Below, in pieces: positions 1 to 64,000 of a DNA stretch of 64,000 bases (positions are counted from its first letter, which is position 1; every line of letters begins with the position of its first letter). This DNA comes from Galbibacter pacificus (GTDB lineage Bacteria > Bacteroidota > Bacteroidia > Flavobacteriales > Flavobacteriaceae). The stretch is from NCBI RefSeq assembly GCF_029603165.1, contig NZ_JAQSVC010000001.1, forward strand, positions 620,001 through 684,000. The letters run 5' to 3'. The position numbers and the translations under genes are program-made. The notes beneath the pieces were generated by a model. The model saw only the letters and a list, made by a program, of their open reading frames with translations. It was not told the DNA's origin and searched no databases.

Positions 1-52
1 GTACGACCATCATGGACACTGCCAAAAGCAGTATCGTGCCTACGGTTTTCAT
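1..52 (-). CDS. N-terminus of an exported protein (partial, runs off window)
   Basis: Reading the minus strand from the ATG at 52 gives MKTVGTILLLAVSMMVV before the window ends. A Lys followed by an unbroken hydrophobic stretch is a typical start of a signal peptide or membrane anchor. Nothing of the mature protein is visible, so no function can be given. It diverges from the RteC-type gene at 353. Confidence 0.5.
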   Translation of the reverse strand, partial: MKTVGTILLLAVSMMVV

Positions 53-352
53 GATTTAATATTTTAAAAAGGATCATTAGATGTCAGGGCCGTCAATGCG
101 GCCTATTGCTAATCCGTAGTGCACTATGGAGGTATGAGCGGCGATATTTGCCCATACATAAAAAGCGGCTTTCAATGTGATAAAAGTAGATGGAGAAAAT
201 GTTAAAACACTGGTATAAACAGATAAAAAAAAGGATCATTACATATAATTTTTATTGCCCATAGAAAGGTAAATTGGAGCCCTTAAATTCCTTCCTTCAT
301 TTTTTTTGAACCTCACCCCCGGCCTTTTCATAAAGCAAAAAACTACCTGTAT
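53..352. other. Divergent intergenic region with a short direct repeat
   Basis: About 300 bases lie between the minus-strand partial gene and the plus-strand RteC-type gene. No convincing gene is seen. The 14-mer AAAAAGGATCATTA occurs twice on the plus strand, at 66-79 and 228-241, 162 bp apart. The first copy lies just upstream of the minus-strand start. It could be a regulator site or chance. No clear TAnnTTTG promoter was found. Confidence 0.4.
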
Positions 353-1198
353 ATGAATGATTATGAGAAATTGCTCAATGAGTTGGAAAATCAGCTAAAT
401 CAAATGGAAATCAATGAAAATGACGTATTAATAAGAGCGGAAAAAGGAATTCAGATTACCAAAGGGATTGTAGGGCGGATTAGGCGAATGGTCTTGGAAA
501 GGGATTTTGTTAATAAAGCGGAAGAAAAAGATTTTTTTCGACGGATTAAACCGCGTGCCGTGAGCAGGTTCATCTGTTATACAAAGTTATATGACCTGGA
601 GAGTAAACGGCCAATGAGCAGCAGCAAACTTCAAAAGCGTTATTTACAACATGCGATAAAAGAACTACAGTCCTATTTCACTGATAATATCGAATTTTAC
701 AATTATTACAGAAGGGGAGCGACCATCTTTGACGACGTATTTTTTTTAAGGAATAAATCGAACATCCGCATGGCCCCGGATGCGTTAGGCTCCTTTATGG
801 ACAGTGAATTCTCTACCAGCCATGATAATGTGGTGGCCATTATTTTAGGCCATGACATGCTAATTGATTATCTAAAAAAAGAAATGAAAAAGATAAGGGC
901 AACAAACCGCACACAGCTGGCATCCACATCCCTTCCGGACCTAAGGTTGTCCTGGACCGCTTCCAAAGCTGCCTTAACAGAACTTATCTATGCCCTGTAT
1001 TCCAGTGGGGTATTTAATCACGGGAGAAAGGACTTAAAGGGGATTACTGCAGCCTTTGAAAGGTTATTTGATATACGGATGGATACCGTTTATAAAAGTT
1101 ATTCCGATATAAAGGCCCGAAAGGGAAACCGGGCCCGTTTTTTACAGGAACTGATCGACCGGTTCAATGACCGCATGGATGCGGATGATGCCCTATAG
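353..1198 (+). CDS. RteC domain-containing protein
   Basis: This 281-aa cytoplasmic protein resembles the RteC family. RteC of CTnDOT-type Bacteroides conjugative transposons is a DNA-binding regulator that activates excision genes. Visible family features are the charged helical N-terminus, FFRRIKPRAVSRFICYTKLY at about residues 63-82, and the YL...L..YF.dn.eFYnYYRrG pattern at about 103-126 followed by FDDVFFLR. The C-terminal half (about 195-281) is helical and basic, ending in a possible DNA-binding part. The ATG at 353 is the only good start. It converges with the lipoprotein gene at 1243. RteC paralogues are common outside tet elements, so the regulated target here is unknown. No integrase or excisionase lies next to it. 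Confidence 0.75.
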   Translation: MNDYEKLLNELENQLNQMEINENDVLIRAEKGIQITKGIVGRIRRMVLERDFVNKAEEKDFFRRIKPRAVSRFICYTKLYDLESKRPMSSSKLQKRYLQHAIKELQSYFTDNIEFYNYYRRGATIFDDVFFLRNKSNIRMAPDALGSFMDSEFSTSHDNVVAIILGHDMLIDYLKKEMKKIRATNRTQLASTSLPDLRLSWTASKAALTELIYALYSSGVFNHGRKDLKGITAAFERLFDIRMDTVYKSYSDIKARKGNRARFLQELIDRFNDRMDADDAL

Positions 1199-1242
1199 GC
1201 CAGGTGAGGGGACCAGCAACTGTCACAATATCCCCGAGGGCT

Positions 1243-2214
1243 TTATAGGTCCCAAAATTCGATGCCGCCTTTAAGGTCAACGGTTACCAGTTGTGATCGG
1301 TCCTGTGTGATATCCATGGCGCTCGGGGTCGCCCTATGTTTTGAGTATGTTTCTACAATCGCCCCGGACGGCTTGTTCCATTTCCTGATCGATTTGTCCA
1401 GGCCATAGGTATATAGATGACCCTTGGTCATCAAGCCTGTAATCACTTCCAGGTTCAAGGGCACGTTCACCGTGGTATCTTTATCAGCGAGATAAATCGG
1501 CCAGTCGGGGTGTTTTTTTGAATAATATAAACTATCTGATGCGGTATTGTAATATCCGAACTCCTTGCCGTCGATTAATAAAAAATTAGCTTCACTATCG
1601 ACATCGGCCAGCTTCCCTTTTATCGTATGTTGTTTGATTTCGTTTGTTTTATAATTCCATACGAGGATCTTATTCATACGCCCGTCAAAGTAAATATCCC
1701 CGTTATCGGTGATATGTTTTGGACGCATTTGTTTTAATTCAGCCGGCGTGTCCAATTGTTTAAAATCATTTTCTGTATCCCATATATAGTGGTTCCCCTT
1801 AAAATCAAAAGTGGCCAGGATACCGTTTTTTTGATTGTAACAAAGCTGGTATGCCCAGCTTGCTTTCAGTGGTATTTTTTTGATAAGCGCGCCGCTTAAA
1901 GTATTAATAACGACAATACCAAGATGTAATGTAGCGGCATACACTTCATTTTTTTCGGCATTGTAGGCCATGTTGTATATCTCATCATCAATAGCGGCTA
2001 TTTGTTTTCTGTTGTTTTTTTGGTTGATGAGCTCATATATTTTCCCATCATAGGTTGAAACAAATACGGTATCACGGCTTGATGTAAACACAACATCGGT
2101 ATAGGATACCGGATTGATACCCGTGAATTTACTTTTCTTTATGGTGATTCTCTGTTTGCAATTCGTAAAAAGCAGGGATAGAAACACTAAGGTAGCTATT
2201 TTATAAAATTTCAT
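1243..2214 (-). CDS. Lipoprotein with WD40-like beta-propeller repeats
   Basis: The 323-aa product starts MKFYKIATLVFLSLLFTNCK: a basic residue, hydrophobic core and a lipobox ending at Cys19, so it should be lipid-anchored in the cell envelope. The mature part has repeated blade-like units of beta strands ending in D, WD or similar turns, such as GILATFDFKGNHYIWDTEND and the final GGIEFWDL. This suggests a propeller of WD40/YVTN type, used for binding rather than catalysis. Its ATG abuts the stop of the upstream minus-strand gene at 2215, so the two are probably co-transcribed and translationally coupled. I do not recognise a named family. Confidence 0.6.
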   Translation of the reverse strand: MKFYKIATLVFLSLLFTNCKQRITIKKSKFTGINPVSYTDVVFTSSRDTVFVSTYDGKIYELINQKNNRKQIAAIDDEIYNMAYNAEKNEVYAATLHLGIVVINTLSGALIKKIPLKASWAYQLCYNQKNGILATFDFKGNHYIWDTENDFKQLDTPAELKQMRPKHITDNGDIYFDGRMNKILVWNYKTNEIKQHTIKGKLADVDSEANFLLIDGKEFGYYNTASDSLYYSKKHPDWPIYLADKDTTVNVPLNLEVITGLMTKGHLYTYGLDKSIRKWNKPSGAIVETYSKHRATPSAMDITQDRSQLVTVDLKGGIEFWDL

Positions 2215-2715
2215 TTATTGTTGATCGGTTTTGATTAACTCTTGTCTGTTCCCATTATCTAAAACATCCATCCAGGTACCATCGTCTGAGGTCCCGAGAT
2301 TGATCTGATTTGCATTTTTACCCCACATCTTAAGGGTGGCCGCTCCCTGAGGTTCTGCCATAAACAACACCCGTTGGGATATTTTGGAGTCAAGGGTCAA
2401 AAATACGTTCCCATAGGAATCATCGGTCACATAACCGCCCCTTTCCTGTCCTTCGTGATCATAGAGCATGACCCCGGAGACCCCTGAATTGTCACCCCTG
2501 TAAAATCGATAACCAAAGGATTGGGCAGGGGGGAGATGGGATCCGATAATAACCCTTGCAACACCTGTAGAATCAGTAACTACCAGACCTTTGACCTTTA
2601 GGATTTCATTGGATAGGTCGATTTCTACCTTCCGGTTGTTTGCCATATAAATAACCAGGCCTATAGTAATTGCCAGGTTAAGAAATAAGAGGAATTTAAG
2701 TGTCCTATTTTTCAT
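2215..2715 (-). CDS. Membrane-anchored exported protein of unknown function
   Basis: The 166-aa product has one N-terminal hydrophobic segment (about residues 8-26) and then a soluble exported region rich in beta-type residues, Gly and Asp. It contains VTDSTGVARVIIG and a run of short G-x-D turns near GTSDDGTWMDVLDNG. I do not recognise the family. The pattern is reminiscent of short beta-helical or carbohydrate-contacting repeats, but that is only an impression. It is the first gene of a two-gene minus-strand unit with the lipoprotein at 1243; the stop and the next ATG touch without spacer. The divergent region 2716-3016 separates it from the Crp-family gene. Confidence 0.55.
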   Translation of the reverse strand: MKNRTLKFLLFLNLAITIGLVIYMANNRKVEIDLSNEILKVKGLVVTDSTGVARVIIGSHLPPAQSFGYRFYRGDNSGVSGVMLYDHEGQERGGYVTDDSYGNVFLTLDSKISQRVLFMAEPQGAATLKMWGKNANQINLGTSDDGTWMDVLDNGNRQELIKTDQQ

Positions 2716-2907
2716 TCGTTGTTTTTTTTCAAGACGAGTTAGTTAAAATAATGTTACATCCTAATTTAAAAAAGGAAGATTCGGTACGTATCGATTTTAA
2801 AAAGACAGCCGATCCGATTCCCTTTGATATCACAAGGATTGAATACTCGGCACAAATATCAAAATTCTTTTTTTTCTCAAAAAATAGATAAGGCAGAATT
2901 ATAATAG

Positions 2908-2960
2908 GGCGCTTTTTTGTTTTTTACAGATAATACCTGTGAAAAGCGCCTTTTATTTTC
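2908..2960 (+). terminator. Terminator-like hairpin in the divergent region
   Basis: GGCGCTTTT at 2908-2916 is perfectly complementary to AAAAGCGCC at 2942-2950, with an inner ACAG/CTGT pair (2926-2929, 2937-2940). The plus-strand 3' side is T-rich (TTTTATTTTC, 2951-2960), as in an intrinsic terminator. No clear plus-strand gene ends just before it, so it may instead end an unseen transcript or act as an operator. Confidence 0.5.
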
Positions 2961-3016
2961 AAAATATAGACGATAAAGCGTATTTTAGTATTCTTATGGA
3001 AACTGTAATTTAAAAA

Positions 3017-3613
3017 ATGAAGATTTTTAGGTTTAAAACATACCTGACCAGTAACATGGAGGTGCTTGAACCGCCGACGCAGGAGCTTTTGTCCAATTGC
3101 AGTCAACGGACTGTCGATAAAGGGGATTATTTGTTGCGTGAGGGTGAATCCACCGGTAGTTCTTATTTTGTGGAAGATGGCCTGCTCAGACAATTTTCAA
3201 TCGATGAAAAAGGCAAGGAGCACATACTTCAATTTGCCCCTGAAAATTGGTTTGTTTCCAATAGGGAAAGTGAGTATCTGAACAGGCCTTCTTCCTACTT
3301 CATTCAGGCAATAGAGGATGCCAGAGTGCTTGTTGTCGAAAGGGAATTAATTGAAAGGCTATCAAAAAGCAATCCTGCATTTATTGAATTAAATACACGG
3401 TTGCTGCATAGGCATATTGCGGGCCTGCAAAAACGTGTGACGCAATTGCAAAGTTATACCGCACGGGAAAGATACCTGGATTTCGTCCGATCGTATCCCG
3501 ATGTTTTGCTTAGGGTTCCCCAAACCTATGTTGCTTCCTATCTCGGCATAACGCCAGAAAGCCTGAGCCGGGTACGAAAGGAACTGGCCAAAGAACAACA
3601 GGTTATTTCTTAA
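3017..3613 (+). CDS. Crp/Fnr family transcriptional regulator
   Basis: The 198-aa protein has an N-terminal cyclic-nucleotide-binding-like beta roll (about 14-115; KGDYLLREGESTGSSYFVEDG is typical of the fold) and a long dimer helix. A C-terminal winged helix-turn-helix follows at about 150-195, with VPQTYVASYLGITPESLSRV as the HTH core. Bacteroidota members of this family usually lack the cAMP-contact residues of E. coli Crp and often have no known ligand; no Fnr-type cysteine cluster is visible. The ATG at 3017 keeps the FKTYLTSN segment usual at the start of these proteins. It lies 66 bp before the first pirin gene and may control that run, which is inference from position. Confidence 0.85.
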   Translation: MKIFRFKTYLTSNMEVLEPPTQELLSNCSQRTVDKGDYLLREGESTGSSYFVEDGLLRQFSIDEKGKEHILQFAPENWFVSNRESEYLNRPSSYFIQAIEDARVLVVERELIERLSKSNPAFIELNTRLLHRHIAGLQKRVTQLQSYTARERYLDFVRSYPDVLLRVPQTYVASYLGITPESLSRVRKELAKEQQVIS

Positions 3614-3679
3614 CCTACATCAATGCAGGTCGGAAGCAGCCACTGTAAATTTGTTCTATAAATCAAAAAAGGAGAAAAA

Positions 3680-4558
3680 ATGAAACCAAGAACTATTGAA
3701 ATGATAGCTACTCCAAGCGCTCCCCACTTTGTGGGTGACGGATTTAGGGTACATAATTTTATACCGAGTTATCCCAGGATGGATATGAAACGGATGGACC
3801 CGTTTATTATGTTGGATTACAATGCAAAATTTGAGTTTCCCCCTTCTGAAAGGCCAAAAGGGGTCAGTGTCCATCCCCATAGGGGGTTTGAAACCGTTAC
3901 CATCGCCTATCATGGAAAGGTGGAACATCACGATTCATCGGGTGGCGGGGGTATTATAGGAGAGGGCGATGTGCAATGGATGACAGCGGCAAGTGGCGTG
4001 CTGCACAAGGAGTACCATGAAACCCAGTGGAGTAAAAAAGGAGGTGTTTTCCAGATGGTGCAGCTTTGGGTAAACCTCCCTGCAAAGGATAAAATGAGCA
4101 GGCCGAAGTACCAATCGATTGTAAATAGTGAAATGGCAAAAGTCGGGCTTGCGGACAATGCAGGGACGGTGGAGGTCATCGCAGGGGAATACAAAGGGAT
4201 AAAGGGAAGTGCTGACACCTTTAGCCCCTTGCATATTTATAACGCCCGTTTGAACAAGGGCGGAAAAGCCGAATTTCAGCTGCCCCCGGACTTTAATACC
4301 GCACTCTTAATCATCGAGGGGGAAATACTCCTAAATGAAACCGAGACGGTTGCTGCCGATAATTTGGCGTTAATGGCCAATGATGGAGAAGATTTTACCG
4401 TTGAAGCTACCGAAAATGCCGTGGTATTGGTATTAAGCGGTGCTCCATTAAACGAACCTATAGCCGCACACGGCCCCTTTGTGATGAACACACATCAGGA
4501 ATTGGTCGAAGCTTTCAACGATTTCAATACAGGGAAGTTCGGTTATTTAGAAGATTAA
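3680..4558 (+). CDS. Pirin family protein
   Basis: This 292-aa bicupin belongs to the pirin family. The metal ligands are intact: H65 and H67 in VHPHRGFET, then H109 and E111 in VLHKEYHE. GDVQWMTA is the family signature before the second ligand pair. Bacterial pirins can be Fe-dependent quercetin dioxygenases or redox-responsive partners, and the substrate cannot be read from sequence. A pirin C-terminal cupin occupies about 185-285. An AGGAG-like stretch lies just upstream of the ATG, which is uncommon in Bacteroidota. A second pirin is encoded three genes downstream (5817), so the small group may share a stress or redox role. Confidence 0.88.
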   Translation: MKPRTIEMIATPSAPHFVGDGFRVHNFIPSYPRMDMKRMDPFIMLDYNAKFEFPPSERPKGVSVHPHRGFETVTIAYHGKVEHHDSSGGGGIIGEGDVQWMTAASGVLHKEYHETQWSKKGGVFQMVQLWVNLPAKDKMSRPKYQSIVNSEMAKVGLADNAGTVEVIAGEYKGIKGSADTFSPLHIYNARLNKGGKAEFQLPPDFNTALLIIEGEILLNETETVAADNLALMANDGEDFTVEATENAVVLVLSGAPLNEPIAAHGPFVMNTHQELVEAFNDFNTGKFGYLED

Positions 4559-4568
4559 GTTATAACAG

Positions 4569-4606
4569 GAGCTGTCGGGGACAGGCCTGACAGCTCATTT
4601 TATCTA
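4569..4606 (+). terminator. Hairpin after the first pirin gene
   Basis: GAGCTGTC (4569-4576) pairs perfectly with GACAGCTC (4589-4596) around a 12-base loop. It is followed by ATTTTATCT. The T-tract is short, so termination may be partial and the next gene at 4613 could still be read through. Confidence 0.55.
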
Positions 4607-4612
4607 AAAAAT

Positions 4613-4930
4613 ATGAAAGAACGGTTCAAGAATATACCACTGGTAAAAAATGAAACAAAAAAGCGCTTCGAGATGGAAGTAGATGGATATTTTGCATTTA
4701 TTAATTATGGCGAAATAGGAAACCAAATAGCACTGGTACATACCGAAGCAGCACCGGAACTCTCCGGTACGGGGGCAGCTTCTGCCGTAGTTGAAAAAAC
4801 ATTACATTGGTTAGGGCAAAACAATAAAACATTGCTGCCTTTTTGCCCTTATGTATTTGCTTATATAAAGAAGAACCCTCAATGGAAACGTATCGTGGAT
4901 AAACGATTTAACGCATACGATAAATTATGA
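4613..4930 (+). CDS. Small GNAT-like N-acetyltransferase (PF14542 type)
   Basis: The 105-aa protein matches the short GCN5-related acetyltransferase class also called the NATD1/YidJ type. Visible features are the EMEVDGYFAFINYGEIGN strand pair, the acetyl-CoA loop region around ELSGTGAASAVVEKTLHWL (residues 49-67), and LPFCPYVFAYIKKNPQW (about 76-92), where the family has a conserved Cys-Pro. Substrates are unknown for most members. It overlaps the next gene by four bases (ATGA at 4927-4930), which indicates translational coupling. Confidence 0.8.
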   Translation: MKERFKNIPLVKNETKKRFEMEVDGYFAFINYGEIGNQIALVHTEAAPELSGTGAASAVVEKTLHWLGQNNKTLLPFCPYVFAYIKKNPQWKRIVDKRFNAYDKL

Positions 4931-5502
4931 AAACAAACAGATTGGAAGCCTTTAGTGACGGGGTTTTGGCCATTGTAATCACCATCATGGTGTTAGAGAT
5001 GAAAGTTCCGGAGGGTGCAAGCTGGGACCATTTATCGGCCGTATTGCCTAAATTTATGTCATATCTTTTAAGTTTTGTCTATCTCGGTATTTACTGGAAC
5101 AACCATCACCATCTGTTCCAGGCCATACAAAGGGTAAATGGTAAGGTGCTATGGTCGAACCTCTTATTGCTTTTTACGCTTTCATTGGTTCCTTTTACAA
5201 CGGCTTGGATGGGAGAAAACCATTTTGAGAAAAATCCGGTAATTCTCTATGGCATGAATCTGTTATTATGCGCCATTGCTTATGCACTATTGGAAAATGC
5301 CAGTACGGGCTCTGACGGGAAATCTTCTGTTATAGGTTCCGCCTTGACCGGTAAAAGAAAGGAAGCTGCCTCGGTAGTGTTATATCTGATCGGAATTGTA
5401 TTGGCGGTATTTTATCCCTCTATGGGGATAATCTGTTTTATTGTAGTTGCGGCCATTTGGTTAATACCGGATAAACGCATTGAAAATCAACTAAAAAAAT
5501 GA
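4927..5502 (+). CDS. TMEM175 family (DUF1211) membrane protein, probable K+ channel
   Basis: The 191-aa protein begins with RLEAFSDGVLAIVITIMVLE, the R-x3-FSDGVxAIxIT signature on the first helix of bacterial TMEM175 channels. About six hydrophobic helices follow, including SYLLSFVYLGIYWNNHHHLF and a C-terminal pair at about 135-180. Bacterial TMEM175 forms tetrameric, weakly selective potassium channels in the inner membrane. It overlaps the GNAT gene by 4 bp and is followed 7 bp later by the small gene at 5510, so it sits in an operon. Confidence 0.85.
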   Translation: MKTNRLEAFSDGVLAIVITIMVLEMKVPEGASWDHLSAVLPKFMSYLLSFVYLGIYWNNHHHLFQAIQRVNGKVLWSNLLLLFTLSLVPFTTAWMGENHFEKNPVILYGMNLLLCAIAYALLENASTGSDGKSSVIGSALTGKRKEAASVVLYLIGIVLAVFYPSMGIICFIVVAAIWLIPDKRIENQLKK

Positions 5503-5509
5503 TAAGGAT

Positions 5510-5815
5510 ATGGAAAGTTACAACAATTTGATCGAAGGCATAAACGGCTTAAAGGAGCAAGGTTATGTAGAAGATTTCAACCTAAAGGAAAATTGCCTTG
5601 AATGTCGCGAGGGAGCCTATAAGGTCTTTCATGACGAATTTGAAATAGATAAATGGTTTCGTATCGAAGGGGATGATTCCAGCGCAGAGAATGCTTCCAT
5701 TCTCTATGCCATTTCATCTGAGAAGTACGGGTTAAAAGGAACCATGGTCAATGCTTATGGGGTTTACTCAGATAGTATTGCCGATCAAATGTTATCCAAA
5801 TTAAAATTTGCCTGA
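5510..5815 (+). CDS. Small conserved protein of unknown function
   Basis: The 101-aa acidic, soluble product has no signal peptide. It contains VEDFNLKENCLECREGAYKV and later the FRIEGDDSSAENASILYAIS segment, a layout I associate with a short Bacteroidota family that databases sometimes label phosphoribosylpyrophosphate synthetase without a catalytic basis; I cannot verify that. Two cysteines (C-L-E-C) are present but no metal site is evident. It lies 7 bp after the TMEM175 gene and one base before the ATG of the second pirin gene, so it is clearly part of the same transcript. Confidence 0.6.
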   Translation: MESYNNLIEGINGLKEQGYVEDFNLKENCLECREGAYKVFHDEFEIDKWFRIEGDDSSAENASILYAISSEKYGLKGTMVNAYGVYSDSIADQMLSKLKFA

Positions 5816-5816
5816 T

Positions 5817-6725
5817 ATGCAATCAAACGTAGGTCTCATTATAGAAGAAAAAGCAGCCGATATCGGTAATTTTATGGTAGGCAGGCTGCTTCCCTTTAGA
5901 CAAAAAAGAGCAGTCGGCCCATTTTTATTTATAGACCATATGGGCCCCGCCTGTTTAAAAGAATATCAAAATTTGGATGTCCCGCCACATCCGCATATCG
6001 GACTTTCCACGTTGACATATTTATTTGACGGTGCGATATTTCATCGTGATAGTCTGGGCAATTCAATAGAAATAAAACCCGGTGAGGTTAATTGGATGAC
6101 TGCGGGAAAAGGAGTGGTACATTCGGAGCGGACACCCGAATATTTAAGGGGGCAGGATACGTACCTGCACGGATTTCAAATATGGATCGGATTGCCAAAA
6201 CATTTGGAACAGTGCGAACCTTCCTTTTTTCATATAGATAAAGATGCCATTCCTGCCTGGGAAGATAAAGGGGTTGCCTATAAACTGATTGCCGGGTCGA
6301 TAAAGGACAGGGAATCGCCCGTTCCGGTGCACAGTCCTATGTATTTTATAGAAATAAAAACCAAGAAGCCGCAAACAATAGATATCGGCAATAGGCTTTT
6401 TGGAGAAGTCGGCATGTACGTTCTTGACGGGACGGTAAAAATCGAGGGCAATGACTACGGTAGCAAACAATTAATGATAGCCAAAAATGCTTCCTTATGT
6501 GAATTCGAGACCAATGGGCAGACAACACTTTACCTGTTCGGAGGGGAGCCTTTTCAAGAGGAACGTTTTATGTTTTGGAATTTTGTAAACTCTGACAGGT
6601 CCGTTTTGGAAAGTGCCAAAGAAAATTGGAAAAATCAAAATTTAGTAGCTTTCCCAAAAATACCCGATGATGACAAAGAATTTGTGCCCTTGCCTGAACC
6701 CAAGGCCATCAAGAGTAAACGATAA
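5817..6725 (+). CDS. Pirin family protein (second copy)
   Basis: The ATG at 5817 gives a 302-aa bicupin. An in-frame TTG at 5808 would add three residues inside the previous gene and is less likely. Pirin metal ligands are intact: H58 and H60 in PPHPHIGLST, H102 and E104 in VVHSERT, with VNWMTAGKG before the second pair. The pirin C-terminal domain covers about 170-280. Identity to the pirin at 3680 is low by eye, so these are two subfamilies rather than a recent duplication. It ends the run that starts with the pirin at 3680. Confidence 0.87.
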   Translation: MQSNVGLIIEEKAADIGNFMVGRLLPFRQKRAVGPFLFIDHMGPACLKEYQNLDVPPHPHIGLSTLTYLFDGAIFHRDSLGNSIEIKPGEVNWMTAGKGVVHSERTPEYLRGQDTYLHGFQIWIGLPKHLEQCEPSFFHIDKDAIPAWEDKGVAYKLIAGSIKDRESPVPVHSPMYFIEIKTKKPQTIDIGNRLFGEVGMYVLDGTVKIEGNDYGSKQLMIAKNASLCEFETNGQTTLYLFGGEPFQEERFMFWNFVNSDRSVLESAKENWKNQNLVAFPKIPDDDKEFVPLPEPKAIKSKR

Positions 6726-7213
6726 AACATTGACCCGAAAAAAAGAGGGAGAACAGGGGAAGAGACCAGGCATTGTAGCGGACAATACCCTTTAGTAAAA
6801 ATAAATGGCTTAAAGTATGGTAGTATCCCATGGCGGTTGGTGGTAATTTTACGGTATGCCCGTTGCTGTACGTACAAGCACCGGGGACCTTTCCCGTATA
6901 TGGAACGTATTGCAAATACTTCGATAATAGGAAATAAGTTCGTAATTACCTTCAGTTTACGGATTTATTTCCTTTACGTTTTTTAAGGTAATTTATTGCT
7001 TTTACGGGGTTTCTTTTTATAGGGGAGGTTACAAATTGCCATAGACCCGGATAAATTAAATGTGTTAAAATTTATACGTAATTACGGGTGTCTTACGAAT
7101 GATTCTTAAAAAAACCTTTCAAGTTTGTGTCGGAAAGTTAAATCACTGCAAAGCCGTCATGTGTAGTATCTAAGGTTTTACCTTTGGCGGTTTTGCTTTT
7201 TAAACCACAAATT
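6726..7213. other. 488-bp non-coding gap before the HTH gene
   Basis: No supported gene is seen on either strand. The gap contains an 8-bp inverted repeat, GGAAATAA at 6930-6937 and TTATTTCC at 6965-6972. A TACCTTTG at 7179-7186 fits the Bacteroidota -7 box (TAnnTTTG) upstream of the ATG at 7214, but no TTTG is found 19 bp before it. No attachment-site repeat could be recognised. Confidence 0.4.
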
Positions 7214-7492
7214 ATGAGCAGAAAGATAGTTACCAATGAAGACCTGTATCAGTTTAAAACGGAACTGATCAATGAAATCAAACAAATATTGAATTACGAA
7301 GGCGACGAATCCCAAAAAAAATGGTTGAAAAGCAATGAGGTCCAGCAGTTGTTGGGGATATCGTCCGGCACGCTTCAAAACTTACGGGTCAACGGGACCC
7401 TGCCTTATTCAAAAATTGGAGGGGTGTTGTATTACGAATATCAGCAAATCATAAATATCCTGGAGAACAACATGGTCAATTGCCGGTTTTAA
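7214..7492 (+). CDS. Helix-turn-helix (excisionase/MerR-like) DNA-binding protein
   Basis: From the ATG at 7214 the product is 92 aa. An upstream TTG at 7184 would extend it through the -7-like box, so I reject that start. Residues about 38-85 form a winged helix-turn-helix of the excisionase type: WLKSNEVQQLLGISSGTLQNL followed by the wing LPYSKIGGVLYYEYQQI. The N-terminus (EDLYQFKTELINEIKQIL) is a helical oligomerisation segment. Such proteins are very common next to RteC and ATPase genes in Bacteroidota integrative elements, where they regulate or direct excision. An ATPase gene follows at 7580. Confidence 0.8.
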   Translation: MSRKIVTNEDLYQFKTELINEIKQILNYEGDESQKKWLKSNEVQQLLGISSGTLQNLRVNGTLPYSKIGGVLYYEYQQIINILENNMVNCRF

Positions 7493-7579
7493 GGGCCCGG
7501 GCATTCATTCTTCTCGAAGCCTATCGGAGAATGCCCGATAGGGAAGGAAAGGAACATCCAATAGCCATAGTATATCTTT

Positions 7580-8239
7580 ATGAAAAGGCGCCATCCACTG
7601 ATTATAAAAGAAGGTAAGGACACCTATCGCCTCGGTGAATTTAGGGGCGGTCTGCTGTTGTATGATTTTGAGGGGATTTTAAATTACCTAGAGGCCAGGG
7701 GGAAAATGCTGTTTGGGAGCAAATTTAGGATATATCCAAAAAACCATACAACACTATATAAATTATCGGTCTATCTTATCAGGGATACGAGAAGCTGTAA
7801 AAGACTCGGGATCGACCCGGACAAGGGCATACTTTTATCGGGCCCAAAAGGGTGTGGCAAGTCATGTCTTATAAAGCTGATACGGCATTTAATACCGGGG
7901 CAGCGGTTATATGAGCTTATCCCATGTCACAATATCGTGTTCGGCTTTAATTGCATAGGTGACCATATTACAAGGCAATATGAAGACGACCGTCTTTATT
8001 GTTTTGATAACCTGGGATCGGAACCTATGGGAAATTATGCCGGGGACAACCGTGATGTAATGGGCGATATATTACTGATCAGGAACCGGTTGTTCAGAAC
8101 GCATAGGGTAAAGTGTTTTGCGACCACACGGCTCACGGCCCGGGATCTGGAAGCACGCTATGGCCATAAGGTATATAAAGGCATGCGGGAGTTATTCAAT
8201 TTAATAACCTTTAACAAGGGGAACAGGAATAAACCATAG
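7580..8239 (+). CDS. P-loop ATPase of mobile-element type
   Basis: The 219-aa protein has a Walker A motif GPKGCGKS (about 88-95) and a Walker B-like RLYCFDNLG (about 137-145), where the usual second acidic residue is Asn. The C-terminal part has a sensor-type Thr-Arg (FATTRLTARDLEARYG). The fold looks like the DnaC/IstB-type AAA+ ATPases found with HTH proteins in Bacteroidota genomic islands. The N-terminal 75 residues are poorly conserved and basic. It lies 87 bp after the HTH gene on the same strand. Its exact role (helicase loading, regulation or element maintenance) is not known. Confidence 0.7.
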   Translation: MKRRHPLIIKEGKDTYRLGEFRGGLLLYDFEGILNYLEARGKMLFGSKFRIYPKNHTTLYKLSVYLIRDTRSCKRLGIDPDKGILLSGPKGCGKSCLIKLIRHLIPGQRLYELIPCHNIVFGFNCIGDHITRQYEDDRLYCFDNLGSEPMGNYAGDNRDVMGDILLIRNRLFRTHRVKCFATTRLTARDLEARYGHKVYKGMRELFNLITFNKGNRNKP

Positions 8240-8315
8240 CTTGCTATTAAAATCAGTGGTTTTCTTTGTAAAGGGGAAAGAAAATGATAAATTCACTTCA
8301 AAAATAGAATTTCCC

Positions 8316-10988
8316 ATGCGTTACCTCTTTCCACTGCTATGTGCCATTTGTCTTTGCTCATGTCAAAAGAAAAATAAAATATCCCTGGACCGTCTTCAGG
8401 TGGAACATCTATCCGCTCCCATGGGAATAGATACCCCCAAACCGAGGTTCTCCTGGACGCTTTCAACCGATACCCCTGAATTATCGCAAAAAGAATATCA
8501 TATATATGTAGCTGAAGATTCTTTGTCCCTGGTGGAAGATGGGAATATTTTGTGGGACGAACATGGTGTTGCATCTGATAACCTGATAGTTTATAAGGGC
8601 CGGATGCTAAAACCTTTTACCAAGTATTATTGGGGTATTTCGGTAGTGGGAAATAATGGTGAGGAAAGTAATCTGGCCATCTCGCATTTCGAGACCGGGA
8701 TGATGTCTACCAATAATTGGAAGGGTAAATGGATTACCGATACCGAAGATGTCAACCTAAAACCTGCCCCGTATTTCAGGAAAGAAATAGCTCTTGACAA
8801 AAAAGTGGTCAGGGCCCGGGCATACATTGTAGCCGCCGGATTATACGAACTTTACATCAATGGGCAGAAAGTAGACAATCACCGCTTGGACCCGGTCTAT
8901 ACCCGGTTCGACAGGCGTAATGTATATGTAACGTATGATGTGACCGATGAACTCCGGCATGGTAAGGCTGCCATTGGTGTATTGTTGGGCAATGGTTGGT
9001 ACAATCATCAATCAACGGCAGTTTGGAATTTTGACAAGGCAGGATGGCGGCACAGGCCCCGGTTTTGTCTTAATATACGGTTGACGTACCAAGACGGTTC
9101 CACAGAAATTATTTCAACCGATAAAAGCTGGAAAACCGCGTTAAGCCCGGTAGTTTTTAACAGTATATACACGGGCGAACATTACAATGCCCTCTTGGAA
9201 CAAAAAGGATGGGACAAAGCAGGTTTTAATGATTCTTCATGGAGCAATTCCATGGAAGTCAAGGCGCCTTCAAATACCATTGTGGCGCAGGCTATTCCAC
9301 CAATTCGGAACATACAGGAGATAACGCCCGTCTCTATGAGGAGACTCGGCGGCAAACATTACATTTTTGATTTGGGGCAGAATATTTCAGGGGTCACAAA
9401 ACTTCAGGTAAGCGGCCAAATAGCTGCCAGGATATGGGTGTCCCATGCCGAACAATTGGACAGTCTGGACTATCCGGACATGTCCAATATCGATGTGCAT
9501 TACCGTCCGCAGGATAACTCGGACCCTTTTCAAACGGATATTTACACATTGTCCGGGGGTGTACAAGAGGTCTTTATGCCCAAATTCAATTATAAAGGGT
9601 TTCAGTATGTCGAGGTGAAAAGCAATACCCCAATAGATCTTCAAAAGAATGATCTAAAAGGAGAGTTTATGCATACCGATGTAAAGCCGATCGGGAGCAT
9701 CCATACTTCCAACGAAACCATAAACAAAATATGGCAGGCGACCAATAATTCATACCTGTCAAACCTTTTTGGATATCCAACCGATTGTCCGCAACGTGAG
9801 AAAAATGGGTGGACCGGCGATGCGCATATCAACATAGAAACGGGACTGTATAACTTTGATGCCATTACCGTATACGAAAAATGGATGCAGGATCATAAAG
9901 ATGAACAGCAATCCAATGGCGTTTTACCTTCCATTATCCCTACTTGGGGTGGGTGGGGCTACGATTGGGGCAATGGTCCCGATTGGACCAGTACCATTGC
10001 CATTATCCCTTGGGAGCTCTATCGGTTTTATGGAGATGATAAGGCTTTGCAGATGATGTACGGGCCCATGAAAAAATATGTAGATTATATTACGTCAATA
10101 AGTTACGATGGAGGATTGACCGACTGGGGATTGGGCGATTGGGTTCCGGTAAAATCGGTTACGCCCAAAGAACTCACATCGTCAATTTATTATTATGTAG
10201 ATGCAAATATATTGGCCAAAACAGCCAAACATTTTGGAAAAGAGAAAGATTACCAAAAGTATGCACAATTGGCCAATAATATTAAAAAGGCCATCAATCA
10301 AAAATATTTGGATCCAGAAACGGGTATCTATGGAAATGGGTACCAAACCGAGCTAAGCGCACCGCTTTATTGGGGGATTGTCCCGGACTCCTTAAAGCCA
10401 AAAGTAGCCAAGCAATTGGCAGAAGCGGTTTTAGAAGCCAAAAATCATATCGATGTCGGTTTGCTGGGCACCAAAACCATTTTAGGGGCATTAAGTCAAA
10501 ACGGTCATGCCGATCTGGCCTATAAAGTGGCTTCACAGGAAACCTATCCTTCATGGGGATGGTGGATAAAAAACGGTGCCACTACATTATACGAAAATTG
10601 GAATATAGATGCCGCCTCTGATATTTCAAAAAACCATATTATGTTCGGGGCAATCAGTGCATGGTTTTATAAATCCCTTGGTGGAATCCTGCCCGATGAA
10701 AATGCTCCCGGGTTTAAACATATTATCTTAAAACCAAATATGGTAAGCGGGCTTGAAAATTTTGAAGCCAGATTTCAAGGGCCACAAGGTGAAATACTAT
10801 CCCGCTGGGAAACGTCCCGGGAAGGAATTGTAAAATATGAGGTTATTATACCCAATAATAGTACGGCTACCCTCTATTTGAATGCCAATAAGGTTGAGTT
10901 TAATGATAAAATCTCGGAGAATGCCAATAACTTATATACCAAAGCATTAAATCCTGGACATTATACTTTTTTGATTTATAACAATTAA
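8316..10988 (+). CDS. GH78 alpha-L-rhamnosidase, lipoprotein
   Basis: Starting at the ATG at 8316 gives 890 aa with a clean lipoprotein signal (MRYLFPLLCAICLCSC, Cys16). The upstream frame opening at 8241 would bury it. The protein has the full GH78 layout: an N-terminal fibronectin-like domain, a concanavalin-type domain, a (alpha/alpha)6 catalytic barrel and a C-terminal beta domain. Catalytic residues match Bacillus RhaB spacing exactly: D490, E495 and D502 in DCPQREKNGWTGD, and E760 in TTLYENW. It should release terminal L-rhamnose from plant or algal glycans or glycosides at the cell surface or in the periplasm. No SusC/SusD pair adjoins it, so it stands alone here. Confidence 0.92.
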   Translation: MRYLFPLLCAICLCSCQKKNKISLDRLQVEHLSAPMGIDTPKPRFSWTLSTDTPELSQKEYHIYVAEDSLSLVEDGNILWDEHGVASDNLIVYKGRMLKPFTKYYWGISVVGNNGEESNLAISHFETGMMSTNNWKGKWITDTEDVNLKPAPYFRKEIALDKKVVRARAYIVAAGLYELYINGQKVDNHRLDPVYTRFDRRNVYVTYDVTDELRHGKAAIGVLLGNGWYNHQSTAVWNFDKAGWRHRPRFCLNIRLTYQDGSTEIISTDKSWKTALSPVVFNSIYTGEHYNALLEQKGWDKAGFNDSSWSNSMEVKAPSNTIVAQAIPPIRNIQEITPVSMRRLGGKHYIFDLGQNISGVTKLQVSGQIAARIWVSHAEQLDSLDYPDMSNIDVHYRPQDNSDPFQTDIYTLSGGVQEVFMPKFNYKGFQYVEVKSNTPIDLQKNDLKGEFMHTDVKPIGSIHTSNETINKIWQATNNSYLSNLFGYPTDCPQREKNGWTGDAHINIETGLYNFDAITVYEKWMQDHKDEQQSNGVLPSIIPTWGGWGYDWGNGPDWTSTIAIIPWELYRFYGDDKALQMMYGPMKKYVDYITSISYDGGLTDWGLGDWVPVKSVTPKELTSSIYYYVDANILAKTAKHFGKEKDYQKYAQLANNIKKAINQKYLDPETGIYGNGYQTELSAPLYWGIVPDSLKPKVAKQLAEAVLEAKNHIDVGLLGTKTILGALSQNGHADLAYKVASQETYPSWGWWIKNGATTLYENWNIDAASDISKNHIMFGAISAWFYKSLGGILPDENAPGFKHIILKPNMVSGLENFEARFQGPQGEILSRWETSREGIVKYEVIIPNNSTATLYLNANKVEFNDKISENANNLYTKALNPGHYTFLIYNN

Positions 10989-11260
10989 GGTTGAAATTCT
11001 ATAACGATGTAAATTCCTTCATGTGGAAGATGATAATTATTCAATATAATTTGTATTAGAATTCTTATTTTTTACGTTTTTTCAGTTATTTTTTAATAAT
11101 AAGTACTTACCTTTAGTATAGAAAAAATAATTTATCGTTACTTAATAAAGCGTTGATTTTTATGTTTCTGAAGCTTGATATGACAACTTTAAACGAGAAA
11201 ATTATTTCAATAGGGAATTAGTGATAATAAAATTTAAGAAGAAGATTAAATATAGAAAAC

Positions 11261-12160
11261 ATGAAACGATTGTTATGCCTTATAATGCTAGTTTTGGGTT
11301 GCGCAACATATGGTCAAATGAAAGATTCTCCATACAACAACCTTAGTGTTTTTCCCATGGATTCAGCAAATCTTCAGCAGGCAAATACTTTTGAGATGCC
11401 CCCATGGAGAGCAAGGCGTTTTAATATCACCGCTGGTTCTTTCTTTCCTATAAACAACACCCAGATTATGGTAGGAAGTAACGAAAGGGATTTTGGAACG
11501 ACTATTGACCTTGAAGACGATTTGGGTTTTAACGATTTTAGCTATTCTTTTATGGTGAACGGACAGTGGCGTATTTCCAAAAGGTCGCGTTTCGAATTGG
11601 AATACTTTTATTTAAACAGAAAATCTACGCATACGCTGGAACGTGAACTGGAATTTAAAGACCATACCTATGAAGTAAATGCCAGGGTTTCCGCTTTTTT
11701 TGACGTCAGTATTGTCCGCTTTTTTTACAGCTATGCCTTTGTGGCAAAACCAACCTATGAAATAGGGGCGCTTATTGGGTCGCATGTGATTTTTGGCGAT
11801 GTGGGCATGCAGGTCGATACGGAAACCGGGAGCGCGGAAGTAAGCGATAATTTTGATTTTACGGCGCCTATCCCCGATATCGGTATTTGGACCGATATTC
11901 AGTTGTCCAAAAAATTTGGACTTTATGCCAATGCCAATTATCTATCCTTGACCATCGATAATATTAAAGGTCGGGTATTGAGTACCAATATCTCCCTTTT
12001 GTACAATATTCACAACAATATAAGCCTTAAAGCAGGCTACAACAGCCTTAATTTTAGGGTAGATGTTGAAAAAGAGCGCTTGGACGGGTTTTTTAAATGG
12101 GGGTACAACGGCCCCATGCTGACCCTAACTTATGCTTTTGGCGAACAGGTAAAAATATAA
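11261..12160 (+). CDS. Outer-membrane beta-barrel protein
   Basis: The 299-aa protein has a signal peptide (MKRLLCLIMLVLGCATYGQ, cleaved after about residue 19). Alternating hydrophobic strands typical of an outer-membrane barrel follow, ending in LTLTYAFGEQVKI. Aromatic residues bound the strands (ELEYFYLNRKS, IVRFFYSYAFV). Specific function is not recognisable; it resembles the general OmpW/porin-like group. It lies between the rhamnosidase and the RND operon, with 272 bp of non-coding sequence upstream and no clear promoter box beyond a TACCTTTA at 11108-11115. Confidence 0.65.
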   Translation: MKRLLCLIMLVLGCATYGQMKDSPYNNLSVFPMDSANLQQANTFEMPPWRARRFNITAGSFFPINNTQIMVGSNERDFGTTIDLEDDLGFNDFSYSFMVNGQWRISKRSRFELEYFYLNRKSTHTLERELEFKDHTYEVNARVSAFFDVSIVRFFYSYAFVAKPTYEIGALIGSHVIFGDVGMQVDTETGSAEVSDNFDFTAPIPDIGIWTDIQLSKKFGLYANANYLSLTIDNIKGRVLSTNISLLYNIHNNISLKAGYNSLNFRVDVEKERLDGFFKWGYNGPMLTLTYAFGEQVKI

Positions 12161-12327
12161 GTATTGATAGCCTGTAAATTAAATTGATTTCTAATACCTT
12201 ATAAACCTATTTTGTTTACGAAATCGTTGGCGTGATAAAATGATAAAAAATCAGGCTTATTTTTACTAATATTTAACGGTGAATGGCTTGTCTGTATAAA
12301 CGACTTTTTTTAGTTTTGGCACCGGAT

Positions 12328-12750
12328 ATGAAATTACTACTCAAATTTTTTATATCGCTGTGCGTTATCCTTATAAGTGGTTTTGGCCAGCTGTATGCAC
12401 ATTCTTCTCAGGATGCAGTTGCTTATTCCTCTATCCGAAGCCTTGAAAACTTTACCCATACCAATTATTGTGTACTGCAGGATGCCCACGATCCAAATGC
12501 AGTATCGTTTTCTCCCGGCCTGGAAAAAAGGGATCATAAGATCGAAATCACTGAGAGCGAGGTTACCGAGGAAGAATTGATTTCCTTTAAAAAGGATTCG
12601 GAAATTGCCGATTACCTTACTTCCTTATGGCAACTGAATGCTTATAAATACGCTTTTCTCAACAATAGAAAAACTACATTTCTAGATAAGCAGACTTCTT
12701 ATTTATCATCTTTTAGATGGTATATCGTATTCCGTGTAATCAGAATTTGA
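12328..12750 (+). CDS. Small exported protein of unknown function
   Basis: The ATG at 12328 gives 140 aa beginning with a signal peptide (MKLLLKFFISLCVILISGFG, cleavage near QLYAHS). The frame opening at 12283 adds 15 residues that would spoil the signal peptide. The mature part contains an acidic stretch (KIEITESEVTEEELISFKK) and a basic, aromatic tail. I recognise no domain. It precedes the RND efflux operon by about 160 bp and may be unrelated to it. Confidence 0.5.
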   Translation: MKLLLKFFISLCVILISGFGQLYAHSSQDAVAYSSIRSLENFTHTNYCVLQDAHDPNAVSFSPGLEKRDHKIEITESEVTEEELISFKKDSEIADYLTSLWQLNAYKYAFLNNRKTTFLDKQTSYLSSFRWYIVFRVIRI

Positions 12751-12908
12751 TTTATAAATTTTTCAAATTGGGCAAATAATTAAATGCCCGATCTTCAATT
12801 TTTAATACGTGCATTCCTTTTAAATTGACCAAAAGGCTTGTGACAGTATTTCTATATACCTATTAATTAAATATTTACAAATTGTAACGCTTTAAAAAAG
12901 CAATTATT

Positions 12909-13994
12909 ATGAAGAAAATTCTCATGGTGATGGGCTTGTGTGCCTTGTTGTGGCATACCGGCTGTACCTCTAAAAAGGAAAAAGGAAACGAGGACCAGAC
13001 CAAATATTTGGTTACCAATCCCATTAAAATGGACACCTTGATCACAGATGATTATGTGTGCCAGATACAATCCATCAGGCATATCGAGCTGCGTGCCCAG
13101 GAAAGGGGCTATCTGGAAAAGATATATGTGGACGAAGGCCAGTTTGTAAAAAAGGGCCAATTACTGTTTAAGATCATGCCCAAAATTTATGAAGCTGAAA
13201 AGCAAAAAGCCAGTGCCGAAGCTAGTTTTGCTGAAATTGAATATCAAAACACCAAGAAATTGGCCGATAGTGATGTAGTGGCTCCCAATGAACTGGCCAT
13301 GGCCAAGGCCACTTACGATAAGGCCAAGGCAGAACTTGCGCTGGCCGAGGCACATTTACAGTTTACCGAGATCCGTGCACCCTTCGATGGTATTATAGAC
13401 CGGTTCCATATGCGACAAGGAAGTTTAGTTGATGAAGGAGAACTCCTTTCAAGTCTTTCGGATAATAGCCAAATGTGGGTATACTACAATGTGCCCGAGG
13501 CCGAATATCTTAATTACAAGACCAAAGTGAGCAAGGACAATCCGGTAAAGGTTAATTTATTGATGGCCAATAACCAGTTGTTTAAGCAAACGGGTGAAGT
13601 AGGGACCATTGAAGCAGATTTTGACAACGAAACGGGGAACATCCCCTTTAGGGCAACTTTCCCGAATCCCGACGGACTCTTGAGACATGGCGAAACTGGA
13701 AGTATTTTAATGAAAGTTCCATACAAAGAAGCCATTATAATTCCACAAAAGGCAACTTTTGAGGTATTGAGCAAAAAATATGTTTTTGTCATAGGGAAGG
13801 ACAATAAAATTCAACAAAGGGAAATATCCATAAAAGCAGAATTACCACATTTATTTATTGTAGACAAAGGGTTGTCTGTAAACGATAAAGTATTGCTTGA
13901 AGGTATACGAATGGTTAAAAATGGAGAAAAAATTGATTACGAGCTTGAAAAACCGGATAAGGTATTGGCAAGTTTGGATATGTATGCAGAGTAA
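12909..13994 (+). CDS. RND efflux periplasmic adaptor (MexA/AcrA type)
   Basis: This 361-aa lipoprotein (signal ends LLWHTGC, Cys19) is the membrane-fusion subunit of a tripartite RND pump. The order is typical: barrel-sandwich half (RGYLEKIYVDEGQFVKKGQ), an alpha-hairpin at about 95-140, the second lipoyl half (IRAPFDGIIDRFHMRQGSLV), a beta barrel, then the membrane-proximal domain. It links the inner-membrane permease encoded 23 bp downstream to the TolC-type channel at 17274. The three genes form one operon ending at the terminator at 18783. The substrate cannot be told from sequence. Confidence 0.92.
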   Translation: MKKILMVMGLCALLWHTGCTSKKEKGNEDQTKYLVTNPIKMDTLITDDYVCQIQSIRHIELRAQERGYLEKIYVDEGQFVKKGQLLFKIMPKIYEAEKQKASAEASFAEIEYQNTKKLADSDVVAPNELAMAKATYDKAKAELALAEAHLQFTEIRAPFDGIIDRFHMRQGSLVDEGELLSSLSDNSQMWVYYNVPEAEYLNYKTKVSKDNPVKVNLLMANNQLFKQTGEVGTIEADFDNETGNIPFRATFPNPDGLLRHGETGSILMKVPYKEAIIIPQKATFEVLSKKYVFVIGKDNKIQQREISIKAELPHLFIVDKGLSVNDKVLLEGIRMVKNGEKIDYELEKPDKVLASLDMYAE

Positions 13995-14017
13995 GTTAAC
14001 CCATAATATTACAACAA

Positions 14018-17000
14018 ATGTTTAGTAAATTTATAAAAAGACCGGTATTGGCCATTGTCATATCGGTGGTTATTGTATTTGTGGGCTTACTGGCCATAAA
14101 ACAATTGCCGATCTCTCAATTTCCACAGATAGCACCGACCACGGTCAATGTTTTTATAGCATATCCGGGGGCAAGTGCGGATGTGTTGGTAAAATCGACC
14201 TTAATTCCTTTGGAAACCTCCATCAACGGGGTTCAGGGAATGCGTTACATAGCTTCTGATGCTACCAGTGCAGGGGAAGGGACCATGCGTATTATTTTTG
14301 AACCCGGAACCGACCCCAACCAAGCGGTGGTAAGGGTTAAGACCCGTGTCGATCAGGTAATGCCCCTGTTGCCGGAACTGGTGCAGCGGGAAGGGGTGGT
14401 TATCACCCCCGTACAGCCAAGTATGTTAATGTACGTAAACCTGTTCAGTAAGGAAAAAAACAACGACGAAAAGTTCCTTTATAATTATGCATATACCAAA
14501 ATTGTACCCGAAATACAGCGTATTAAAGGTATAGCTAGTGCCAAAATACTGGGGAGCCGTAAGTATGCCATGCGGGTTTGGTTGAAACCGGACCGGATGA
14601 GGGCATACAAAGTCTCTGCCGAAGAAGTATTGGAAGCAATGGACGAACAGAGCATTATAGCCAGACCGGGGCGTCTGGGTAGGAGCTCGGGCAAAAAAGC
14701 ACAGGCCCTGGAATATGTACTGGTATACAAAGGAAGGTATAACGAACCGGAAGATTATAAAAATATCATCATTAGGGCCAATAAAGACGGAGAGATTTTA
14801 AAATTAAAGGATGTCGCCGATGTAGAACTGGGAAGTGAGTTTTTTGACATCTACTCAAACCTGGACGGGCACCCGTCCGCTTCCATTGTCTTAAAACAAA
14901 CTTTTGGTAGTAATGGTAGCGATGTTATTAAGGCCGTAAAGGAAAAATTAAAAGACCTCAAAGAAGATTTACCGCCCGGGGTAGACTATCAAATTGGTTA
15001 TGATGTATCCAACTTCTTGGATGCTTCCATTGAGCAGGTAATACATACCCTCCGCGACGCCTTTATCTTGGTGGCCATTGTGGTATTCCTGTTTTTGGGG
15101 GATTGGCGGTCTACCATCATCCCGATTATTGCCGTACCCGTATCCTTGATCGGTACCTTCTTTATCATGCAGCTCTTTGGACTGTCCATAAACCTTATCA
15201 CGCTCTTTGCGCTGGTACTGGCCATTGGTATTGTGGTAGATAATGCCATTGTGGTCGTTGAAGGGGTTCACGTTAAGATGGAAGAGGAGAACCTTTCGCC
15301 ATACAAGGCATCATATGCGGTACTGGGCGAAATAGGAGGGGCCATTGTGGCAATTACCCTGGTGATGGTTTCGGTGTTTATACCTATTTCGTTTATGACC
15401 GGGCCCGTGGGGGTATTTTACCGCCAGTTTTCCATTACCATGGCAGGGGCCATTATTTTATCGGCGGTCGTGGCACTTACGCTTACCCCGGTACTTTGTG
15501 CGATGTTGTTGAAGAACAATCACGGCAAGCCAAAGCGAAAATCGCCCGTTGATAAATTCATAGACTGGTTTAATGGTAAATTCGACAGGCTTACCGGAAA
15601 ATATGTAAACGTCCTTAAACGAATAGTTAACCGGCGGGTAATTACCTTCGGAATGTTAATAGCATTTTGTGTGGGGATATTTTTCACCAATCAGGTGTTG
15701 CCGGCAGGATTTATCCCTAATGAAGACCAAGGGATGATTTATGCCATTATTCAGACCCCTCCGGGAGCAACATTGGAGCGGACCAATGAAGTAGCCCGTA
15801 AATTGCAGAAGATTTGCGAGGAAATGGACGGGGTACAATCGGTTTCTTCCCTGGCAGGATACGAGATCATGACCGAAGGTCGGGGATCCAATGCGGGAAC
15901 CTGCCTTATCAACCTCAAGCCATGGTCCGAGCGCGAGCATAGCGTTCATGAAATTATGGAAGAGCTGGAAGAAGAAACCAAAGACCTTGGTGCGGTTATT
16001 GAATATTTCGAACCGCCGGCAGTGCCCGGTTTTGGTTCGTCCGGAGGTTTTTCCATGCGTTTGCTGGATAAAACTAGTTCAACCGATTTTCATGAGTTTG
16101 AGAAGGTAAACAACGATTTTATGGATGCCCTTCGCAAGCGTCCAGAAATTACGGGGCTGTTCACCTTTTTTGCTGCCAATTATCCGCAGTACGAACTAAA
16201 AATCAATAACAAGGCCGCCATGCAAAAAGGGGTTTCCATAGGAAAAGCCATGGAAAACCTAAATATTCTAATTGGTAGTACCTACGAACAAGGGTTTATT
16301 AAATACGGTAGGTTCTTTAAAGTGTATACCCAGGCAGCACCAGAATATAGGGGGATGCCATCCGATCTGGAAAAACTCTATGTTAAAAATGAAGAAGGCG
16401 AAATGGTTCCTTATTCTTCTTTTATGACCATGGAAAAGAAATTGGGGCCTAATGAAATCACAAGATATAACCTTTATAATTCTGCCGCCATTAGAGGGCT
16501 TCCGGCCAAGGGGTATACCTCTGGGGATGCCATTAATGCCATTAAGGAAGTAGCGGCCGAAACCCTTCCAAGAGGTTACGATATTGCTTGGGAAGGCCTT
16601 TCGTATGATGAAGCTTCCAGAGGAAACGAATCCATTTACATTTTTGCCGTGGTATTGATATTTGTATACCTGGTACTTGCGGCACAATACGAAAGTTTCC
16701 TATTACCGTTGGCCGTTATCCTTTCCTTACCGGTCGGGGTATTTGGTTCCTTCCTGTTGCTTAAGCTCATGGGGCTTTCAAACGATGTGTATGCACAGAT
16801 CGGTGTTATTATGCTTGTCGGCCTCTTGGGGAAAAATGCGGTATTAATTGTAGAATTTGCCGTTCAAAAGCGCAGACAGGGAGCTTCCATAATAGATGCG
16901 GCCGTTGAAGGCGCCAAAGTAAGGTTCAGGCCTATTTTAATGACGTCCTTTGCATTTATTGCCGGATTGATACCATTGGTTATTGCAACGGGAGCAGGTG

Positions 17001-17260
17001 CAATAGGGAACAGGACCATTGGCGGATCTGCCCTCGGCGGAATGCTTATAGGGACCATCCTAGGGGTAATGGTTATTCCGGGATTATATTTCGTGTTTGC
17101 AAAAATGTCGGATGGTCGCGATCTCATTAAAGATGAAAACACAGAGCCTGTTTCAGAGGAGTTTATGAGAATGACCGAAGGTGACAGTAAAATGAAAGCC
17201 AGCATTCGAAAAATAAACAAGCTTTTGAAAAAATTAATGAAAAAATCAGACGATGAATAA
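14018..17260 (+). CDS. RND efflux permease, HAE1 family (AcrB type)
   Basis: The 1080-aa inner-membrane permease has 12 predicted helices in two repeats with two large periplasmic loops. The N-terminus SKFIKRPVLAIVISVVIV is typical of HAE1 pumps. In the proton relay, D408 is present but the second acidic residue of the usual Asp-Asp pair is N409 (GIVVDNAIVVVEGV). The helix-10 lysine is K939 (GLLGKNAVLIVEF). The D-N variant is, to my recollection, frequent in Bacteroidota homologues and need not mean loss of function. It exports drugs or other amphipathic compounds with the adaptor at 12909. The gene overlaps or closely precedes the channel gene at 17253-17274. Confidence 0.93.
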   Translation: MFSKFIKRPVLAIVISVVIVFVGLLAIKQLPISQFPQIAPTTVNVFIAYPGASADVLVKSTLIPLETSINGVQGMRYIASDATSAGEGTMRIIFEPGTDPNQAVVRVKTRVDQVMPLLPELVQREGVVITPVQPSMLMYVNLFSKEKNNDEKFLYNYAYTKIVPEIQRIKGIASAKILGSRKYAMRVWLKPDRMRAYKVSAEEVLEAMDEQSIIARPGRLGRSSGKKAQALEYVLVYKGRYNEPEDYKNIIIRANKDGEILKLKDVADVELGSEFFDIYSNLDGHPSASIVLKQTFGSNGSDVIKAVKEKLKDLKEDLPPGVDYQIGYDVSNFLDASIEQVIHTLRDAFILVAIVVFLFLGDWRSTIIPIIAVPVSLIGTFFIMQLFGLSINLITLFALVLAIGIVVDNAIVVVEGVHVKMEEENLSPYKASYAVLGEIGGAIVAITLVMVSVFIPISFMTGPVGVFYRQFSITMAGAIILSAVVALTLTPVLCAMLLKNNHGKPKRKSPVDKFIDWFNGKFDRLTGKYVNVLKRIVNRRVITFGMLIAFCVGIFFTNQVLPAGFIPNEDQGMIYAIIQTPPGATLERTNEVARKLQKICEEMDGVQSVSSLAGYEIMTEGRGSNAGTCLINLKPWSEREHSVHEIMEELEEETKDLGAVIEYFEPPAVPGFGSSGGFSMRLLDKTSSTDFHEFEKVNNDFMDALRKRPEITGLFTFFAANYPQYELKINNKAAMQKGVSIGKAMENLNILIGSTYEQGFIKYGRFFKVYTQAAPEYRGMPSDLEKLYVKNEEGEMVPYSSFMTMEKKLGPNEITRYNLYNSAAIRGLPAKGYTSGDAINAIKEVAAETLPRGYDIAWEGLSYDEASRGNESIYIFAVVLIFVYLVLAAQYESFLLPLAVILSLPVGVFGSFLLLKLMGLSNDVYAQIGVIMLVGLLGKNAVLIVEFAVQKRRQGASIIDAAVEGAKVRFRPILMTSFAFIAGLIPLVIATGAGAIGNRTIGGSALGGMLIGTILGVMVIPGLYFVFAKMSDGRDLIKDENTEPVSEEFMRMTEGDSKMKASIRKINKLLKKLMKKSDDE

Positions 17261-17273
17261 AAAAACACGAACT

Positions 17274-18707
17274 ATGTTACAGTGTAAAAAGGCATATTGG
17301 GTGGGGATTTTTGCAATAGCGACCCTCTATTCCTGTGCACCGACCTTGGATACTGTACAGGAAGATACAACGGTGGTTCCCGATCAGTATAAAAACCAGT
17401 CGGGCGATAGCTTAAATACGGCCCGGATAAAGTGGAGCGAGTATTTTACAGATCCGTACCTGGACACGATTATCGACGTGGCACTGAAAAACAATCAGGA
17501 ACTCAATATTACCTTACAGGAAATTGAGATAGCCAGAAACGAAATCAGGGCCAAAAAAGGGGAGTACCTGCCTTTTATAGGGTTGACCGGTGCCGCTGGA
17601 TTTGACAAAAAAGCAAGATATACCAGTCAGGGTGCTAGCGAAGCTACCACCGACATCAGACCCGGGGAAGAAATGCCTGAGCCGCTACCGGATTTTATGG
17701 TAGGGGCTTATGCTTCCTGGGAAGTTGATATCTGGGGAAAGCTTCACGATGCAAAAAAAGCCGCCGTGAGCAGGTACCTATCTACCGTAGAGGGCAAAAA
17801 CTTTGTGATGACCAACCTGATTGCTGAGATTGCCAACTCGTATTACGAATTATTGGCACTCGATAATCAGTTGGATATTGTGAACAAAAACGTGGAAATC
17901 CAAACCAATGCGCTCAAAATCGTAAAGCTGCAAAAACAGGCTGCCCGTGTTACCGAGTTGGCCGTTCGTAAGTTTGAAGCAGAGGTGTTAAAGACCAAGA
18001 GCCTTCAGTACGATATCCAGCAAAAAATAACGGAAACCGAAAATAAAATCAATTTTCTGGCCGGTAGGTACCCACAGCACATTGAGAGAAACCCGGTTGC
18101 TTTTAACGATTTGGCAATGAAATCCATTAGTACGGGGGTTCCGTCGCAATTGTTGGAAAACCGTCCGGATGTAAAAGCCGCCGAACTGGAGCTTGCAGCC
18201 TCCAAGCTGGATGTAAAAGTGGCCAAAAAAAGGTTTTATCCATCGCTTGATATTTCAGCGGGAATAGGTTTTCAGGCCTTTAATCCCAAGTATTTGTTCA
18301 CGGCACCCGAATCCCTGCTTTATTCTTTGGCCGGAGACATAACGGCCCCTTTGATCAACAGGAACGAAATTAAGGCCACATATTACAGTGCCAATGCCAA
18401 ACAGATACAGGCGGTTTATAATTATGAAAAGACCATATTGAATGCCTATGTAGAAGTTGCAAACCAGTTGGCCAAGATTGATAATCTAGAAAAGAGTTAT
18501 GACCTTAAATCACAGGAAGTAGCGGCGCTTACCAAATCCATTGAAATATCCAACGTACTTTTTAAATCGGCAAGGGCAGATTATATGGAAGTATTGATGA
18601 CGCAACGCGACGCACTTGAATCCAAATTTGAACTGGTAGAGACCAAAATGCAGCAGATGAATGCCATGGTCGATGTTTACCGTGCCCTTGGTGGCGGGTG
18701 GAATTAA
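17274..18707 (+). CDS. Outer-membrane efflux lipoprotein, TolC/NodT family
   Basis: The ATG at 17274 gives 477 aa with a lipoprotein signal (MLQCKKAYWVGIFAIATLYSC). An ATG at 17253, overlapping the permease stop by 8 bp, would add seven charged residues and is also possible. The protein has two OEP repeats (about 50-260 and 270-475) with long coiled helices, and the NodT/CusC hallmark SQLLENRPDVKAAELELAAS. It forms the trimeric outer-membrane duct of the pump encoded by the two preceding genes. The C-terminus VDVYRALGGGWN is standard for the family. Confidence 0.92.
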   Translation: MLQCKKAYWVGIFAIATLYSCAPTLDTVQEDTTVVPDQYKNQSGDSLNTARIKWSEYFTDPYLDTIIDVALKNNQELNITLQEIEIARNEIRAKKGEYLPFIGLTGAAGFDKKARYTSQGASEATTDIRPGEEMPEPLPDFMVGAYASWEVDIWGKLHDAKKAAVSRYLSTVEGKNFVMTNLIAEIANSYYELLALDNQLDIVNKNVEIQTNALKIVKLQKQAARVTELAVRKFEAEVLKTKSLQYDIQQKITETENKINFLAGRYPQHIERNPVAFNDLAMKSISTGVPSQLLENRPDVKAAELELAASKLDVKVAKKRFYPSLDISAGIGFQAFNPKYLFTAPESLLYSLAGDITAPLINRNEIKATYYSANAKQIQAVYNYEKTILNAYVEVANQLAKIDNLEKSYDLKSQEVAALTKSIEISNVLFKSARADYMEVLMTQRDALESKFELVETKMQQMNAMVDVYRALGGGWN

Positions 18708-18782
18708 GCAAGAACCCTAATAATGTTCGTAATTTAAAATAGTGGTTAGCAACTTTATCCAATAATTTGGATAATTACCCGA

Positions 18783-18819
18783 AGCCTTCAAGACTTATTT
18801 GTCTTGGAGGCTTTTTTTC
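18783..18819 (+). terminator. Intrinsic terminator of the RND operon
   Basis: AGCCTTCAAGAC (18783-18794) pairs with GTCTTGGAGGCT (18801-18812) over 12 bp with one G-T wobble around a six-base loop. A run of seven T follows directly. It is the strongest terminator-like hairpin seen in the window. Confidence 0.88.
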
Positions 18820-19087
18820 TTTAACCATGCATACCACAACACCATTTAACTATGATTGTGATGTTTACTCTTCTATACAGACACATAGTTTTATAGGCCT
18901 TGAAAAATTGTCCGGTTTTTGTAATGAGTCAAATCATTAAATATAACCTTTCTCGAAACAAACCGATTATCTCCATGAATGGTATAAACATCATTCACAT
19001 TAATTTCAACCATATGATTGAATAATGTAATTATATGTACTCTGTTGAGTAATTAATTTTTAGATTCTTAAAAAAATCGCATAAAAA
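18820..19087. other. Gap between RND terminator and toxin-locus promoter
   Basis: About 270 AT-rich bases without a supported gene. Nothing recognisable was seen here other than the upstream edge of the promoter at 19088. Confidence 0.4.
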
Positions 19088-19118
19088 TTTTTCTAAACGG
19101 GAAAATTTTCTACTTTTG
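19088..19118 (+). promoter_or_regulatory. Bacteroidota-type promoter of the fibre/RHS operon
   Basis: TACTTTTG at 19111-19118 is an exact TAnnTTTG -7 box. Exactly 19 bp upstream is TTTT (19088-19091), a one-base variant of the TTTG -33 box. The start codon at 19158 lies 39 bp downstream. No other promoter of this quality was found before 32953, which fits one long transcript. Confidence 0.6.
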
Positions 19119-19157
19119 GAAAACCTAAATTTTTTACTATAATAACAATACCTACTG

Positions 19158-20159
19158 ATGAGCATTCTAACTATACGAATAGCATTAGCTGCTATAGCGG
19201 CTTTTTTATATGCGATACCTGCAATTTCACAGAAACAATACGATGAAAGCTTAAGTCCTGAAAACATTCAGTACGGACTTTATTATCAGACTGGTCCCGG
19301 TTCAAATAATACATTGAACTGGACATATCCGTATGGCTCTAAGATTACCATGAATGCCGGGGCATATAGGAATTTTGAATTGCTTACCACTCATTATCCG
19401 GACGGAAGCTTAATGCTTCGTCAATGGACCCCCGCAGCTAATAGCTGGACAAATTGGAGAGAAGTTCTGGTCAAAAAGGAAAATGGCTTTCTGGGCTTAG
19501 GAATAGCAGAACCCCAGGCGCGATTGGATGTTCATCAGGAAATGCGCCTTAGTAGCATTAATGAAAGGGATAATGTTTATTTAAGGATCAATAGGGGAGA
19601 TTCTGGAAGAGATCGAGCATTGGTGTCATTTGGGCAAGGTAATGAATATGTGTGGCATGTAGGCCTTTTGTATCGCGGTGGGGGAGCCAATTCGGATTTT
19701 TTTATTAGTCAGCGCAGCGAAATCAGAGACGGGAATGGAAACTTTGTACATACTCCTGATTTTACCATTACACAGAACGGAAATGTGGGCATTGGCTCTA
19801 TTTCTCCTGACGCCAAGCTGATGGTAGCAGGGGATATCCATGCCAGTGAAGTAAGGCTGGATCTAAATGGTACCGTTCCTCCTGATTATGTATTTAAAGA
19901 GGGCTACTATTTAAAAAGTTTAAAAGAGGTTGAAAACCATATCAATGAAAAAGGTCATTTACCAAACATCCCTTCAGCAGAAGAAATGGAAGAAGAGGGG
20001 ATCAATCTTAAGGGAATGAACCTGAAATTATTGGAGAAGATAGAAGAATTGACACTGTATACCATTCAACAACAAAAAATGATAAATGAGCAGAATAAAC
20101 GAATTGAAAAAATAGAAAGCCTGTATTATAAAAATAAAGGACATTCCAATAATCAATAA
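19158..20159 (+). CDS. Exported fibre-like protein 1 of six paralogues
   Basis: The 333-aa protein has a signal peptide (about 1-24). Its N-terminal part (25-205) is unlike the others and includes a segment resembling phage-fibre or pyocin-knob repeats (LRQWTPAANSWTNWREVLVK). The C-terminal module shared by the whole array follows: a GNVGIGS-type motif, VAGDIHASEVRLDLNG, then PDYVF..YYLKSLKEVENHI, EKGHLPNIPSAEEM, and LLEKIEELTLYTI ending in a coiled coil. Similar C-termini occur in Bacteroidota proteins labelled tail fiber or cell wall anchor. They lack a visible S74 autoprotease. It is first in the operon, and its role is unknown. Confidence 0.7.
   Translation: MSILTIRIALAAIAAFLYAIPAISQKQYDESLSPENIQYGLYYQTGPGSNNTLNWTYPYGSKITMNAGAYRNFELLTTHYPDGSLMLRQWTPAANSWTNWREVLVKKENGFLGLGIAEPQARLDVHQEMRLSSINERDNVYLRINRGDSGRDRALVSFGQGNEYVWHVGLLYRGGGANSDFFISQRSEIRDGNGNFVHTPDFTITQNGNVGIGSISPDAKLMVAGDIHASEVRLDLNGTVPPDYVFKEGYYLKSLKEVENHINEKGHLPNIPSAEEMEEEGINLKGMNLKLLEKIEELTLYTIQQQKMINEQNKRIEKIESLYYKNKGHSNNQ
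19980..20053 (+). repeat. 74-bp direct repeat, copy 1
   Basis: This stretch of the first fibre gene differs from 20901-20974 in the second fibre gene at two of 74 positions by eye. Flanking coding sequence is less alike. It encodes EEMEEEGINLKGMNLKLLEK and the residues just after it. The near identity points to recent duplication or gene conversion of the module. Confidence 0.75.
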
Positions 20160-20180
20160 TACCAACTAAACTGAACTATC

Positions 20181-21077
20181 ATGAAATATAACCATTTGCT
20201 TTGTAATATAATAATGTTACTATGCTTAAACTCTGCAATGAGCCAAATCCAAACGGGTGTATATAAAACGACTCCCGGAAACACAGATTATCATCAATTT
20301 GTAAGAAATGGGAATGGAGCAGCTGTTTATATCAATCAGGTATCGTCTAATGCAGCCCATCCTATTTTGAAGCTGTCTAGTGGTACTTCTCAGGCTAATA
20401 GAAATGTAAAATTAATTGTCGAAAACAATGGCTTTCTCGGGATAGGTACTGAACAGGCTACTTCAAATTTACATGTTTCATCTGGTATCGATGGTGATGC
20501 CATTATTTTATTGGAATCGGATACGGATAACAGTAATGAAGCTGATAATCCTATGATTAAATTTAGGCAAGATGGTGATATTATAGGGGTCAATATGGGT
20601 TTTTCAACCAATTTTGGAGAAAATCTTTTTGGAATAGGAGTTAGAAATACAACAAACGGGGGAGAAATATGGGATACTTTTATTGTAGATGTAACCAGAA
20701 ATAGAATTGGGATAGGAACTAACAACCCCGATTCTAAATTGACAGTAAAAGGCAATATCCATGCCCAGGAGCTAAAACTTAATCTCAATGGATCAGTAGC
20801 TCCGGATTATGTTTTTAATGATGGTTATGATTTAAAAACATTGGAAGAGGTTGAGTTGCATATAAGGGAAAAGGGGCATTTGCCGAACATTCCTTCTGCA
20901 GAAGAAATGGAAGAAGAGGGGATCAATCTTAAGGAAATGAACCTGAAATTATTGGAGAAAATAGAAGAATTGACGTTATATACCATTGAGCATAAAAAGT
21001 TAATCAGAGAACAGGGCAATATGATAATTGATCTTAAAAATGAAATACATGAACTAAAATCAGGGAAGAATGACTAA
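20181..21077 (+). CDS. Exported fibre-like protein 2 of six paralogues
   Basis: The 298-aa protein has a signal peptide (about 1-21, ending LNSAMSQ). It has its own N-terminal domain with the FLGIGTEQATSNLHVSSG repeat and a second NRIGIGTNNPDSKLTVKGN repeat, then the shared C-terminal module (DYVFNDGYDLKTLEEVELHI, EKGHLPNIPSAEEM, EKIEELTLYTI) and a short coiled tail. GIGT..P..L.V motifs mark a beta-rich, possibly trimeric fibre fold. The gene overlaps the next by 8 bp (21070-21077), which indicates coupled translation. Confidence 0.7.
   Translation: MKYNHLLCNIIMLLCLNSAMSQIQTGVYKTTPGNTDYHQFVRNGNGAAVYINQVSSNAAHPILKLSSGTSQANRNVKLIVENNGFLGIGTEQATSNLHVSSGIDGDAIILLESDTDNSNEADNPMIKFRQDGDIIGVNMGFSTNFGENLFGIGVRNTTNGGEIWDTFIVDVTRNRIGIGTNNPDSKLTVKGNIHAQELKLNLNGSVAPDYVFNDGYDLKTLEEVELHIREKGHLPNIPSAEEMEEEGINLKEMNLKLLEKIEELTLYTIEHKKLIREQGNMIIDLKNEIHELKSGKND
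20901..20974 (+). repeat. 74-bp direct repeat, copy 2
   Basis: Second copy of the repeat at 19980-20053, two mismatches by eye. It lies at the equivalent place in the C-terminal module of the next paralogue. Confidence 0.75.
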
Positions 21078-22038
21078 GGATTTTATTAATACAGTCATGG
21101 TTTTGTTGCCATTATTGGCTTTTTCACAATCTAATATATTTCCAGGGTCTGGAAATGTAGGGGTCGGCGTGGATAATCCCATAGGTAAATTAGAAATTAT
21201 TAAGAATTCTGACCTGTCTAGTTCACTATCGATGCCAAATAGTTCACTGTTGTTAAGAAGTGGATTAGAAGATTATAGTGCAACATTGCGATTCGGTGTT
21301 GATGGTAATAATATGAAAGCCGTCATTCAAACGCAACAAACAACTTCGGCGGCAAAATATGATCTATTAATCAACCCATATGGTGGAAATGTAGGAATAG
21401 GGACAAAAAGCCCTCTAGGAAAGCTTCATTTGAAAGGGGACTTATATTTGGACGGCACTGAGTCAGTTAATGGGTGGGCGAGAACCAGAGTTCATTGGAA
21501 AGGACATTCATTGATTTTTGGAACCCTTCCAGGACGCTACGCACATAATTTAATTGAATTAAAGCCCGGTGGTTCAACTAGTGGAGAGTTATATTCTTCG
21601 ATGGAGTTCTACCAAGCTATTGGGGAAAACAATCATGAGAAAAGAATACGTATAATTTCACATAGCGGTTATCCTACATTTTTCAATGCAGGAAACGTGG
21701 GAATAGGCACTGAAGACCCCGGTTCATGGAAACTAGCCGTCAACGGTAAAATAAGAGCCAAAGAAGTAAAAGTGGAAACCAGTTGGAGCGACTTCGTCTT
21801 TGAAAACGATTATGAACTACCAACCCTTGAAGAAGTCGAAAAGCATATTCAAGAAAAGGGACATTTAAAGGATATCCCATCAGACAAGGAAGTAGCGAAG
21901 GAAGGGATCTACCTAGGGGAGATGGATGCCAAACTGTTGCAGAAGATCGAAGAATTGACCCTTTATATTATAGAACAGAATAAAAGAATAGAAGCTTTAG
22001 AAGATAAACTTGACAACTGTAACCATCATGATAAATAG
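21070..22038 (+). CDS. Exported fibre-like protein 3 of six paralogues
   Basis: The 322-aa protein has a short signal peptide (MTKDFINTVMVLLPLLAFSQS). Its middle part carries GNVGVGVDNP, GNVGIGTKSP and GNVGIGTEDP repeats. The C-terminal module from DPGSWKLAVNGKIRAKEVKV through KLLQKIEELTLYII is almost the same as in the fifth paralogue (23286), whereas the N-terminal parts of the two are unrelated by eye. The start overlaps the previous stop by 8 bp. Function is unknown; see the findings for the constant/variable layout. Confidence 0.7.
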   Translation: MTKDFINTVMVLLPLLAFSQSNIFPGSGNVGVGVDNPIGKLEIIKNSDLSSSLSMPNSSLLLRSGLEDYSATLRFGVDGNNMKAVIQTQQTTSAAKYDLLINPYGGNVGIGTKSPLGKLHLKGDLYLDGTESVNGWARTRVHWKGHSLIFGTLPGRYAHNLIELKPGGSTSGELYSSMEFYQAIGENNHEKRIRIISHSGYPTFFNAGNVGIGTEDPGSWKLAVNGKIRAKEVKVETSWSDFVFENDYELPTLEEVEKHIQEKGHLKDIPSDKEVAKEGIYLGEMDAKLLQKIEELTLYIIEQNKRIEALEDKLDNCNHHDK

Positions 22039-22039
22039 T

Positions 22040-23275
22040 ATGAAAACCAGCGTGATTTTTTACTGCCTTTTAATAACATTTATTTCTTTTTCCTATGGCC
22101 AGCAGGCCAACTATGATGTATCGGCTGCTGATGGAAATGGATTCCGGTTTTGGGGCGGCAACAATAGTTATAAGGTACATATGGGAAATACGGGCGAATA
22201 TCATTATGGGCCCGTTACCGGTTACAGTATTAAGATGAATATGAACGAATCCCTCGGAAGAGGGTGGACATGGGGAGTTTCCGGTTTGACCCCAATAGCG
22301 GCATTAAATAATCAGGGCAATTTTCAAGTGGCAGGAAATTTAGTAGCCCTAAAAAAATTAGGGATAGGGATTGCCAACCCAACTACTTACATAGATATTA
22401 TAAATAGCGAGGTTAGCGAAAGCTTTTTAAGATTTCGGGTTGCGGATGCTTTGGATGACTATTTTATGATTGCCAACACTACAACCGAAGACGGGCAATT
22501 TATCCCGCTACTTAAGGCAAGACATGTAACAGATAACAGGGCGGCAATAACCTTATTGGGAGAGATTGGCCCTAGTAACGATACAGGTAATGCACCTGTG
22601 ATGTCCTTTGATGCCAGGAAGATTAATGCAGAGGTGGTCAACAGGCCTTTATTTTCATGGGCAAATTATTCGGACCGTTTAATGACTTTGGATGCCCAGG
22701 GCAGGTTGGGGTTAGGGACTACAACTACTCCAAAGAGCAAATTGGAGGTAAAGGGCGTAATTACTTCCTCCTCTACGACCTCCTCAAATTATGTCACAAG
22801 TTTTTTTGTAAGCGGTGATGGCAATGCCTATATGAATTTTGTTGGGGGAGATGCAGATAGTAGGGTCGGTTTCCAGATTGACGGAGGCAGTGCCATGAGC
22901 ATATATAATGATAGAAGTGTGGGGATCAATACATCAAGCACCGGAAGTCATAAGCTTGCAGTTGGCGGTTCTATTGGAGCACAGGAGGTAAAAGTAGAAG
23001 TGGGCGGTTGGAGCGACTTCGTCTTCGAAAACGATTATGATCTGCCAACATTGGAAGAAGTAGAAAAATACATTCATGAAAAGGGACATTTAAAAGATAT
23101 CCCATCAGCTAAGGAGGTAGAAAAGAATGGAATCTTTTTAGGAGAGATGAATGCTAAACTATTGCAGAAGATAGAAGAGCTTACACTTTATGTAATTGAA
23201 ACAAATAAGGAAAACATAAAGCTTAACAGTAAAATCCTTGAATTAGAGAAAAAAATAGATGAACTGAAAAATTAA
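22040..23275 (+). CDS. Exported fibre-like protein 4 of six paralogues
   Basis: The ATG at 22040 gives 411 aa with a good signal peptide (MKTSVIFYCLLITFISFSYG). A TTG at 22010 and an ATG at 22028 lie upstream inside the previous gene but put extra residues before the signal. It is the longest paralogue. The N-terminal region (about 22-300) has a unique WGGNNSYKVHMGNTGEYHYG segment and one LGLGTTTTPKSKLEVKG repeat. The C-terminal module is conserved (WSDFVFENDYDLPTLEEVEK, EKGHLKDIPSAKEVEKNGI, LQKIEELTLYVI), and a longer charged coiled coil ends the protein. Confidence 0.7.
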   Translation: MKTSVIFYCLLITFISFSYGQQANYDVSAADGNGFRFWGGNNSYKVHMGNTGEYHYGPVTGYSIKMNMNESLGRGWTWGVSGLTPIAALNNQGNFQVAGNLVALKKLGIGIANPTTYIDIINSEVSESFLRFRVADALDDYFMIANTTTEDGQFIPLLKARHVTDNRAAITLLGEIGPSNDTGNAPVMSFDARKINAEVVNRPLFSWANYSDRLMTLDAQGRLGLGTTTTPKSKLEVKGVITSSSTTSSNYVTSFFVSGDGNAYMNFVGGDADSRVGFQIDGGSAMSIYNDRSVGINTSSTGSHKLAVGGSIGAQEVKVEVGGWSDFVFENDYDLPTLEEVEKYIHEKGHLKDIPSAKEVEKNGIFLGEMNAKLLQKIEELTLYVIETNKENIKLNSKILELEKKIDELKN

Positions 23276-23285
23276 AAATTAGTTT

Positions 23286-24311
23286 ATGAAATACATGTTA
23301 TCAATGGTATTGATTTTAGCTTTTATGTCTATTGATGTGAAGGCGCAATGGGAAGTCAAAAACGGGACTTCCTTTATAGTCAACTCCCATATAAATAGGG
23401 AAAACGATTTTGGTTTTAACTTGGAAACAACCGGAGGGAATTATGGTTATTTCATTGAAAATAATAATACCGGAACAAATCAGCAAACATTTTATTTCGG
23501 GCAATCAAATGGAAGTAAAAACATTTTTGGAATAAGCAGTTCGTCAGATACAGGTGGTTCTTGGGAAAGCAGATTGGTAATCAATCAAAATGGGTTTATC
23601 GGCATAGGGACTAATTCTCCCGAATATATATTAGATGTAAAAAAAGGTATCAGGATAAGGAAATCAACCTTTGGAGTAACCATGGCCAGTTCAGATAACG
23701 GTTGGCTTCGGGATGAATGGCTCACAGGTAATTATGGTCCTGTACAATGGAATCAGAACACGCAGAAATGGTCTCGTCCATCGGGAGATTATAACGATAT
23801 AGGTGGGGTTTTATGGCAAGATGAAGGAACATATTTTATTAGAGATCATGGAGGGGATAATCTAGAATACTCAAACAAAGAATTATTAGAACAAGCTTTT
23901 TTATTTGCCGACATAGTAAATGGCAATATTGGCATAGGCACAGCAGATCCCGGCTCATGGAAATTAGCGGTCAATGGAAAAATAAGGGCAAAGGAAATCA
24001 AAGTAGAGACCGGATGGAGCGATTTTGTTTTTGAAGAAAACTACAATCTGCCTACCCTTGAAGAAGTGGAAAAACACATTCAAGAGAAAGGACATTTAAA
24101 GGACATCCCATCAGCAAAAGAGGTAGCGAAAGAAGGAATTTATCTAGGAGAAATGGACGCAAAATTGTTACAAAAGATCGAGGAACTCACCCTTTATGCA
24201 ATCGATCAAGAGAAAAGAATGGATAACTATGAAAATGTCATTGAATATTTGACCGAAGTGATAAAAAATCAACAGGAATCAATTGAAAAATTACAAGAAG
24301 CACATGACTAA
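23286..24311 (+). CDS. Exported fibre-like protein 5 of six paralogues
   Basis: The 341-aa protein has a signal peptide (about 1-20, ending IDVKAQ). Its unique part includes a FIGIGTNSPEYILDVKKG repeat. The shared C-terminal module starts at NIGIGTADPGSWKLAVNGK and is nearly identical to that of the third paralogue up to KIEELTLYAI. A coiled-coil tail with several Gln and Glu follows. The gene ends by overlapping the next start codon by 8 bp. Confidence 0.7.
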   Translation: MKYMLSMVLILAFMSIDVKAQWEVKNGTSFIVNSHINRENDFGFNLETTGGNYGYFIENNNTGTNQQTFYFGQSNGSKNIFGISSSSDTGGSWESRLVINQNGFIGIGTNSPEYILDVKKGIRIRKSTFGVTMASSDNGWLRDEWLTGNYGPVQWNQNTQKWSRPSGDYNDIGGVLWQDEGTYFIRDHGGDNLEYSNKELLEQAFLFADIVNGNIGIGTADPGSWKLAVNGKIRAKEIKVETGWSDFVFEENYNLPTLEEVEKHIQEKGHLKDIPSAKEVAKEGIYLGEMDAKLLQKIEELTLYAIDQEKRMDNYENVIEYLTEVIKNQQESIEKLQEAHD

Positions 24312-25182
24312 AAAAATAATTCTTTTACTGGTAAGTGCAATAGGTTGCTTGAATACGAATGCGCAATCCTATTCTGGCATTTTAACTCATACCAACAGCT
24401 ACTTTACCATAAAGCCATTCAACTCATCGTATGATGACGGTTATGGTGCCCGATTGTTTTATGATGGAAATAAAAAGGCATTGATATTCTGGAACATAGA
24501 TCCAGGTTACCAATATACTAATATTGAAGTTGGAAATATTAACTCATATGATATTAAATCTGAAAAAATCAATGCTGGTAGATTAATATTGGAGGATAAA
24601 CTAGGAATAGGAACAATCAGCCCTAGCTCTCCATTATCTATAAGTGTTGGGGGGCAAGGTATAAATTTTGCATATGGCACCAACTCTAGTGGTTATACGC
24701 TAAATGTTGGTGTAAATGATGATGGGGTTAATATTGAGAACAGCTCTTCTGTTAGAGGATATAATTTTAAAAATTCTAGGGGTACTTTACTTACAATTTC
24801 TCATAAGGGGAATGCTTTTCTGAATGGAAAATTCGAAGCCAAGGAAATAAAAGTCACCGCCACGCCCACGGCCGATTTTGTATTCAATGAAGGTTACAAT
24901 TTACCAAGTTTAGATTTTATAGAAAGTTATGTAAAGAAAAACAAGCACCTCCCAGAAGTAGCATCTGCTGAAGAAATGAAGGAAAATGGTGTAAATATAG
25001 GGGAATTCCAAATTAAACTCTTGCAGAAGATCGAGGAACTTACACTTTATACAATTACCCAAGAAAAGAAATTAAAAGAATATGGGGTATTGGAAAATAA
25101 GTATAAAATGCTTCAGGAAAAAGTGATAGTTATGGAGCGGTTAATCAATCAGTTAATAGAAAAAGAAAATCAACAGCCATGA
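24304..25182 (+). CDS. Exported fibre-like protein 6 of six paralogues
   Basis: The ATG at 24304 overlaps the previous stop by 8 bp and gives 292 aa with signal peptide MTKKIILLLVSAIGCLNTNA. The TTG at 24283 is rejected because it only adds residues before the signal. This is the most divergent C-terminal module of the six: TADFVFNEGYNLPSLDFIES, VKKNKHLPEVASAEEM, NGVNIGEFQIKLLQKIEELT. That form is the one most often seen in Bacteroidota genomes at large. It overlaps the next gene by four bases (ATGA). Confidence 0.7.
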   Translation: MTKKIILLLVSAIGCLNTNAQSYSGILTHTNSYFTIKPFNSSYDDGYGARLFYDGNKKALIFWNIDPGYQYTNIEVGNINSYDIKSEKINAGRLILEDKLGIGTISPSSPLSISVGGQGINFAYGTNSSGYTLNVGVNDDGVNIENSSSVRGYNFKNSRGTLLTISHKGNAFLNGKFEAKEIKVTATPTADFVFNEGYNLPSLDFIESYVKKNKHLPEVASAEEMKENGVNIGEFQIKLLQKIEELTLYTITQEKKLKEYGVLENKYKMLQEKVIVMERLINQLIEKENQQP

Positions 25183-25652
25183 AAATAAAATTACTTGTAA
25201 TGATTTTTGTATGCTTGACATCTTATGCCATACAAGCACAATCTGAAGAATATAAAATTAAATTTAGCTACGATAGTGCGGGCAATCAGATTTTAAGGGA
25301 CCGTGTGTGCGTGAATTGTTCCAGTGCCAAAACGACTGCTCCTAAAAAAGAGCTAGTGGCTGAAACCCCTGAGGAAGAGGAAAAAATAGAAGAAACCGAT
25401 AATCGATCTATGATTACCGCTTACCCGAACCCAGTTACCGATTTGTTGAATGTCATGTGGGTAGAAAGCGAGAATGCCGTAAAGCAGGTGGCCATATATG
25501 GTACAGACGGGCGGCTCCTGTTTACGCAAGAGATCAACTCCAAGTCAGGGCAGTTAAACATGGATTTCGGGAGGTACCCTTCGGGACTGTACTTGCTGTT
25601 GGTAACGTATCAAGACAACCATCAAGAAACTTTTAAAGTGATTAAAAAATAG
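25179..25652 (+). CDS. Small exported protein with one YD-like motif and a T9SS sorting tail
   Basis: The 157-aa protein has a signal peptide (about 1-20, ending IQAQ). A short mature N-terminus (21-50) contains KFSYDSAGNQILRDRVC, which reads like a single RHS/YD repeat, and two cysteines (C-V-N-C). An acidic linker (about 60-80, EETPEEEEKIEE-like) precedes a C-terminal domain from about 88: TAYPNPVTDLLNVMW ending in LLLVTYQDNHQETFKVIKK, the type A sorting signal of the type IX secretion system. It should therefore be exported through T9SS and attached at the cell surface. It lies directly before the RHS gene, so it may accompany or anchor it. Confidence 0.7.
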   Translation: MKIKLLVMIFVCLTSYAIQAQSEEYKIKFSYDSAGNQILRDRVCVNCSSAKTTAPKKELVAETPEEEEKIEETDNRSMITAYPNPVTDLLNVMWVESENAVKQVAIYGTDGRLLFTQEINSKSGQLNMDFGRYPSGLYLLLVTYQDNHQETFKVIKK

Positions 25653-25667
25653 CCTAAATATTACTTC

Positions 25668-28600
25668 ATGAAAAAACTACTACTCGTTATATTTATAGCT
25701 GGCCTTATGATTCCTAATGCTCTTTCGCAGGAATTAGAAGTGAAAACAATCAAAGCGAAAGAGGTAACCCAAGAAGTCAAAGAGATGGAGGTTGCCGAAA
25801 ACCAAATAAAGAAACAACCCATAATAGCGTCTAGGGGCTCCGGTGGTACCATAACAGGAAGTACCATGGGAGCACTTTCGGTGTCCTTGACAGGAGGCGC
25901 AAATTACAATATCCCAATTGATGTGCCACCCGGTCTTAATGGTGTTCAACCTGAAATTTCCCTAACGTATAATAGTCAGGGAGGGAATGGACTGGCCGGT
26001 TGGGGGTGGAATATTTCGGGTATTTCAATGATTACAAGGATTCCTTCAACACAATACCATGATAACAAAATAGATGGGGTAGATTTTGATGCTAATGACC
26101 GCTTTTCGTTCGATGGACAACGTTTGATATTAAAAAGTGGGTCCTATGGAGGGAGTGGAGCTGTATATCAAACAGAAAATTATTCAAATGTCAAGATCAC
26201 CTCTTATGGTACGCACCCCATAAGTGGGGTAAATGGGCCTAAATACTTTACGGTCCGATATCCGGATGGGTCTTTTGCACATTATGGATTGACCAATGAT
26301 TCTAGAAGTAGGGTTGACTATGCTATATCTTATTGGGAAAACCCACAAGGAGTACGTATTAATTACATATATTCTTCAGACAATAACGGAATAAAAATAG
26401 ATAAGATCAGTTATGGAGCCAGAGCAGATAATGCACCTATAAATACCATTGAATTTAAATATGAGGATAGAGAGCGTAAAGAGCAATCTTATATAAACGG
26501 CATCAGTTTTATAAGGTCTCAATTACTAACTCAAATACAAGTAAAAGGCAAAGGAAGTGTTGGTTATAGAAATTATGTATTGACACATGATCATACAAGC
26601 CTGGGGTATGATCGGTTAATCAAGGTTCAAGAGAAGACGGGCGATAATAGCCTGTCAAGAAACCCCATTACCTTTAGTTATGGGAGTACGGCAAATAGTA
26701 TCGTTCCTACGAACAGGCAACCCGAAGATCTTTCCGTGATTAATATAGAACAAAGAAATTCACAGTATGTTTCGATGGATTTCACGGGGAATGGCAAAAT
26801 GGACTTTGCCATTTACCCAACCACCGGAACAGAAGCAAAGAAAAAGTTTTGGTTATTTGAGGATATCCAAAACAGTACTTATACAAATTTTGGGCATGAA
26901 GTATCTACCGGAGGAAAGTTTGAGGATATTTTTCCGGTTACGTTTTTAAATTACCAAAATAAACTCATGCCAAATCAGGCTGTGGTAGTGATTCAAAATA
27001 TTTCCAACAACCGCACAAAATTCAAAGTTATTGGATATGGCGGTGCTGCACAACCGGTTGCATTGAAGTATGAAAAAACATGGGACGCTCCAACCTATCG
27101 GACCGTTGATGAATGTGCACCGGAAGTTGATCCTGATCACGGTATAAGCACTCATCGCATGCCTCAAAAGTATATGGCAGGTGATTTTGATGGTGATGGA
27201 CTTACAGATATATTAAGTATTTCCAGAACATATAACGAATTTAATTGTTATAGGGACCCCGATCAGTCAGGTCATGCGAAACCCATTTGTGATTGTCAAT
27301 CATATACGGTAAACAGCTCCCAAGTAAGGCTGATTTCACTGGACAGAAATACTGATATAAACGATACGACCACACGATTGGGAAATTTAAATTATTATTT
27401 GAAAGATTCCGATCAGATTCATGCATTAGATGTAAACGGAGATGGAAAAACGGATATTATTCAGTTCCGAGAAGGAAAAGCATATGTATATGGTTTGAAT
27501 GAAGATAATACCTCTCTAGAACTTTTATGGTCATTGAGTGATACCAGGATAAAAATGGATTTTAGAATATTGCCGGGGGATTACAACGGAGATGGAAAAG
27601 CCGATTTCTTGATTCCTGTGGCAGATGATTCCAGTGTATTTACGCTTTTTATGTCCAAAGGTAATGGTTTTCAAGTGTTTGGTAACACTCCTTATCCATT
27701 TAAATATAAAAAGTACAATACCGATAATTACCCTTCAACTGTTAAAGGATATGATTTGATACCGGTGGATATCAACGGGGATAATAGAACTGATATTATA
27801 GATTTTCAGAATATAACATATGAGAATGGAGTTAATGGTTCTCAGACCATTAAATTATATCAAAATACGGTATCATCCACATCGGATGCCAAACCTTATT
27901 TTTCATATGCAGCCACGGGATATTATACGGGTGAACTAGAGCATTTTCCCGTTCCTATATTTTTAAGCTCAAACAGGCCCAATGGAAATTTGGATTTTGC
28001 TACCATGAGTGATAATTCAGTGACTTCATTTGAGTTTACCAAAGACCACCGAAAGGAGGTTTTACTGAAGTCGGTCACTAACAATGGCATTTCCACAGAC
28101 ATAGCATATGGTAAAGTAGATATTTATTATACAGGAGATGGTGGATATTATTCACAGGTATACAGCGCCGGGACTACACAAACCTATCCATATGTAAATG
28201 TCGATGTGGCCCCTTCGTTTAATGTAGTAAGTGAATTGGAGCAAACGGGAGCTGGAATGACCCGAAAAAAACAGTTCTATTATAAAGGAGCCGTGTCGCA
28301 TGCTACAGGTTTGGGCTTTTTAGGTTTTACCAGGGTCATGCGTAGTAATTGGCAAGGGACCGATGTCGAAACTATATGGAATATCTCAGATCACGATCCG
28401 ATGTTACGGGGTGCCGTTACGGAAGAATGGGTGTCAACTTCATCCTATCCCAGAGATAATTTAAGTCATACCACTTACGACTATGATTACAAGCTCATAG
28501 CAAACCCAAGTTCTCCGTCAAGACCTCAATATGATTCTGACATACAAATAGATTTCCCCATTTCGGGCCAAAAAACAGATGAGGCCTCAAATTCCATCAC

Positions 28601-31600
28601 ACTTTTGCCCGGTTTTTATGCCAATGGGAGCAATGGCTCCTATATCGCCAGGGTTGTGCCTCCCGAGGACCAACCGGGGGCCAGTGGGTATGCGGGCGTT
28701 TCCGATTTAACATTAAAGAAAACAACGAGTGAGAATGTGTTGACGGGCGTTACAACCACAGAGACATATACCTATGATGATTATAAGAACGTTACAAAGG
28801 CTTATACGACCTTCCCGGGGGGAAGCAAGACAATTACCTATCAATATAGTAATAACCCGTCTGCAAGCAGCACTTCATTTCATATTGGGCGAATTACCAA
28901 TAAAACCGAGCGAACGGTTCTGGAAGGGAATTCCATGACCTCGGAAGAAGCTTATACTTACGAAGGTAATTTGGTTAAAACCCTAAAGAAACGTGGAAGC
29001 GGTACGGATTGGTTAACGGAAACATTTGCCTATGATGAAAACGGAAACGTACTCTCCAAGCAACTGAGCGGGGGAGGGGTCATAAGGACTGAAAAATTTG
29101 AATATGCCTCAACCTATGATAAACGTTTTTTAACGAAATCGACAGATGTTGAAGGGCTTTCAACCACTTATACCTATGATGTTGTTACCGGTAATCCGGC
29201 AACCACATCCAATCCCTATGGACTTACAACGACTTTTACCTATGATGCATGGGATCGATTGGTAACGGAAAAGAATTATTTGAACAAGACCACTACGCAT
29301 GTTTATGCACCGCAAACAGGAGGAGGGATGAAAGTTACTACCAGTTATCCCGAAGGCGCCAAAGAAGAGGCGGTGTACAATGTCTTTGGATGGAAAACAC
29401 GTTCCGGTACCTTGAGCTTGAATGGGCAATGGATATACAAAGCTTATGAATATGATATATTGGGGAGAAAGGTAAGGGTTAGCGAGCCTTATACCGGTGG
29501 CTCCAGTCAATGGAACGAAACAAAATTTGATGAGTACGGACGAATTATTGACCAAATCTTATTTAACGGGAAAGATATAGGTATAACCTATAGCGGCCTG
29601 TCTTCCACTGTAAACGATGGCACTAAAATGGTTACAACAACGGTGGATGCGCTAGGGAATAAAGTAAAAGTAACCGACCCGGGAGGAGCGGTCAACTATA
29701 CGTATTATCCTAATGGAGTTATGAAGACAGCCAATTATGGAGGTCACGAGGTAACGGTACAAATAGATGGTTGGGGAAGAAAAACCAAACTCACCGATCC
29801 GGCAGCGGGCACCTATACCTACGAATATGATATTTTAGGGCAACTGTTAAAAGAGACAACGCCAAAAGGTTCTACTGAATATACGTATAGCACAGTTGGT
29901 AAAATGCTCACCAAAAAATTAACTGGCGATCATACCAATATGTCACTTACCTATCAGTATAATGGGACGACTAAATTAATCAGTTCCATAACTGGGGTCA
30001 ACAATACGGATACAGAGACCTATAATTATACCTATACGTACGATTCGTACAAAAGGCCATACACGGTTAAAGAAGTAAACAGCAAAGCTTCTTTTGAGAA
30101 GCGGATGAGTTACGATGGCTATGGAAGGATAAACACAGAAACGTATATATCCAAAAACTTGGGCGACGGAACATCGAGTACCATTGTCACTAAAAATGTT
30201 TACGATCCATCCTCGGGCCTTTTGGAAGAGATCAGGAATAATGCCACAGCTGCGGTTTTATGGAAGATCAATGAACTCAACGCCCGCGGACAGGCTTTGG
30301 ATATTACTTTGGGTAACGGAATGACCCAAACCACTACCTACGATGCCTATGGATATGTAGATAAAGTGGTAGACCAAAAGAAAAATAGCACCAATACCAT
30401 TACAGCTTTAAATTTGGATTATAGCTTTAACGTACAGCGGGGAACACTGAATAATAGAAAGAACAATAAATTTGGTTGGAACGAGAGCTTTGCGTATGAC
30501 AATCTGGACCGTTTAAAGACCATAAACGGTAGCGTATCCAAAACCATGACCTTTGACGATAGGGGGCGGATAACCAAAAATACGGATATAGGGGATTATG
30601 CGTACGAGAGCAACAATATGTATCGCTTAAAGGAGATTACGCCCAACACCAAAGGCAGTACGTATTATGAACAGCACCCTACGCAACAGATTTCGTACAA
30701 TGCATTTAAAAAACCGGTGGAGATTATAGAAGAGGGCCATGGCAGGGCAAATTTTGAGTACAGCCCGATGCTCAACCGGAGCCATGCCTATTATGGGGGC
30801 ACACAAACGAACAAAGAAGAAAGACGGTACCACAAACATTATTCTTCCATAATTCCGGCAGAAATTGTGGAAGATACTCAAACCAGCAGTACCAAAATAA
30901 TAACCTATATAGCAGGCGATGCCTATTCGGCGCCTATTGCACATATCAAAAAGACAGGGAGTGGAGCTGTAGATGAATTTCACTACCTTCATCGAGATTA
31001 TTTGGGCAGTATAATGGCAATAACAGATGCCTCTGGAGCCATTAAAGAACAACGCCAATTTGGTGCATGGGGAACGGTAGATAAGTTTTGGAGTAGTAGT
31101 GGTGCCACTGCCTTTAACCACGAAAGCTTATTAGGTAGGGGTTATACAGGGCACGAACATTTTTTTGAGATAGGACTTATCCACATGAATGGCCGTATGT
31201 ACGATGCCAATTTAGGTAGGTTCCTCTCTCCCGACAACTTTATACAAAATCCATATAATACCCAAAACTTTAACAGATATGGTTATGTGCTGAATAATCC
31301 GTTACTTTATAACGACCCTAGTGGAGAGTTCTTTTTCTTAGCAGTAGCCATTGGTGCTGCAATAGGGGCAATAACACAGGCTCTCAAGCCCGGAGCAAAT
31401 TTTGGTTCGATTCTTGGGGGTGCATTGATTGGAGCCGCAGCAGGAATGATTGGTGCCGGCGTAGGGAGTGTAGTTGCAGGTGGAGGATTTTTTAGCAGTG
31501 CTGCCGTATCATCATCTATGGGCTTTTGGGGCGGCGCAGCCAGTGGTTTTGCCGGAGGCTTTGCCGGTGGTTTTGTAGGCGGTGCTGGTAATGCGTGGCT

Positions 31601-32300
31601 TAATGGGGCAAATTTTGGAAGTGGTCTGGGTTCAGGGCTTAAAGCCGGGCTTATTGGTGGTGCAATGGGCGGTGCTATTAATGGTATTAGTAGTGGAATA
31701 AGAGCCGTAAACAATAATAGAACTTTTTGGTCAGGTAAAGAATGGAACGAATTTACTGTAGGTTATGGTGAAACGGATGCTTATCTAACTCTTGGGAAAC
31801 AAAATTTTTCTACTAAGTGGGATACTGATTACAGTATGTCTATACCTCGAGTGCAGCAAAGTGGTTTATACGATTGTACTTATGCAACAAAGCTTTCAGC
31901 AGATAGATATTTTAATGTTCTTGGACAACAATCTAATAATAATAGTTGGTCTAAATTGGCTAATGCAGGTAGAGTCACGAATGCTAATACCCAAGGATTA
32001 TACAAAGTATCAGGATACGGTGTAAATGCTTATAATAATGATTTAGTTCATACCTTTTCAGCTAAAAATTCATTGCCGTGGATGTTAAATGAAATGAAAA
32101 TGAATAGAATGGTTCAAATCGCATGGAAACCATTAGGAGGGGGAGGTATTGGACATGCGAGTCTGATCTCTAGAGTTAGATATCTATCTGATTTTTCAAG
32201 ATATGGAGTTCAAATAATGAATCCAGCGACAGGGAGTTATAATTGGATGTCTAGACGTGAATTATCTTCAATACATCAAATTTTTAGTTTATGGAAATAA
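25668..32300 (+). CDS. SpvB/FG-GAP/RHS polymorphic toxin with C39-like peptidase tip
   Basis: The 2210-aa protein has a signal peptide (about 1-20). The order is an SpvB-like domain from about 65, then FG-GAP/VCBS calcium-type repeats (DGDGLTD near 508, NGDGKTD near 590, NGDGKAD near 640, NGDNRTD near 705), a TcdB-middle-like part and many YD repeats. The RHS core ends NPLLYNDPSGE, with D1883 in the expected cleavage-type motif. The tip (1888-2210) starts with a long Gly/Ala-rich hydrophobic region and ends in a domain with Q2064, C2070, H2163 and N2185. The Q-x5-C spacing and MNPATGSYNW after the histidine match papain-like C39 peptidases. The TcB-like shell would enclose the tip before delivery. 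The route and target are unknown. Confidence 0.82.
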   Translation: MKKLLLVIFIAGLMIPNALSQELEVKTIKAKEVTQEVKEMEVAENQIKKQPIIASRGSGGTITGSTMGALSVSLTGGANYNIPIDVPPGLNGVQPEISLTYNSQGGNGLAGWGWNISGISMITRIPSTQYHDNKIDGVDFDANDRFSFDGQRLILKSGSYGGSGAVYQTENYSNVKITSYGTHPISGVNGPKYFTVRYPDGSFAHYGLTNDSRSRVDYAISYWENPQGVRINYIYSSDNNGIKIDKISYGARADNAPINTIEFKYEDRERKEQSYINGISFIRSQLLTQIQVKGKGSVGYRNYVLTHDHTSLGYDRLIKVQEKTGDNSLSRNPITFSYGSTANSIVPTNRQPEDLSVINIEQRNSQYVSMDFTGNGKMDFAIYPTTGTEAKKKFWLFEDIQNSTYTNFGHEVSTGGKFEDIFPVTFLNYQNKLMPNQAVVVIQNISNNRTKFKVIGYGGAAQPVALKYEKTWDAPTYRTVDECAPEVDPDHGISTHRMPQKYMAGDFDGDGLTDILSISRTYNEFNCYRDPDQSGHAKPICDCQSYTVNSSQVRLISLDRNTDINDTTTRLGNLNYYLKDSDQIHALDVNGDGKTDIIQFREGKAYVYGLNEDNTSLELLWSLSDTRIKMDFRILPGDYNGDGKADFLIPVADDSSVFTLFMSKGNGFQVFGNTPYPFKYKKYNTDNYPSTVKGYDLIPVDINGDNRTDIIDFQNITYENGVNGSQTIKLYQNTVSSTSDAKPYFSYAATGYYTGELEHFPVPIFLSSNRPNGNLDFATMSDNSVTSFEFTKDHRKEVLLKSVTNNGISTDIAYGKVDIYYTGDGGYYSQVYSAGTTQTYPYVNVDVAPSFNVVSELEQTGAGMTRKKQFYYKGAVSHATGLGFLGFTRVMRSNWQGTDVETIWNISDHDPMLRGAVTEEWVSTSSYPRDNLSHTTYDYDYKLIANPSSPSRPQYDSDIQIDFPISGQKTDEASNSITLLPGFYANGSNGSYIARVVPPEDQPGASGYAGVSDLTLKKTTSENVLTGVTTTETYTYDDYKNVTKAYTTFPGGSKTITYQYSNNPSASSTSFHIGRITNKTERTVLEGNSMTSEEAYTYEGNLVKTLKKRGSGTDWLTETFAYDENGNVLSKQLSGGGVIRTEKFEYASTYDKRFLTKSTDVEGLSTTYTYDVVTGNPATTSNPYGLTTTFTYDAWDRLVTEKNYLNKTTTHVYAPQTGGGMKVTTSYPEGAKEEAVYNVFGWKTRSGTLSLNGQWIYKAYEYDILGRKVRVSEPYTGGSSQWNETKFDEYGRIIDQILFNGKDIGITYSGLSSTVNDGTKMVTTTVDALGNKVKVTDPGGAVNYTYYPNGVMKTANYGGHEVTVQIDGWGRKTKLTDPAAGTYTYEYDILGQLLKETTPKGSTEYTYSTVGKMLTKKLTGDHTNMSLTYQYNGTTKLISSITGVNNTDTETYNYTYTYDSYKRPYTVKEVNSKASFEKRMSYDGYGRINTETYISKNLGDGTSSTIVTKNVYDPSSGLLEEIRNNATAAVLWKINELNARGQALDITLGNGMTQTTTYDAYGYVDKVVDQKKNSTNTITALNLDYSFNVQRGTLNNRKNNKFGWNESFAYDNLDRLKTINGSVSKTMTFDDRGRITKNTDIGDYAYESNNMYRLKEITPNTKGSTYYEQHPTQQISYNAFKKPVEIIEEGHGRANFEYSPMLNRSHAYYGGTQTNKEERRYHKHYSSIIPAEIVEDTQTSSTKIITYIAGDAYSAPIAHIKKTGSGAVDEFHYLHRDYLGSIMAITDASGAIKEQRQFGAWGTVDKFWSSSGATAFNHESLLGRGYTGHEHFFEIGLIHMNGRMYDANLGRFLSPDNFIQNPYNTQNFNRYGYVLNNPLLYNDPSGEFFFLAVAIGAAIGAITQALKPGANFGSILGGALIGAAAGMIGAGVGSVVAGGGFFSSAAVSSSMGFWGGAASGFAGGFAGGFVGGAGNAWLNGANFGSGLGSGLKAGLIGGAMGGAINGISSGIRAVNNNRTFWSGKEWNEFTVGYGETDAYLTLGKQNFSTKWDTDYSMSIPRVQQSGLYDCTYATKLSADRYFNVLGQQSNNNSWSKLANAGRVTNANTQGLYKVSGYGVNAYNNDLVHTFSAKNSLPWMLNEMKMNRMVQIAWKPLGGGGIGHASLISRVRYLSDFSRYGVQIMNPATGSYNWMSRRELSSIHQIFSLWK

Positions 32301-32953
32301 AGAGAAATATATTGATATTATCATGTTTGTTTATTTTTAATATAAGTTTTGCTCAAGAATCTATTTTTAATCAAATGGACGAAAGGAATAAAATATCATA
32401 TGAGATATTTAAAAAATGGTACGATATACAATGTGATTATGTCACAAAGAACAAGAGTAAATTGAGAGTAGAAGACTTGAGTAGAGTATTATGTAAAAAT
32501 TTTAAATTGGATGAATTACACTGCATTAGTCTTCCTCTTTTTAAATTGAAAAAAGGGTTAAATGAATCAAAAATCAAGAGACAGGAGATGAGGAGTTATA
32601 TTGATTTTAAATCTTCTGATTCTTTAAATTATATATTAGTTTATAAGGATAGAGAATTACTTACTTACTTCAACCCTATTATTAATGATGATGTAGATGA
32701 AGAAGAAATAGAAGAAAGGGTTTTTGAATCACTTTTAATTAAAGATGGAGGTAATTTAAGGTTGGTTAATCCAGTTGAAAATGATTGTTATTTTGGGATT
32801 ATTGGATTGGATCCGATATACTCTTTATTTGAATTGACTAGTGTTAATGAAGTGTACGTAATGAATCCTTATTATACTCGAATGAGTATAGAAGATTATT
32901 TATTAAAGATTATAAAAATAAAAAACCTAAGGGAGATTATAAAGGGAAGATGA
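32291..32953 (+). CDS. Candidate immunity protein for the RHS toxin, exported
   Basis: The 220-aa product starts inside the last codons of the toxin gene (10-bp overlap), so the two are translated together. It has a signal peptide (about 1-22, ending NISFAQ), so it should act in the periplasm or outside the cell. The mature protein is charged and contains three cysteines; no family was recognised. The gene is markedly more AT-rich than the RHS shell and matches the AT-rich tip coding sequence, as expected for a toxin-immunity cassette that moves together. The immunity role is inferred from position, overlap, size and composition only. Confidence 0.55.
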   Translation: MEIKRNILILSCLFIFNISFAQESIFNQMDERNKISYEIFKKWYDIQCDYVTKNKSKLRVEDLSRVLCKNFKLDELHCISLPLFKLKKGLNESKIKRQEMRSYIDFKSSDSLNYILVYKDRELLTYFNPIINDDVDEEEIEERVFESLLIKDGGNLRLVNPVENDCYFGIIGLDPIYSLFELTSVNEVYVMNPYYTRMSIEDYLLKIIKIKNLREIIKGR

Positions 32954-32961
32954 TCAGATAA

Positions 32962-33081
32962 ATTGCTATAGGTGTTGTAGCAAGTGGTTCTGTGTCAGGA
33001 GGTATTGGCAGTGTTCTCGGTGGTGGGAATTTTGGGGGTGGTGTCCGGCAAGGAGCTATCACAAGTGGGTCATATCAATAG
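32962..33081 (+). pseudogene. Fragment of another RHS pre-toxin tail
   Basis: Reading from 32962 in frame gives 39 codons without a start, directly after an in-frame stop, ending at TAG 33079-33081. The translation is a Gly/Ser/Val-rich segment containing GGIGSVLGGGNFGGGVRQGA. It closely resembles the GGNFWxGxRQGxITSGLNH-type pre-toxin region found in many Bacteroidota RHS proteins just after the RHS core. It is best read as debris of a displaced toxin tip. Confidence 0.55.
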
Positions 33082-33138
33082 GTGGCGAAAAATAAATTCT
33101 TTTATATTTTATCTTTGCTTATTAGAACAAACAAATAA

Positions 33139-34365
33139 TTGCTATTTTTGTATATCAAAACTAACAAAATAGATTTTTTATTTGAACAGTTTAAGCAAAA
33201 ATTAAAACACACTTCCCTTAATTTTGTCAGATCGGTGATGGAAGAGATCAATTGGAAGGCAAGGCTTATAGGAATCAAAGGAGCACGAGGTATTGGAAAG
33301 ACCACCCTTTTACTGCAATATATCAAATTACATCTTGGCGGAGAACTGAACCGTACCTTATACGTAAGCTTGGATGATATCTGGTTTAACAACCATTCTC
33401 TGATTTCCTTGGTACGTGATTTTGAACGCCAAGGAGGGAAATACCTCTTTTTGGATGAAGTCCACAAATATCCCGGATGGGCACAAGAATTGAAAAATAT
33501 CTATGATAGTTATCCGGAATTGAAAATTGTTTTTACGGGGTCATTGCTTATGGAAATACTGAATGCCCGTGCCGACCTAAGTCGAAGGACTGTGGTGTAC
33601 ACCATGCAGGGGTTTTCCTTTCGGGAGTATATAGGGGTGGAGACAGGAGCGGTCTTTGATAAGTTATATCTGAATCAAATCATGGAAAACCATTTAGAAG
33701 AAGCGCAAAGGATCAATGAAATGATAAAGCCGTTCCAGTATTTTGAGCCATACCTTAAACATGGCTATTATCCTTTCTATTTGGAACAGTCCGATCTATA
33801 TGAAATGCGCCTGGGAGAAGTGGTCAATATGATTCTGGAAATTGAATTACCGTTATTACGGCATGTAGAACTGGCCTATGTGGCCAAGATAAAACAGCTA
33901 TTGGTGATCATAGCCGAATCGGTTCCCTTTGTTCCCAATGTCAGCAAATTGAGCGATAAAATCGGTATCAACCGGGCCACTTTATTGTCATATCTGCATT
34001 ATCTAGATGAAATTGGATTGACACAAAACCTGTTTAAAAATACCCAAGGCATCAGTAAGCTACAGAAACCTTCCAAAATATACTTGGACAATACCAACCT
34101 AATCTATTTGCTGGCACGGGAAAATGCCAATAAAGGGAATCTACGGGAAACCTTTTTTTCTAACCAATTGGCCTACAGGCATACACTTGGATATACAGAA
34201 CAGGGAGATTTTATGGTGGATGACAGATTTACTTTTGAAATAGGGGGCAAGGGAAAGAACCAAAAACAAATCCGATTGGTGGAGAACGCATACATAGTAG
34301 CCGACGATATTTTGTATGGTTCCCAGAACAAGATTCCGTTATGGATGTTTGGCTTTCTTTATTAA
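33139..34365 (+). CDS. AAA_14/DUF4143-type ATPase
   Basis: The product (408 aa from TTG 33139, or slightly shorter from TTG 33148) has Walker A IKGARGIGKTTLLLQY and Walker B KYLFLDEVHKYPGW, both in the AAA_14 half. A winged-helix linker (about 270-300) and a C-terminal DUF4143-like nuclease-fold part follow. The first ATG (33238) would begin immediately before the Walker A strand and cut off FLFEQFKQKL-type sequence that looks coding, so a TTG start is preferred. These ATPases are numerous in Bacteroidota, often near mobile or defence genes, and their role is unclear. It separates the RHS debris from the frameshifted membrane gene and is not obviously part of the toxin operon. Confidence 0.75.
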   Translation: MLFLYIKTNKIDFLFEQFKQKLKHTSLNFVRSVMEEINWKARLIGIKGARGIGKTTLLLQYIKLHLGGELNRTLYVSLDDIWFNNHSLISLVRDFERQGGKYLFLDEVHKYPGWAQELKNIYDSYPELKIVFTGSLLMEILNARADLSRRTVVYTMQGFSFREYIGVETGAVFDKLYLNQIMENHLEEAQRINEMIKPFQYFEPYLKHGYYPFYLEQSDLYEMRLGEVVNMILEIELPLLRHVELAYVAKIKQLLVIIAESVPFVPNVSKLSDKIGINRATLLSYLHYLDEIGLTQNLFKNTQGISKLQKPSKIYLDNTNLIYLLARENANKGNLRETFFSNQLAYRHTLGYTEQGDFMVDDRFTFEIGGKGKNQKQIRLVENAYIVADDILYGSQNKIPLWMFGFLY

Positions 34366-34410
34366 CAATAAATATAAGAAGAGGGTTTGGGGGACGTTAA
34401 AAAAGAAAAA

Positions 34411-34927
34411 ATGGTTTATAAAATTAATAAGAAAGCGGTTCTTAAAAATTTAGATTATATAATTTTCATCACTATTGTGTATGCTGTGATTGTTTTGTAT
34501 TATGAGGATTATAAAGTAGCATATACAATTAATGCTTTTACTTTATTTTATTTAATTCCCTTAATTGTTGTTATATTTTTATTCTGGGATTATTACTTTC
34601 ATACCAAAGGACAAAAAGTTTTTTTCTCAGATGAGAATATAGTTGTGAAAACTGCAAAAGTGGATAAAAAATATGAGAAATCGGATGTTGAAAAAGTTAC
34701 CCTATATGCAGCACCCTCATTTAGGAGGAATAGCACATTTAGGCTACTTCCTTTCGAGGCATTTCATTTTGTAGAAATAAAGATGAATAGTAGTAAGGGG
34801 GGTTATATATATAACATCTTTATCAGATCCTGAATTGTATTATAGTATTCAACAACAAAGTGTTTTAAAGGGGAAAATATATTATAAAAAGGGACTTATT
34901 AACTCCATTTTTTGGAATGGCTTGTAA
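34411..34927 (+). pseudogene. Small membrane protein with frameshift in a G6 tract
   Basis: From the ATG at 34411 the frame gives two transmembrane helices (about 12-60) and a soluble PH-like beta region, then stops at 34831-34833. In the +1 frame, open coding sequence continues immediately (TSLSDPELYYSIQQQSVLKG and on to LINSIFWNGL) and stops at 34925-34927. Removing one G from the six-G run at 34797-34802 joins both parts into a protein of about 172 aa. The gene is therefore broken, phase-variable or affected by a sequencing error. Two-helix membrane proteins of this type occur beside RHS toxins and can be immunity proteins, which is only a guess here. Confidence 0.6.
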
Positions 34928-35162
34928 ATTATAAGTTTTATTATATCAATAAATATAACCCGTGTTAGTGCGAGATTACATTTTTATTTTTAGATTTTTC
35001 AGTAAACCAGTTGCTGCGGATGATTGTTTAGATAAGTTAATAGCTTTTAAAGCTGTTGTAGGTCTAGTCATATTGGTTTTATGCTGAGCAGGTTAGGAAG
35101 GACTTTTTGGTCTGGCGAATTGTAACCTTATCCAACTCCCGGGCATATCTTAATAGAAAACA
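34928..35162. other. AT-rich tail of the toxin locus without a clear gene
   Basis: No supported gene. At 35099-35125 a short open stretch reads RTFWSGEL then stop. The first six residues and 16 of 20 nearby bases match the RTFWSG segment of the active RHS tip (around 31720). It may be another scrap of an RHS tail, but it is very short. Confidence 0.3.
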
Positions 35163-35192
35163 AAAAAGGCTGCTTCATAAAGCAACCTTTTT
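35163..35192 (-). terminator. Terminator of the porin-like gene
   Basis: AAAAAGGCTGCTT (35163-35175) pairs with AAGCAACCTTTTT (35180-35192), with one wobble, around a short loop. On the minus strand the hairpin is followed by a T-run, 24 bp after the stop at 35216. A-T symmetry means it may also work for plus-strand transcripts from the toxin locus. Confidence 0.75.
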
Positions 35193-35215
35193 GAAAAAAT
35201 ATTAAAAACCTTTTT

Positions 35216-35803
35216 TTAAAGCTTAACTGATAAACTTAAAATAAGTTGAGATGGCCTGGTATCTATTCTTCCTTCCGGAATATCTGCAAAATCGGCTTCG
35301 TTATCGCTAAAACCTCTTTCGTAACGTAGGCCAACACCCAACTTTTCACCAAGGTTTACGCCAACTCCCAGGTTGACACCAACGGTAAAGTCGTTTTCAA
35401 CATCTTCGAGTTCTACATCTTCCAAATCGGTATCAAGGATATATTGTAAAGAAGGCCCTGCGAACACATGTAAAGGTCCTACTATATTCAACCCGACCAA
35501 AAGAGGCATATCCAGTTTGCTCATTTTGAATTTACTGTCATATCCGCCTTCTTCATATTTAGAGTTGGTCTTGGTATATACCAACTCGGGTCGCAAATAA
35601 AGTGTTCCCATATCTAATTTCCCGAAGGCACCCAAGTGAAAACCAACTTGAGAGTCAGACCCTATATTTCCTATGTCACTGCCTATGGAAGCATCTCCGT
35701 TGGAGTTAAAGTTCAAACCTCCTTTAAGTCCAAAACCGGACCCAGATTGTGCAAAACTTGTGAAACCTGCTAATAAACAGATTATTAAAAATGTTTTTTT
35801 CAT
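35216..35803 (-). CDS. Porin-like outer-membrane beta-barrel protein (PorT-like)
   Basis: The 195-aa protein has a signal peptide (MKKTFLIICLLAGFTSFAQ) and an eight-strand-type barrel with GFGLKGGLNFNS at its start and a final LILSLSVKL strand. The pattern is that of Bacteroidota OMP_b-brl_2 (PorT family) proteins. An acidic repeat (DLEDVELEDVENDF) sits in one surface or periplasmic loop. It is a single-gene unit with its own terminator. A specific function cannot be assigned. Confidence 0.78.
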   Translation of the reverse strand: MKKTFLIICLLAGFTSFAQSGSGFGLKGGLNFNSNGDASIGSDIGNIGSDSQVGFHLGAFGKLDMGTLYLRPELVYTKTNSKYEEGGYDSKFKMSKLDMPLLVGLNIVGPLHVFAGPSLQYILDTDLEDVELEDVENDFTVGVNLGVGVNLGEKLGVGLRYERGFSDNEADFADIPEGRIDTRPSQLILSLSVKL

Positions 35804-35859
35804 AATTGTTGTTATTTTTTAAGATGTTAATCAGGAGTATAAACTAAAAGTTGACCAGT

Positions 35860-36813
35860 TTATTTCCTTTTTAACACTTTTGTAACAGCTTTAACAATTG
35901 CTTCACTATTTAATCCGTATTTATCCATCAATTGAGCGGGGGTTCCACTTTCTCCAAAAGTATCTTGTGTTGCAACAAATTCCTGTGGTGTAGGATTGTT
36001 AACGGCAAGTGTTCTGGCAACGCTTTCCCCAAGGCCGCCAAGATAGTTATGTTCTTCAGCAGTAACCACGCAACCTGTTTTGGCAACAGAGGCTAAAATA
36101 GCATCTTCATCCAAAGGTTTTATGGTATGTATGTCAAGAATATCGGCAGAAATACCTTGTTTGGCCAATTCTTCACCGGCCAAGATGGCTTCCCATACCA
36201 AATGTCCGGTCGCAATAATGGTTACATCGGTACCGTCGTTAATTTTAACGGCCTTTCCGATTTCAAATTTTTGGTCAGCGGGTGTAAAGTTTGGTACGGC
36301 CGGCCTTCCAAAACGTAAGTAAACGGGCCCGTGGTGTTCGGCAATGGCTATGGTCGCGGCTTTTGTCTGGTTAAAATCGCAAGGATTGATAACGGTCATT
36401 CCAGGAAGCATCTTCATAAGTCCGATATCTTCCAAAATCTGGTGGGTGGCCCCGTCTTCACCAAGGGTAAGCCCTGCGTGGGAAGCGCATATTTTTACGT
36501 TTTTATCAGAATAAGCAATAGACTGCCGTATCTGGTCATAAACGCGCCCGGTCGAGAAATTGGCGAAAGTACCGGTAAAAGGTATTTTGCCACCAATGGT
36601 CAAACCTGCGGCAATTCCCATCATATTGGCCTCTGCAATTCCTACCTGGAAGAAACGTTCGGGGTTTTCCTTGATAAAATCTGCCATTTTAAGCGAACCT
36701 ACCAAATCTGCACAAAGTGCCACTACGTTCGGGTTGGTACGTCCCAGTTCTGTTAATCCTGCTCCAAAACCGCTTCGGGTATCTATTTTTTCTGTATATG
36801 TGTATTTTTTCAT
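35860..36813 (-). CDS. Transketolase, C-terminal (pyrimidine-binding) subunit
   Basis: The ATG at 36813 gives 317 aa (MKKYTYTEKIDTRSGFG); a TTG at 36837 is possible but unlikely. The protein holds the pyrimidine-binding domain, with the catalytic Glu in QVGIAEANMMGIAAG, and the C-terminal transketolase domain from about 190. With the N-terminal subunit encoded 43 bp upstream it forms a split transketolase for the non-oxidative pentose phosphate pathway. Such split forms are common in Bacteroidota and resemble dxs-type halves, but the order and motifs favour transketolase. It is in the operon driven by the promoter at 37731-37761. Confidence 0.9.
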   Translation of the reverse strand: MKKYTYTEKIDTRSGFGAGLTELGRTNPNVVALCADLVGSLKMADFIKENPERFFQVGIAEANMMGIAAGLTIGGKIPFTGTFANFSTGRVYDQIRQSIAYSDKNVKICASHAGLTLGEDGATHQILEDIGLMKMLPGMTVINPCDFNQTKAATIAIAEHHGPVYLRFGRPAVPNFTPADQKFEIGKAVKINDGTDVTIIATGHLVWEAILAGEELAKQGISADILDIHTIKPLDEDAILASVAKTGCVVTAEEHNYLGGLGESVARTLAVNNPTPQEFVATQDTFGESGTPAQLMDKYGLNSEAIVKAVTKVLKRK

Positions 36814-36856
36814 TTTTCTAATTTCTGTGTTTAACAATCAGTTTTCAAACAATGGT

Positions 36857-37702
36857 TTAGTAATCTCCTAACGTTTCAGGATTTTGTGCCAATGCTTTCT
36901 CTAATTGTTCGTCGTTAGGGGCTTTCCCGTGCCATGCGTGCGTACCCATCATAAAATCTACACCATGTCCCATAATGGTGTGCAGTAAAATACATACCGG
37001 TTTCCCTTTTCCGGTTCTGCTTTTGGCTTCTTTTAGTCCGGCAATTACGGCTTCAAGGTCGTTTCCTTTTTCAATTTCCATGACGTCCCAACCAAAAGCT
37101 TCAAATTTAGCTTTCAGATCCCCCATTGGAAGTACATCTTTGGTGGCACCGTCTATTTGTTGGCCGTTAAGGTCTATGGTAGAAATAAGGTTGTCTACTT
37201 TATTCCCGGCGGCATACATAATGGCTTCCCAGTTTTGTCCTTCCTGTAATTCACCGTCGCCGTGCAGGCTAAATATGGTATGGTTGTCCTTGTTCAGTTT
37301 TTTTGCCAATGCCGCCCCAATGGCAACAGACATTCCCTGCCCTAAAGACCCCGATGCCACACGTATACCTGGAAGGCCCTCGTGCGTTGTAGGGTGCCCT
37401 TGCAGGCGTGAATCGATTAGACGGAATGTATTTAGTTCTTTTACCGGGAAATAACCGCGTCTGGCAAGTACGCTGTAAAATACCGGCGATATATGTCCGT
37501 TGGATAAGAAAAACAGGTCTTCTCCAATACCATCCATATTGAAGTCTGTTTTAATATCCATGATTTCGTTATAAAGTGCTACAAAAAATTCGGTACAACC
37601 TAAAGAACCGCCGGGATGTCCGGAGTTTACGTTGTGTACCATCCTTACAATATCCCTTCTTACTTGGGTAGTCAAATTGTTTAATTGTTGTGTGTCTGGC
37701 AT
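36857..37702 (-). CDS. Transketolase, N-terminal (ThDP pyrophosphate-binding) subunit
   Basis: The 281-aa protein binds thiamine diphosphate through the GDGELQEGQNWEAIMYA to DNLISTIDLNGQ motif (GDG-x~25-N). SGHPGGSLGCTEFFVAL and HGKAPNDEQLEKAL at the ends are typical of transketolase N-terminal halves. It pairs with the subunit encoded immediately downstream at 36813 to transfer two-carbon units between sugar phosphates in the cytoplasm. A consensus promoter lies 29 bp before the ATG. Confidence 0.92.
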   Translation of the reverse strand: MPDTQQLNNLTTQVRRDIVRMVHNVNSGHPGGSLGCTEFFVALYNEIMDIKTDFNMDGIGEDLFFLSNGHISPVFYSVLARRGYFPVKELNTFRLIDSRLQGHPTTHEGLPGIRVASGSLGQGMSVAIGAALAKKLNKDNHTIFSLHGDGELQEGQNWEAIMYAAGNKVDNLISTIDLNGQQIDGATKDVLPMGDLKAKFEAFGWDVMEIEKGNDLEAVIAGLKEAKSRTGKGKPVCILLHTIMGHGVDFMMGTHAWHGKAPNDEQLEKALAQNPETLGDY

Positions 37703-37730
37703 TTGTGATTGTTAAATTTAATTATCATAA

Positions 37731-37761
37731 CAAAAATAAACCTTTATAAATCCACAGCAAA
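37731..37761 (-). promoter_or_regulatory. Consensus Bacteroidota promoter for the transketolase operon
   Basis: On the minus strand the -33 box TTTG (37758-37761) and the -7 box TATTTTTG (37731-37738) are both perfect and are separated by exactly 19 bp. The ATG of the N-terminal subunit lies at 37702. This is the best promoter in the window. Confidence 0.8.
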
Positions 37762-37846
37762 GTAATTTTGTACACATATTCGCCATATTTGTTTTAAATG
37801 TAAAGGTTTTAAGTGTTATTTATGAAGTTGAAGCTGTTTTGTTGAT

Positions 37847-37854
37847 TATCTTTG
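37847..37854 (+). promoter_or_regulatory. -7 box upstream of tgt
   Basis: TATCTTTG is an exact TAnnTTTG box. No TTTG occurs 19 bp upstream; the nearest partial match is spaced more closely. It lies 121 bp before the tgt ATG, in the divergent region with the transketolase promoter. Confidence 0.45.
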
Positions 37855-37974
37855 CAGATTTAAATTGATAAGTAAGCATAGTAATTGTATGGTAATTGGC
37901 CGTAGGGAGAGGTTTTATAACTTTTAACTGAAGCATTTCCAAGCTTGGCCAACAACCAGCACCTAATTGATTAA

Positions 37975-39105
37975 ATGGATTTTAAATTACATACAACCGA
38001 TGCCGGTAGCAAGGCAAGGGCTGGGGAAATAACAACTGGGCACGGTACCATTGAAACACCTATTTTTATGCCCGTTGGAACGGTGGCCTCGGTAAAAGGA
38101 GTGCATCAAAGGGAGTTAAAAGAAGATATCAACCCGGATATTATCCTGGGGAATACCTATCATTTATACCTACGCCCCAAAACCCCCATTCTTGAAGCGG
38201 CAGGCGGATTGCACAAGTTCATGAACTGGGGCAGGAATATTTTGACCGACAGTGGAGGGTACCAAGTATATTCCTTGTCTTCAAACAGGAAAATCAAGGA
38301 GGAAGGCGTAAAGTTTAAGAGTCATATTGATGGGTCTTATCATGTTTTTACCCCAGAAAACGTTATGGACATTCAGCGCACCATCGGGGCCGATATTATC
38401 ATGGCCTTTGACGAGTGCACCCCATATCCATGCGATTACAATTATGCCAAGCGTTCCATGCACATGACACACCGTTGGCTGGACAGGTGTATAAACCGTT
38501 TTAAGGAAACCCCCGCTAAATACGGGTACGAGCAAACGCTTTTCCCCATTGTTCAAGGGTCTACTTATAAAGACCTAAGGATGCAGTCGGCAGAATATAT
38601 TGCCAATGCCGGGGCCGAGGGAAATGCCATCGGTGGCCTGTCGGTCGGGGAGCCTGCCGAAGAAATGTATGCCATGACCGAAGTAGTTTGTAATATCTTG
38701 CCAGAAGACAAGCCGCGCTATTTAATGGGGGTAGGGACACCTATCAATATTTTGGAAAATATTGCCCTGGGGATTGACATGTTCGATTGCGTTATGCCAA
38801 CAAGAAATGCGAGGAACGGAATGCTCTTTACGGCACATGGTACCATCAACATAAAAAATAAAAAATGGGAAGACGATTTTTCTCCTATTGATGATATGGG
38901 CATCACCTATGTAGATACCTATTATACAAAGGCATATCTAAGGCACTTGTTTGCCGCCAATGAATATCTAGGCAAGCAAATTGCCACCATTCATAATCTA
39001 GGATTTTATTTATGGTTGGTTCGTGAGGCTAGAAAACATATATTAGCGGGAGATTTTTCCCAGTGGAAAGATGGCATGGTAAAGCAAATGGACAAACGGC
39101 TGTAA
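37975..39105 (+). CDS. tgt: tRNA-guanine transglycosylase
   Basis: The 376-aa enzyme exchanges G34 of GUN-anticodon tRNAs for preQ1 in queuosine synthesis. The catalytic and binding aspartates are present: D92 in TDSGGYQVYSL and D271 in FDCVMPTRNARNG. The usual zinc site CxCxxC is absent. At the aligned places are G309, T311 and D314 in DDMGITYVDTYYTKAYLRHL, although the histidine of the IHNL motif remains. I recall the same loss in other Bacteroidota Tgt proteins, so this is probably a lineage trait. The LptF/LptG permease gene follows 65 bp later. Confidence 0.93.
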   Translation: MDFKLHTTDAGSKARAGEITTGHGTIETPIFMPVGTVASVKGVHQRELKEDINPDIILGNTYHLYLRPKTPILEAAGGLHKFMNWGRNILTDSGGYQVYSLSSNRKIKEEGVKFKSHIDGSYHVFTPENVMDIQRTIGADIIMAFDECTPYPCDYNYAKRSMHMTHRWLDRCINRFKETPAKYGYEQTLFPIVQGSTYKDLRMQSAEYIANAGAEGNAIGGLSVGEPAEEMYAMTEVVCNILPEDKPRYLMGVGTPINILENIALGIDMFDCVMPTRNARNGMLFTAHGTINIKNKKWEDDFSPIDDMGITYVDTYYTKAYLRHLFAANEYLGKQIATIHNLGFYLWLVREARKHILAGDFSQWKDGMVKQMDKRL

Positions 39106-39170
39106 GCGTAATTACTGAGCATAAAGTTGTTCGTGAACGGGATGTAATAAAAACAGAAATAAAAAAATAG

Positions 39171-40250
39171 GTGAAAATAATAGATTGGTATATATTAAAG
39201 AGGTACTTGCTTACCTTTTTTACGATGATTATGCTGTTTATCCCGATAGGCATCATGGTCGATGTATCCGAAAAGGTAGATAAAATGATAGATAACGAGG
39301 CACCAACGGCTGCCATTCTCTCTTATTATATCGATTTTACCTTTTATTTTGCCAGCTTTTTGTTTCCTATATTTCTTTTCTTGTCCATTATTTGGTTTAC
39401 TTCCAAACTGGCCAATAATACAGAAGTTATAGCCATTTTAAGCTCGGGCATATCTTTTTGGAGGTTTTTACGGCCTTATTTTATAGGGGCAACCATTATC
39501 GCTATCTTTTCCTTTATCATGGGCATGTTTATAGTGCCCGAAGCCAGTGAAGGTTATAACGACTTTAGGATAAAATATTTAAAAGGAGGAAGGGATAAGG
39601 GCCGCGAGACCACCAATCTCTTTAACCAGATAAACGACGATGAATATATATATGTGAGCAGTTTTACACCAAGCACAAAGATCGGGTACAACTTCACTTT
39701 GGAGCATTTCGATGGAAATACCTTAAAATATAAAATCAAGGCGAGTAATATCCGCTGGATAGACAAAGACAGCATTTATCGTTTAAGCGGTTATATAAAG
39801 CGGGGGGTTGGCGAAAACGATGACATTCTTGAAAAGCAGAACAGGCTGGACACGGTTTTCGATTTCGATCTGGACGACCTTACCCCGGTTTCCTATGTTG
39901 CCGAAACCAAAAATTTATTCGAACTGAACAGGTTTATTGACGAGCAGCGCAAAAAGGGAGCGCCAAACATCAACACCTATTTGGTGGTTAAATACAAACG
40001 CTGGAGCTTGCCTATTTCGGCATTTATATTAACCATTATTGCCGTTTCTGTATCTTCCATGAAGCGAAGGGGCGGTATGGGGGTCAATTTGGCAGTGGGG
40101 ATTTCCCTGGCCTTTATTTTTATCTTTTTTGATAAGGTTTTCGGCACCATGGCCGAGCAATCGGACTTTTCGCCTTTATTGGCCGTTGCCATTCCTAATA
40201 TTTTATTTGGTGTCCTGGCCATCTATCTCTTAAACAATGCTAAACGATAA
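39171..40250 (+). CDS. LptF/LptG family LPS-export permease
   Basis: The 359-aa protein starts at a GTG (39171) and opens with KIIDWYILKRYLLTFFTMIM, the usual start of the YjgP/YjgQ family. It has three N-terminal and three C-terminal membrane helices around a periplasmic beta-jellyroll (about 135-265). In the Lpt system the permease pair with the LptB ATPase extracts lipopolysaccharide from the inner membrane. Which of LptF or LptG it corresponds to is not clear from the sequence. The gene order tgt-lptG-like-eamA is typical for Flavobacteriaceae. It overlaps the next gene by 14 bp. Confidence 0.88.
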   Translation: MKIIDWYILKRYLLTFFTMIMLFIPIGIMVDVSEKVDKMIDNEAPTAAILSYYIDFTFYFASFLFPIFLFLSIIWFTSKLANNTEVIAILSSGISFWRFLRPYFIGATIIAIFSFIMGMFIVPEASEGYNDFRIKYLKGGRDKGRETTNLFNQINDDEYIYVSSFTPSTKIGYNFTLEHFDGNTLKYKIKASNIRWIDKDSIYRLSGYIKRGVGENDDILEKQNRLDTVFDFDLDDLTPVSYVAETKNLFELNRFIDEQRKKGAPNINTYLVVKYKRWSLPISAFILTIIAVSVSSMKRRGGMGVNLAVGISLAFIFIFFDKVFGTMAEQSDFSPLLAVAIPNILFGVLAIYLLNNAKR

Positions 40251-41139
40251 ATTAAAAAACTATCTCCATTTACATTTTATAGTGTTTATTTGGGGGTTTA
40301 CCGCAGTGCTAGGCGCGCTCATAACCATAGACGCTATTCCGTTGGTTTGGTTCAGGATGCTGTTGGCCTCCTTTTTTGTATGGCTGTACGTGGCTCTTAA
40401 CAAGTTCACCTTAAAAGTACCCAAAAAAGCACTTATTACCATGCTTATTGCAGGTTTGGTCATTGCCCTGCACTGGATTACCTTTTTTAAGGCAATAAAA
40501 GTCTCCAATGTATCCGTAACCTTGGCCACCATTTCAACGGGCGCTTTTTTTACGGCCGTTCTGGAGCCTATTTTTTACAAGCGGAAAATGATTTGGTACG
40601 AAATTGTGTTCGGACTTGTGGTCATTGCCGGTTTGTTTATTATTTTCAATGTAGAAACCCAATACACGCTCGGGATAGGCTTGGCGCTTATTTCGGCATT
40701 ATTGTCTGCTACATTTTCATTAATCAACGGAAAACTGGCAAAACAGTACCGTCCATCGGTTATTTCATTTTATGAGCTCGGCAGTGGTGTAGGGTTTATT
40801 ACTTTGTATTTATTGTTCTCCGGAAGTTTTTCTGCTGAATTTTTCAAGCTTTCTGCTTCCGATTGGATGTATTTGTTACTTTTGGCAAGCATCTGTACCG
40901 CCTATGCATTTATAGGTTCGGTAAAAGTGATGAAGCTTATAAGTCCATATACCGTTATGTTAACAATAAACATGGAGCCTGTGTACGGAATTGTACTGGC
41001 TTTTGTAATTTTGGGGGCATCAGAAAAAATGAGCCACGGTTTTTATATCGGGGCCGTAATAATAATTATGACAGTGGTGGTAAACGGGATTTTAAAAAAT
41101 TCGTTAAAAAGAAAACGGCCTATCGGGCAGGCTAAATAG
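40237..41139 (+). CDS. EamA/DMT family transporter
   Basis: This 300-aa inner-membrane protein has ten predicted helices in two EamA repeats (about 8-135 and 150-285). FIVFIWGFTAVLGALI and RMLLASFFVWLYVAL mark the first repeat, and the MEPVYGIVLAFVILG segment marks helix 9. Family members export amino acids, metabolites or cofactors, and the substrate cannot be read. Its start overlaps the permease gene upstream by 14 bp, so the two are co-expressed. Confidence 0.85.
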   Translation: MLNDKLKNYLHLHFIVFIWGFTAVLGALITIDAIPLVWFRMLLASFFVWLYVALNKFTLKVPKKALITMLIAGLVIALHWITFFKAIKVSNVSVTLATISTGAFFTAVLEPIFYKRKMIWYEIVFGLVVIAGLFIIFNVETQYTLGIGLALISALLSATFSLINGKLAKQYRPSVISFYELGSGVGFITLYLLFSGSFSAEFFKLSASDWMYLLLLASICTAYAFIGSVKVMKLISPYTVMLTINMEPVYGIVLAFVILGASEKMSHGFYIGAVIIIMTVVVNGILKNSLKRKRPIGQAK

Positions 41140-41149
41140 TATAAAGTTT

Positions 41150-41157
41150 TATATTTG
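41150..41157 (+). promoter_or_regulatory. -7 box upstream of accA
   Basis: TATATTTG matches TAnnTTTG exactly, 29 bp before the accA ATG. No TTTG is present at the expected -33 position. Confidence 0.45.
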
Positions 41158-41186
41158 TACGCTAATAAATTTTCAAAACAAAACTC

Positions 41187-42140
41187 ATGGAGTATTTAGA
41201 TTTTGAGTTACCAATTAAAGAGCTTGAAGAACAGCTTGATAAGTGTAAAGTTCTTGGATCGGAAAGCGATATCGACGTTTCCGATACCTGCAAGCAATTG
41301 GATAAAAAATTAGAAAAGACCAAAAGAGACATCTATAAAAACCTGACTGCATGGCAGCGGGTTCAATTGTCAAGGCATCCTTCAAGGCCATATACCCTTG
41401 ATTATATCAAAGCTATTTGTGGCAATACGTTTTTGGAGCTCCACGGCGACAGGAACGTAAAAGACGACAAGGCCATGATTGGCGGATTGGGCAAAATAGG
41501 CGATCAGACCTATATGTTCATCGGCCAGCAAAAAGGGTACAATACCAAAACAAGGCAGTACAGGAACTTTGGAATGGCCAACCCCGAAGGATACCGAAAG
41601 GCATTACGATTGATGAAAATGGCCGAAAAATTTGGTATTCCCGTGGTATCGTTAATTGATACTCCCGGTGCCTATCCCGGAATTGAAGCCGAAGAAAGGG
41701 GGCAGGGAGAAGCCATTGCAAGGAATATTCTGGAAATGACACGCCTTAAAGTGCCTATTATTGTACTTATTATTGGCGAAGGAGCTTCCGGCGGTGCCTT
41801 GGGGATAGGAGTAGGAGACCGCGTACTGATGTTGGAGAATACTTGGTATTCTGTAATTTCACCGGAGTCGTGCTCGTCCATACTCTGGAGGAGCTGGGAA
41901 TATAAAGAACAAGCTGCCGATGCTTTAAAATTAACCGCTACCGACATGAAAAAACTGCACTTGGTGGACGATATTATTAAAGAACCATTGGGCGGTGCCC
42001 ATTCCGATAGGGAAACAACTTTTAAAACGGTTGAAACTCAAATTGCTTCGGTTTATGAAGAGTTAAAAAAGTTATCCCCAGCCCAGTTGGTAAAAGAACG
42101 TATGGATAAATATGCCAACATGGGGGTCTTTAAAGATTAA
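41187..42140 (+). CDS. accA: Acetyl-CoA carboxylase carboxyltransferase subunit alpha
   Basis: The 317-aa cytoplasmic protein is a typical AccA in length and sequence. Features are [17 protein letters not shown] at the N-terminus, the [13 protein letters not shown]-like [38 protein letters not shown], and the oxyanion-type [20 protein letters not shown] loop. With AccD it transfers the carboxyl group from biotin to acetyl-CoA, giving malonyl-CoA for fatty-acid synthesis. It is followed by a clear terminator at 42170. Confidence 0.96.
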
Positions 42141-42169
42141 AACCCCGTGTTTGTTACCTTAATGTTAAG

Positions 42170-42196
42170 ACCGAAGTTTTTGCTTCGGTTTTTTTT
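42170..42196 (+). terminator. Intrinsic terminator of accA
   Basis: ACCGAAG (42170-42176) pairs perfectly with CTTCGGT (42183-42189) around a six-base loop. A run of eight T follows (42189-42196). Confidence 0.88.
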
Positions 42197-42309
42197 ACCT
42201 TTATTAACAGGAATTAAAAGTTATCAACAGTTAAATTGTTGATGACCAGTTAAAAACCAAAGATACTTTTTAACCGCTTTTCAGGTTACAATTATATACA
42301 TTCGCATTC

Positions 42310-43857
42310 ATGGAAAAAGTGAACCCAATACATGGAGTTAAAGTTGATAAATCAAATGTCATCCAGCTGGAGAAAGGTAAAATACCTCCGCAAGCCATTG
42401 ATTTAGAGGAAGCTGTGTTGGGGGCCATGATGATTGATAAAAAAGGGGTAGATGAAGTAATTGACATTTTGCATCCCGATGCGTTCTATAAAGACGGCCA
42501 TAAATATATTTACGAGGCCGTGGTGCAGTTGTTTGAAACCTCCGAGCCGATAGACTTATTAACAGTTTCGGCCCAATTGAAGAAAAATAAAAGACTGGAG
42601 TCCGTGGGAGGCGATTTTTACCTTATCCAGCTCACCAAAAAAGTATCCTCTTCGGCACATATTGAATTTCATTCCCGAATTATCTTACAAAAGTTTATCC
42701 AGCGCAGCCTTATAAAGATTTCAAGTGAAATCATTGAAGATGCCTATGATGAAGGAACCGATGTTTTCGACCTTTTGGACAATGCCGAGGCCAAATTATA
42801 CGAAGTAACGCAAGGAAACATAAAAAAATCTTCTGAAACTGCTCAGAGCTTGGTAATCCAGGCAAAGAAGAAAATTGAAGAAATCTCCAATAAAGAAGGG
42901 CTCAGCGGAATCCCGTCAGGATTTGACAAATTGGATAAACTAACATCCGGTTGGCAGCCCAGTGATTTGATTATTGTGGCGGCACGTCCGGGAATGGGTA
43001 AAACAGCCCTAACCCTTTCCATGGCAAGAAATATTGCCGTAAATTCCAATATCCCTGTTGCTTTCTTTTCGTTGGAAATGTCTTCCGTACAGTTGATTAC
43101 CCGTTTAATTTCTTCTGAAACCGGCCTGTCTTCAGAAAAATTGCGTACCGGAAAACTGGAAAAGCACGAATGGGAACAGCTCAACGTAAAGGTGAAGTCG
43201 CTTGAAACAGCACCACTTTTTATTGATGATACCCCATCGCTTTCTATTTTTGACCTTCGGGCAAAAGCACGCCGATTGGCCTCTCAGTTCGGAATTAAAA
43301 TGATTATAATTGATTACCTGCAATTAATGACCGCCGGGGGAAGTCAAAAAGGAGGGAACCGTGAACAGGAGATTTCTACCATTTCCAGAAACCTAAAGGC
43401 TTTGGCAAAAGAGCTGGACGTGCCCGTTATTGCACTTTCCCAGTTGTCGCGCGCCGTGGAAACCCGAGGCGGAAGTAAGCGACCGCTTTTGTCCGACCTT
43501 CGTGAATCTGGAGCGATTGAACAGGATGCCGATATTGTATCTTTTATATACCGGCCCGAATATTACAAGATCGAGGAATGGGACGATGAAGAAAGAAGCC
43601 CGACACAGGGACAGGCGGAATTTATCGTGGCAAAGCACCGTAACGGGGGCTTGGAGAACATCCGACTCAAGTTTATCGGGCAGCTCGGTAAGTTCGACAA
43701 CCTCGATGATTTTGATTCCCCGTTCGAATTCCAATCAAAAATGAACAAAGGGGAAGAAAATCCATTTATCACCAAAGACCTTCCCAGTGCCGACGAGGCC
43801 TTTGGAAGTTCCATGAACGATGATTTTTCCGGTGGGGACGATGATGTGCCGTTCTAG
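42310..43857 (+). CDS. dnaB: Replicative DNA helicase
   Basis: The 515-aa protein has the DnaB N-terminal helical domain (about 22-125, PPQAIDLEEAVLGAMMID) and the RecA-like C-terminal helicase domain with Walker A ARPGMGKTAL (about 225-234). Walker B-type MIIIDYLQLM and the arginine-finger region RSGGSKR-like TRGGSKRPLLSDLRESGAIE follow. No intein is present. It unwinds DNA at the replication fork as a hexamer. Its C-terminal tail is acidic (GGDDDVPF), as is usual in Flavobacteriia. It is monocistronic between the accA terminator and the cys operon. Confidence 0.96.
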   Translation: MEKVNPIHGVKVDKSNVIQLEKGKIPPQAIDLEEAVLGAMMIDKKGVDEVIDILHPDAFYKDGHKYIYEAVVQLFETSEPIDLLTVSAQLKKNKRLESVGGDFYLIQLTKKVSSSAHIEFHSRIILQKFIQRSLIKISSEIIEDAYDEGTDVFDLLDNAEAKLYEVTQGNIKKSSETAQSLVIQAKKKIEEISNKEGLSGIPSGFDKLDKLTSGWQPSDLIIVAARPGMGKTALTLSMARNIAVNSNIPVAFFSLEMSSVQLITRLISSETGLSSEKLRTGKLEKHEWEQLNVKVKSLETAPLFIDDTPSLSIFDLRAKARRLASQFGIKMIIIDYLQLMTAGGSQKGGNREQEISTISRNLKALAKELDVPVIALSQLSRAVETRGGSKRPLLSDLRESGAIEQDADIVSFIYRPEYYKIEEWDDEERSPTQGQAEFIVAKHRNGGLENIRLKFIGQLGKFDNLDDFDSPFEFQSKMNKGEENPFITKDLPSADEAFGSSMNDDFSGGDDDVPF

Positions 43858-43980
43858 GCAGCATTTGGAAACAAAACAATATCCGGTATACGATAATATT
43901 TTAAAGATTCAATCCATCAATAATTAAACACTTCGGCCAAAGCATATAACAGATGTCCTAAAACATATAGTAAAATATAA

Positions 43981-44011
43981 CTTGCCGTGCTTTTTAATTA
44001 TGCTATTTTTG
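43981..44011 (+). promoter_or_regulatory. Promoter of the cysQ-cysN operon
   Basis: CTTG (43981-43984) and an exact -7 box TATTTTTG (44004-44011) are spaced by 19 bp, matching the Bacteroidota consensus except for the first base of the -33 box. The GTG start of cysQ is 31 bp downstream. The same CTTG-N19-TATTTTTG arrangement precedes wecB at 61642. Confidence 0.68.
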
Positions 44012-44042
44012 ATATTCCTATAAAAAAAGCTGCATATAACAA

Positions 44043-44837
44043 GTGAATATAGAGAATAAATTAATACAAATTGCTATTAAAGCAGCGGTCCGGGCAGGCA
44101 TAAATATCATGGAGGTCTATAATGGTGCTGATTTTGATGTTTCCCTTAAAGCAGATAATTCCCCAATTACCAAAGCAGATAAACGAGCCAATAAAATTAT
44201 CACCCAAATTTTGTCGACTACGGGAATTCCCATTATAAGCGAAGAAAACAGTATAATTGATTATAGAGTTAGGAAGCATTGGGAACAATGCTGGATTGTT
44301 GACCCCCTGGATGGGACCAAGGAGTTTGTAAAAAGAAATGGGGAATTTACGGTAAACATAGCCTTGGTAAAGAATCAAAAACCAATACTGGGGGTCGTAT
44401 ATGTCCCGGTGACCAAAGCATTATATTATGGCGTAGTTCCAAAAGAGAAGGCATATAAAACCATTCTTGATAATCCATCAGAAGAATTCTTCATTAGTGG
44501 TCAAGAATTATCGGGACCCGAAAAAAATTCATCAACAATAAAGATCGTTGGAAGTAAGTCGCATATGTCTTCAGCAACAAAAAGAATCATATCAGCTATA
44601 AAAAAGGGATCGAAAAAGGTAGAAATGGTATCCGTTGGGAGTTCGCTGAAATTTTGCCTGTTGGCAGAAGGAAAAGCAACCATCTACCCAAGGTATTCCC
44701 CTACCATGGAATGGGATACGGCTGCTGGACATGCCCTTTGTAGTGCCATTGGATTACGGGTTTTGAATGCAGAAACCCAAGATCCGTTAAGATATAACAA
44801 AAAAGAGCTGATAAATCCGTCATTTATTGTAAATTAA
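44043..44837 (+). CDS. cysQ: 3'(2'),5'-bisphosphate nucleotidase
   Basis: The 264-aa enzyme starts with GTG (44043); no in-frame ATG gives a complete N-terminus. It belongs to the Li+-sensitive inositol monophosphatase superfamily, with the metal motifs SEEN at about 65-68, WIVDPLDGTKEFVKRNGEF and, near the C-terminus, MEWDTAAGHAL. It hydrolyses PAP, the by-product of PAPS use, to AMP. It is the first gene of the sulfate-activation operon and the following ATG comes directly after its stop codon. Confidence 0.93.
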   Translation: MNIENKLIQIAIKAAVRAGINIMEVYNGADFDVSLKADNSPITKADKRANKIITQILSTTGIPIISEENSIIDYRVRKHWEQCWIVDPLDGTKEFVKRNGEFTVNIALVKNQKPILGVVYVPVTKALYYGVVPKEKAYKTILDNPSEEFFISGQELSGPEKNSSTIKIVGSKSHMSSATKRIISAIKKGSKKVEMVSVGSSLKFCLLAEGKATIYPRYSPTMEWDTAAGHALCSAIGLRVLNAETQDPLRYNKKELINPSFIVN

Positions 44838-45254
44838 ATGCAAGATAAAACCAGAAAGAGACATATAGCCAAAGCTATAACATGGCGCCTGGTAGGGACA
44901 ATAGATACAATTACATTGTCCTGGATTATTTCCGGAGACCCATTTACAGGGCTTAAAATAGGCCTGGCCGAAGTAGTGACAAAAATGTTTTTGTATTATT
45001 TTCATGAGCGTATATGGTTTAAGGCCAATGTCCCCGATAGTAAAAAACGCCATCTATTGAAGACCGTTACCTGGAGGATTCTGGGAACCATTGATACTAT
45101 GGTGCTGGCATGGATTATCTCCGGTGACCCGTTTACCGGGCTCAAAATTGGTTTTGCAGAAGTGATTACCAAGATGGTCTTGTATTATTTACATGAAAGG
45201 ACCTGGTACAGAATAAATTTTGGACTGGATAAAAGAAACAATAGTACAACATAA
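44838..45254 (+). CDS. DUF2061 membrane protein, tandem duplicated domain
   Basis: The 138-aa protein consists of two copies of DUF2061 (about 7-60 and 70-123). Each repeats ITWRLVGTIDT or VTWRILGTIDT, WIISGDPFTGLKIG and the final YLHER-type segment, and each has a short hydrophobic hairpin. Identity between halves is high, showing an internal duplication. DUF2061 genes are regularly embedded in cysQ/cysC/cysND operons of Bacteroidota, so a role in sulfate uptake or at the membrane is plausible, but no activity is established. It abuts cysQ and precedes cysC without a gap. Confidence 0.85.
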   Translation: MQDKTRKRHIAKAITWRLVGTIDTITLSWIISGDPFTGLKIGLAEVVTKMFLYYFHERIWFKANVPDSKKRHLLKTVTWRILGTIDTMVLAWIISGDPFTGLKIGFAEVITKMVLYYLHERTWYRINFGLDKRNNSTT

Positions 45255-45848
45255 ATGGAGAAAAATATATTTCCATATCAATTTAAGGTTACCCAAAAAG
45301 ACCGGAATAAACTTAACAGGCACAATTCCTTGCTTGTTTGGTTTACGGGATTGTCTGGTTCTGGTAAATCTACCATTGCCGATGCCCTGGAGCAAAAATT
45401 GCATTCCCGGGGAATAAAAACAATGGTATTGGATGGCGATAATATTAGGAGTAGTTTATGCAGAGGGTTGAATTTCAGTAAAAAAGATCGTTCTGAGAAT
45501 GTTAGAAGAGTAGCCGAGACAGCCCGTTTGTTGCTCGAATCGGGGGCCGTGGTTTTGGCAAGTTTTGTATCACCCTACAAAAAAGATAGAGAATATGTAG
45601 AAAAGACGATAAAACCTAATATATTTGTCGAAGTTTTTGTGAATACGAGCATTGATATTTGTGAAAAGCGAGACCAAAAAGGCTTGTATGAAAAGGCAAA
45701 AAGCGGAACATTGGACAGTTTAACGGGTGTTTCCGCGCCTTATGAAAAACCAGAGAAACCAGCGGTTGAAATTACCGAAAAGGACAGTATACAGGAAGCT
45801 GTCGAAAAAATATATATAGAAATTAAGGATAAGTTAGAACTCAATTAA
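45255..45848 (+). CDS. cysC: Adenylylsulfate kinase
   Basis: The 197-aa enzyme phosphorylates APS to PAPS. It shows the P-loop GLSGSGKSTIADAL (about 33-46), the DGDNIRSSLCRGLNFSKKDR APS-binding region and FVSPYKKDREYV. The C-terminal GVSAPYEKPEKPAVEI lid region is standard. It is a stand-alone kinase, not fused to CysN. PAPS is the sulfate donor for sulfotransferases and, in some organisms, the substrate of PAPS reductase. No reductase gene is in this operon. Confidence 0.95.
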   Translation: MEKNIFPYQFKVTQKDRNKLNRHNSLLVWFTGLSGSGKSTIADALEQKLHSRGIKTMVLDGDNIRSSLCRGLNFSKKDRSENVRRVAETARLLLESGAVVLASFVSPYKKDREYVEKTIKPNIFVEVFVNTSIDICEKRDQKGLYEKAKSGTLDSLTGVSAPYEKPEKPAVEITEKDSIQEAVEKIYIEIKDKLELN

Positions 45849-45850
45849 GA

Positions 45851-46756
45851 ATGAGTAAGTATTATTTAAATTATTTAGACGAGTTAGAATCGGAAGCCAT
45901 ATATGTACTGCGTGAAGTTTGGGCACAGTTTGACAATCCGGTTATTTTATTTTCCGGTGGGAAGGATTCCATTGTAGTAACACATTTGGCAAAAAAGGCC
46001 TTTTATCCGGCAAAAATCCCATTTGCACTGATGCATGTGGATACCGGTCATAATTTTCCTGAAACCATTAAATTTAGGGATGATTTAATAGAGAGTTTGG
46101 GCGTACGTTTAATTGTAGGTTCCGTTCAGGAGTCCATTGATCAAGGGCGCGTTGCCGAGGAAAAAGGTAAAAACGCTACCAGGAATGCACTACAGATTAC
46201 TACATTGCTCGATGCCATTGAGGACAACAAAGTTGATTGTGCAATTGGTGGAGGCCGACGTGATGAAGAAAAAGCAAGGGCAAAAGAGCGTTTCTTTTCA
46301 CATAGGGACGATTTTGGGCAATGGGATCCAAAAAATCAGCGTCCTGAACTTTGGAACCTTTTTAATGGGAAACATTTTGAAGGGGAGCATTTTAGGGCTT
46401 TTCCGATAAGCAATTGGACTGAAATGGATGTTTGGAACTATATAAATCGTGAAAACATACAGATTCCTTCGTTATACTTTGCGCATGAGCGTAAAGTAGT
46501 TTGGAGAAGCAATTCATGGATTCCATATTCAGAATTTTTACAATTGGAAGAAGACGAGGAAGTAGTAACCAAAAAGATCCGTTTTAGGACACTTGGGGAT
46601 ATAACCATTACCGGAGGGATTGAAAGCGAAGCTGATACCGTTTCCAAAATAGCACAGGAGGTTTCGGCAATGCGGCAAACCGAACGTGGAAACCGTTCGG
46701 ATGATAAGCGTTCTGAAACAGCCATGGAGGATAGAAAAAGACAGGGATATTTTTAA
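45851..46756 (+). CDS. cysD: Sulfate adenylyltransferase subunit 2
   Basis: The 301-aa PP-loop ATP pyrophosphatase has FSGGKDSIVVTHLAKKAF (about 34-51), HVDTGHNFPETIKFRD and the C-terminal Arg-rich GRRDEEKARAKERFFS stretch typical of CysD. It forms APS from ATP and sulfate with the CysN GTPase, encoded 21 bp downstream. Its start lies two bases after the cysC stop. Confidence 0.95.
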   Translation: MSKYYLNYLDELESEAIYVLREVWAQFDNPVILFSGGKDSIVVTHLAKKAFYPAKIPFALMHVDTGHNFPETIKFRDDLIESLGVRLIVGSVQESIDQGRVAEEKGKNATRNALQITTLLDAIEDNKVDCAIGGGRRDEEKARAKERFFSHRDDFGQWDPKNQRPELWNLFNGKHFEGEHFRAFPISNWTEMDVWNYINRENIQIPSLYFAHERKVVWRSNSWIPYSEFLQLEEDEEVVTKKIRFRTLGDITITGGIESEADTVSKIAQEVSAMRQTERGNRSDDKRSETAMEDRKRQGYF

Positions 46757-46777
46757 GATTAGATTTAAAGAGAAAAA

Positions 46778-48034
46778 ATGCAGATAGATAACAATCAATT
46801 ATTAAGATTTACCACTGCCGGAAGTGTAGATGATGGGAAAAGCACCTTGATAGGAAGGCTGTTATACGATTCCAAATCTATTTTTGAGGATCAGTTGGAG
46901 GCTATTGAAAACACCAGTAAAAAGAAAGGGCATGAAGGCGTGGACCTAGCGCTCTTTACCGACGGCCTTCGAGATGAAAGGGAGCAAGGAATTACCATTG
47001 ATGTGGCCTATCGTTATTTTACCACTCCGAAACGGAAATTTATTATAGCCGATACACCGGGGCATATTCAATACACCCGAAACATGATTACGGGGGCCTC
47101 CACCGCCAATGCGGCCATTATATTGGTAGATGCACGCCATGGGGTTATTGAACAGACCAAGCGACATGCCTTTATTGCTTCATTGCTTCAAATACCCCAT
47201 ATTATTGTATGCATCAATAAAATGGATTTGGTGGAATTCAAGGAAGAAGCCTATGATAAGATTATTGCTCAATTTGAGGAATTCTCATCAAAATTATTGG
47301 TAAGAGACGTTCGTTTTATTCCAATTAGTGCGCTTTTAGGGGATAATGTAGTAAAGCGTTCCGAAAACATGGAATGGTATCAAGGGGCGCCGTTATTGCA
47401 CACCTTAGAGACGATGCACATTAGTAGTGATATCAATAAGGTAGATGCGCGTTTTCCGGTGCAGACTGTTCTTAGACCTCAAAGTGAAGAGCACAGAGAT
47501 TACAGAGGGTATGCAGGGAGAATATCAAGCGGGATTTTTAGAAAAGGGGATGAGATTACGGTCATGCCTTCCGGGTTTACTTCCAAGATAAAATCGATCG
47601 ACACCTTTGAAGAAGAAGTAAACGAGGCCTATGCCCCTATGTCTGTTTCCATTACTTTGGAAGACGATATTGATATCAGCCGTGGCGATATGATCGTGCG
47701 TACCAAAAACAAACCGGAATCCTCACAGGATCTGGAAGTAATGCTATGTTGGTTGAACAATGAAGCCGCTAAGCCAAGAACCAAATATGTGGTACGCCAT
47801 ACATCCAATGAACAAATGGCCATGGTAAAAGAAATTATCTATAAAATCGACATCAATACCCTTGGAAGGAGTAGTGAAGACAGAGAAATGGAGATGAATG
47901 ATATTTGCAAGGTAAAACTGCGCACAACCAAACCATTACTGTTCGATTCTTATAGGGAAAACCGGATGACGGGAAGTTTGATTTTAATCGACCCAGCAAC
48001 CAATCAAACAGTAGCCGCCGGGATGATCGTTTAA
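46778..48034 (+). CDS. cysN: Sulfate adenylyltransferase subunit 1 (GTPase)
   Basis: The 418-aa GTPase is of the EF-Tu/CysN type with G1 GSVDDGKSTLIGRLL (about 15-29), G3 DTPGHIQYTRNM and G4 NKMD. Two beta-barrel domains follow. GTP hydrolysis drives APS formation by CysD. It lacks a fused APS kinase domain, consistent with the separate cysC. It is the last gene of the operon and is followed by a terminator at 48057. Confidence 0.95.
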   Translation: MQIDNNQLLRFTTAGSVDDGKSTLIGRLLYDSKSIFEDQLEAIENTSKKKGHEGVDLALFTDGLRDEREQGITIDVAYRYFTTPKRKFIIADTPGHIQYTRNMITGASTANAAIILVDARHGVIEQTKRHAFIASLLQIPHIIVCINKMDLVEFKEEAYDKIIAQFEEFSSKLLVRDVRFIPISALLGDNVVKRSENMEWYQGAPLLHTLETMHISSDINKVDARFPVQTVLRPQSEEHRDYRGYAGRISSGIFRKGDEITVMPSGFTSKIKSIDTFEEEVNEAYAPMSVSITLEDDIDISRGDMIVRTKNKPESSQDLEVMLCWLNNEAAKPRTKYVVRHTSNEQMAMVKEIIYKIDINTLGRSSEDREMEMNDICKVKLRTTKPLLFDSYRENRMTGSLILIDPATNQTVAAGMIV

Positions 48035-48056
48035 AATTAAAGAGGTAGAATTAACA

Positions 48057-48088
48057 AGCTGGAGTATGCTATATGTTCCGGCTTTTTT
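48057..48088 (+). terminator. Terminator of the cys operon
   Basis: AGCTGGA (48057-48063) pairs with TCCGGCT (48077-48083), with one wobble, around a 13-base loop. It is followed by six T. Confidence 0.75.
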
Positions 48089-48114
48089 ATTTATGGATTC
48101 TTTGTTTATCTTTA
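48084..48114 (+). promoter_or_regulatory. Possible promoter of the acyl-modification cluster
   Basis: TTTT (48084-48087) and TATCTTTA (48107-48114) are spaced by 19 bp. Each differs from the TTTG/TAnnTTTG consensus by one base. The ATG at 48146 is 31 bp downstream. It overlaps the T-tract of the preceding terminator, so support is moderate. Confidence 0.4.
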
Positions 48115-48145
48115 CTTTCCTAAACAACCTGCATACATTATTAAA

Positions 48146-49852
48146 ATGGCTAAGACCATTATTAAATATACTAATTTGGCCTCTTGGCTTGAAGAGTCAT
48201 TATTGAAGATTGATTCTCGAAGAGTCCTTACCTTTTTAGAGCGCGGAGAAATAGAAAAGGAAAATTTCCTAACTGGGAGACAGCTTCATGAATTTTCTAT
48301 AAAATATGCTAATGCAATCCTTGAGAATTCAAATTTTAAAAAAGATTCGGGCCGTCCAGTTATCCTTGCTATGTCTCCAGGACTGGATTTTGTAATTTCA
48401 TTTTTTGCATGTTTGTATTCCGGAGTTATTTGTGTGCCGGTTCCTGTTTCAAAAAATAGGTTAACGCTAAAGCGTTATGAAAGTATTATTAAGAACTGTG
48501 GAGCCAAAGAGATATTATGTGACCATACCGGCTATCATACCTCGCTATACTTATTGAAGGACAATTTTTGTCAAGTTGATAAATTAATAAATATTCACCA
48601 AGAAGATTTTTTTAAAAAAACATGTAAAAATGATTTAAATGGTTTTGGAAAGAAACTTTCAGACCCTATTTATATTCAATATACCAGTGGTTCTTCAAAG
48701 GACCCTAAGGGAGTAGTCTTGAGTAATTCAAGTGTAATTCACAATGCCACCTTAGCAGGTGGATTATGGGATATGAATTCGAAGACTACGGCCGGAAGTT
48801 GGCTACCGATGTATCATGATATGGGGCTAGGAATGATGTTATTTATAATATTACATACAGGACATTTTGTGTTTATGTCTCCCTTAGCATTTGTACAAAA
48901 GCCTGTTAGATGGCTTAAAATGATTTCACATTATAAAATTTCCTTAAGTGGTGCACCACCATTTGCTTATAATTTATGTATAAATAAAATTTTTGATAGA
49001 GATTTAAGCAGAATGGATCTTTCTTCTTGGAAACGTGCATATTGTGGTGCTGAAACAGTTCCCAAGACTGTTCTTAAGGCTTTTAAAGAAAAGTTTTCAA
49101 AATACAATTTGGATCCCAAATCCGTTTTTGCTTGTTATGGGATGGCAGAGGTTAAATTGTATATAGCAGGTCAGCGTTGTGAAAAAGCGTTAGAAACAGC
49201 TGATTCAGTTGATAATTATGTAGCACCTATATGGCTTTCAGAAGAAACTAAAAGTCAGATTAAAATTGTAGACCCGGTTAAATTAAATATCAAAGATGAA
49301 GGTAACAAAGGAGAGGTATGGGTTCAAACAAAATCAAAGGGGCTAGGATATATTCAGCAATATAAAGAAAATCGAATTGATATAAATGATACTGTATTCA
49401 ATGCTAGTATTTCAGAATTATCTGGCTTATGGCTTAGAACAGGTGATTTGGGGTTAGTTTCTGAAAATCAACTTTATATATTAGGGAGGATTAAAGATAG
49501 TTTAAAAGTGAATGGGATGAATGTTTCTCCAGCTGATTTAGAATGTTATGTAGGAGGGCTTCATCCAAGTTTAAATGAATTTGGAGCTGCTGCATTCAGG
49601 AGCTCAAATAAAATTGAAGGAAGGGCACATTTATTAATAGAATTGCATGCATCAAATGAGAATTCTATTGATTTTTTATCTCTTGAAGATAAAATTAGAA
49701 AGGGTGTGTTAACCAATTTTTCAATTGGGCTGGATGATATCCTAATTCTTAAAAGGGGCACACTGGAACGTACTTCCAGCGGGAAGATCCGACGTCAAAA
49801 AATTAGAGAGCAATATTTAAAAGAAAACTATAGCCAATATATGGTCAACTAA
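48146..49852 (+). CDS. Fatty acyl-AMP ligase (FAAL-type)
   Basis: The 568-aa adenylate-forming enzyme has the core motif YTSGSSKDPKG (Y179-G189) and WLPMYHDMGLG. FAAL-type segments are FVQKPVRWLKMISHYKISLS and GAPPFAYNLCINKIF, as in FadD32 and related ligases. The C-terminal subdomain has GRIKDSLKVNGMNVSP and ends TSSGKIRRQKIREQYL. Such enzymes activate fatty acids as acyl-AMP and load them onto an acyl carrier protein. The ACP is encoded three genes downstream (52151). The gene opens an AT-rich unit whose members are spaced by 10 bp or less or overlap. Confidence 0.85.
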   Translation: MAKTIIKYTNLASWLEESLLKIDSRRVLTFLERGEIEKENFLTGRQLHEFSIKYANAILENSNFKKDSGRPVILAMSPGLDFVISFFACLYSGVICVPVPVSKNRLTLKRYESIIKNCGAKEILCDHTGYHTSLYLLKDNFCQVDKLINIHQEDFFKKTCKNDLNGFGKKLSDPIYIQYTSGSSKDPKGVVLSNSSVIHNATLAGGLWDMNSKTTAGSWLPMYHDMGLGMMLFIILHTGHFVFMSPLAFVQKPVRWLKMISHYKISLSGAPPFAYNLCINKIFDRDLSRMDLSSWKRAYCGAETVPKTVLKAFKEKFSKYNLDPKSVFACYGMAEVKLYIAGQRCEKALETADSVDNYVAPIWLSEETKSQIKIVDPVKLNIKDEGNKGEVWVQTKSKGLGYIQQYKENRIDINDTVFNASISELSGLWLRTGDLGLVSENQLYILGRIKDSLKVNGMNVSPADLECYVGGLHPSLNEFGAAAFRSSNKIEGRAHLLIELHASNENSIDFLSLEDKIRKGVLTNFSIGLDDILILKRGTLERTSSGKIRRQKIREQYLKENYSQYMVN

Positions 49853-49862
49853 GTATTTTAGA

Positions 49863-50993
49863 ATGAATAATAACGCTATTGTATATAAAGAAATTGAGGA
49901 TATTCAATTGGCTAAGGAGGTACTGAGACATCCTAGTTTTGGAGTGATTAGAATGGATCAATACCTGGAAAAACTACAAGAATTAACAAAAGAAGATTTG
50001 GGTTTGCTTATTAGATTTTCCAAAAAATCTTTGATTTTCCAATCAGGAGAATCCCATATAGAGTCCCGCCGTTTAATTGCTCATTTTTTTAGTCATCGGG
50101 AAGTACAGAGATGGAGGGACAGCATTGGAAACATCGTTGAAGATATTATGGCAGACCATACATCAAATGATATTGAGGTATTGTCTGATTTTAGTGACCC
50201 CTTATTTGTCAGTTCAATGATTATGGTAATGGGTATACAAGTGAAAGAAGAGGATTTGTTCTTAGAGCATATAAAAATAGCTAAGGCTATTACGGAACCA
50301 CTTTTATCCAAAAAAAGATTGAGAAGAATTCAAATATCTCTGGAATACTTAATAAATCTCGTCAAGGAATCATTTAAAGAAAAAGACTATGAAGAACAAT
50401 CATTCTTAAGTCATATAAAGAATAAAATTGAAAAGCCATGGGATAAATATGAAGAACTTCATATTCTTGTGGTTAGTTTAATTATAGCAGCTCATACCTT
50501 TAGTGAAACTTTTGTGATAATAATGTCTAAGTTAGCTTCTCCTATGAATGATTTGTGGAGTAAAACAAAAGATTTCGAGTGGTTGAATAAAAGAATAGAT
50601 GCTTTTATCAGGCTATACCCAACTACCCAAAGTATTGGTCGAAGAGTTATTAAGGATTGTAATATATTGAATACCCAATTTCAAAAAAATGAAATAGTAT
50701 ATATAAAGGTTCCTATTGTTAATCGCAATCCGATTTTTACAGACGAAGAAGATATCTTATCCGGAACTGAAGAAATAAAATGTCCTTTTTCACATGTTTC
50801 TTTCGGCGGAGGGATTCATAAATGTCCGGGAGCTTCTTTATCTAGAATGATTTTTATGGAAGCTTTTTCAATATTAGCATCAAAATTTCCTGAATTTGTT
50901 TTAACTAAGCCTTTGAATACAAAAAATGTTTCATTTATGGTATCAATTCCTTCTGATTTACAGGCTCGGTTGAAATTAATGAGTGATATTTAA
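49863..50993 (+). CDS. Atypical cytochrome P450 (first copy)
   Basis: The 376-aa protein has a full heme-binding loop, FGGGIHKCPGASLSR, with ligand C321. The otherwise near-universal ExxR of helix K is replaced: the aligned segment RIDAFIRLYP carries A247-x-x-R250. In helix I the acid-alcohol pair is absent (IIAAHTFSET in place of AGxET or AGxDT). Length and lack of a membrane anchor fit a soluble bacterial class I P450. It could oxidise a carrier-bound acyl chain, given the ligase upstream and ACP downstream, but the changed motifs leave catalysis in doubt. No ferredoxin gene is adjacent. Confidence 0.82.
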   Translation: MNNNAIVYKEIEDIQLAKEVLRHPSFGVIRMDQYLEKLQELTKEDLGLLIRFSKKSLIFQSGESHIESRRLIAHFFSHREVQRWRDSIGNIVEDIMADHTSNDIEVLSDFSDPLFVSSMIMVMGIQVKEEDLFLEHIKIAKAITEPLLSKKRLRRIQISLEYLINLVKESFKEKDYEEQSFLSHIKNKIEKPWDKYEELHILVVSLIIAAHTFSETFVIIMSKLASPMNDLWSKTKDFEWLNKRIDAFIRLYPTTQSIGRRVIKDCNILNTQFQKNEIVYIKVPIVNRNPIFTDEEDILSGTEEIKCPFSHVSFGGGIHKCPGASLSRMIFMEAFSILASKFPEFVLTKPLNTKNVSFMVSIPSDLQARLKLMSDI

Positions 50994-51003
50994 TTTTTTT
51001 ACT

Positions 51004-52143
51004 ATGTCAGAAAATAGAAATGCCAACAAATCACATAAAGCCTTTGTTTATATTAATGATATAAAAACAGCTATGGAGATAAGCATGGATAATCATTTTG
51101 GACCACCCCGGATGAAACAACATTTGCTAGAAATAGATGCTCAAAGTAATCTAGATTTATCAACCCTTATATTAATTGTAGAGAATGCTCTTTTTTTTAT
51201 GTCCGGAGAAAGGCATGCCATATTAAAACAGCGTATACTTAGGATAATTGGTCCTGCTAAAAAAAGAAAATGGGATTATATTATTGAAGAGGCTATTAGT
51301 GAATCCATTTCCAATCTTAGCGCCACTAAACAGATAGATTTAATAGCCGATTTTACCTATCCCATTTACAGAAATGCCACACAAAGATTATTGGGAATTT
51401 CACCAGAGAACCCCCAAATCTTCGAATATTGGGTCCCTAAACTTCAGGAATTGTTAGAACCTTTACTTCCCCTTCGTACTTTAGGGAAAATGGAAGAGGC
51501 TTTTAAATCACTGCTACAGGAGGTTAAAAGAAATAGGAATACCAATACGGATATGAAGAAGAACGAATTTATTCCGCTTATAGACGATTTAATAAAAAAT
51601 CCAATTAAGAATTTTACCGATGATGATTATTATGCTGTGATACTTGTATTGTATGGAGCAAGTTTAAATATATCTCAGACATTAGGGAACATATTATTTC
51701 AATTGTTGAAAGCGCCTGAAGAAATAAAAAAAATGGCAAGTAATCCTAAATGGGTAAACCGAAACCTTGAAAGGCTTATTAAATCGGCAGGCTCAGCGCC
51801 ATATGTTCACAGGGTAAGCAGTGATGATGCTCGGTACGGGGATTATAAAATTAAAAAAAATGACAATGTTCTTTTGGATTTACCACAGATACATACCGGA
51901 GGCTGCCCATTTCAGCAATTGGATTGGGGTGAAGAAAAAATTGGTAGGAACGATCATTTAGCTTTTGGCAGGGGAATCCACTATTGCGTGGGGGCCGGAT
52001 TTGCACGGCACCTTATGGAGCGAGCCATAGTAATGTTGTTTGTTGAATATCCAGATCTAGTTATTGTTGAACAGACCTTGGATATTGTTGAAAACAACCC
52101 TATTGTTGCCTTGAATAGCTTAAAATGTAAATTAAACGAATAA
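51004..52143 (+). CDS. Atypical cytochrome P450 (second copy)
   Basis: The ATG at 51004 gives 379 aa; a GTG at 50983 inside the previous gene adds residues of no clear value. The heme loop FGRGIHYCVGAGFAR with C328 is intact. The helix K motif aligns as R257-x-x-K260 in LERLIKSAG rather than ExxR, and helix I reads YGASLNIS without the usual Thr. Its N-terminal half matches the first P450 in pattern (MSGERHAILKQRIL against QSGESHIESRRLI), so the pair probably arose by an old duplication. The ACP gene begins 7 bp downstream. Confidence 0.82.
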   Translation: MSENRNANKSHKAFVYINDIKTAMEISMDNHFGPPRMKQHLLEIDAQSNLDLSTLILIVENALFFMSGERHAILKQRILRIIGPAKKRKWDYIIEEAISESISNLSATKQIDLIADFTYPIYRNATQRLLGISPENPQIFEYWVPKLQELLEPLLPLRTLGKMEEAFKSLLQEVKRNRNTNTDMKKNEFIPLIDDLIKNPIKNFTDDDYYAVILVLYGASLNISQTLGNILFQLLKAPEEIKKMASNPKWVNRNLERLIKSAGSAPYVHRVSSDDARYGDYKIKKNDNVLLDLPQIHTGGCPFQQLDWGEEKIGRNDHLAFGRGIHYCVGAGFARHLMERAIVMLFVEYPDLVIVEQTLDIVENNPIVALNSLKCKLNE

Positions 52144-52150
52144 TATAAAG

Positions 52151-52396
52151 ATGAATAATTTAAAAGAAAACGATATTATTGAATTTGTAAGGTTAAAGAT
52201 TGTAGAACGAACAGACATTGATATAGATGATATTACCGAAGAGAGTAGTTTGGAAGAAATTGGTCTTGGATCTCTTGATGTAGTTTTAATATCCGGTGAA
52301 ATTGAAGATGAATTTAAGGTTGAGGTCGATCCCATGATGATGTTTGAAAGTAAAACTCTAAAGGAAGTAGCCAGTAGGGTAATAGCATCTAAATGA
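52151..52396 (+). CDS. Acyl carrier protein
   Basis: The 81-aa acidic protein has the phosphopantetheine site at S41 in IGLGSLDVVLISG and the usual four-helix pattern, including DIDIDDITEESSLEEIG before the site. It probably carries the acyl group activated by the ligase at 48146 while the P450s and possibly the carbamoyltransferase act on it. It overlaps the carbamoyltransferase gene by four bases (52393-52396). This dedicated ACP is distinct from the housekeeping AcpP, which is not in the window. Confidence 0.9.
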   Translation: MNNLKENDIIEFVRLKIVERTDIDIDDITEESSLEEIGLGSLDVVLISGEIEDEFKVEVDPMMMFESKTLKEVASRVIASK

Positions 52397-54081
52397 GTTT
52401 AAAACAGTGTCATATTGGGTTGTCCGTCTCGGGCCACGATCCTGCTATTGCAATAATAGATGAGAAAGGGGAAGTAGCCTTTGCAGAGGCTACTGAAAGA
52501 TTTGTCCAGCAAAAAAGGGCTTGGGGTATTTTACCGGATCATCCAGAGCATATAAGAAGTATACTACCTAAGTATATTGATAATAATTCCGAGATTTTTA
52601 TTGCAAAGACATGGTTGAGTTCCAAAAGGGAATTACCATTAAATGTTTCCGGAGGATTTATGTTTGAAGATAATGATATTAAATGGCTATTAGGCCTTCA
52701 ATCTTATTCTTTTAATGAAGCAGGAAATAATATAAGGCATCTATATGGAGATAAGGTTAAAAAGGACGAATGTTTTGATCATCATTTGACCCACGCTGTT
52801 AACGCATCTTATAGTGCCCCCTTTAGTAATGCATTATGTCTGGTGATTGACGGGGAAGGAGAGGTAGGTGCAGCAAGTCTTTATCGATTAGAATCAAGAA
52901 GGTTAAAAAGAATATGGAGGTCATGGGGCCCGGGTAGTTTGGGGAGTTATTATGGCCTATTGACCAAATTATGTGGTTTTGACTGGAGGGTAGGAGAAGA
53001 ATGGAAAGTGATGGGGCTTGCCGCTTACGGGAAGTTTGATATAAGTATCCTAGATAACCTTAAAAAACTAGTGCAGGTAAAAAACGGGAAATTGTTTTTC
53101 CCACCTTCAAAGGAAGTTCTTGATTTACTAGTTGAATTGAGAAAAAGCGGAAGAGAACATAACGAAGATATTATGAAGGCCTCGGATCTTGCTTTTAATG
53201 GACAACTTGCTTATAGTTATTTTCTGGACCAAATATTGAAATCGATACAATTAGAGAGCGATGAGAATTTGATTTTAACTGGTGGTTGCGCATTGAATTC
53301 AGCATATAATGGTACTATAATTAAAAATCATAATTTTAAAAATATCCATGTGCCTAGTGCCCCTGCAGATGACGGAAATGCCGTGGGAGCTGCCTTGTTA
53401 TCATGGATGAAATACAATCAAACAAATAAGATTCCATCGGGAGATGGCTCTCCTTATTTAGGAACCGATATCAGAGATAATTTAACCAAAAAAAAGCGAC
53501 AGGCTATTTTGAAACACCACAGTTTTTCTCGTGTGGAATCATGCATAGCTGATAGTGGATATCAAGTAGCCCAACTTCTCTATCAAGGAAAAATTATAGG
53601 AATCATGCGCGGAAGGGCCGAGTTTGGCCCAAGAGCATTGGGGAATAGGTCTATTCTAGCTGATCCTTCTCGATTAAATTGTAAGGAATATATCAATTCC
53701 AGGGTAAAAGGAAGAGAAGATTACAGGCCTTTTGCCCCGGTAGTTTTTGAAAAGGATATCAAACGATTTTTTGATTATAATTTACCCTCACCTTATATGT
53801 CTTATACATTGCCATGGAAAGAAGATTTTTTGAAAAAGATACCCGGAGTGGTTCATCATGATAATACAGGTAGGTTACAAACTATAAACAAAGAGAGGAA
53901 CCCTTGGCTGTCAAGTGTATTGAATGAGTTTGAAGCCTTGGGAAAGTTACCAGTATTATTAAATACCAGTTTTAATGTAATGGGTAAACCAATCATCCAT
54001 TCTGTTGAAGATGCAATGGCTGTATTAACTACAACTGGCCTTGACGGTTTGTTAATTGACGATCTGCTCATTGTAAAATAA
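52393..54081 (+). CDS. Carbamoyltransferase (NodU/CmcH family)
   Basis: The 562-aa protein has the YrdC/Kae1-like N-terminal part of the family: HIGLSVSGHDPAIAIIDEKG, metal-site histidines in FDHHLTHAVNASY (H131, H134) and GEGEVGAASLYRL. The C-terminal domain has RAEFGPRALGNRSILADPSR and FNVMGKPIIHSVEDAM. Family members transfer a carbamoyl group from carbamoyl phosphate, via carbamoyl-AMP, to a hydroxyl on a sugar or small molecule (NodU on Nod factors, CmcH on cephem). Here the acceptor may be a hydroxyl made by the P450s or a sugar. It is coupled to the ACP gene by a 4-bp overlap. Confidence 0.9.
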   Translation: MSLKQCHIGLSVSGHDPAIAIIDEKGEVAFAEATERFVQQKRAWGILPDHPEHIRSILPKYIDNNSEIFIAKTWLSSKRELPLNVSGGFMFEDNDIKWLLGLQSYSFNEAGNNIRHLYGDKVKKDECFDHHLTHAVNASYSAPFSNALCLVIDGEGEVGAASLYRLESRRLKRIWRSWGPGSLGSYYGLLTKLCGFDWRVGEEWKVMGLAAYGKFDISILDNLKKLVQVKNGKLFFPPSKEVLDLLVELRKSGREHNEDIMKASDLAFNGQLAYSYFLDQILKSIQLESDENLILTGGCALNSAYNGTIIKNHNFKNIHVPSAPADDGNAVGAALLSWMKYNQTNKIPSGDGSPYLGTDIRDNLTKKKRQAILKHHSFSRVESCIADSGYQVAQLLYQGKIIGIMRGRAEFGPRALGNRSILADPSRLNCKEYINSRVKGREDYRPFAPVVFEKDIKRFFDYNLPSPYMSYTLPWKEDFLKKIPGVVHHDNTGRLQTINKERNPWLSSVLNEFEALGKLPVLLNTSFNVMGKPIIHSVEDAMAVLTTTGLDGLLIDDLLIVK

Positions 54082-54087
54082 AAAAGC

Positions 54088-55623
54088 ATGCTGTTTACTT
54101 CGTTGGAATTTGTATTTATTTTTTTTCCATTGACATGGATAATATTTTTCTTCTTATCAAGAAAATATAAATCTTTCTTAGCAGTTTTTTTATTAATTAC
54201 TTCATGGGTATTTTGTTTTCTAACCTCTATCCAAGGACTTGTTATTTTATTATTTTCAGTTATTTTCAATTATATCATAGGGTCCTTTATCAGTAAGAAA
54301 AATGGCAACAATCTCTTAAGATGGACCATTTTTGGAATAGTAGCCAATATTACTGTATTATTCTATTTTAAATATGCCAGTGGGAAATTATCTTTTTTGA
54401 TAGAGAATAGTGATAAAATGTCTGAGAATTATGTGGCATTTGGTATACCACTTGGTTTATCCTTTTACACATTATTTCAAATTTCGTATTTAATAGATCT
54501 ATATAAAAAAAGAAAAGAAAATTTGCCTCTGATTAATTACGCGTTGACAGTATCCATGTTTTCTCAATTACCTGCGGGACCTATCTTAGTATACAAAAAT
54601 GCATACAATAAGTTTAAAGATATTGGGAGGAATGATCTAAATATGGATATGGTGAATAAAGGGGTTTCACTCTTTGTTTTTGGCTTATACAAAAGGGCTC
54701 TATTTGCACAACCAATGAGCCTACTGGTGAATGAAGTGTATGATAAACTCAAATTGGGAAGTGAAATTACAGTTTTAGATTCCTTGATAGCAAGTTGGGG
54801 CTTTTTATTACAATTATATTTTGATTTTTCCGCGTATTCAGATATGGCAATAGGGATAGCTTTGTGTTTTGGCATACAGTTACCAATTAATTTTAATTCA
54901 CCGCTGAAGGCTAAATCTGCAGGTGATTATATTCTAAGGTGGCATATTTCTTTAATAGCTTTTACAAGAGACTATGTGTTTGTACCGGTATCCAATTCAG
55001 TTAGAAAATATTTAAAAGGTTCTTCTGTTAAAAAACAATTGTGGGGTTGGATTTTAGGGACTTTTGCGGCTTATATGGTAATCAATACTTGGCATTCACC
55101 AACGCTGAATTTTTTGCTATATGGAATAATTGTAGGGGTTTTTGTTATAATTAGCCAAATGACAAATTTAAAATTACAAACAGCATTAAAATTAAAATCT
55201 CATAAATTTTTAAAACTGTTATACCCCTATTTAAGTCAACTTATGCTTTTAATTGTGGCTTCTATTATTACTATGTCTTTAAGGGCTGAAAATATGCAAA
55301 TGATTCAAAAGGTCATAAAAGGAATTTTTATATTCCCTATGAGCGCAAGTACGTGGTTTGAATGGAAAAGTGTAAAACTATTTGGATATGGAACATTAGG
55401 CGTTTCTATAATTTTATTTATGAGTATCACATCTCTAATTGCAATATCAGGGCCCAATACTATGGAGATATTTAAAATAATCAGGATTAAAAAAACTGTA
55501 TGGTATACGAAGTATTTTTGGAATCCAACTCTAATATGGGGCATAATTATCGGAGTATTACTTTTTTTATATTTGATTTTAGGAGATAGTTCTAAACAAG
55601 ATTTTATATATGCACGATTCTAA
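54088..55623 (+). CDS. MBOAT family O-acyltransferase (AlgI/DltB type)
   Basis: The 511-aa polytopic inner-membrane protein opens LFTSLEFVFIFFPLTWIIFF, typical of AlgI-type MBOATs. It has the FDFSAYSDMAIGIAL motif, RWHISLIAFTRDYVFVPVS and the catalytic His region NTWHSPTLNFLLYG with H336. These proteins move acyl groups from a carrier across the membrane to an extracytoplasmic acceptor, usually with an SGNH-type partner. The partner gene overlaps it by 14 bp (55610-55623). Alginate O-acetylation (AlgI/AlgJ/AlgX) and D-alanylation (DltB/DltD) are the models. Confidence 0.9.
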   Translation: MLFTSLEFVFIFFPLTWIIFFFLSRKYKSFLAVFLLITSWVFCFLTSIQGLVILLFSVIFNYIIGSFISKKNGNNLLRWTIFGIVANITVLFYFKYASGKLSFLIENSDKMSENYVAFGIPLGLSFYTLFQISYLIDLYKKRKENLPLINYALTVSMFSQLPAGPILVYKNAYNKFKDIGRNDLNMDMVNKGVSLFVFGLYKRALFAQPMSLLVNEVYDKLKLGSEITVLDSLIASWGFLLQLYFDFSAYSDMAIGIALCFGIQLPINFNSPLKAKSAGDYILRWHISLIAFTRDYVFVPVSNSVRKYLKGSSVKKQLWGWILGTFAAYMVINTWHSPTLNFLLYGIIVGVFVIISQMTNLKLQTALKLKSHKFLKLLYPYLSQLMLLIVASIITMSLRAENMQMIQKVIKGIFIFPMSASTWFEWKSVKLFGYGTLGVSIILFMSITSLIAISGPNTMEIFKIIRIKKTVWYTKYFWNPTLIWGIIIGVLLFLYLILGDSSKQDFIYARF

Positions 55624-56563
55624 AAATAACTTTACAAAGACGGTTTTCATAGTTTTTGGTGTATTAACCCTACTTTTAGGGCTATTTAATTTTATAATTG
55701 ATCCTTATCGCTTACATAAAAAGCGAATACCTGGAATCAATGATCAAGTATGTAGAGGTTTTTTTTCATACAATTCAATGGATAACTTGATGCAATATTA
55801 TTTTTCAAAATATAATGATGAACCTAATTTGATTCTAGGTACCTCTCATATCATTAGAGGAGTCCCCGATTGTCGATTTACGGATATATTCAAAATGGGA
55901 ATAAGTAGTATGAGTATCGAGGAGGCAGCTTTAATACTAGAAAAGCTATTGGACAAGAAAAAACTTCCTGATAATATTTATATTGAATTGATGGCTGGAG
56001 AATCGATTTCATTCCAAAATGGAAAACCGAATCGAATCAATGATAAAATTTCTTGGTATAGGAGGTTTATTGATATTAAAACTTTGAGAATGACTTTTAG
56101 TACTATAAGAAATAGCATAGGGCTTAAGACTATTATCTGTGGTGTCCCGGACATTTCAGATACCTTTGTTGATAAGGTAGATGGGACGGAATATGTTCGA
56201 AGAATTCAAGAAGAGGAATACTTATCATGGTTAAGTCTTATTGATAAGTTAAATAGAAAAATTGGAGATCATAAGGTTAATATTACTTTTTTTACCTCTC
56301 CTTTGCCATATGGAGCAATGAGTAGTGTAAAGGCTAAGGGGATATCTAGATATAATTATATGGTGATTAATAAAGTTATAAATGCCAGTAAAAAATATAA
56401 CAATATAATGTGTAATTATATTGACTTATTAAATTCAAGTATTGGTGCTGATTATATTCCTGGGACCACTTCTTTTAATCAGGGCTGGTATGATGCTTCT
56501 CATTATAAGTCAAAAATAGGAGAAAAAGTCGTAGATACATTGCTTCAAGTGACCCAAAAATAA
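55610..56563 (+). CDS. Membrane-anchored SGNH-like protein, MBOAT partner
   Basis: The 317-aa protein has one N-terminal helix (about 10-30) and then an extracytoplasmic domain. Block I reads LILGTSHIIRG with S79, and the C-terminus has GWYDASHYKSKIGEKV with D295-x-x-H298, the Ser and Asp-x-x-His pattern of SGNH hydrolases. No residue-level match to AlgJ, AlgX or DltD beyond these motifs was recognised. Placed directly behind an MBOAT, it most likely performs the final acyl transfer to the surface acceptor. It is the last gene of the AT-rich cluster, followed by 211 bp of non-coding sequence. Confidence 0.68.
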   Translation: MHDSKNNFTKTVFIVFGVLTLLLGLFNFIIDPYRLHKKRIPGINDQVCRGFFSYNSMDNLMQYYFSKYNDEPNLILGTSHIIRGVPDCRFTDIFKMGISSMSIEEAALILEKLLDKKKLPDNIYIELMAGESISFQNGKPNRINDKISWYRRFIDIKTLRMTFSTIRNSIGLKTIICGVPDISDTFVDKVDGTEYVRRIQEEEYLSWLSLIDKLNRKIGDHKVNITFFTSPLPYGAMSSVKAKGISRYNYMVINKVINASKKYNNIMCNYIDLLNSSIGADYIPGTTSFNQGWYDASHYKSKIGEKVVDTLLQVTQK

Positions 56564-56774
56564 TTTGTTGGATAAAGCATTTTTAAAGCTTGATTTTAAT
56601 ATATATATAGAAATCCCAAAGCTTTTGTTAACACTTTCATGAGTTTCGTTTAGAAAACCTATTTTTACGTATTATTGAAAAATGCGGATCCTTTATCAAC
56701 TAAATTGGGTATAACAACCGTATTTACATAATAAGGTTTCAAAATAAAATTTTCAAAAAGTTGAATTTACACAC
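56564..56774. other. Gap between the acyl cluster and the nucleotide-sugar genes
   Basis: No gene is seen. TATTTTTA at 56660-56667 is a one-base variant of the -7 box but has no well-spaced -33 partner. The composition changes here from very AT-rich upstream to more balanced downstream, so this gap may be one edge of acquired DNA. Confidence 0.35.
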
Positions 56775-58040
56775 ATGAAAGAAAAATATAAAATTGCCAT
56801 AGTAGGTCTTGGGTATGTAGGGTTGCCCTTGGCCGTTGAATTTGCCATTAAAGGTTTTTCGGTAATCGGTTTTGATATCAATCAAAAAAGGGTTTCCGAG
56901 CTTAAACAGGGAAAGGATGTAACCGATGAGGTTATGGGTAACGAATTGGAAAAAGCAGAAAGTTTGGTATTCAGTTCAGATGAAAACGATTTAACCGATT
57001 GCAATGTATACATAATTACAGTACCGACCCCGGTAGATGATTTTAAACAGCCGGATTTACGCCCCTTAATTTCTGCAAGTACCACCGTAGGGAAACACCT
57101 TAAAAAGGGCGATATAGTCGTGTACGAATCCACTACCTATCCCGGATGTACCGAAGAAGACTGTGTGCCTGCGTTGGAATCTTCAAGTGGATTAACTTTT
57201 AACAAGGATTTTTTCTGTGGATATTCCCCGGAACGTATCAACCCGGGCGATAAACAAAGAAGGCTTAGGAACATTATGAAGGTAACTTCCGGAAGTACCC
57301 CGGAAATCGCCGAGGAAGTTGATAAACTATATGGAGCCATCATAGAAGCAGGAACACATAAGGCATCGAGCATAAAAGTAGCCGAAGCCTCCAAGATTAT
57401 TGAAAACACACAGCGCGATATCAATATTTCTTTAGTAAATGAACTAGCCCTTATTTTTGATAGGATTGGCGTGGATACCGTTGAAGTATTGGAAGCCGCA
57501 GGGACTAAATGGAATTTTTTGCCATTCCGGCCGGGATTGGTTGGCGGACATTGCATCGGGGTAGATCCGTATTACTTAACCCATAAAGCTGAGCATTTGG
57601 GATATCATCCGCAGGTAATTTTATCGGGAAGGCGTATTAATAACGATATGGGCGTTTTTATTGCCAATAAAATTGTAAAATTGATGGTGAAAGACCAGCT
57701 TCCGGTTAAAAATGCCAGAGCCTTGGTTTTAGGGATAACTTTCAAGGAAAACTGTCCGGACGTAAGAAATTCGAGGGTAATCGATGTTATTGATGAACTG
57801 GAAGGTTTTGGGCTCGATGTGGATACATACGATCCCTATGCCAACAAGGAAGAAGTTAAAAAGTATTACGATGTTGATTTGATTGATGAAATAACCGATA
57901 GGTACGAAACCATTGTACTTGCAGTTGGACATAAAGAATTTGCCGATTTAGATTTCGATACGCTAAAATCTGGTCCGCGGACCATTATTTATGATGTGAA
58001 AAGCTTTCTTCCGAAGGAAATAGTGACCGCAAGATTATAA
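56775..58040 (+). CDS. Nucleotide-sugar 6-dehydrogenase (WbpO/TviB type)
   Basis: The 421-aa enzyme has an N-terminal Rossmann fold (AIVGLGYVGLPLAVEFA), the substrate-binding middle domain and catalytic C260 in GGHCIGVDPYYLTHKAEHLG. The C-terminal UDP-binding domain has GITFKENCPDVRNSRV. Within the UDP-glucose/GDP-mannose dehydrogenase family, the IVVYESTTYPGCTEEDCVP and NTQRDINISLVNE segments fit the WbpO/TviB/VipA group. These oxidise UDP-GlcNAc or UDP-GalNAc to the uronic acid for capsule or O-antigen. Exact substrate is not settled. It precedes rmlB by 11 bp. Confidence 0.88.
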   Translation: MKEKYKIAIVGLGYVGLPLAVEFAIKGFSVIGFDINQKRVSELKQGKDVTDEVMGNELEKAESLVFSSDENDLTDCNVYIITVPTPVDDFKQPDLRPLISASTTVGKHLKKGDIVVYESTTYPGCTEEDCVPALESSSGLTFNKDFFCGYSPERINPGDKQRRLRNIMKVTSGSTPEIAEEVDKLYGAIIEAGTHKASSIKVAEASKIIENTQRDINISLVNELALIFDRIGVDTVEVLEAAGTKWNFLPFRPGLVGGHCIGVDPYYLTHKAEHLGYHPQVILSGRRINNDMGVFIANKIVKLMVKDQLPVKNARALVLGITFKENCPDVRNSRVIDVIDELEGFGLDVDTYDPYANKEEVKKYYDVDLIDEITDRYETIVLAVGHKEFADLDFDTLKSGPRTIIYDVKSFLPKEIVTARL

Positions 58041-58051
58041 GAAGAACGTAA

Positions 58052-59128
58052 GTGAGCGTAGAAAAACATACCAAAAAAATATTAATAACCGGAGGAGCCG
58101 GCTTTATCGGTTCTCATGTGGTTCGATTGTTTGTAAATACATATCCCGATTATAAAATTGTCAATTTAGATGCATTGACATACGCAGGCAACCTGGAGAA
58201 TTTAAAGGATGTTGAAGGTAAACCAAACTACACATTTGTAAAAGGAGATATTACCCATGCCGACTTTATCTATAATTTATTTGATAAATACCGATTTGAC
58301 GGTGTCATCCATTTGGCGGCCGAGAGTCATGTAGACCGCTCCATAACCGATCCGTTGGCATTTGTAAAAACAAATGTTATTGGCACGATGAATTTGTTGA
58401 ATGCAGCTAAAAAACTTTGGTTGGATACGCATCAGGATAGCCGGGAAGGGGCTCGTTTTTATCATATCAGCACCGATGAGGTGTATGGTTCTTTAGGGGA
58501 AAATGGACTTTTTACGGAAGAAACGGCATACGATCCAAATTCTCCCTATTCAGCATCTAAGGCAAGCTCGGATCATTTTGTCAGGGCTTACGGGGAGACT
58601 TATGGATTGCCATATGTTATTAGTAACTGCTCTAATAATTACGGTCCCAATCAATTTCCGGAAAAATTAATCCCATTATTCATCAATAATATTATCAAGA
58701 AAAAGCCTTTGCCCGTTTATGGTGATGGAAATTACACACGGGATTGGCTCTATGTTATCGATCATGCAAAAGCAATAGATTTAATTTTTCATAGAGGTAA
58801 GAACGGAGAAACCTATAATATTGGAGGATTTAACGAGTGGAAGAATATTGATTTGGTGAAGATTTTATGTAAATTGATGGATAAAAAATTAAAAAGAGCA
58901 GAAGGTGAATCGGAAAGATTAATCACCTATGTAAAAGACAGGCCGGGGCATGATTTACGTTATGCCATAGATGCCACTAAAATAAATAAAGAATTGGGCT
59001 GGAAACCATCGGTAACCTTTGAGGAAGGGTTAGAGAGAACTATTGATTGGTATTTGGGGAATCAACAGTGGTTGGAAAATATTACAACGGGAGATTATAA
59101 AAATTACTATAAGGAACAATACAAATAG
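58052..59128 (+). CDS. rmlB: dTDP-glucose 4,6-dehydratase
   Basis: The 358-aa short-chain dehydrogenase-type enzyme starts at a GTG (58052). It has the NAD motif ITGGAGFIGSHVVRLF, the HISTDEVYGSLG active-site strand with Asp-Glu, and the YxxxK motif in SPYSASKASSDHFVRAY. It is slightly longer than usual because of a VDTHQDSREGARF-like insertion common in Bacteroidota. It makes dTDP-4-keto-6-deoxy-D-glucose, the second step to dTDP-L-rhamnose, together with rmlA, rmlC and rmlD downstream. Confidence 0.95.
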   Translation: MSVEKHTKKILITGGAGFIGSHVVRLFVNTYPDYKIVNLDALTYAGNLENLKDVEGKPNYTFVKGDITHADFIYNLFDKYRFDGVIHLAAESHVDRSITDPLAFVKTNVIGTMNLLNAAKKLWLDTHQDSREGARFYHISTDEVYGSLGENGLFTEETAYDPNSPYSASKASSDHFVRAYGETYGLPYVISNCSNNYGPNQFPEKLIPLFINNIIKKKPLPVYGDGNYTRDWLYVIDHAKAIDLIFHRGKNGETYNIGGFNEWKNIDLVKILCKLMDKKLKRAEGESERLITYVKDRPGHDLRYAIDATKINKELGWKPSVTFEEGLERTIDWYLGNQQWLENITTGDYKNYYKEQYK

Positions 59129-59178
59129 TAGTGTTTTTCTATATATATGATATATAAATAAGCTTAAAGCTAAAAAAA

Positions 59179-60039
59179 ATGAAAGGAATCATACTTGCTG
59201 GCGGATCGGGAACAAGGTTACATCCATTAACATTGGCGGTAAGCAAACAATTAATGCCCGTGTATGACAAACCTATGATTTATTACCCGCTTTCAACATT
59301 GATGAGTGCTGGGATAAGAGAAATTTTAATTATTTCTACCCCAAAGGACTTATCCTTGTTTAAAGAATTGTTGGGAAATGGTGAAAAATATGGTTGTAAA
59401 TTTGAGTATGCCACACAAGAACATCCAAACGGATTGGCAGAGGCCTTTATTATAGGGTCTGATTTTATAGGAACTGATAAAGTAGCATTGATTTTGGGGG
59501 ACAATATATTTTATGGAACAGGTTTCGATAAATTATTGCGGGAGAATGTTGACCCGGATGGAGGAATTGTATATGCATATCATGTTCACGACCCAGAACG
59601 CTATGGTGTGGTGGAGTTTAATAAAAACAATCAAGTGATATCCATTGAAGAAAAACCACTAGAACCTAAATCCAATTATGTAATACCAGGCATTTACTTT
59701 TATGATAATGATGTGGTTGAAATAGCAAAAAATATAAAACCCAGTAAACGTGGTGAGCTGGAAATAACAGATGTTAACAAGGTATATCTAGAAAAAGGAA
59801 GGTTAAAAGTAAGTGTAATGGACCGTGGGACTGCATGGCTGGATACGGGAACATTTCAATCTTTAATGCAGGCATCACAATTTGTAGAAGTAATAGAACA
59901 AAGACAAGGGTTAAAAGTAGGTTCTATTGAAGCTACAGCTTTTGAAATGGGATATATTACAAAACAGGAATTCAAGAACTTAGCAGAGCCTTTAGTAAAA
60001 AGTGGTTATGGCAAAAAATTATTGAGTTTATTAAAATGA
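59179..60039 (+). CDS. rmlA: Glucose-1-phosphate thymidylyltransferase
   Basis: The 286-aa nucleotidyltransferase shows the signature [20 protein letters not shown], the Mg-binding [13 protein letters not shown] and the [18 protein letters not shown] segment typical of RmlA. It catalyses the first step, dTDP-glucose formation from dTTP and glucose-1-phosphate, and is usually feedback-inhibited by dTDP-rhamnose. The gene order is rmlB-A-C-D. Confidence 0.96.
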
Positions 60040-60094
60040 AGCTATGTAGTTGTAGTTTCGCAATATGATAATTCAATATGATATAATAGAATTA

Positions 60095-60649
60095 ATGAAA
60101 ATAGAGGAGACCAAATTAAAGGGTTGTTTTGTGATAGAGCCAGAAATCTTTCACGATGAAAGAGGTCATTTTTTTGAAAGCTTTAATCAAAAAGAATTTG
60201 AAAAAAAAATAGGGCAGAAAGTAGACTTTGTTCAGGATAACCAGTCATTTTCAAAAAAAGGAGTCCTAAGAGGAATTCATTTTCAAATGGGGAAGTATGC
60301 CCAAGCAAAACTGGTCAGGGTGTTAAGTGGAAAAGTATTGGATGTTGCCGTGGACCTAAGAAAAGATTCAAAAACATTCGGTGAATATATAGCCGTTGAA
60401 CTTTCAGCAGAAAATAAAAAACAAATGTTTGTGCCAAGAGGGTTTGGGCATGGGTTTATTACATTAAGCGAAACCTCGGAATTTGCCTATAAATGTGATA
60501 ATTTTTATCAGAAAGAATCAGAAAGAGGAATTATTTATAATGATAAATCCATAAAAATCGATTGGCAATTAGCGGAATCAGAAATAATAGTTTCTCAAAA
60601 AGATAACCAATTGCCTAGTTTTGATGTAGCTATTTTAGAATTGAATTAA
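60095..60649 (+). CDS. rmlC: dTDP-4-dehydrorhamnose 3,5-epimerase
   Basis: The ATG at 60095 (MKIEETKLKGCFVIEPEIFH) gives 184 aa, the normal family length. An ATG at 60065 adds ten residues that are not conserved. The cupin has FHDERGHFFESFNQKEF, the catalytic His in GVLRGIHFQMGKYAQAKLVR, the DVAVDLRKDS strand with its catalytic Asp, and FVPRGFGHGFITLSE. It epimerises C3 and C5 of the keto sugar in dTDP-L-rhamnose synthesis. Confidence 0.94.
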   Translation: MKIEETKLKGCFVIEPEIFHDERGHFFESFNQKEFEKKIGQKVDFVQDNQSFSKKGVLRGIHFQMGKYAQAKLVRVLSGKVLDVAVDLRKDSKTFGEYIAVELSAENKKQMFVPRGFGHGFITLSETSEFAYKCDNFYQKESERGIIYNDKSIKIDWQLAESEIIVSQKDNQLPSFDVAILELN

Positions 60650-60680
60650 AAAAGCTTTTGTATGCCGAAGAACTTATTTT

Positions 60681-61514
60681 ATGAAAGAAGATAAAAAACA
60701 ATTAGCATCAAAAAGCATAAAACCGACGACTGTTCTTGTTACCGGCGCAAACGGTCTACTAGGCCGTACCATTCAAAAATATAAAGACGATTATCCCAAA
60801 ATAAACTTTTTGTTCTGTTCTTCAAAAGAATTGGATATCACCATAAAAGAATCCATCAAGAAAAATTTTAAAAAAAACAAACCGGATTATTGCATTAACT
60901 GCGCTGCTTATACCAATGTAGAAAAAGCCGAAAAAGAACCCGAAAAAGCTTTTTTGGTCAATGCAGAAGGAGCAAAAAATCTAGCCGAAGTTTGTAAAGA
61001 AAGCGGAACGGTCTTAATCCATATTTCCACCGATTATGTGTTTGACGGTGAAAAAAGAACACCATACACTGTAAAGGATATCCCAAACCCCATCAATGAA
61101 TACGGAAAGTCGAAACTTCAAGGAGAAAAATATATTCAGCAAATACTGGAAAGGTATTTTATTATTCGAACTTCGTGGTTATATAGTAAGGAATTTGAGA
61201 AGAATTTTTATCTAACCATTTTAGAAAAGGCAAAAAGAGGTGAAGAATTACGGATTACCGATGCCCAAATCGGATGCCCAACAGACACAGAAAACCTCAC
61301 AAAGTATATATTAGAGTTGATAAATATTCCTCTTCCTTTGGAGGGGAAAGGGGAGAATTACGGAATCCACCATTTTTGTGACAAAAAGCAAATGACTTGG
61401 TATGGTTTTGCGATATCAATACTTGAAAAAAACAAGATAGATAATATGATACTCATAAATGATAACAGTTATAAAACTATTGCAAAAAGGCCTATTTATA
61501 GTGTGTTGGAATAA
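60681..61514 (+). CDS. rmlD: dTDP-4-dehydrorhamnose reductase
   Basis: The 277-aa Rossmann enzyme has VLVTGANGLLGRTIQKY (about 18-34), NCAAYTNVEKAEKEPEKAF, ISTDYVFDGE and the catalytic YxxxK in NEYGKSKLQGEKYI. The N-terminal 16 residues (Lys-rich) are longer than usual. It performs the last, NADPH-dependent step to dTDP-L-rhamnose. It ends the rml run; a separate promoter precedes wecB. Confidence 0.93.
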   Translation: MKEDKKQLASKSIKPTTVLVTGANGLLGRTIQKYKDDYPKINFLFCSSKELDITIKESIKKNFKKNKPDYCINCAAYTNVEKAEKEPEKAFLVNAEGAKNLAEVCKESGTVLIHISTDYVFDGEKRTPYTVKDIPNPINEYGKSKLQGEKYIQQILERYFIIRTSWLYSKEFEKNFYLTILEKAKRGEELRITDAQIGCPTDTENLTKYILELINIPLPLEGKGENYGIHHFCDKKQMTWYGFAISILEKNKIDNMILINDNSYKTIAKRPIYSVLE

Positions 61515-61641
61515 AGTAGAGCTTTTATTATGTTATGAAGTTGCATAGGGATTATTTTATGTTGCCCCTTTTTATTAGACAGCGTTAGATTATAACCACG
61601 TAGCAACATAACAAAATCTCATAGTATTAATTCTAAAAAGG

Positions 61642-61672
61642 CTTGGTGAAATAGCGGATTATTGTATTTTTG
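61642..61672 (+). promoter_or_regulatory. Promoter of wecB-wecC
   Basis: CTTG (61642-61645) and an exact -7 box TATTTTTG (61665-61672) with 19-bp spacing, 33 bp before the wecB ATG. The arrangement equals that before cysQ. Confidence 0.68.
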
Positions 61673-61705
61673 CATGAATTTGACAACTGAGCCGAAAAAA
61701 AATTA

Positions 61706-62842
61706 ATGAAAATAAAAAATTTAATCATTTTTGGAACCCGACCAGAAGCTATTAAAATGGCACCTTTGGTGAAGGAGTTTCAAAAAAATAGTGATAGTTT
61801 TGAGACTAGAGTCTGTATAACAGCTCAGCATAGGGAAATGTTGGATCAGGTACTTCAATTTTTTGAGATTCAACCGGATTACGACTTAGACTTAATGAAG
61901 CCCAACCAGAACTTATATTCACTAACTTCGGATATTATTACTAATCTAAAAGAAGTCTTAGAAGATTTTCAGCCGGATTATGTCTATGTCCATGGGGATA
62001 CCACAACTACCATGGCCTCAAGTATTGCTTCGTTTTATTCAGGGGCAAAAGTTTGCCATGTGGAAGCAGGATTAAGGACCTTCAGTATGCAGTCTCCTTT
62101 TCCAGAGGAAATGAACCGATGTGTTACCGGCGTGGTCTCAAATTATCATTTCTCCCCGACAGAAACATCAAAAGAAAACTTGTTAAAAGAAAACAAAGTT
62201 GAAAAATCGATTTTAATAACTGGAAATACGGTGATAGACGCATTGCTTTTTAGTGTTGAAAAGATTAAATCAGTTGAATTTTTAGATGATGAAGTTAAGA
62301 AGCTTGAAGGAGCAATCGACCTTGAGAAGAAGTTAGTCTTAGTTACGGGCCACCGAAGAGAAAATCACGGTCATGGGTTTTTAAACATATGCAAGGCTTT
62401 AAGGACAATAGCGGAAGAGAATCCCGATATTCAAATTGTTTATCCGGTACATCTAAACCCGAATGTTCAAAAACCGGTATATGAATTACTCTCTGGGATT
62501 CCTAATGTAAAATTAATTAATCCCCTTTCGTATCCCGCTTTTGTGTGGTTAATGGAGAAATCTTATTTAATAATAACAGACAGTGGGGGGGTGCAGGAAG
62601 AAGCACCAAGTCTGGGCAAACCTGTGTTGGTGATGCGGGACACTACGGAACGCCCTGAGGCCGTGGAGGCAGGTACGGTGTTGTTGGTGGGTACGGATAG
62701 CGATAAAATAATTAAGGAAGCAACTTCGTTATTAAAGAATGAAGAGCTATATAACAAAATGAGTAATCTACATAATCCTTATGGAGACGGTAGAGCATGC
62801 AAAAGGATTGTAGATTATATAAAAGAAATTTCAAATGGATAA
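61706..62842 (+). CDS. wecB: UDP-N-acetylglucosamine 2-epimerase (non-hydrolysing)
   Basis: The 378-aa GT-B-fold enzyme has IIFGTRPEAIKMAPLVKEF at the N-terminus, YVHGDTTTTMASSIA, HVEAGLRTFSMQSPFPEEMN and TDSGGVQEEAPSLGKPVLVM with the catalytic residues. It interconverts UDP-GlcNAc and UDP-ManNAc in the cytoplasm. The wecC gene begins inside its last codons (8-bp overlap), so the two steps to UDP-ManNAcA are coupled. Confidence 0.95.
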   Translation: MKIKNLIIFGTRPEAIKMAPLVKEFQKNSDSFETRVCITAQHREMLDQVLQFFEIQPDYDLDLMKPNQNLYSLTSDIITNLKEVLEDFQPDYVYVHGDTTTTMASSIASFYSGAKVCHVEAGLRTFSMQSPFPEEMNRCVTGVVSNYHFSPTETSKENLLKENKVEKSILITGNTVIDALLFSVEKIKSVEFLDDEVKKLEGAIDLEKKLVLVTGHRRENHGHGFLNICKALRTIAEENPDIQIVYPVHLNPNVQKPVYELLSGIPNVKLINPLSYPAFVWLMEKSYLIITDSGGVQEEAPSLGKPVLVMRDTTERPEAVEAGTVLLVGTDSDKIIKEATSLLKNEELYNKMSNLHNPYGDGRACKRIVDYIKEISNG

Positions 62843-64000
62843 GCCAGAAGTTGTAATGGTAGGCCTTGGGTATATTGGATTGCCAACAGCGGCGTTAATT
62901 GCCCAAAATAAAACTTGTGTTCATGGAGTTGATATAAATCCGCAAGTAGTGGATACAATCAATGCCGGAAAAATACATATTATAGAACCGGAATTAGACA
63001 ACGCAGTTGCGCAAGCTGTTAAAGGGGGGTTTTTAAAAGCATCAACACAACCAGTAGGAGCAAATACATATTTAATTGTTGTTCCAACGCCATTTAAAGG
63101 TAAAAACGAACCCGATATATCTTTTGTGGAAGCGGCTACCAAAGCTGTTATACCTTTGTTGAAGGAAGGTGATTTGTATATTATAGAGTCAACCTCCCCA
63201 ATCGGGACTACAGAAAAAATGATGCAATTGATTTATTCTGAGCGTTCCGAACTAGAAGGGAAATTATATATTGCATATTGTCCCGAAAGAGTGTTGCCAG
63301 GAAATGTGATGTACGAATTAGTTCACAACGATCGAGTGATTGGAGGAGTTGATGAAAAATCCACTCAAAAAGCGATAGCTTTTTATCGCCAATTTATAAA
63401 AGGAGATTTACACAAAACCAATGCCCGCACTGCAGAAATGTGTAAATTAGTAGAAAATTCGTCAAGAGATGTGCAAATAGCATTTGCTAATGAATTGTCG
63501 TTAATTTGTGACAAAGCAGATATTAATGTTTGGGAGTTAATCAATTTGGCAAATAAACACCCAAGAGTGAACATTTTGCAGCCAGGATGTGGAGTAGGGG
63601 GCCACTGCATAGCTGTAGACCCATATTTTATAGTAGCAGATTATCCTATGGAATCACAGATTATAGGTAAGGCTCGGGAAATTAATAATTATAAATCCTT
63701 TTGGTGTGCCGAAAAAGTGCAAACAGCCAAATTAGAGTTTGAATTAAAACATGGCAGAAAGCCAAATATTGCTTTAATGGGCTTGGCGTTTAAACCTAAT
63801 ATTGATGATTTAAGGGAATCACCGGCTAAATACATTGCGCAAAAAGTATTGCAAAATGCTAATAACGAAGAATATTTTATTGTGGAACCTAATATTTCTG
63901 AACATAAGGTTTTTAAATTGACCGACTATAAAGAAGCAGTGAAAAAAGCTGATATAATCGTGTTTTTAGTAGCTCATGATGAATTTAAAAATTTGAATTT
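62835..64000 (+). CDS. wecC: UDP-N-acetyl-D-mannosamine dehydrogenase (partial, cut by window end)
   Basis: From the ATG at 62835 an open frame runs to the window edge (388 complete codons). It has the Rossmann motif VVMVGLGYIGLPTAALIAQ, IIESTSPIGTTEKM, NSSRDVQIAFANELS, catalytic C258 in GVGGHCIAVDPYFI and the C-terminal domain start GLAFKPNIDDLRES. The STSPIGTTE segment and close coupling to wecB place it in the WecC group, which oxidises UDP-ManNAc to UDP-ManNAcA. Only the last few dozen residues should be missing. It differs clearly from the WbpO-type enzyme at 56775. Confidence 0.93.
   Translation, partial: MDKPEVVMVGLGYIGLPTAALIAQNKTCVHGVDINPQVVDTINAGKIHIIEPELDNAVAQAVKGGFLKASTQPVGANTYLIVVPTPFKGKNEPDISFVEAATKAVIPLLKEGDLYIIESTSPIGTTEKMMQLIYSERSELEGKLYIAYCPERVLPGNVMYELVHNDRVIGGVDEKSTQKAIAFYRQFIKGDLHKTNARTAEMCKLVENSSRDVQIAFANELSLICDKADINVWELINLANKHPRVNILQPGCGVGGHCIAVDPYFIVADYPMESQIIGKAREINNYKSFWCAEKVQTAKLEFELKHGRKPNIALMGLAFKPNIDDLRESPAKYIAQKVLQNANNEEYFIVEPNISEHKVFKLTDYKEAVKKADIIVFLVAHDEFKNLN

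What the first reader, a model, noticed from the sequence alone, without database searches (positions are those of the whole stretch)
48146..56563. A dlt-like acyl-modification cluster with P450 and carbamoyl tailoring
Seen: seven contiguous same-strand genes with gaps of 10 bp or less or overlaps: fatty acyl-AMP ligase, P450, P450, ACP, NodU/CmcH carbamoyltransferase, MBOAT, SGNH-like exported protein. Known: dltABCD uses an adenylating ligase, a carrier protein, an MBOAT (DltB) and a membrane-anchored partner (DltD) to put D-Ala on teichoic acids; AlgI-AlgJ/X acetylates alginate. Inferred: the cluster loads a fatty acyl chain onto the ACP, oxidises and perhaps carbamoylates it, then the MBOAT/SGNH pair transfers it to an extracytoplasmic acceptor, perhaps the glycan made by the genes that follow. 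I know of no described system with this set. The block is AT-rich compared with cysN before it and the dehydrogenase after it, suggesting acquisition.
Basis: partly seen in the sequence, partly recalled or inferred. Interest (0 to 1): 0.85.

Follow-up and report, generated by a model that had tools for sequence, protein, structure and literature searches.

The report
Carbamoyl-acyl envelope decoration cassette
A seven-gene cassette in an unnamed bacterium appears to build an unusual, probably oxidised and carbamoyl-tagged acyl group on a small carrier protein and then pass it across the membrane onto something outside the cell, by a route that resembles, but is not identical to, the one Gram-positive bacteria use to add D-alanine to their walls.

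Summary
Confirmed: seven same-strand genes (48146-56563), gaps of 10 bp or less. FAAL-P450-ACP-carbamoyltransferase is a conserved cassette: 31 loci with the window (FAAL in 30, P450 and ACP in 31), in Alpha-/Gammaproteobacteria, Bacteroidota and Verrucomicrobiota, whose carbamoyltransferases form one clade. MBOAT+SGNH follow in 16 of 31; the others have a VexE-like acyltransferase (7), a thioesterase-like protein (7) or neither (1), never two kinds. This suggests that the core makes an ACP-bound acyl group which the last gene(s) off-load. The MBOAT is a DltB relative ending in FIYARF, the published FXYXXF acyl-shuttle motif; its partner has an SGNH fold with invariant Ser/Asp/His. So it works like Dlt (carrier-fed) with PatA's fused shuttle, a combination that a 2025 mechanistic paper does not list. 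Both P450s keep the heme Cys but lack ExxR. The cassette lies between cysN and a polysaccharide locus; 2 of 6 congeners show the empty site. Open: substrate, P450 reaction, acceptor. Polysaccharide genes were absent among the few neighbours sampled in 7 of 12 loci, so 'the glycan next door' is not general. All chemistry is inferred; I found no experiment.

The parts
48146..49852 (+). fatty acyl-AMP ligase (FAAL): activates a carboxylic acid and loads it on the ACP (function inferred)
   Evidence: NCBIfam fatty-acid--AMP ligase model 293 bits against 75.6 for DltA; PDB relatives 7r7e 'Polyketide synthase' 256 bits, 3kxw 'Saframycin Mx1 synthetase B' 232.9, FadD23 fatty-acid--AMP ligase 8hd4 193.4, DltA 47.7
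49863..50993 (+). P450a, N-terminal half of the fused double P450 of other loci; heme Cys kept, ExxR lost
   Evidence: Pfam p450; alignment with fused proteins; heme Cys 11 of 11, ExxR 1 of 11 rows; best PDB profile match 3ejb, biotin biosynthesis P450-like enzyme
50983..52143 (+). P450b, C-terminal half of the fused double P450 (ATG at 51004 likelier than the listed GTG); heme Cys kept, ExxR lost
   Evidence: Pfam p450; heme Cys 12 of 12, ExxR 0 of 12 rows; best PDB profile match 3ejb
52151..52396 (+). acyl carrier protein, phosphopantetheine Ser41 (inferred)
   Evidence: PP-binding 2e-13; Ser41 in 14 of 14 rows
52393..54081 (+). NodU/CmcH-type O-carbamoyltransferase
   Evidence: Carbam_trans_N and _C; PDB relatives 9s2t, GdmN, TobZ; cassette clade of 31 of 85 rows, SH-aLRT 100
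54088..55623 (+). DltB-like MBOAT with two long extra C-terminal helices and a terminal FIYARF acyl-shuttle motif
   Evidence: TIGR04091 120 bits; DltB 6bug E 2.3e-37 by profile and DltB 8jem best by fold; helices 438-454 and 482-498; His286, His336, Tyr508 in 15 of 15 rows; C-terminal Tyr in 16 of 16
55610..56563 (+). membrane-anchored SGNH protein (N-terminal helix 2-30; Ser79, Asp295, His298 inferred catalytic)
56775..58040 (+). UDP-sugar dehydrogenase, first gene of the polysaccharide locus; right-hand border of the insertion
   Evidence: Pfam UDPG_MGDP_dh; its homologue directly follows cysN in congener loci L116 and L117

Best explanation
A laterally acquired, carrier-protein-fed envelope acylation cassette. 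Inferred steps: (1) the FAAL adenylates a fatty or other carboxylic acid and loads it on the ACP; (2) the paired P450-fold enzymes act on the ACP-bound chain, most likely putting a hydroxyl on it; (3) the NodU/CmcH-type enzyme O-carbamoylates that hydroxyl, from carbamoyl phosphate (donor recalled for the family); (4) the DltB-like MBOAT takes the group from the ACP at the cytoplasmic face and moves it to the Tyr of its own C-terminal FIYARF tail; (5) the anchored SGNH protein takes it onto Ser79 and transfers it to a hydroxyl of an extracytoplasmic acceptor, perhaps but not necessarily the polysaccharide of the adjoining locus. Shown here: gene content, conserved order, co-inheritance, fold and conserved catalytic-type residues, the shuttle motif, exclusive alternatives for the last step, and the empty site. 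Inferred: every reaction, the order of steps 2-3, the chain and the acceptor.
For: 31 loci share the core (P450, ACP and CTase 31 of 31, FAAL 30 of 31). Their CTases are one clade of 31 of 85 rows, SH-aLRT 100, one change (quick method). Off-loading genes exclude each other over 31 loci: MBOAT+SGNH 16, VexE-like 7, thioesterase-like 7, neither 1, two kinds 0. VexE uses hydroxyacyl-ACP (PMC9597891, abstract and discussion), so that alternative points to an ACP-bound product. Cassette MBOATs form their own clade against 12 other MBOATs, 100/100; 0 of 8 picked control MBOAT loci have an annotated ACP within 4 kb (PLSDB annotation is incomplete). DltB is the best relative by profile and fold. Terminal Tyr in 16 of 16, strict FXYXXF in 7 of 16 including the window; motif and role from PMC12148441. 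SGNH fold and residues. Both P450 profiles rank 3ejb first in the PDB; that 3ejb is P450BioI bound to acyl-ACP is recalled. CTase relatives are O-carbamoyltransferases.
Against: No biochemistry or product is known. Four of 16 MBOAT tails depart from the motif (L032 ...YARL, L036 ...SYGG, L039 ...VYG, L041 ...VYNR). ExxR is missing in 22 of 23 P450 rows, so these may not be ordinary monooxygenases. 3ejb leads the next P450s by only 8 and 13 bits. One P450 is enough in 6 of 31 loci, and L042 has no FAAL. The MBOAT label needs at least 4 changes inside the cassette clade, so the pair is not a fixed part. No polysaccharide gene was among the few neighbours sampled in 7 of 12 loci. L018/L037 and L019/L038 are near copies, so independent loci are about 29.
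Confidence: 0.6

Rival explanations
1. The core genes make a small secreted metabolite or lipid (a natural product); the MBOAT/SGNH pair esterifies that molecule or a membrane lipid, not an envelope polymer.
For: FAAL, P450, ACP and NodU-type CTase are parts used in natural-product lines; CTases about 40% identical sit in PKS or terpenoid-like clusters. Seven of 31 loci have a thioesterase-like protein instead, and 7 of 12 sampled loci show no polysaccharide gene among the sampled neighbours.
Against: MBOAT/SGNH with a fused shuttle is described as an envelope-polymer device (PMC12148441); cassette CTases are a separate clade from the PKS-linked ones; VexE, the model for another alternative, acylates a sugar nucleotide.
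Confidence: 0.2
2. Two unrelated modules lie side by side: a PatA/AlgI-like MBOAT/SGNH pair that O-acetylates a polysaccharide from acetyl-CoA, and a FAAL/P450/ACP/CTase line with its own product.
For: The MBOAT has the fused shuttle of an acyl-CoA user; PatA, an acetyl carrier, has FIYANF and FIYSSF tails very like FIYARF. The MBOAT label changes at least 4 times within the cassette clade.
Against: MBOAT directly follows the CTase in 16 of 31 loci of four lineages, is a clade of its own and was never found together with the other off-loaders.
Confidence: 0.13
3. (Compatible with the best explanation, changing step 2.) The P450-fold proteins are not oxygenases but scaffolds or catalysts of another reaction on the ACP-bound chain, so the CTase acts on a hydroxyl that is present from the start, for example a 3-hydroxy acid.
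For: ExxR lost in 22 of 23 rows; among the weak NCBIfam hits is a P450-derived glycosyltransferase activator family (TIGR04515, 21.8 and 40 bits).
Against: Heme-ligand Cys kept in 23 of 23 rows.
Confidence: 0.25

Closest known systems
Dlt system (DltA-DltC-DltB-DltX-DltD), D-alanylation of teichoic acids
   Same: adenylating enzyme, carrier protein, DltB-type MBOAT and SGNH partner in one operon
   Different: FAAL instead of D-Ala ligase, P450s and carbamoyltransferase added, shuttle motif fused to the MBOAT and no DltX-like small ORF in the cassette or its two border gaps
PatA/PatB and AlgI-type MBOAT-SGNH O-acetylation
   Same: MBOAT with extra C-terminal helices and FXYXXF tail, separate anchored SGNH protein
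   Different: these are described as lacking a carrier protein because they use acyl-CoA (PMC12148441); here an ACP is in the operon in 16 of 16 MBOAT loci
VexE, beta-hydroxyacyl-ACP acyltransferase of the Vi antigen anchor
   Same: ACP-fed acylation linked to a surface polysaccharide; VexE-like proteins stand in for MBOAT/SGNH in 7 of 31 cassette loci
   Different: an LPLAT-family enzyme without a trans-membrane shuttle; not present in the window's cassette
FAAL/ACP/P450 starter lines of lipopeptides, and P450BioI (recalled)
   Same: acid activated by an acyl-AMP ligase, held on ACP, possibly oxidised while bound
   Different: no NRPS or PKS modules; ends in membrane transferases

Membership tests
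Dlt D-alanylation system | carrier protein plus DltB-type MBOAT plus SGNH partner in one operon | tested here: met
Dlt D-alanylation system | DltA, D-alanine-specific ligase | tested here: not met
   PDB relatives: best 256 bits (7r7e), DltA 47.7; NCBIfam fatty-acid--AMP ligase 293, DltA 75.6
Dlt D-alanylation system | separate DltX microprotein carrying the shuttle Tyr | tested here: not met
   no room inside the cassette (gaps 10 bp or less); no ORF of 25 aa or more in the two border gaps ends in FXYXXF; the motif is on the MBOAT. A dltX elsewhere in the genome was not searched for
Dlt D-alanylation system | acceptor is teichoic acid | not testable with these tools
   needs chemistry
MBOAT-SGNH pairs of the PatA/AlgI kind | extra C-terminal helices ending in FXYXXF | tested here: met
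   helices 438-454 and 482-498 in the model, FIYARF end
MBOAT-SGNH pairs of the PatA/AlgI kind | no carrier protein in the pathway | tested here: not met
   ACP in the operon in 16 of 16 MBOAT loci; whether the MBOAT uses it was not testable
SGNH superfamily | SGNH fold with Ser, Asp, His | tested here: met
DltD proper | closest fold is DltD | tested here: inconclusive
   DltD is not among the 50 rows shown and is rank 29, though with the longest alignments (204 and 203 residues)
fatty acyl-AMP ligases | FAAL subfamily sequence | tested here: met
fatty acyl-AMP ligases | loads ACP instead of CoA | not testable with these tools
   needs assay
NodU/CmcH O-carbamoyltransferases | both Carbam_trans domains | tested here: met
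cytochrome P450 | heme-ligand Cys | tested here: met
   23 of 23 rows
cytochrome P450 | ExxR of helix K (recalled as near-universal) | tested here: not met
   1 of 23 rows; absent in both window proteins

The most novel reading that the evidence does not exclude
A third way to acylate the bacterial envelope: an interchangeable 'acyl foundry' (FAAL, ExxR-less P450 pair, ACP, carbamoyltransferase) that builds an oxidised, O-carbamoylated acyl group and is plugged, lineage by lineage, into exclusive delivery enzymes: a self-shuttling MBOAT/SGNH pair, a VexE-type acyltransferase, or a thioesterase-like protein with a Cys where Ser is usual. It would give surface glycans or lipids carrying carbamoyl-acyl groups not described before, and would break the stated rule that MBOAT/SGNH pathways other than Dlt use no carrier protein.
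Probability: 0.4. Interest if true: 0.86.

Novelty: new variant of a known kind. Interest (0 to 1): 0.74.

Why it matters
It predicts a new kind of surface decoration in at least four bacterial lineages and gives a direct test of how general the acyl-Tyr shuttle is: can it move a tailored, possibly bulky chain taken from a carrier protein, not only acetyl from CoA or D-alanine? The published generalisation that MBOAT/SGNH pathways other than Dlt lack a carrier protein (PMC12148441) would need an exception. The exclusive off-loaders give natural controls, and the ExxR-less P450 pair is a puzzle of its own.

Tried and rejected
Rejected: AT-rich chance grouping (the set recurs in other phyla). 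Rejected: that the residue after the shuttle Tyr reports cargo size. It is aromatic in 12 of 12 other MBOATs and small or polar in 16 of 16 cassette MBOATs, but PatA, which carries acetyl, has FIYANF and FIYSSF and DltX FLYFGF, so it does not read out the cargo. Rejected as general: acceptor encoded next door. Rejected: that a carrier beside an MBOAT is unique to this cassette; L023 (annotated ACP, HAD-IIIC, MBOAT) is another such case.

Led nowhere or against: P450a gave weak matches (27.5 bits at best) in 13 and gene 7 none in the other 298 of 299 genomes of the family; the P450b profile in 395 genomes of the phylum gave 464 bits in the own genome and at most 110 in any other. The gene 7 profile found no meaningful PDB sequence match. 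In some searches PAF acetylhydrolase and esterases outrank DltD, so the fold says SGNH, not DltD in particular. Congener sites: empty site in 2 (L116, L117), other genes after cysN in 3 (L114, L115, L118), contig end in 1 (L119). The scan needed a peptide pattern and kept the best 80 of 258 relatives, so 31 loci is a lower bound.

Rows dropped: L054 (carbamoyltransferase in pieces) is outside the tree and all counts of 31; L028 left out of A7 after a frame error; the L043 piece in A9 was not the thioesterase part and was dropped before the profile; L018 and L019 were left out of the alignments used for structure prediction. The four off-loader profiles were built from rows of these same loci, so presences are partly by construction; absences are not. 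L025 counts as VexE-like by that profile alone (114.9 bits, 3.8 kb before its P450). Neighbour sampling covered 1 to 4 hand-picked genes per locus in 11 loci (L029, L031, L036 and L045 one gene each) besides the window's own locus. The 8 control MBOAT loci were picked by me from the 25 listed of 136 plasmid records. Fused P450s were cut into halves at places I chose.

Papers: searches found no paper; 75 one on laxaphycin lipopeptides (PMC8471579, passages); 69 six off-topic ones; 42, 73, 87 Dlt/MBOAT and other papers; 71 two on VexE; 74 four that name Pedobacter polysacchareus. PMC12148441: abstract with the start of the introduction, passages, whole discussion. PMC9597891: abstract with the start of the introduction, whole discussion. 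PMC11035591: passages. The rest: listings. That this gene set is not in print rests on these ten searches of an open-access library.


Full report
Observation. Pfam and NCBIfam name the first five: an AMP-binding protein of the FAAL kind, two P450s, a PP-binding carrier and a carbamoyltransferase with both domains. Gene 6 has no Pfam MBOAT hit but matches DltB (TIGR04091, 120 bits). Gene 7 has no meaningful match. GC is 0.333 against 0.395 in the rest of the window; 7 of 556 windows of equal length are as low. No call names the organism.

Acquisition. In congeners G301 and G299 cysN is followed after about 320 and 260 bp by the homologue of the UDP-sugar dehydrogenase that in the window lies beyond the cassette: an empty site in 2 of 6 congeners. 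Three others have different genes there and one contig ends. The cassette carbamoyltransferase is missing from 6 of 6 congeners (G300 has a 36% relative elsewhere, and the own genome a second, 32% one). Downstream lie dTDP-rhamnose-type genes (my reading), a flippase-like protein, a Wzy_C protein, glycosyltransferases and a WecA-like transferase, so the cassette sits at the edge of a surface-polysaccharide locus.

It is a conserved cassette. tblastn on plasmids found the same order in Rhodobacteraceae SC52 (FAAL, fused P450-P450, ACP, carbamoyltransferase at 51% identity, MBOAT, exported protein) and in Phaeobacter G2 without the MBOAT. A scan of the species-genome collection with the carbamoyltransferase alignment kept the best 80 of 258 relatives. 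28 of 80 hold the cassette and one more (L054) a decayed copy; with the window and two plasmid loci that makes 31: P450, ACP and carbamoyltransferase in 31 of 31, FAAL in 30 (not L042). In L050 the FAAL lies 3' of the SGNH; L044 has weak P450 and ACP scores. The loci lie in Alpha- and Gammaproteobacteria, Bacteroidota (Pedobacter polysacchareus, 58% identity) and Verrucomicrobiota. In a tree of 85 carbamoyltransferases the 31 form one clade (SH-aLRT 100; a quick search without bootstrap; L049 and L050 are long branches); cassette presence needs one change, MBOAT presence within the clade at least four. P450 layout by my gene calls: one fused double P450 of 703-745 aa in 19 loci, two genes in 5 including the window, a single P450 in 6, unclear in L043.

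Exclusive off-loading enzymes. Profiles run over all ORFs of the 31 loci give MBOAT plus SGNH in 16, a VexE-like protein in 7 (L025-L027, L034, L035, L047, L048), a thioesterase-like protein in 7 (L019, L028, L033, L038, L042-L044), none in L040 (its contig starts inside the FAAL gene), and no locus with two kinds. The thioesterase-like reading is mine, from a GGNCQGA motif and the look of the sequence; the one member scanned (L019) had no Pfam or NCBIfam hit. VexE similarity is by NCBIfam in 6 of 6 scanned, five of them with TPR-protein matches as well; L025 rests on my profile alone. VexE acylates UDP-GlcNAc from beta-hydroxyacyl-ACP (PMC9597891, abstract and discussion). Mutual exclusion is the strongest sign that MBOAT/SGNH does the last step for the ACP-bound product. 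A B12-binding radical SAM protein (Pfam in two members scanned; the rest by BLAST cluster) accompanies 13 of 31 loci, 4 with MBOAT, 3 thioesterase-like and 6 VexE-like, plus L054.

P450s. Both profiles have 3ejb (labelled biotin biosynthesis P450-like enzyme; recalled as P450BioI with acyl-ACP) as best PDB match, 143 and 151 bits, but the runners-up are only 8 and 13 bits lower. The heme Cys is in 23 of 23 rows, ExxR in 1 of 23. Binding of an ACP-held chain is plausible; the reaction is uncertain.

Mechanism and limits. The best reading is FAAL loading, P450 tailoring, O-carbamoylation, then ACP to MBOAT Tyr508 to SGNH Ser79 to an outside hydroxyl. Architecture and conservation are shown; every reaction is inferred. 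Against a fixed glycan acceptor: among 1 to 4 neighbours sampled per locus (more for the window's own locus), polysaccharide-type genes were seen in 5 of 12 (window, L024, L039, L047, and a GT8/sulfotransferase in L049) and not in 7 of 12 (L029, L030, L031, L036, L041, L045, L050). The acceptor may therefore be a common envelope part such as LPS, peptidoglycan or a lipid.

Novelty. I found no description of this gene set in ten full-text searches of an open-access library. Each part belongs to a known family, and the transfer step is a variant of a known kind; the combination, an ACP beside a self-shuttling MBOAT, and the exchangeable off-loaders are new to me.

None of these required new odds.

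Noticed in passing
L023 5781-10634 (Rhodobacteraceae SC52 plasmid pSC52_6): Annotated ACP, HAD-IIIC protein (FkbH-like by recall), MBOAT (tail FIYFNF) and a further protein in a row, near sulfotransferase and sulfate-activation genes: perhaps another carrier-fed MBOAT system with a glyceryl-type cargo.
   Followed up: partly
L018 23636-26072 and L037 14685-17148: A second MBOAT plus exported protein (tail FIYFQF) lies just after the cassette pair in these near-identical loci.
   Followed up: partly
L054 7658-11692: Decayed cassette in a Breoghania MAG: the P450 and carbamoyltransferase are broken into pieces.
   Followed up: no
L018 13203-14723 and the matching gene of 13 further loci: B12-binding radical SAM protein beside the cassette in 13 of 31 loci plus L054; 6 of the 7 VexE-like loci have it.
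   Followed up: partly
L120 6159-7157 (own genome, about 14 kb after the cassette): A KAS III-type ketoacyl-ACP synthase inside the polysaccharide locus, another acyl-ACP enzyme among sugar genes.
   Followed up: no
window 19158-25182: Row of about six similar ORFs with repeated GIGTxxP blocks and a C-terminal GHLxxIPSAxE-like block, before a giant RHS-like ORF at 25668-32300 (reading only).
   Followed up: no
window 44043-48034: CysQ-, APS kinase-, CysD- and CysN-like genes (sulfate activation, my reading) directly before the cassette; of these only cysN was looked at in congeners, where sugar-type genes also follow it.
   Followed up: partly
L114 4006-4896 and 7504-8394: Two copies of a transposase-like ORF (IS3-like by reading) in the stretch after cysN in congener G256.
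   Followed up: no
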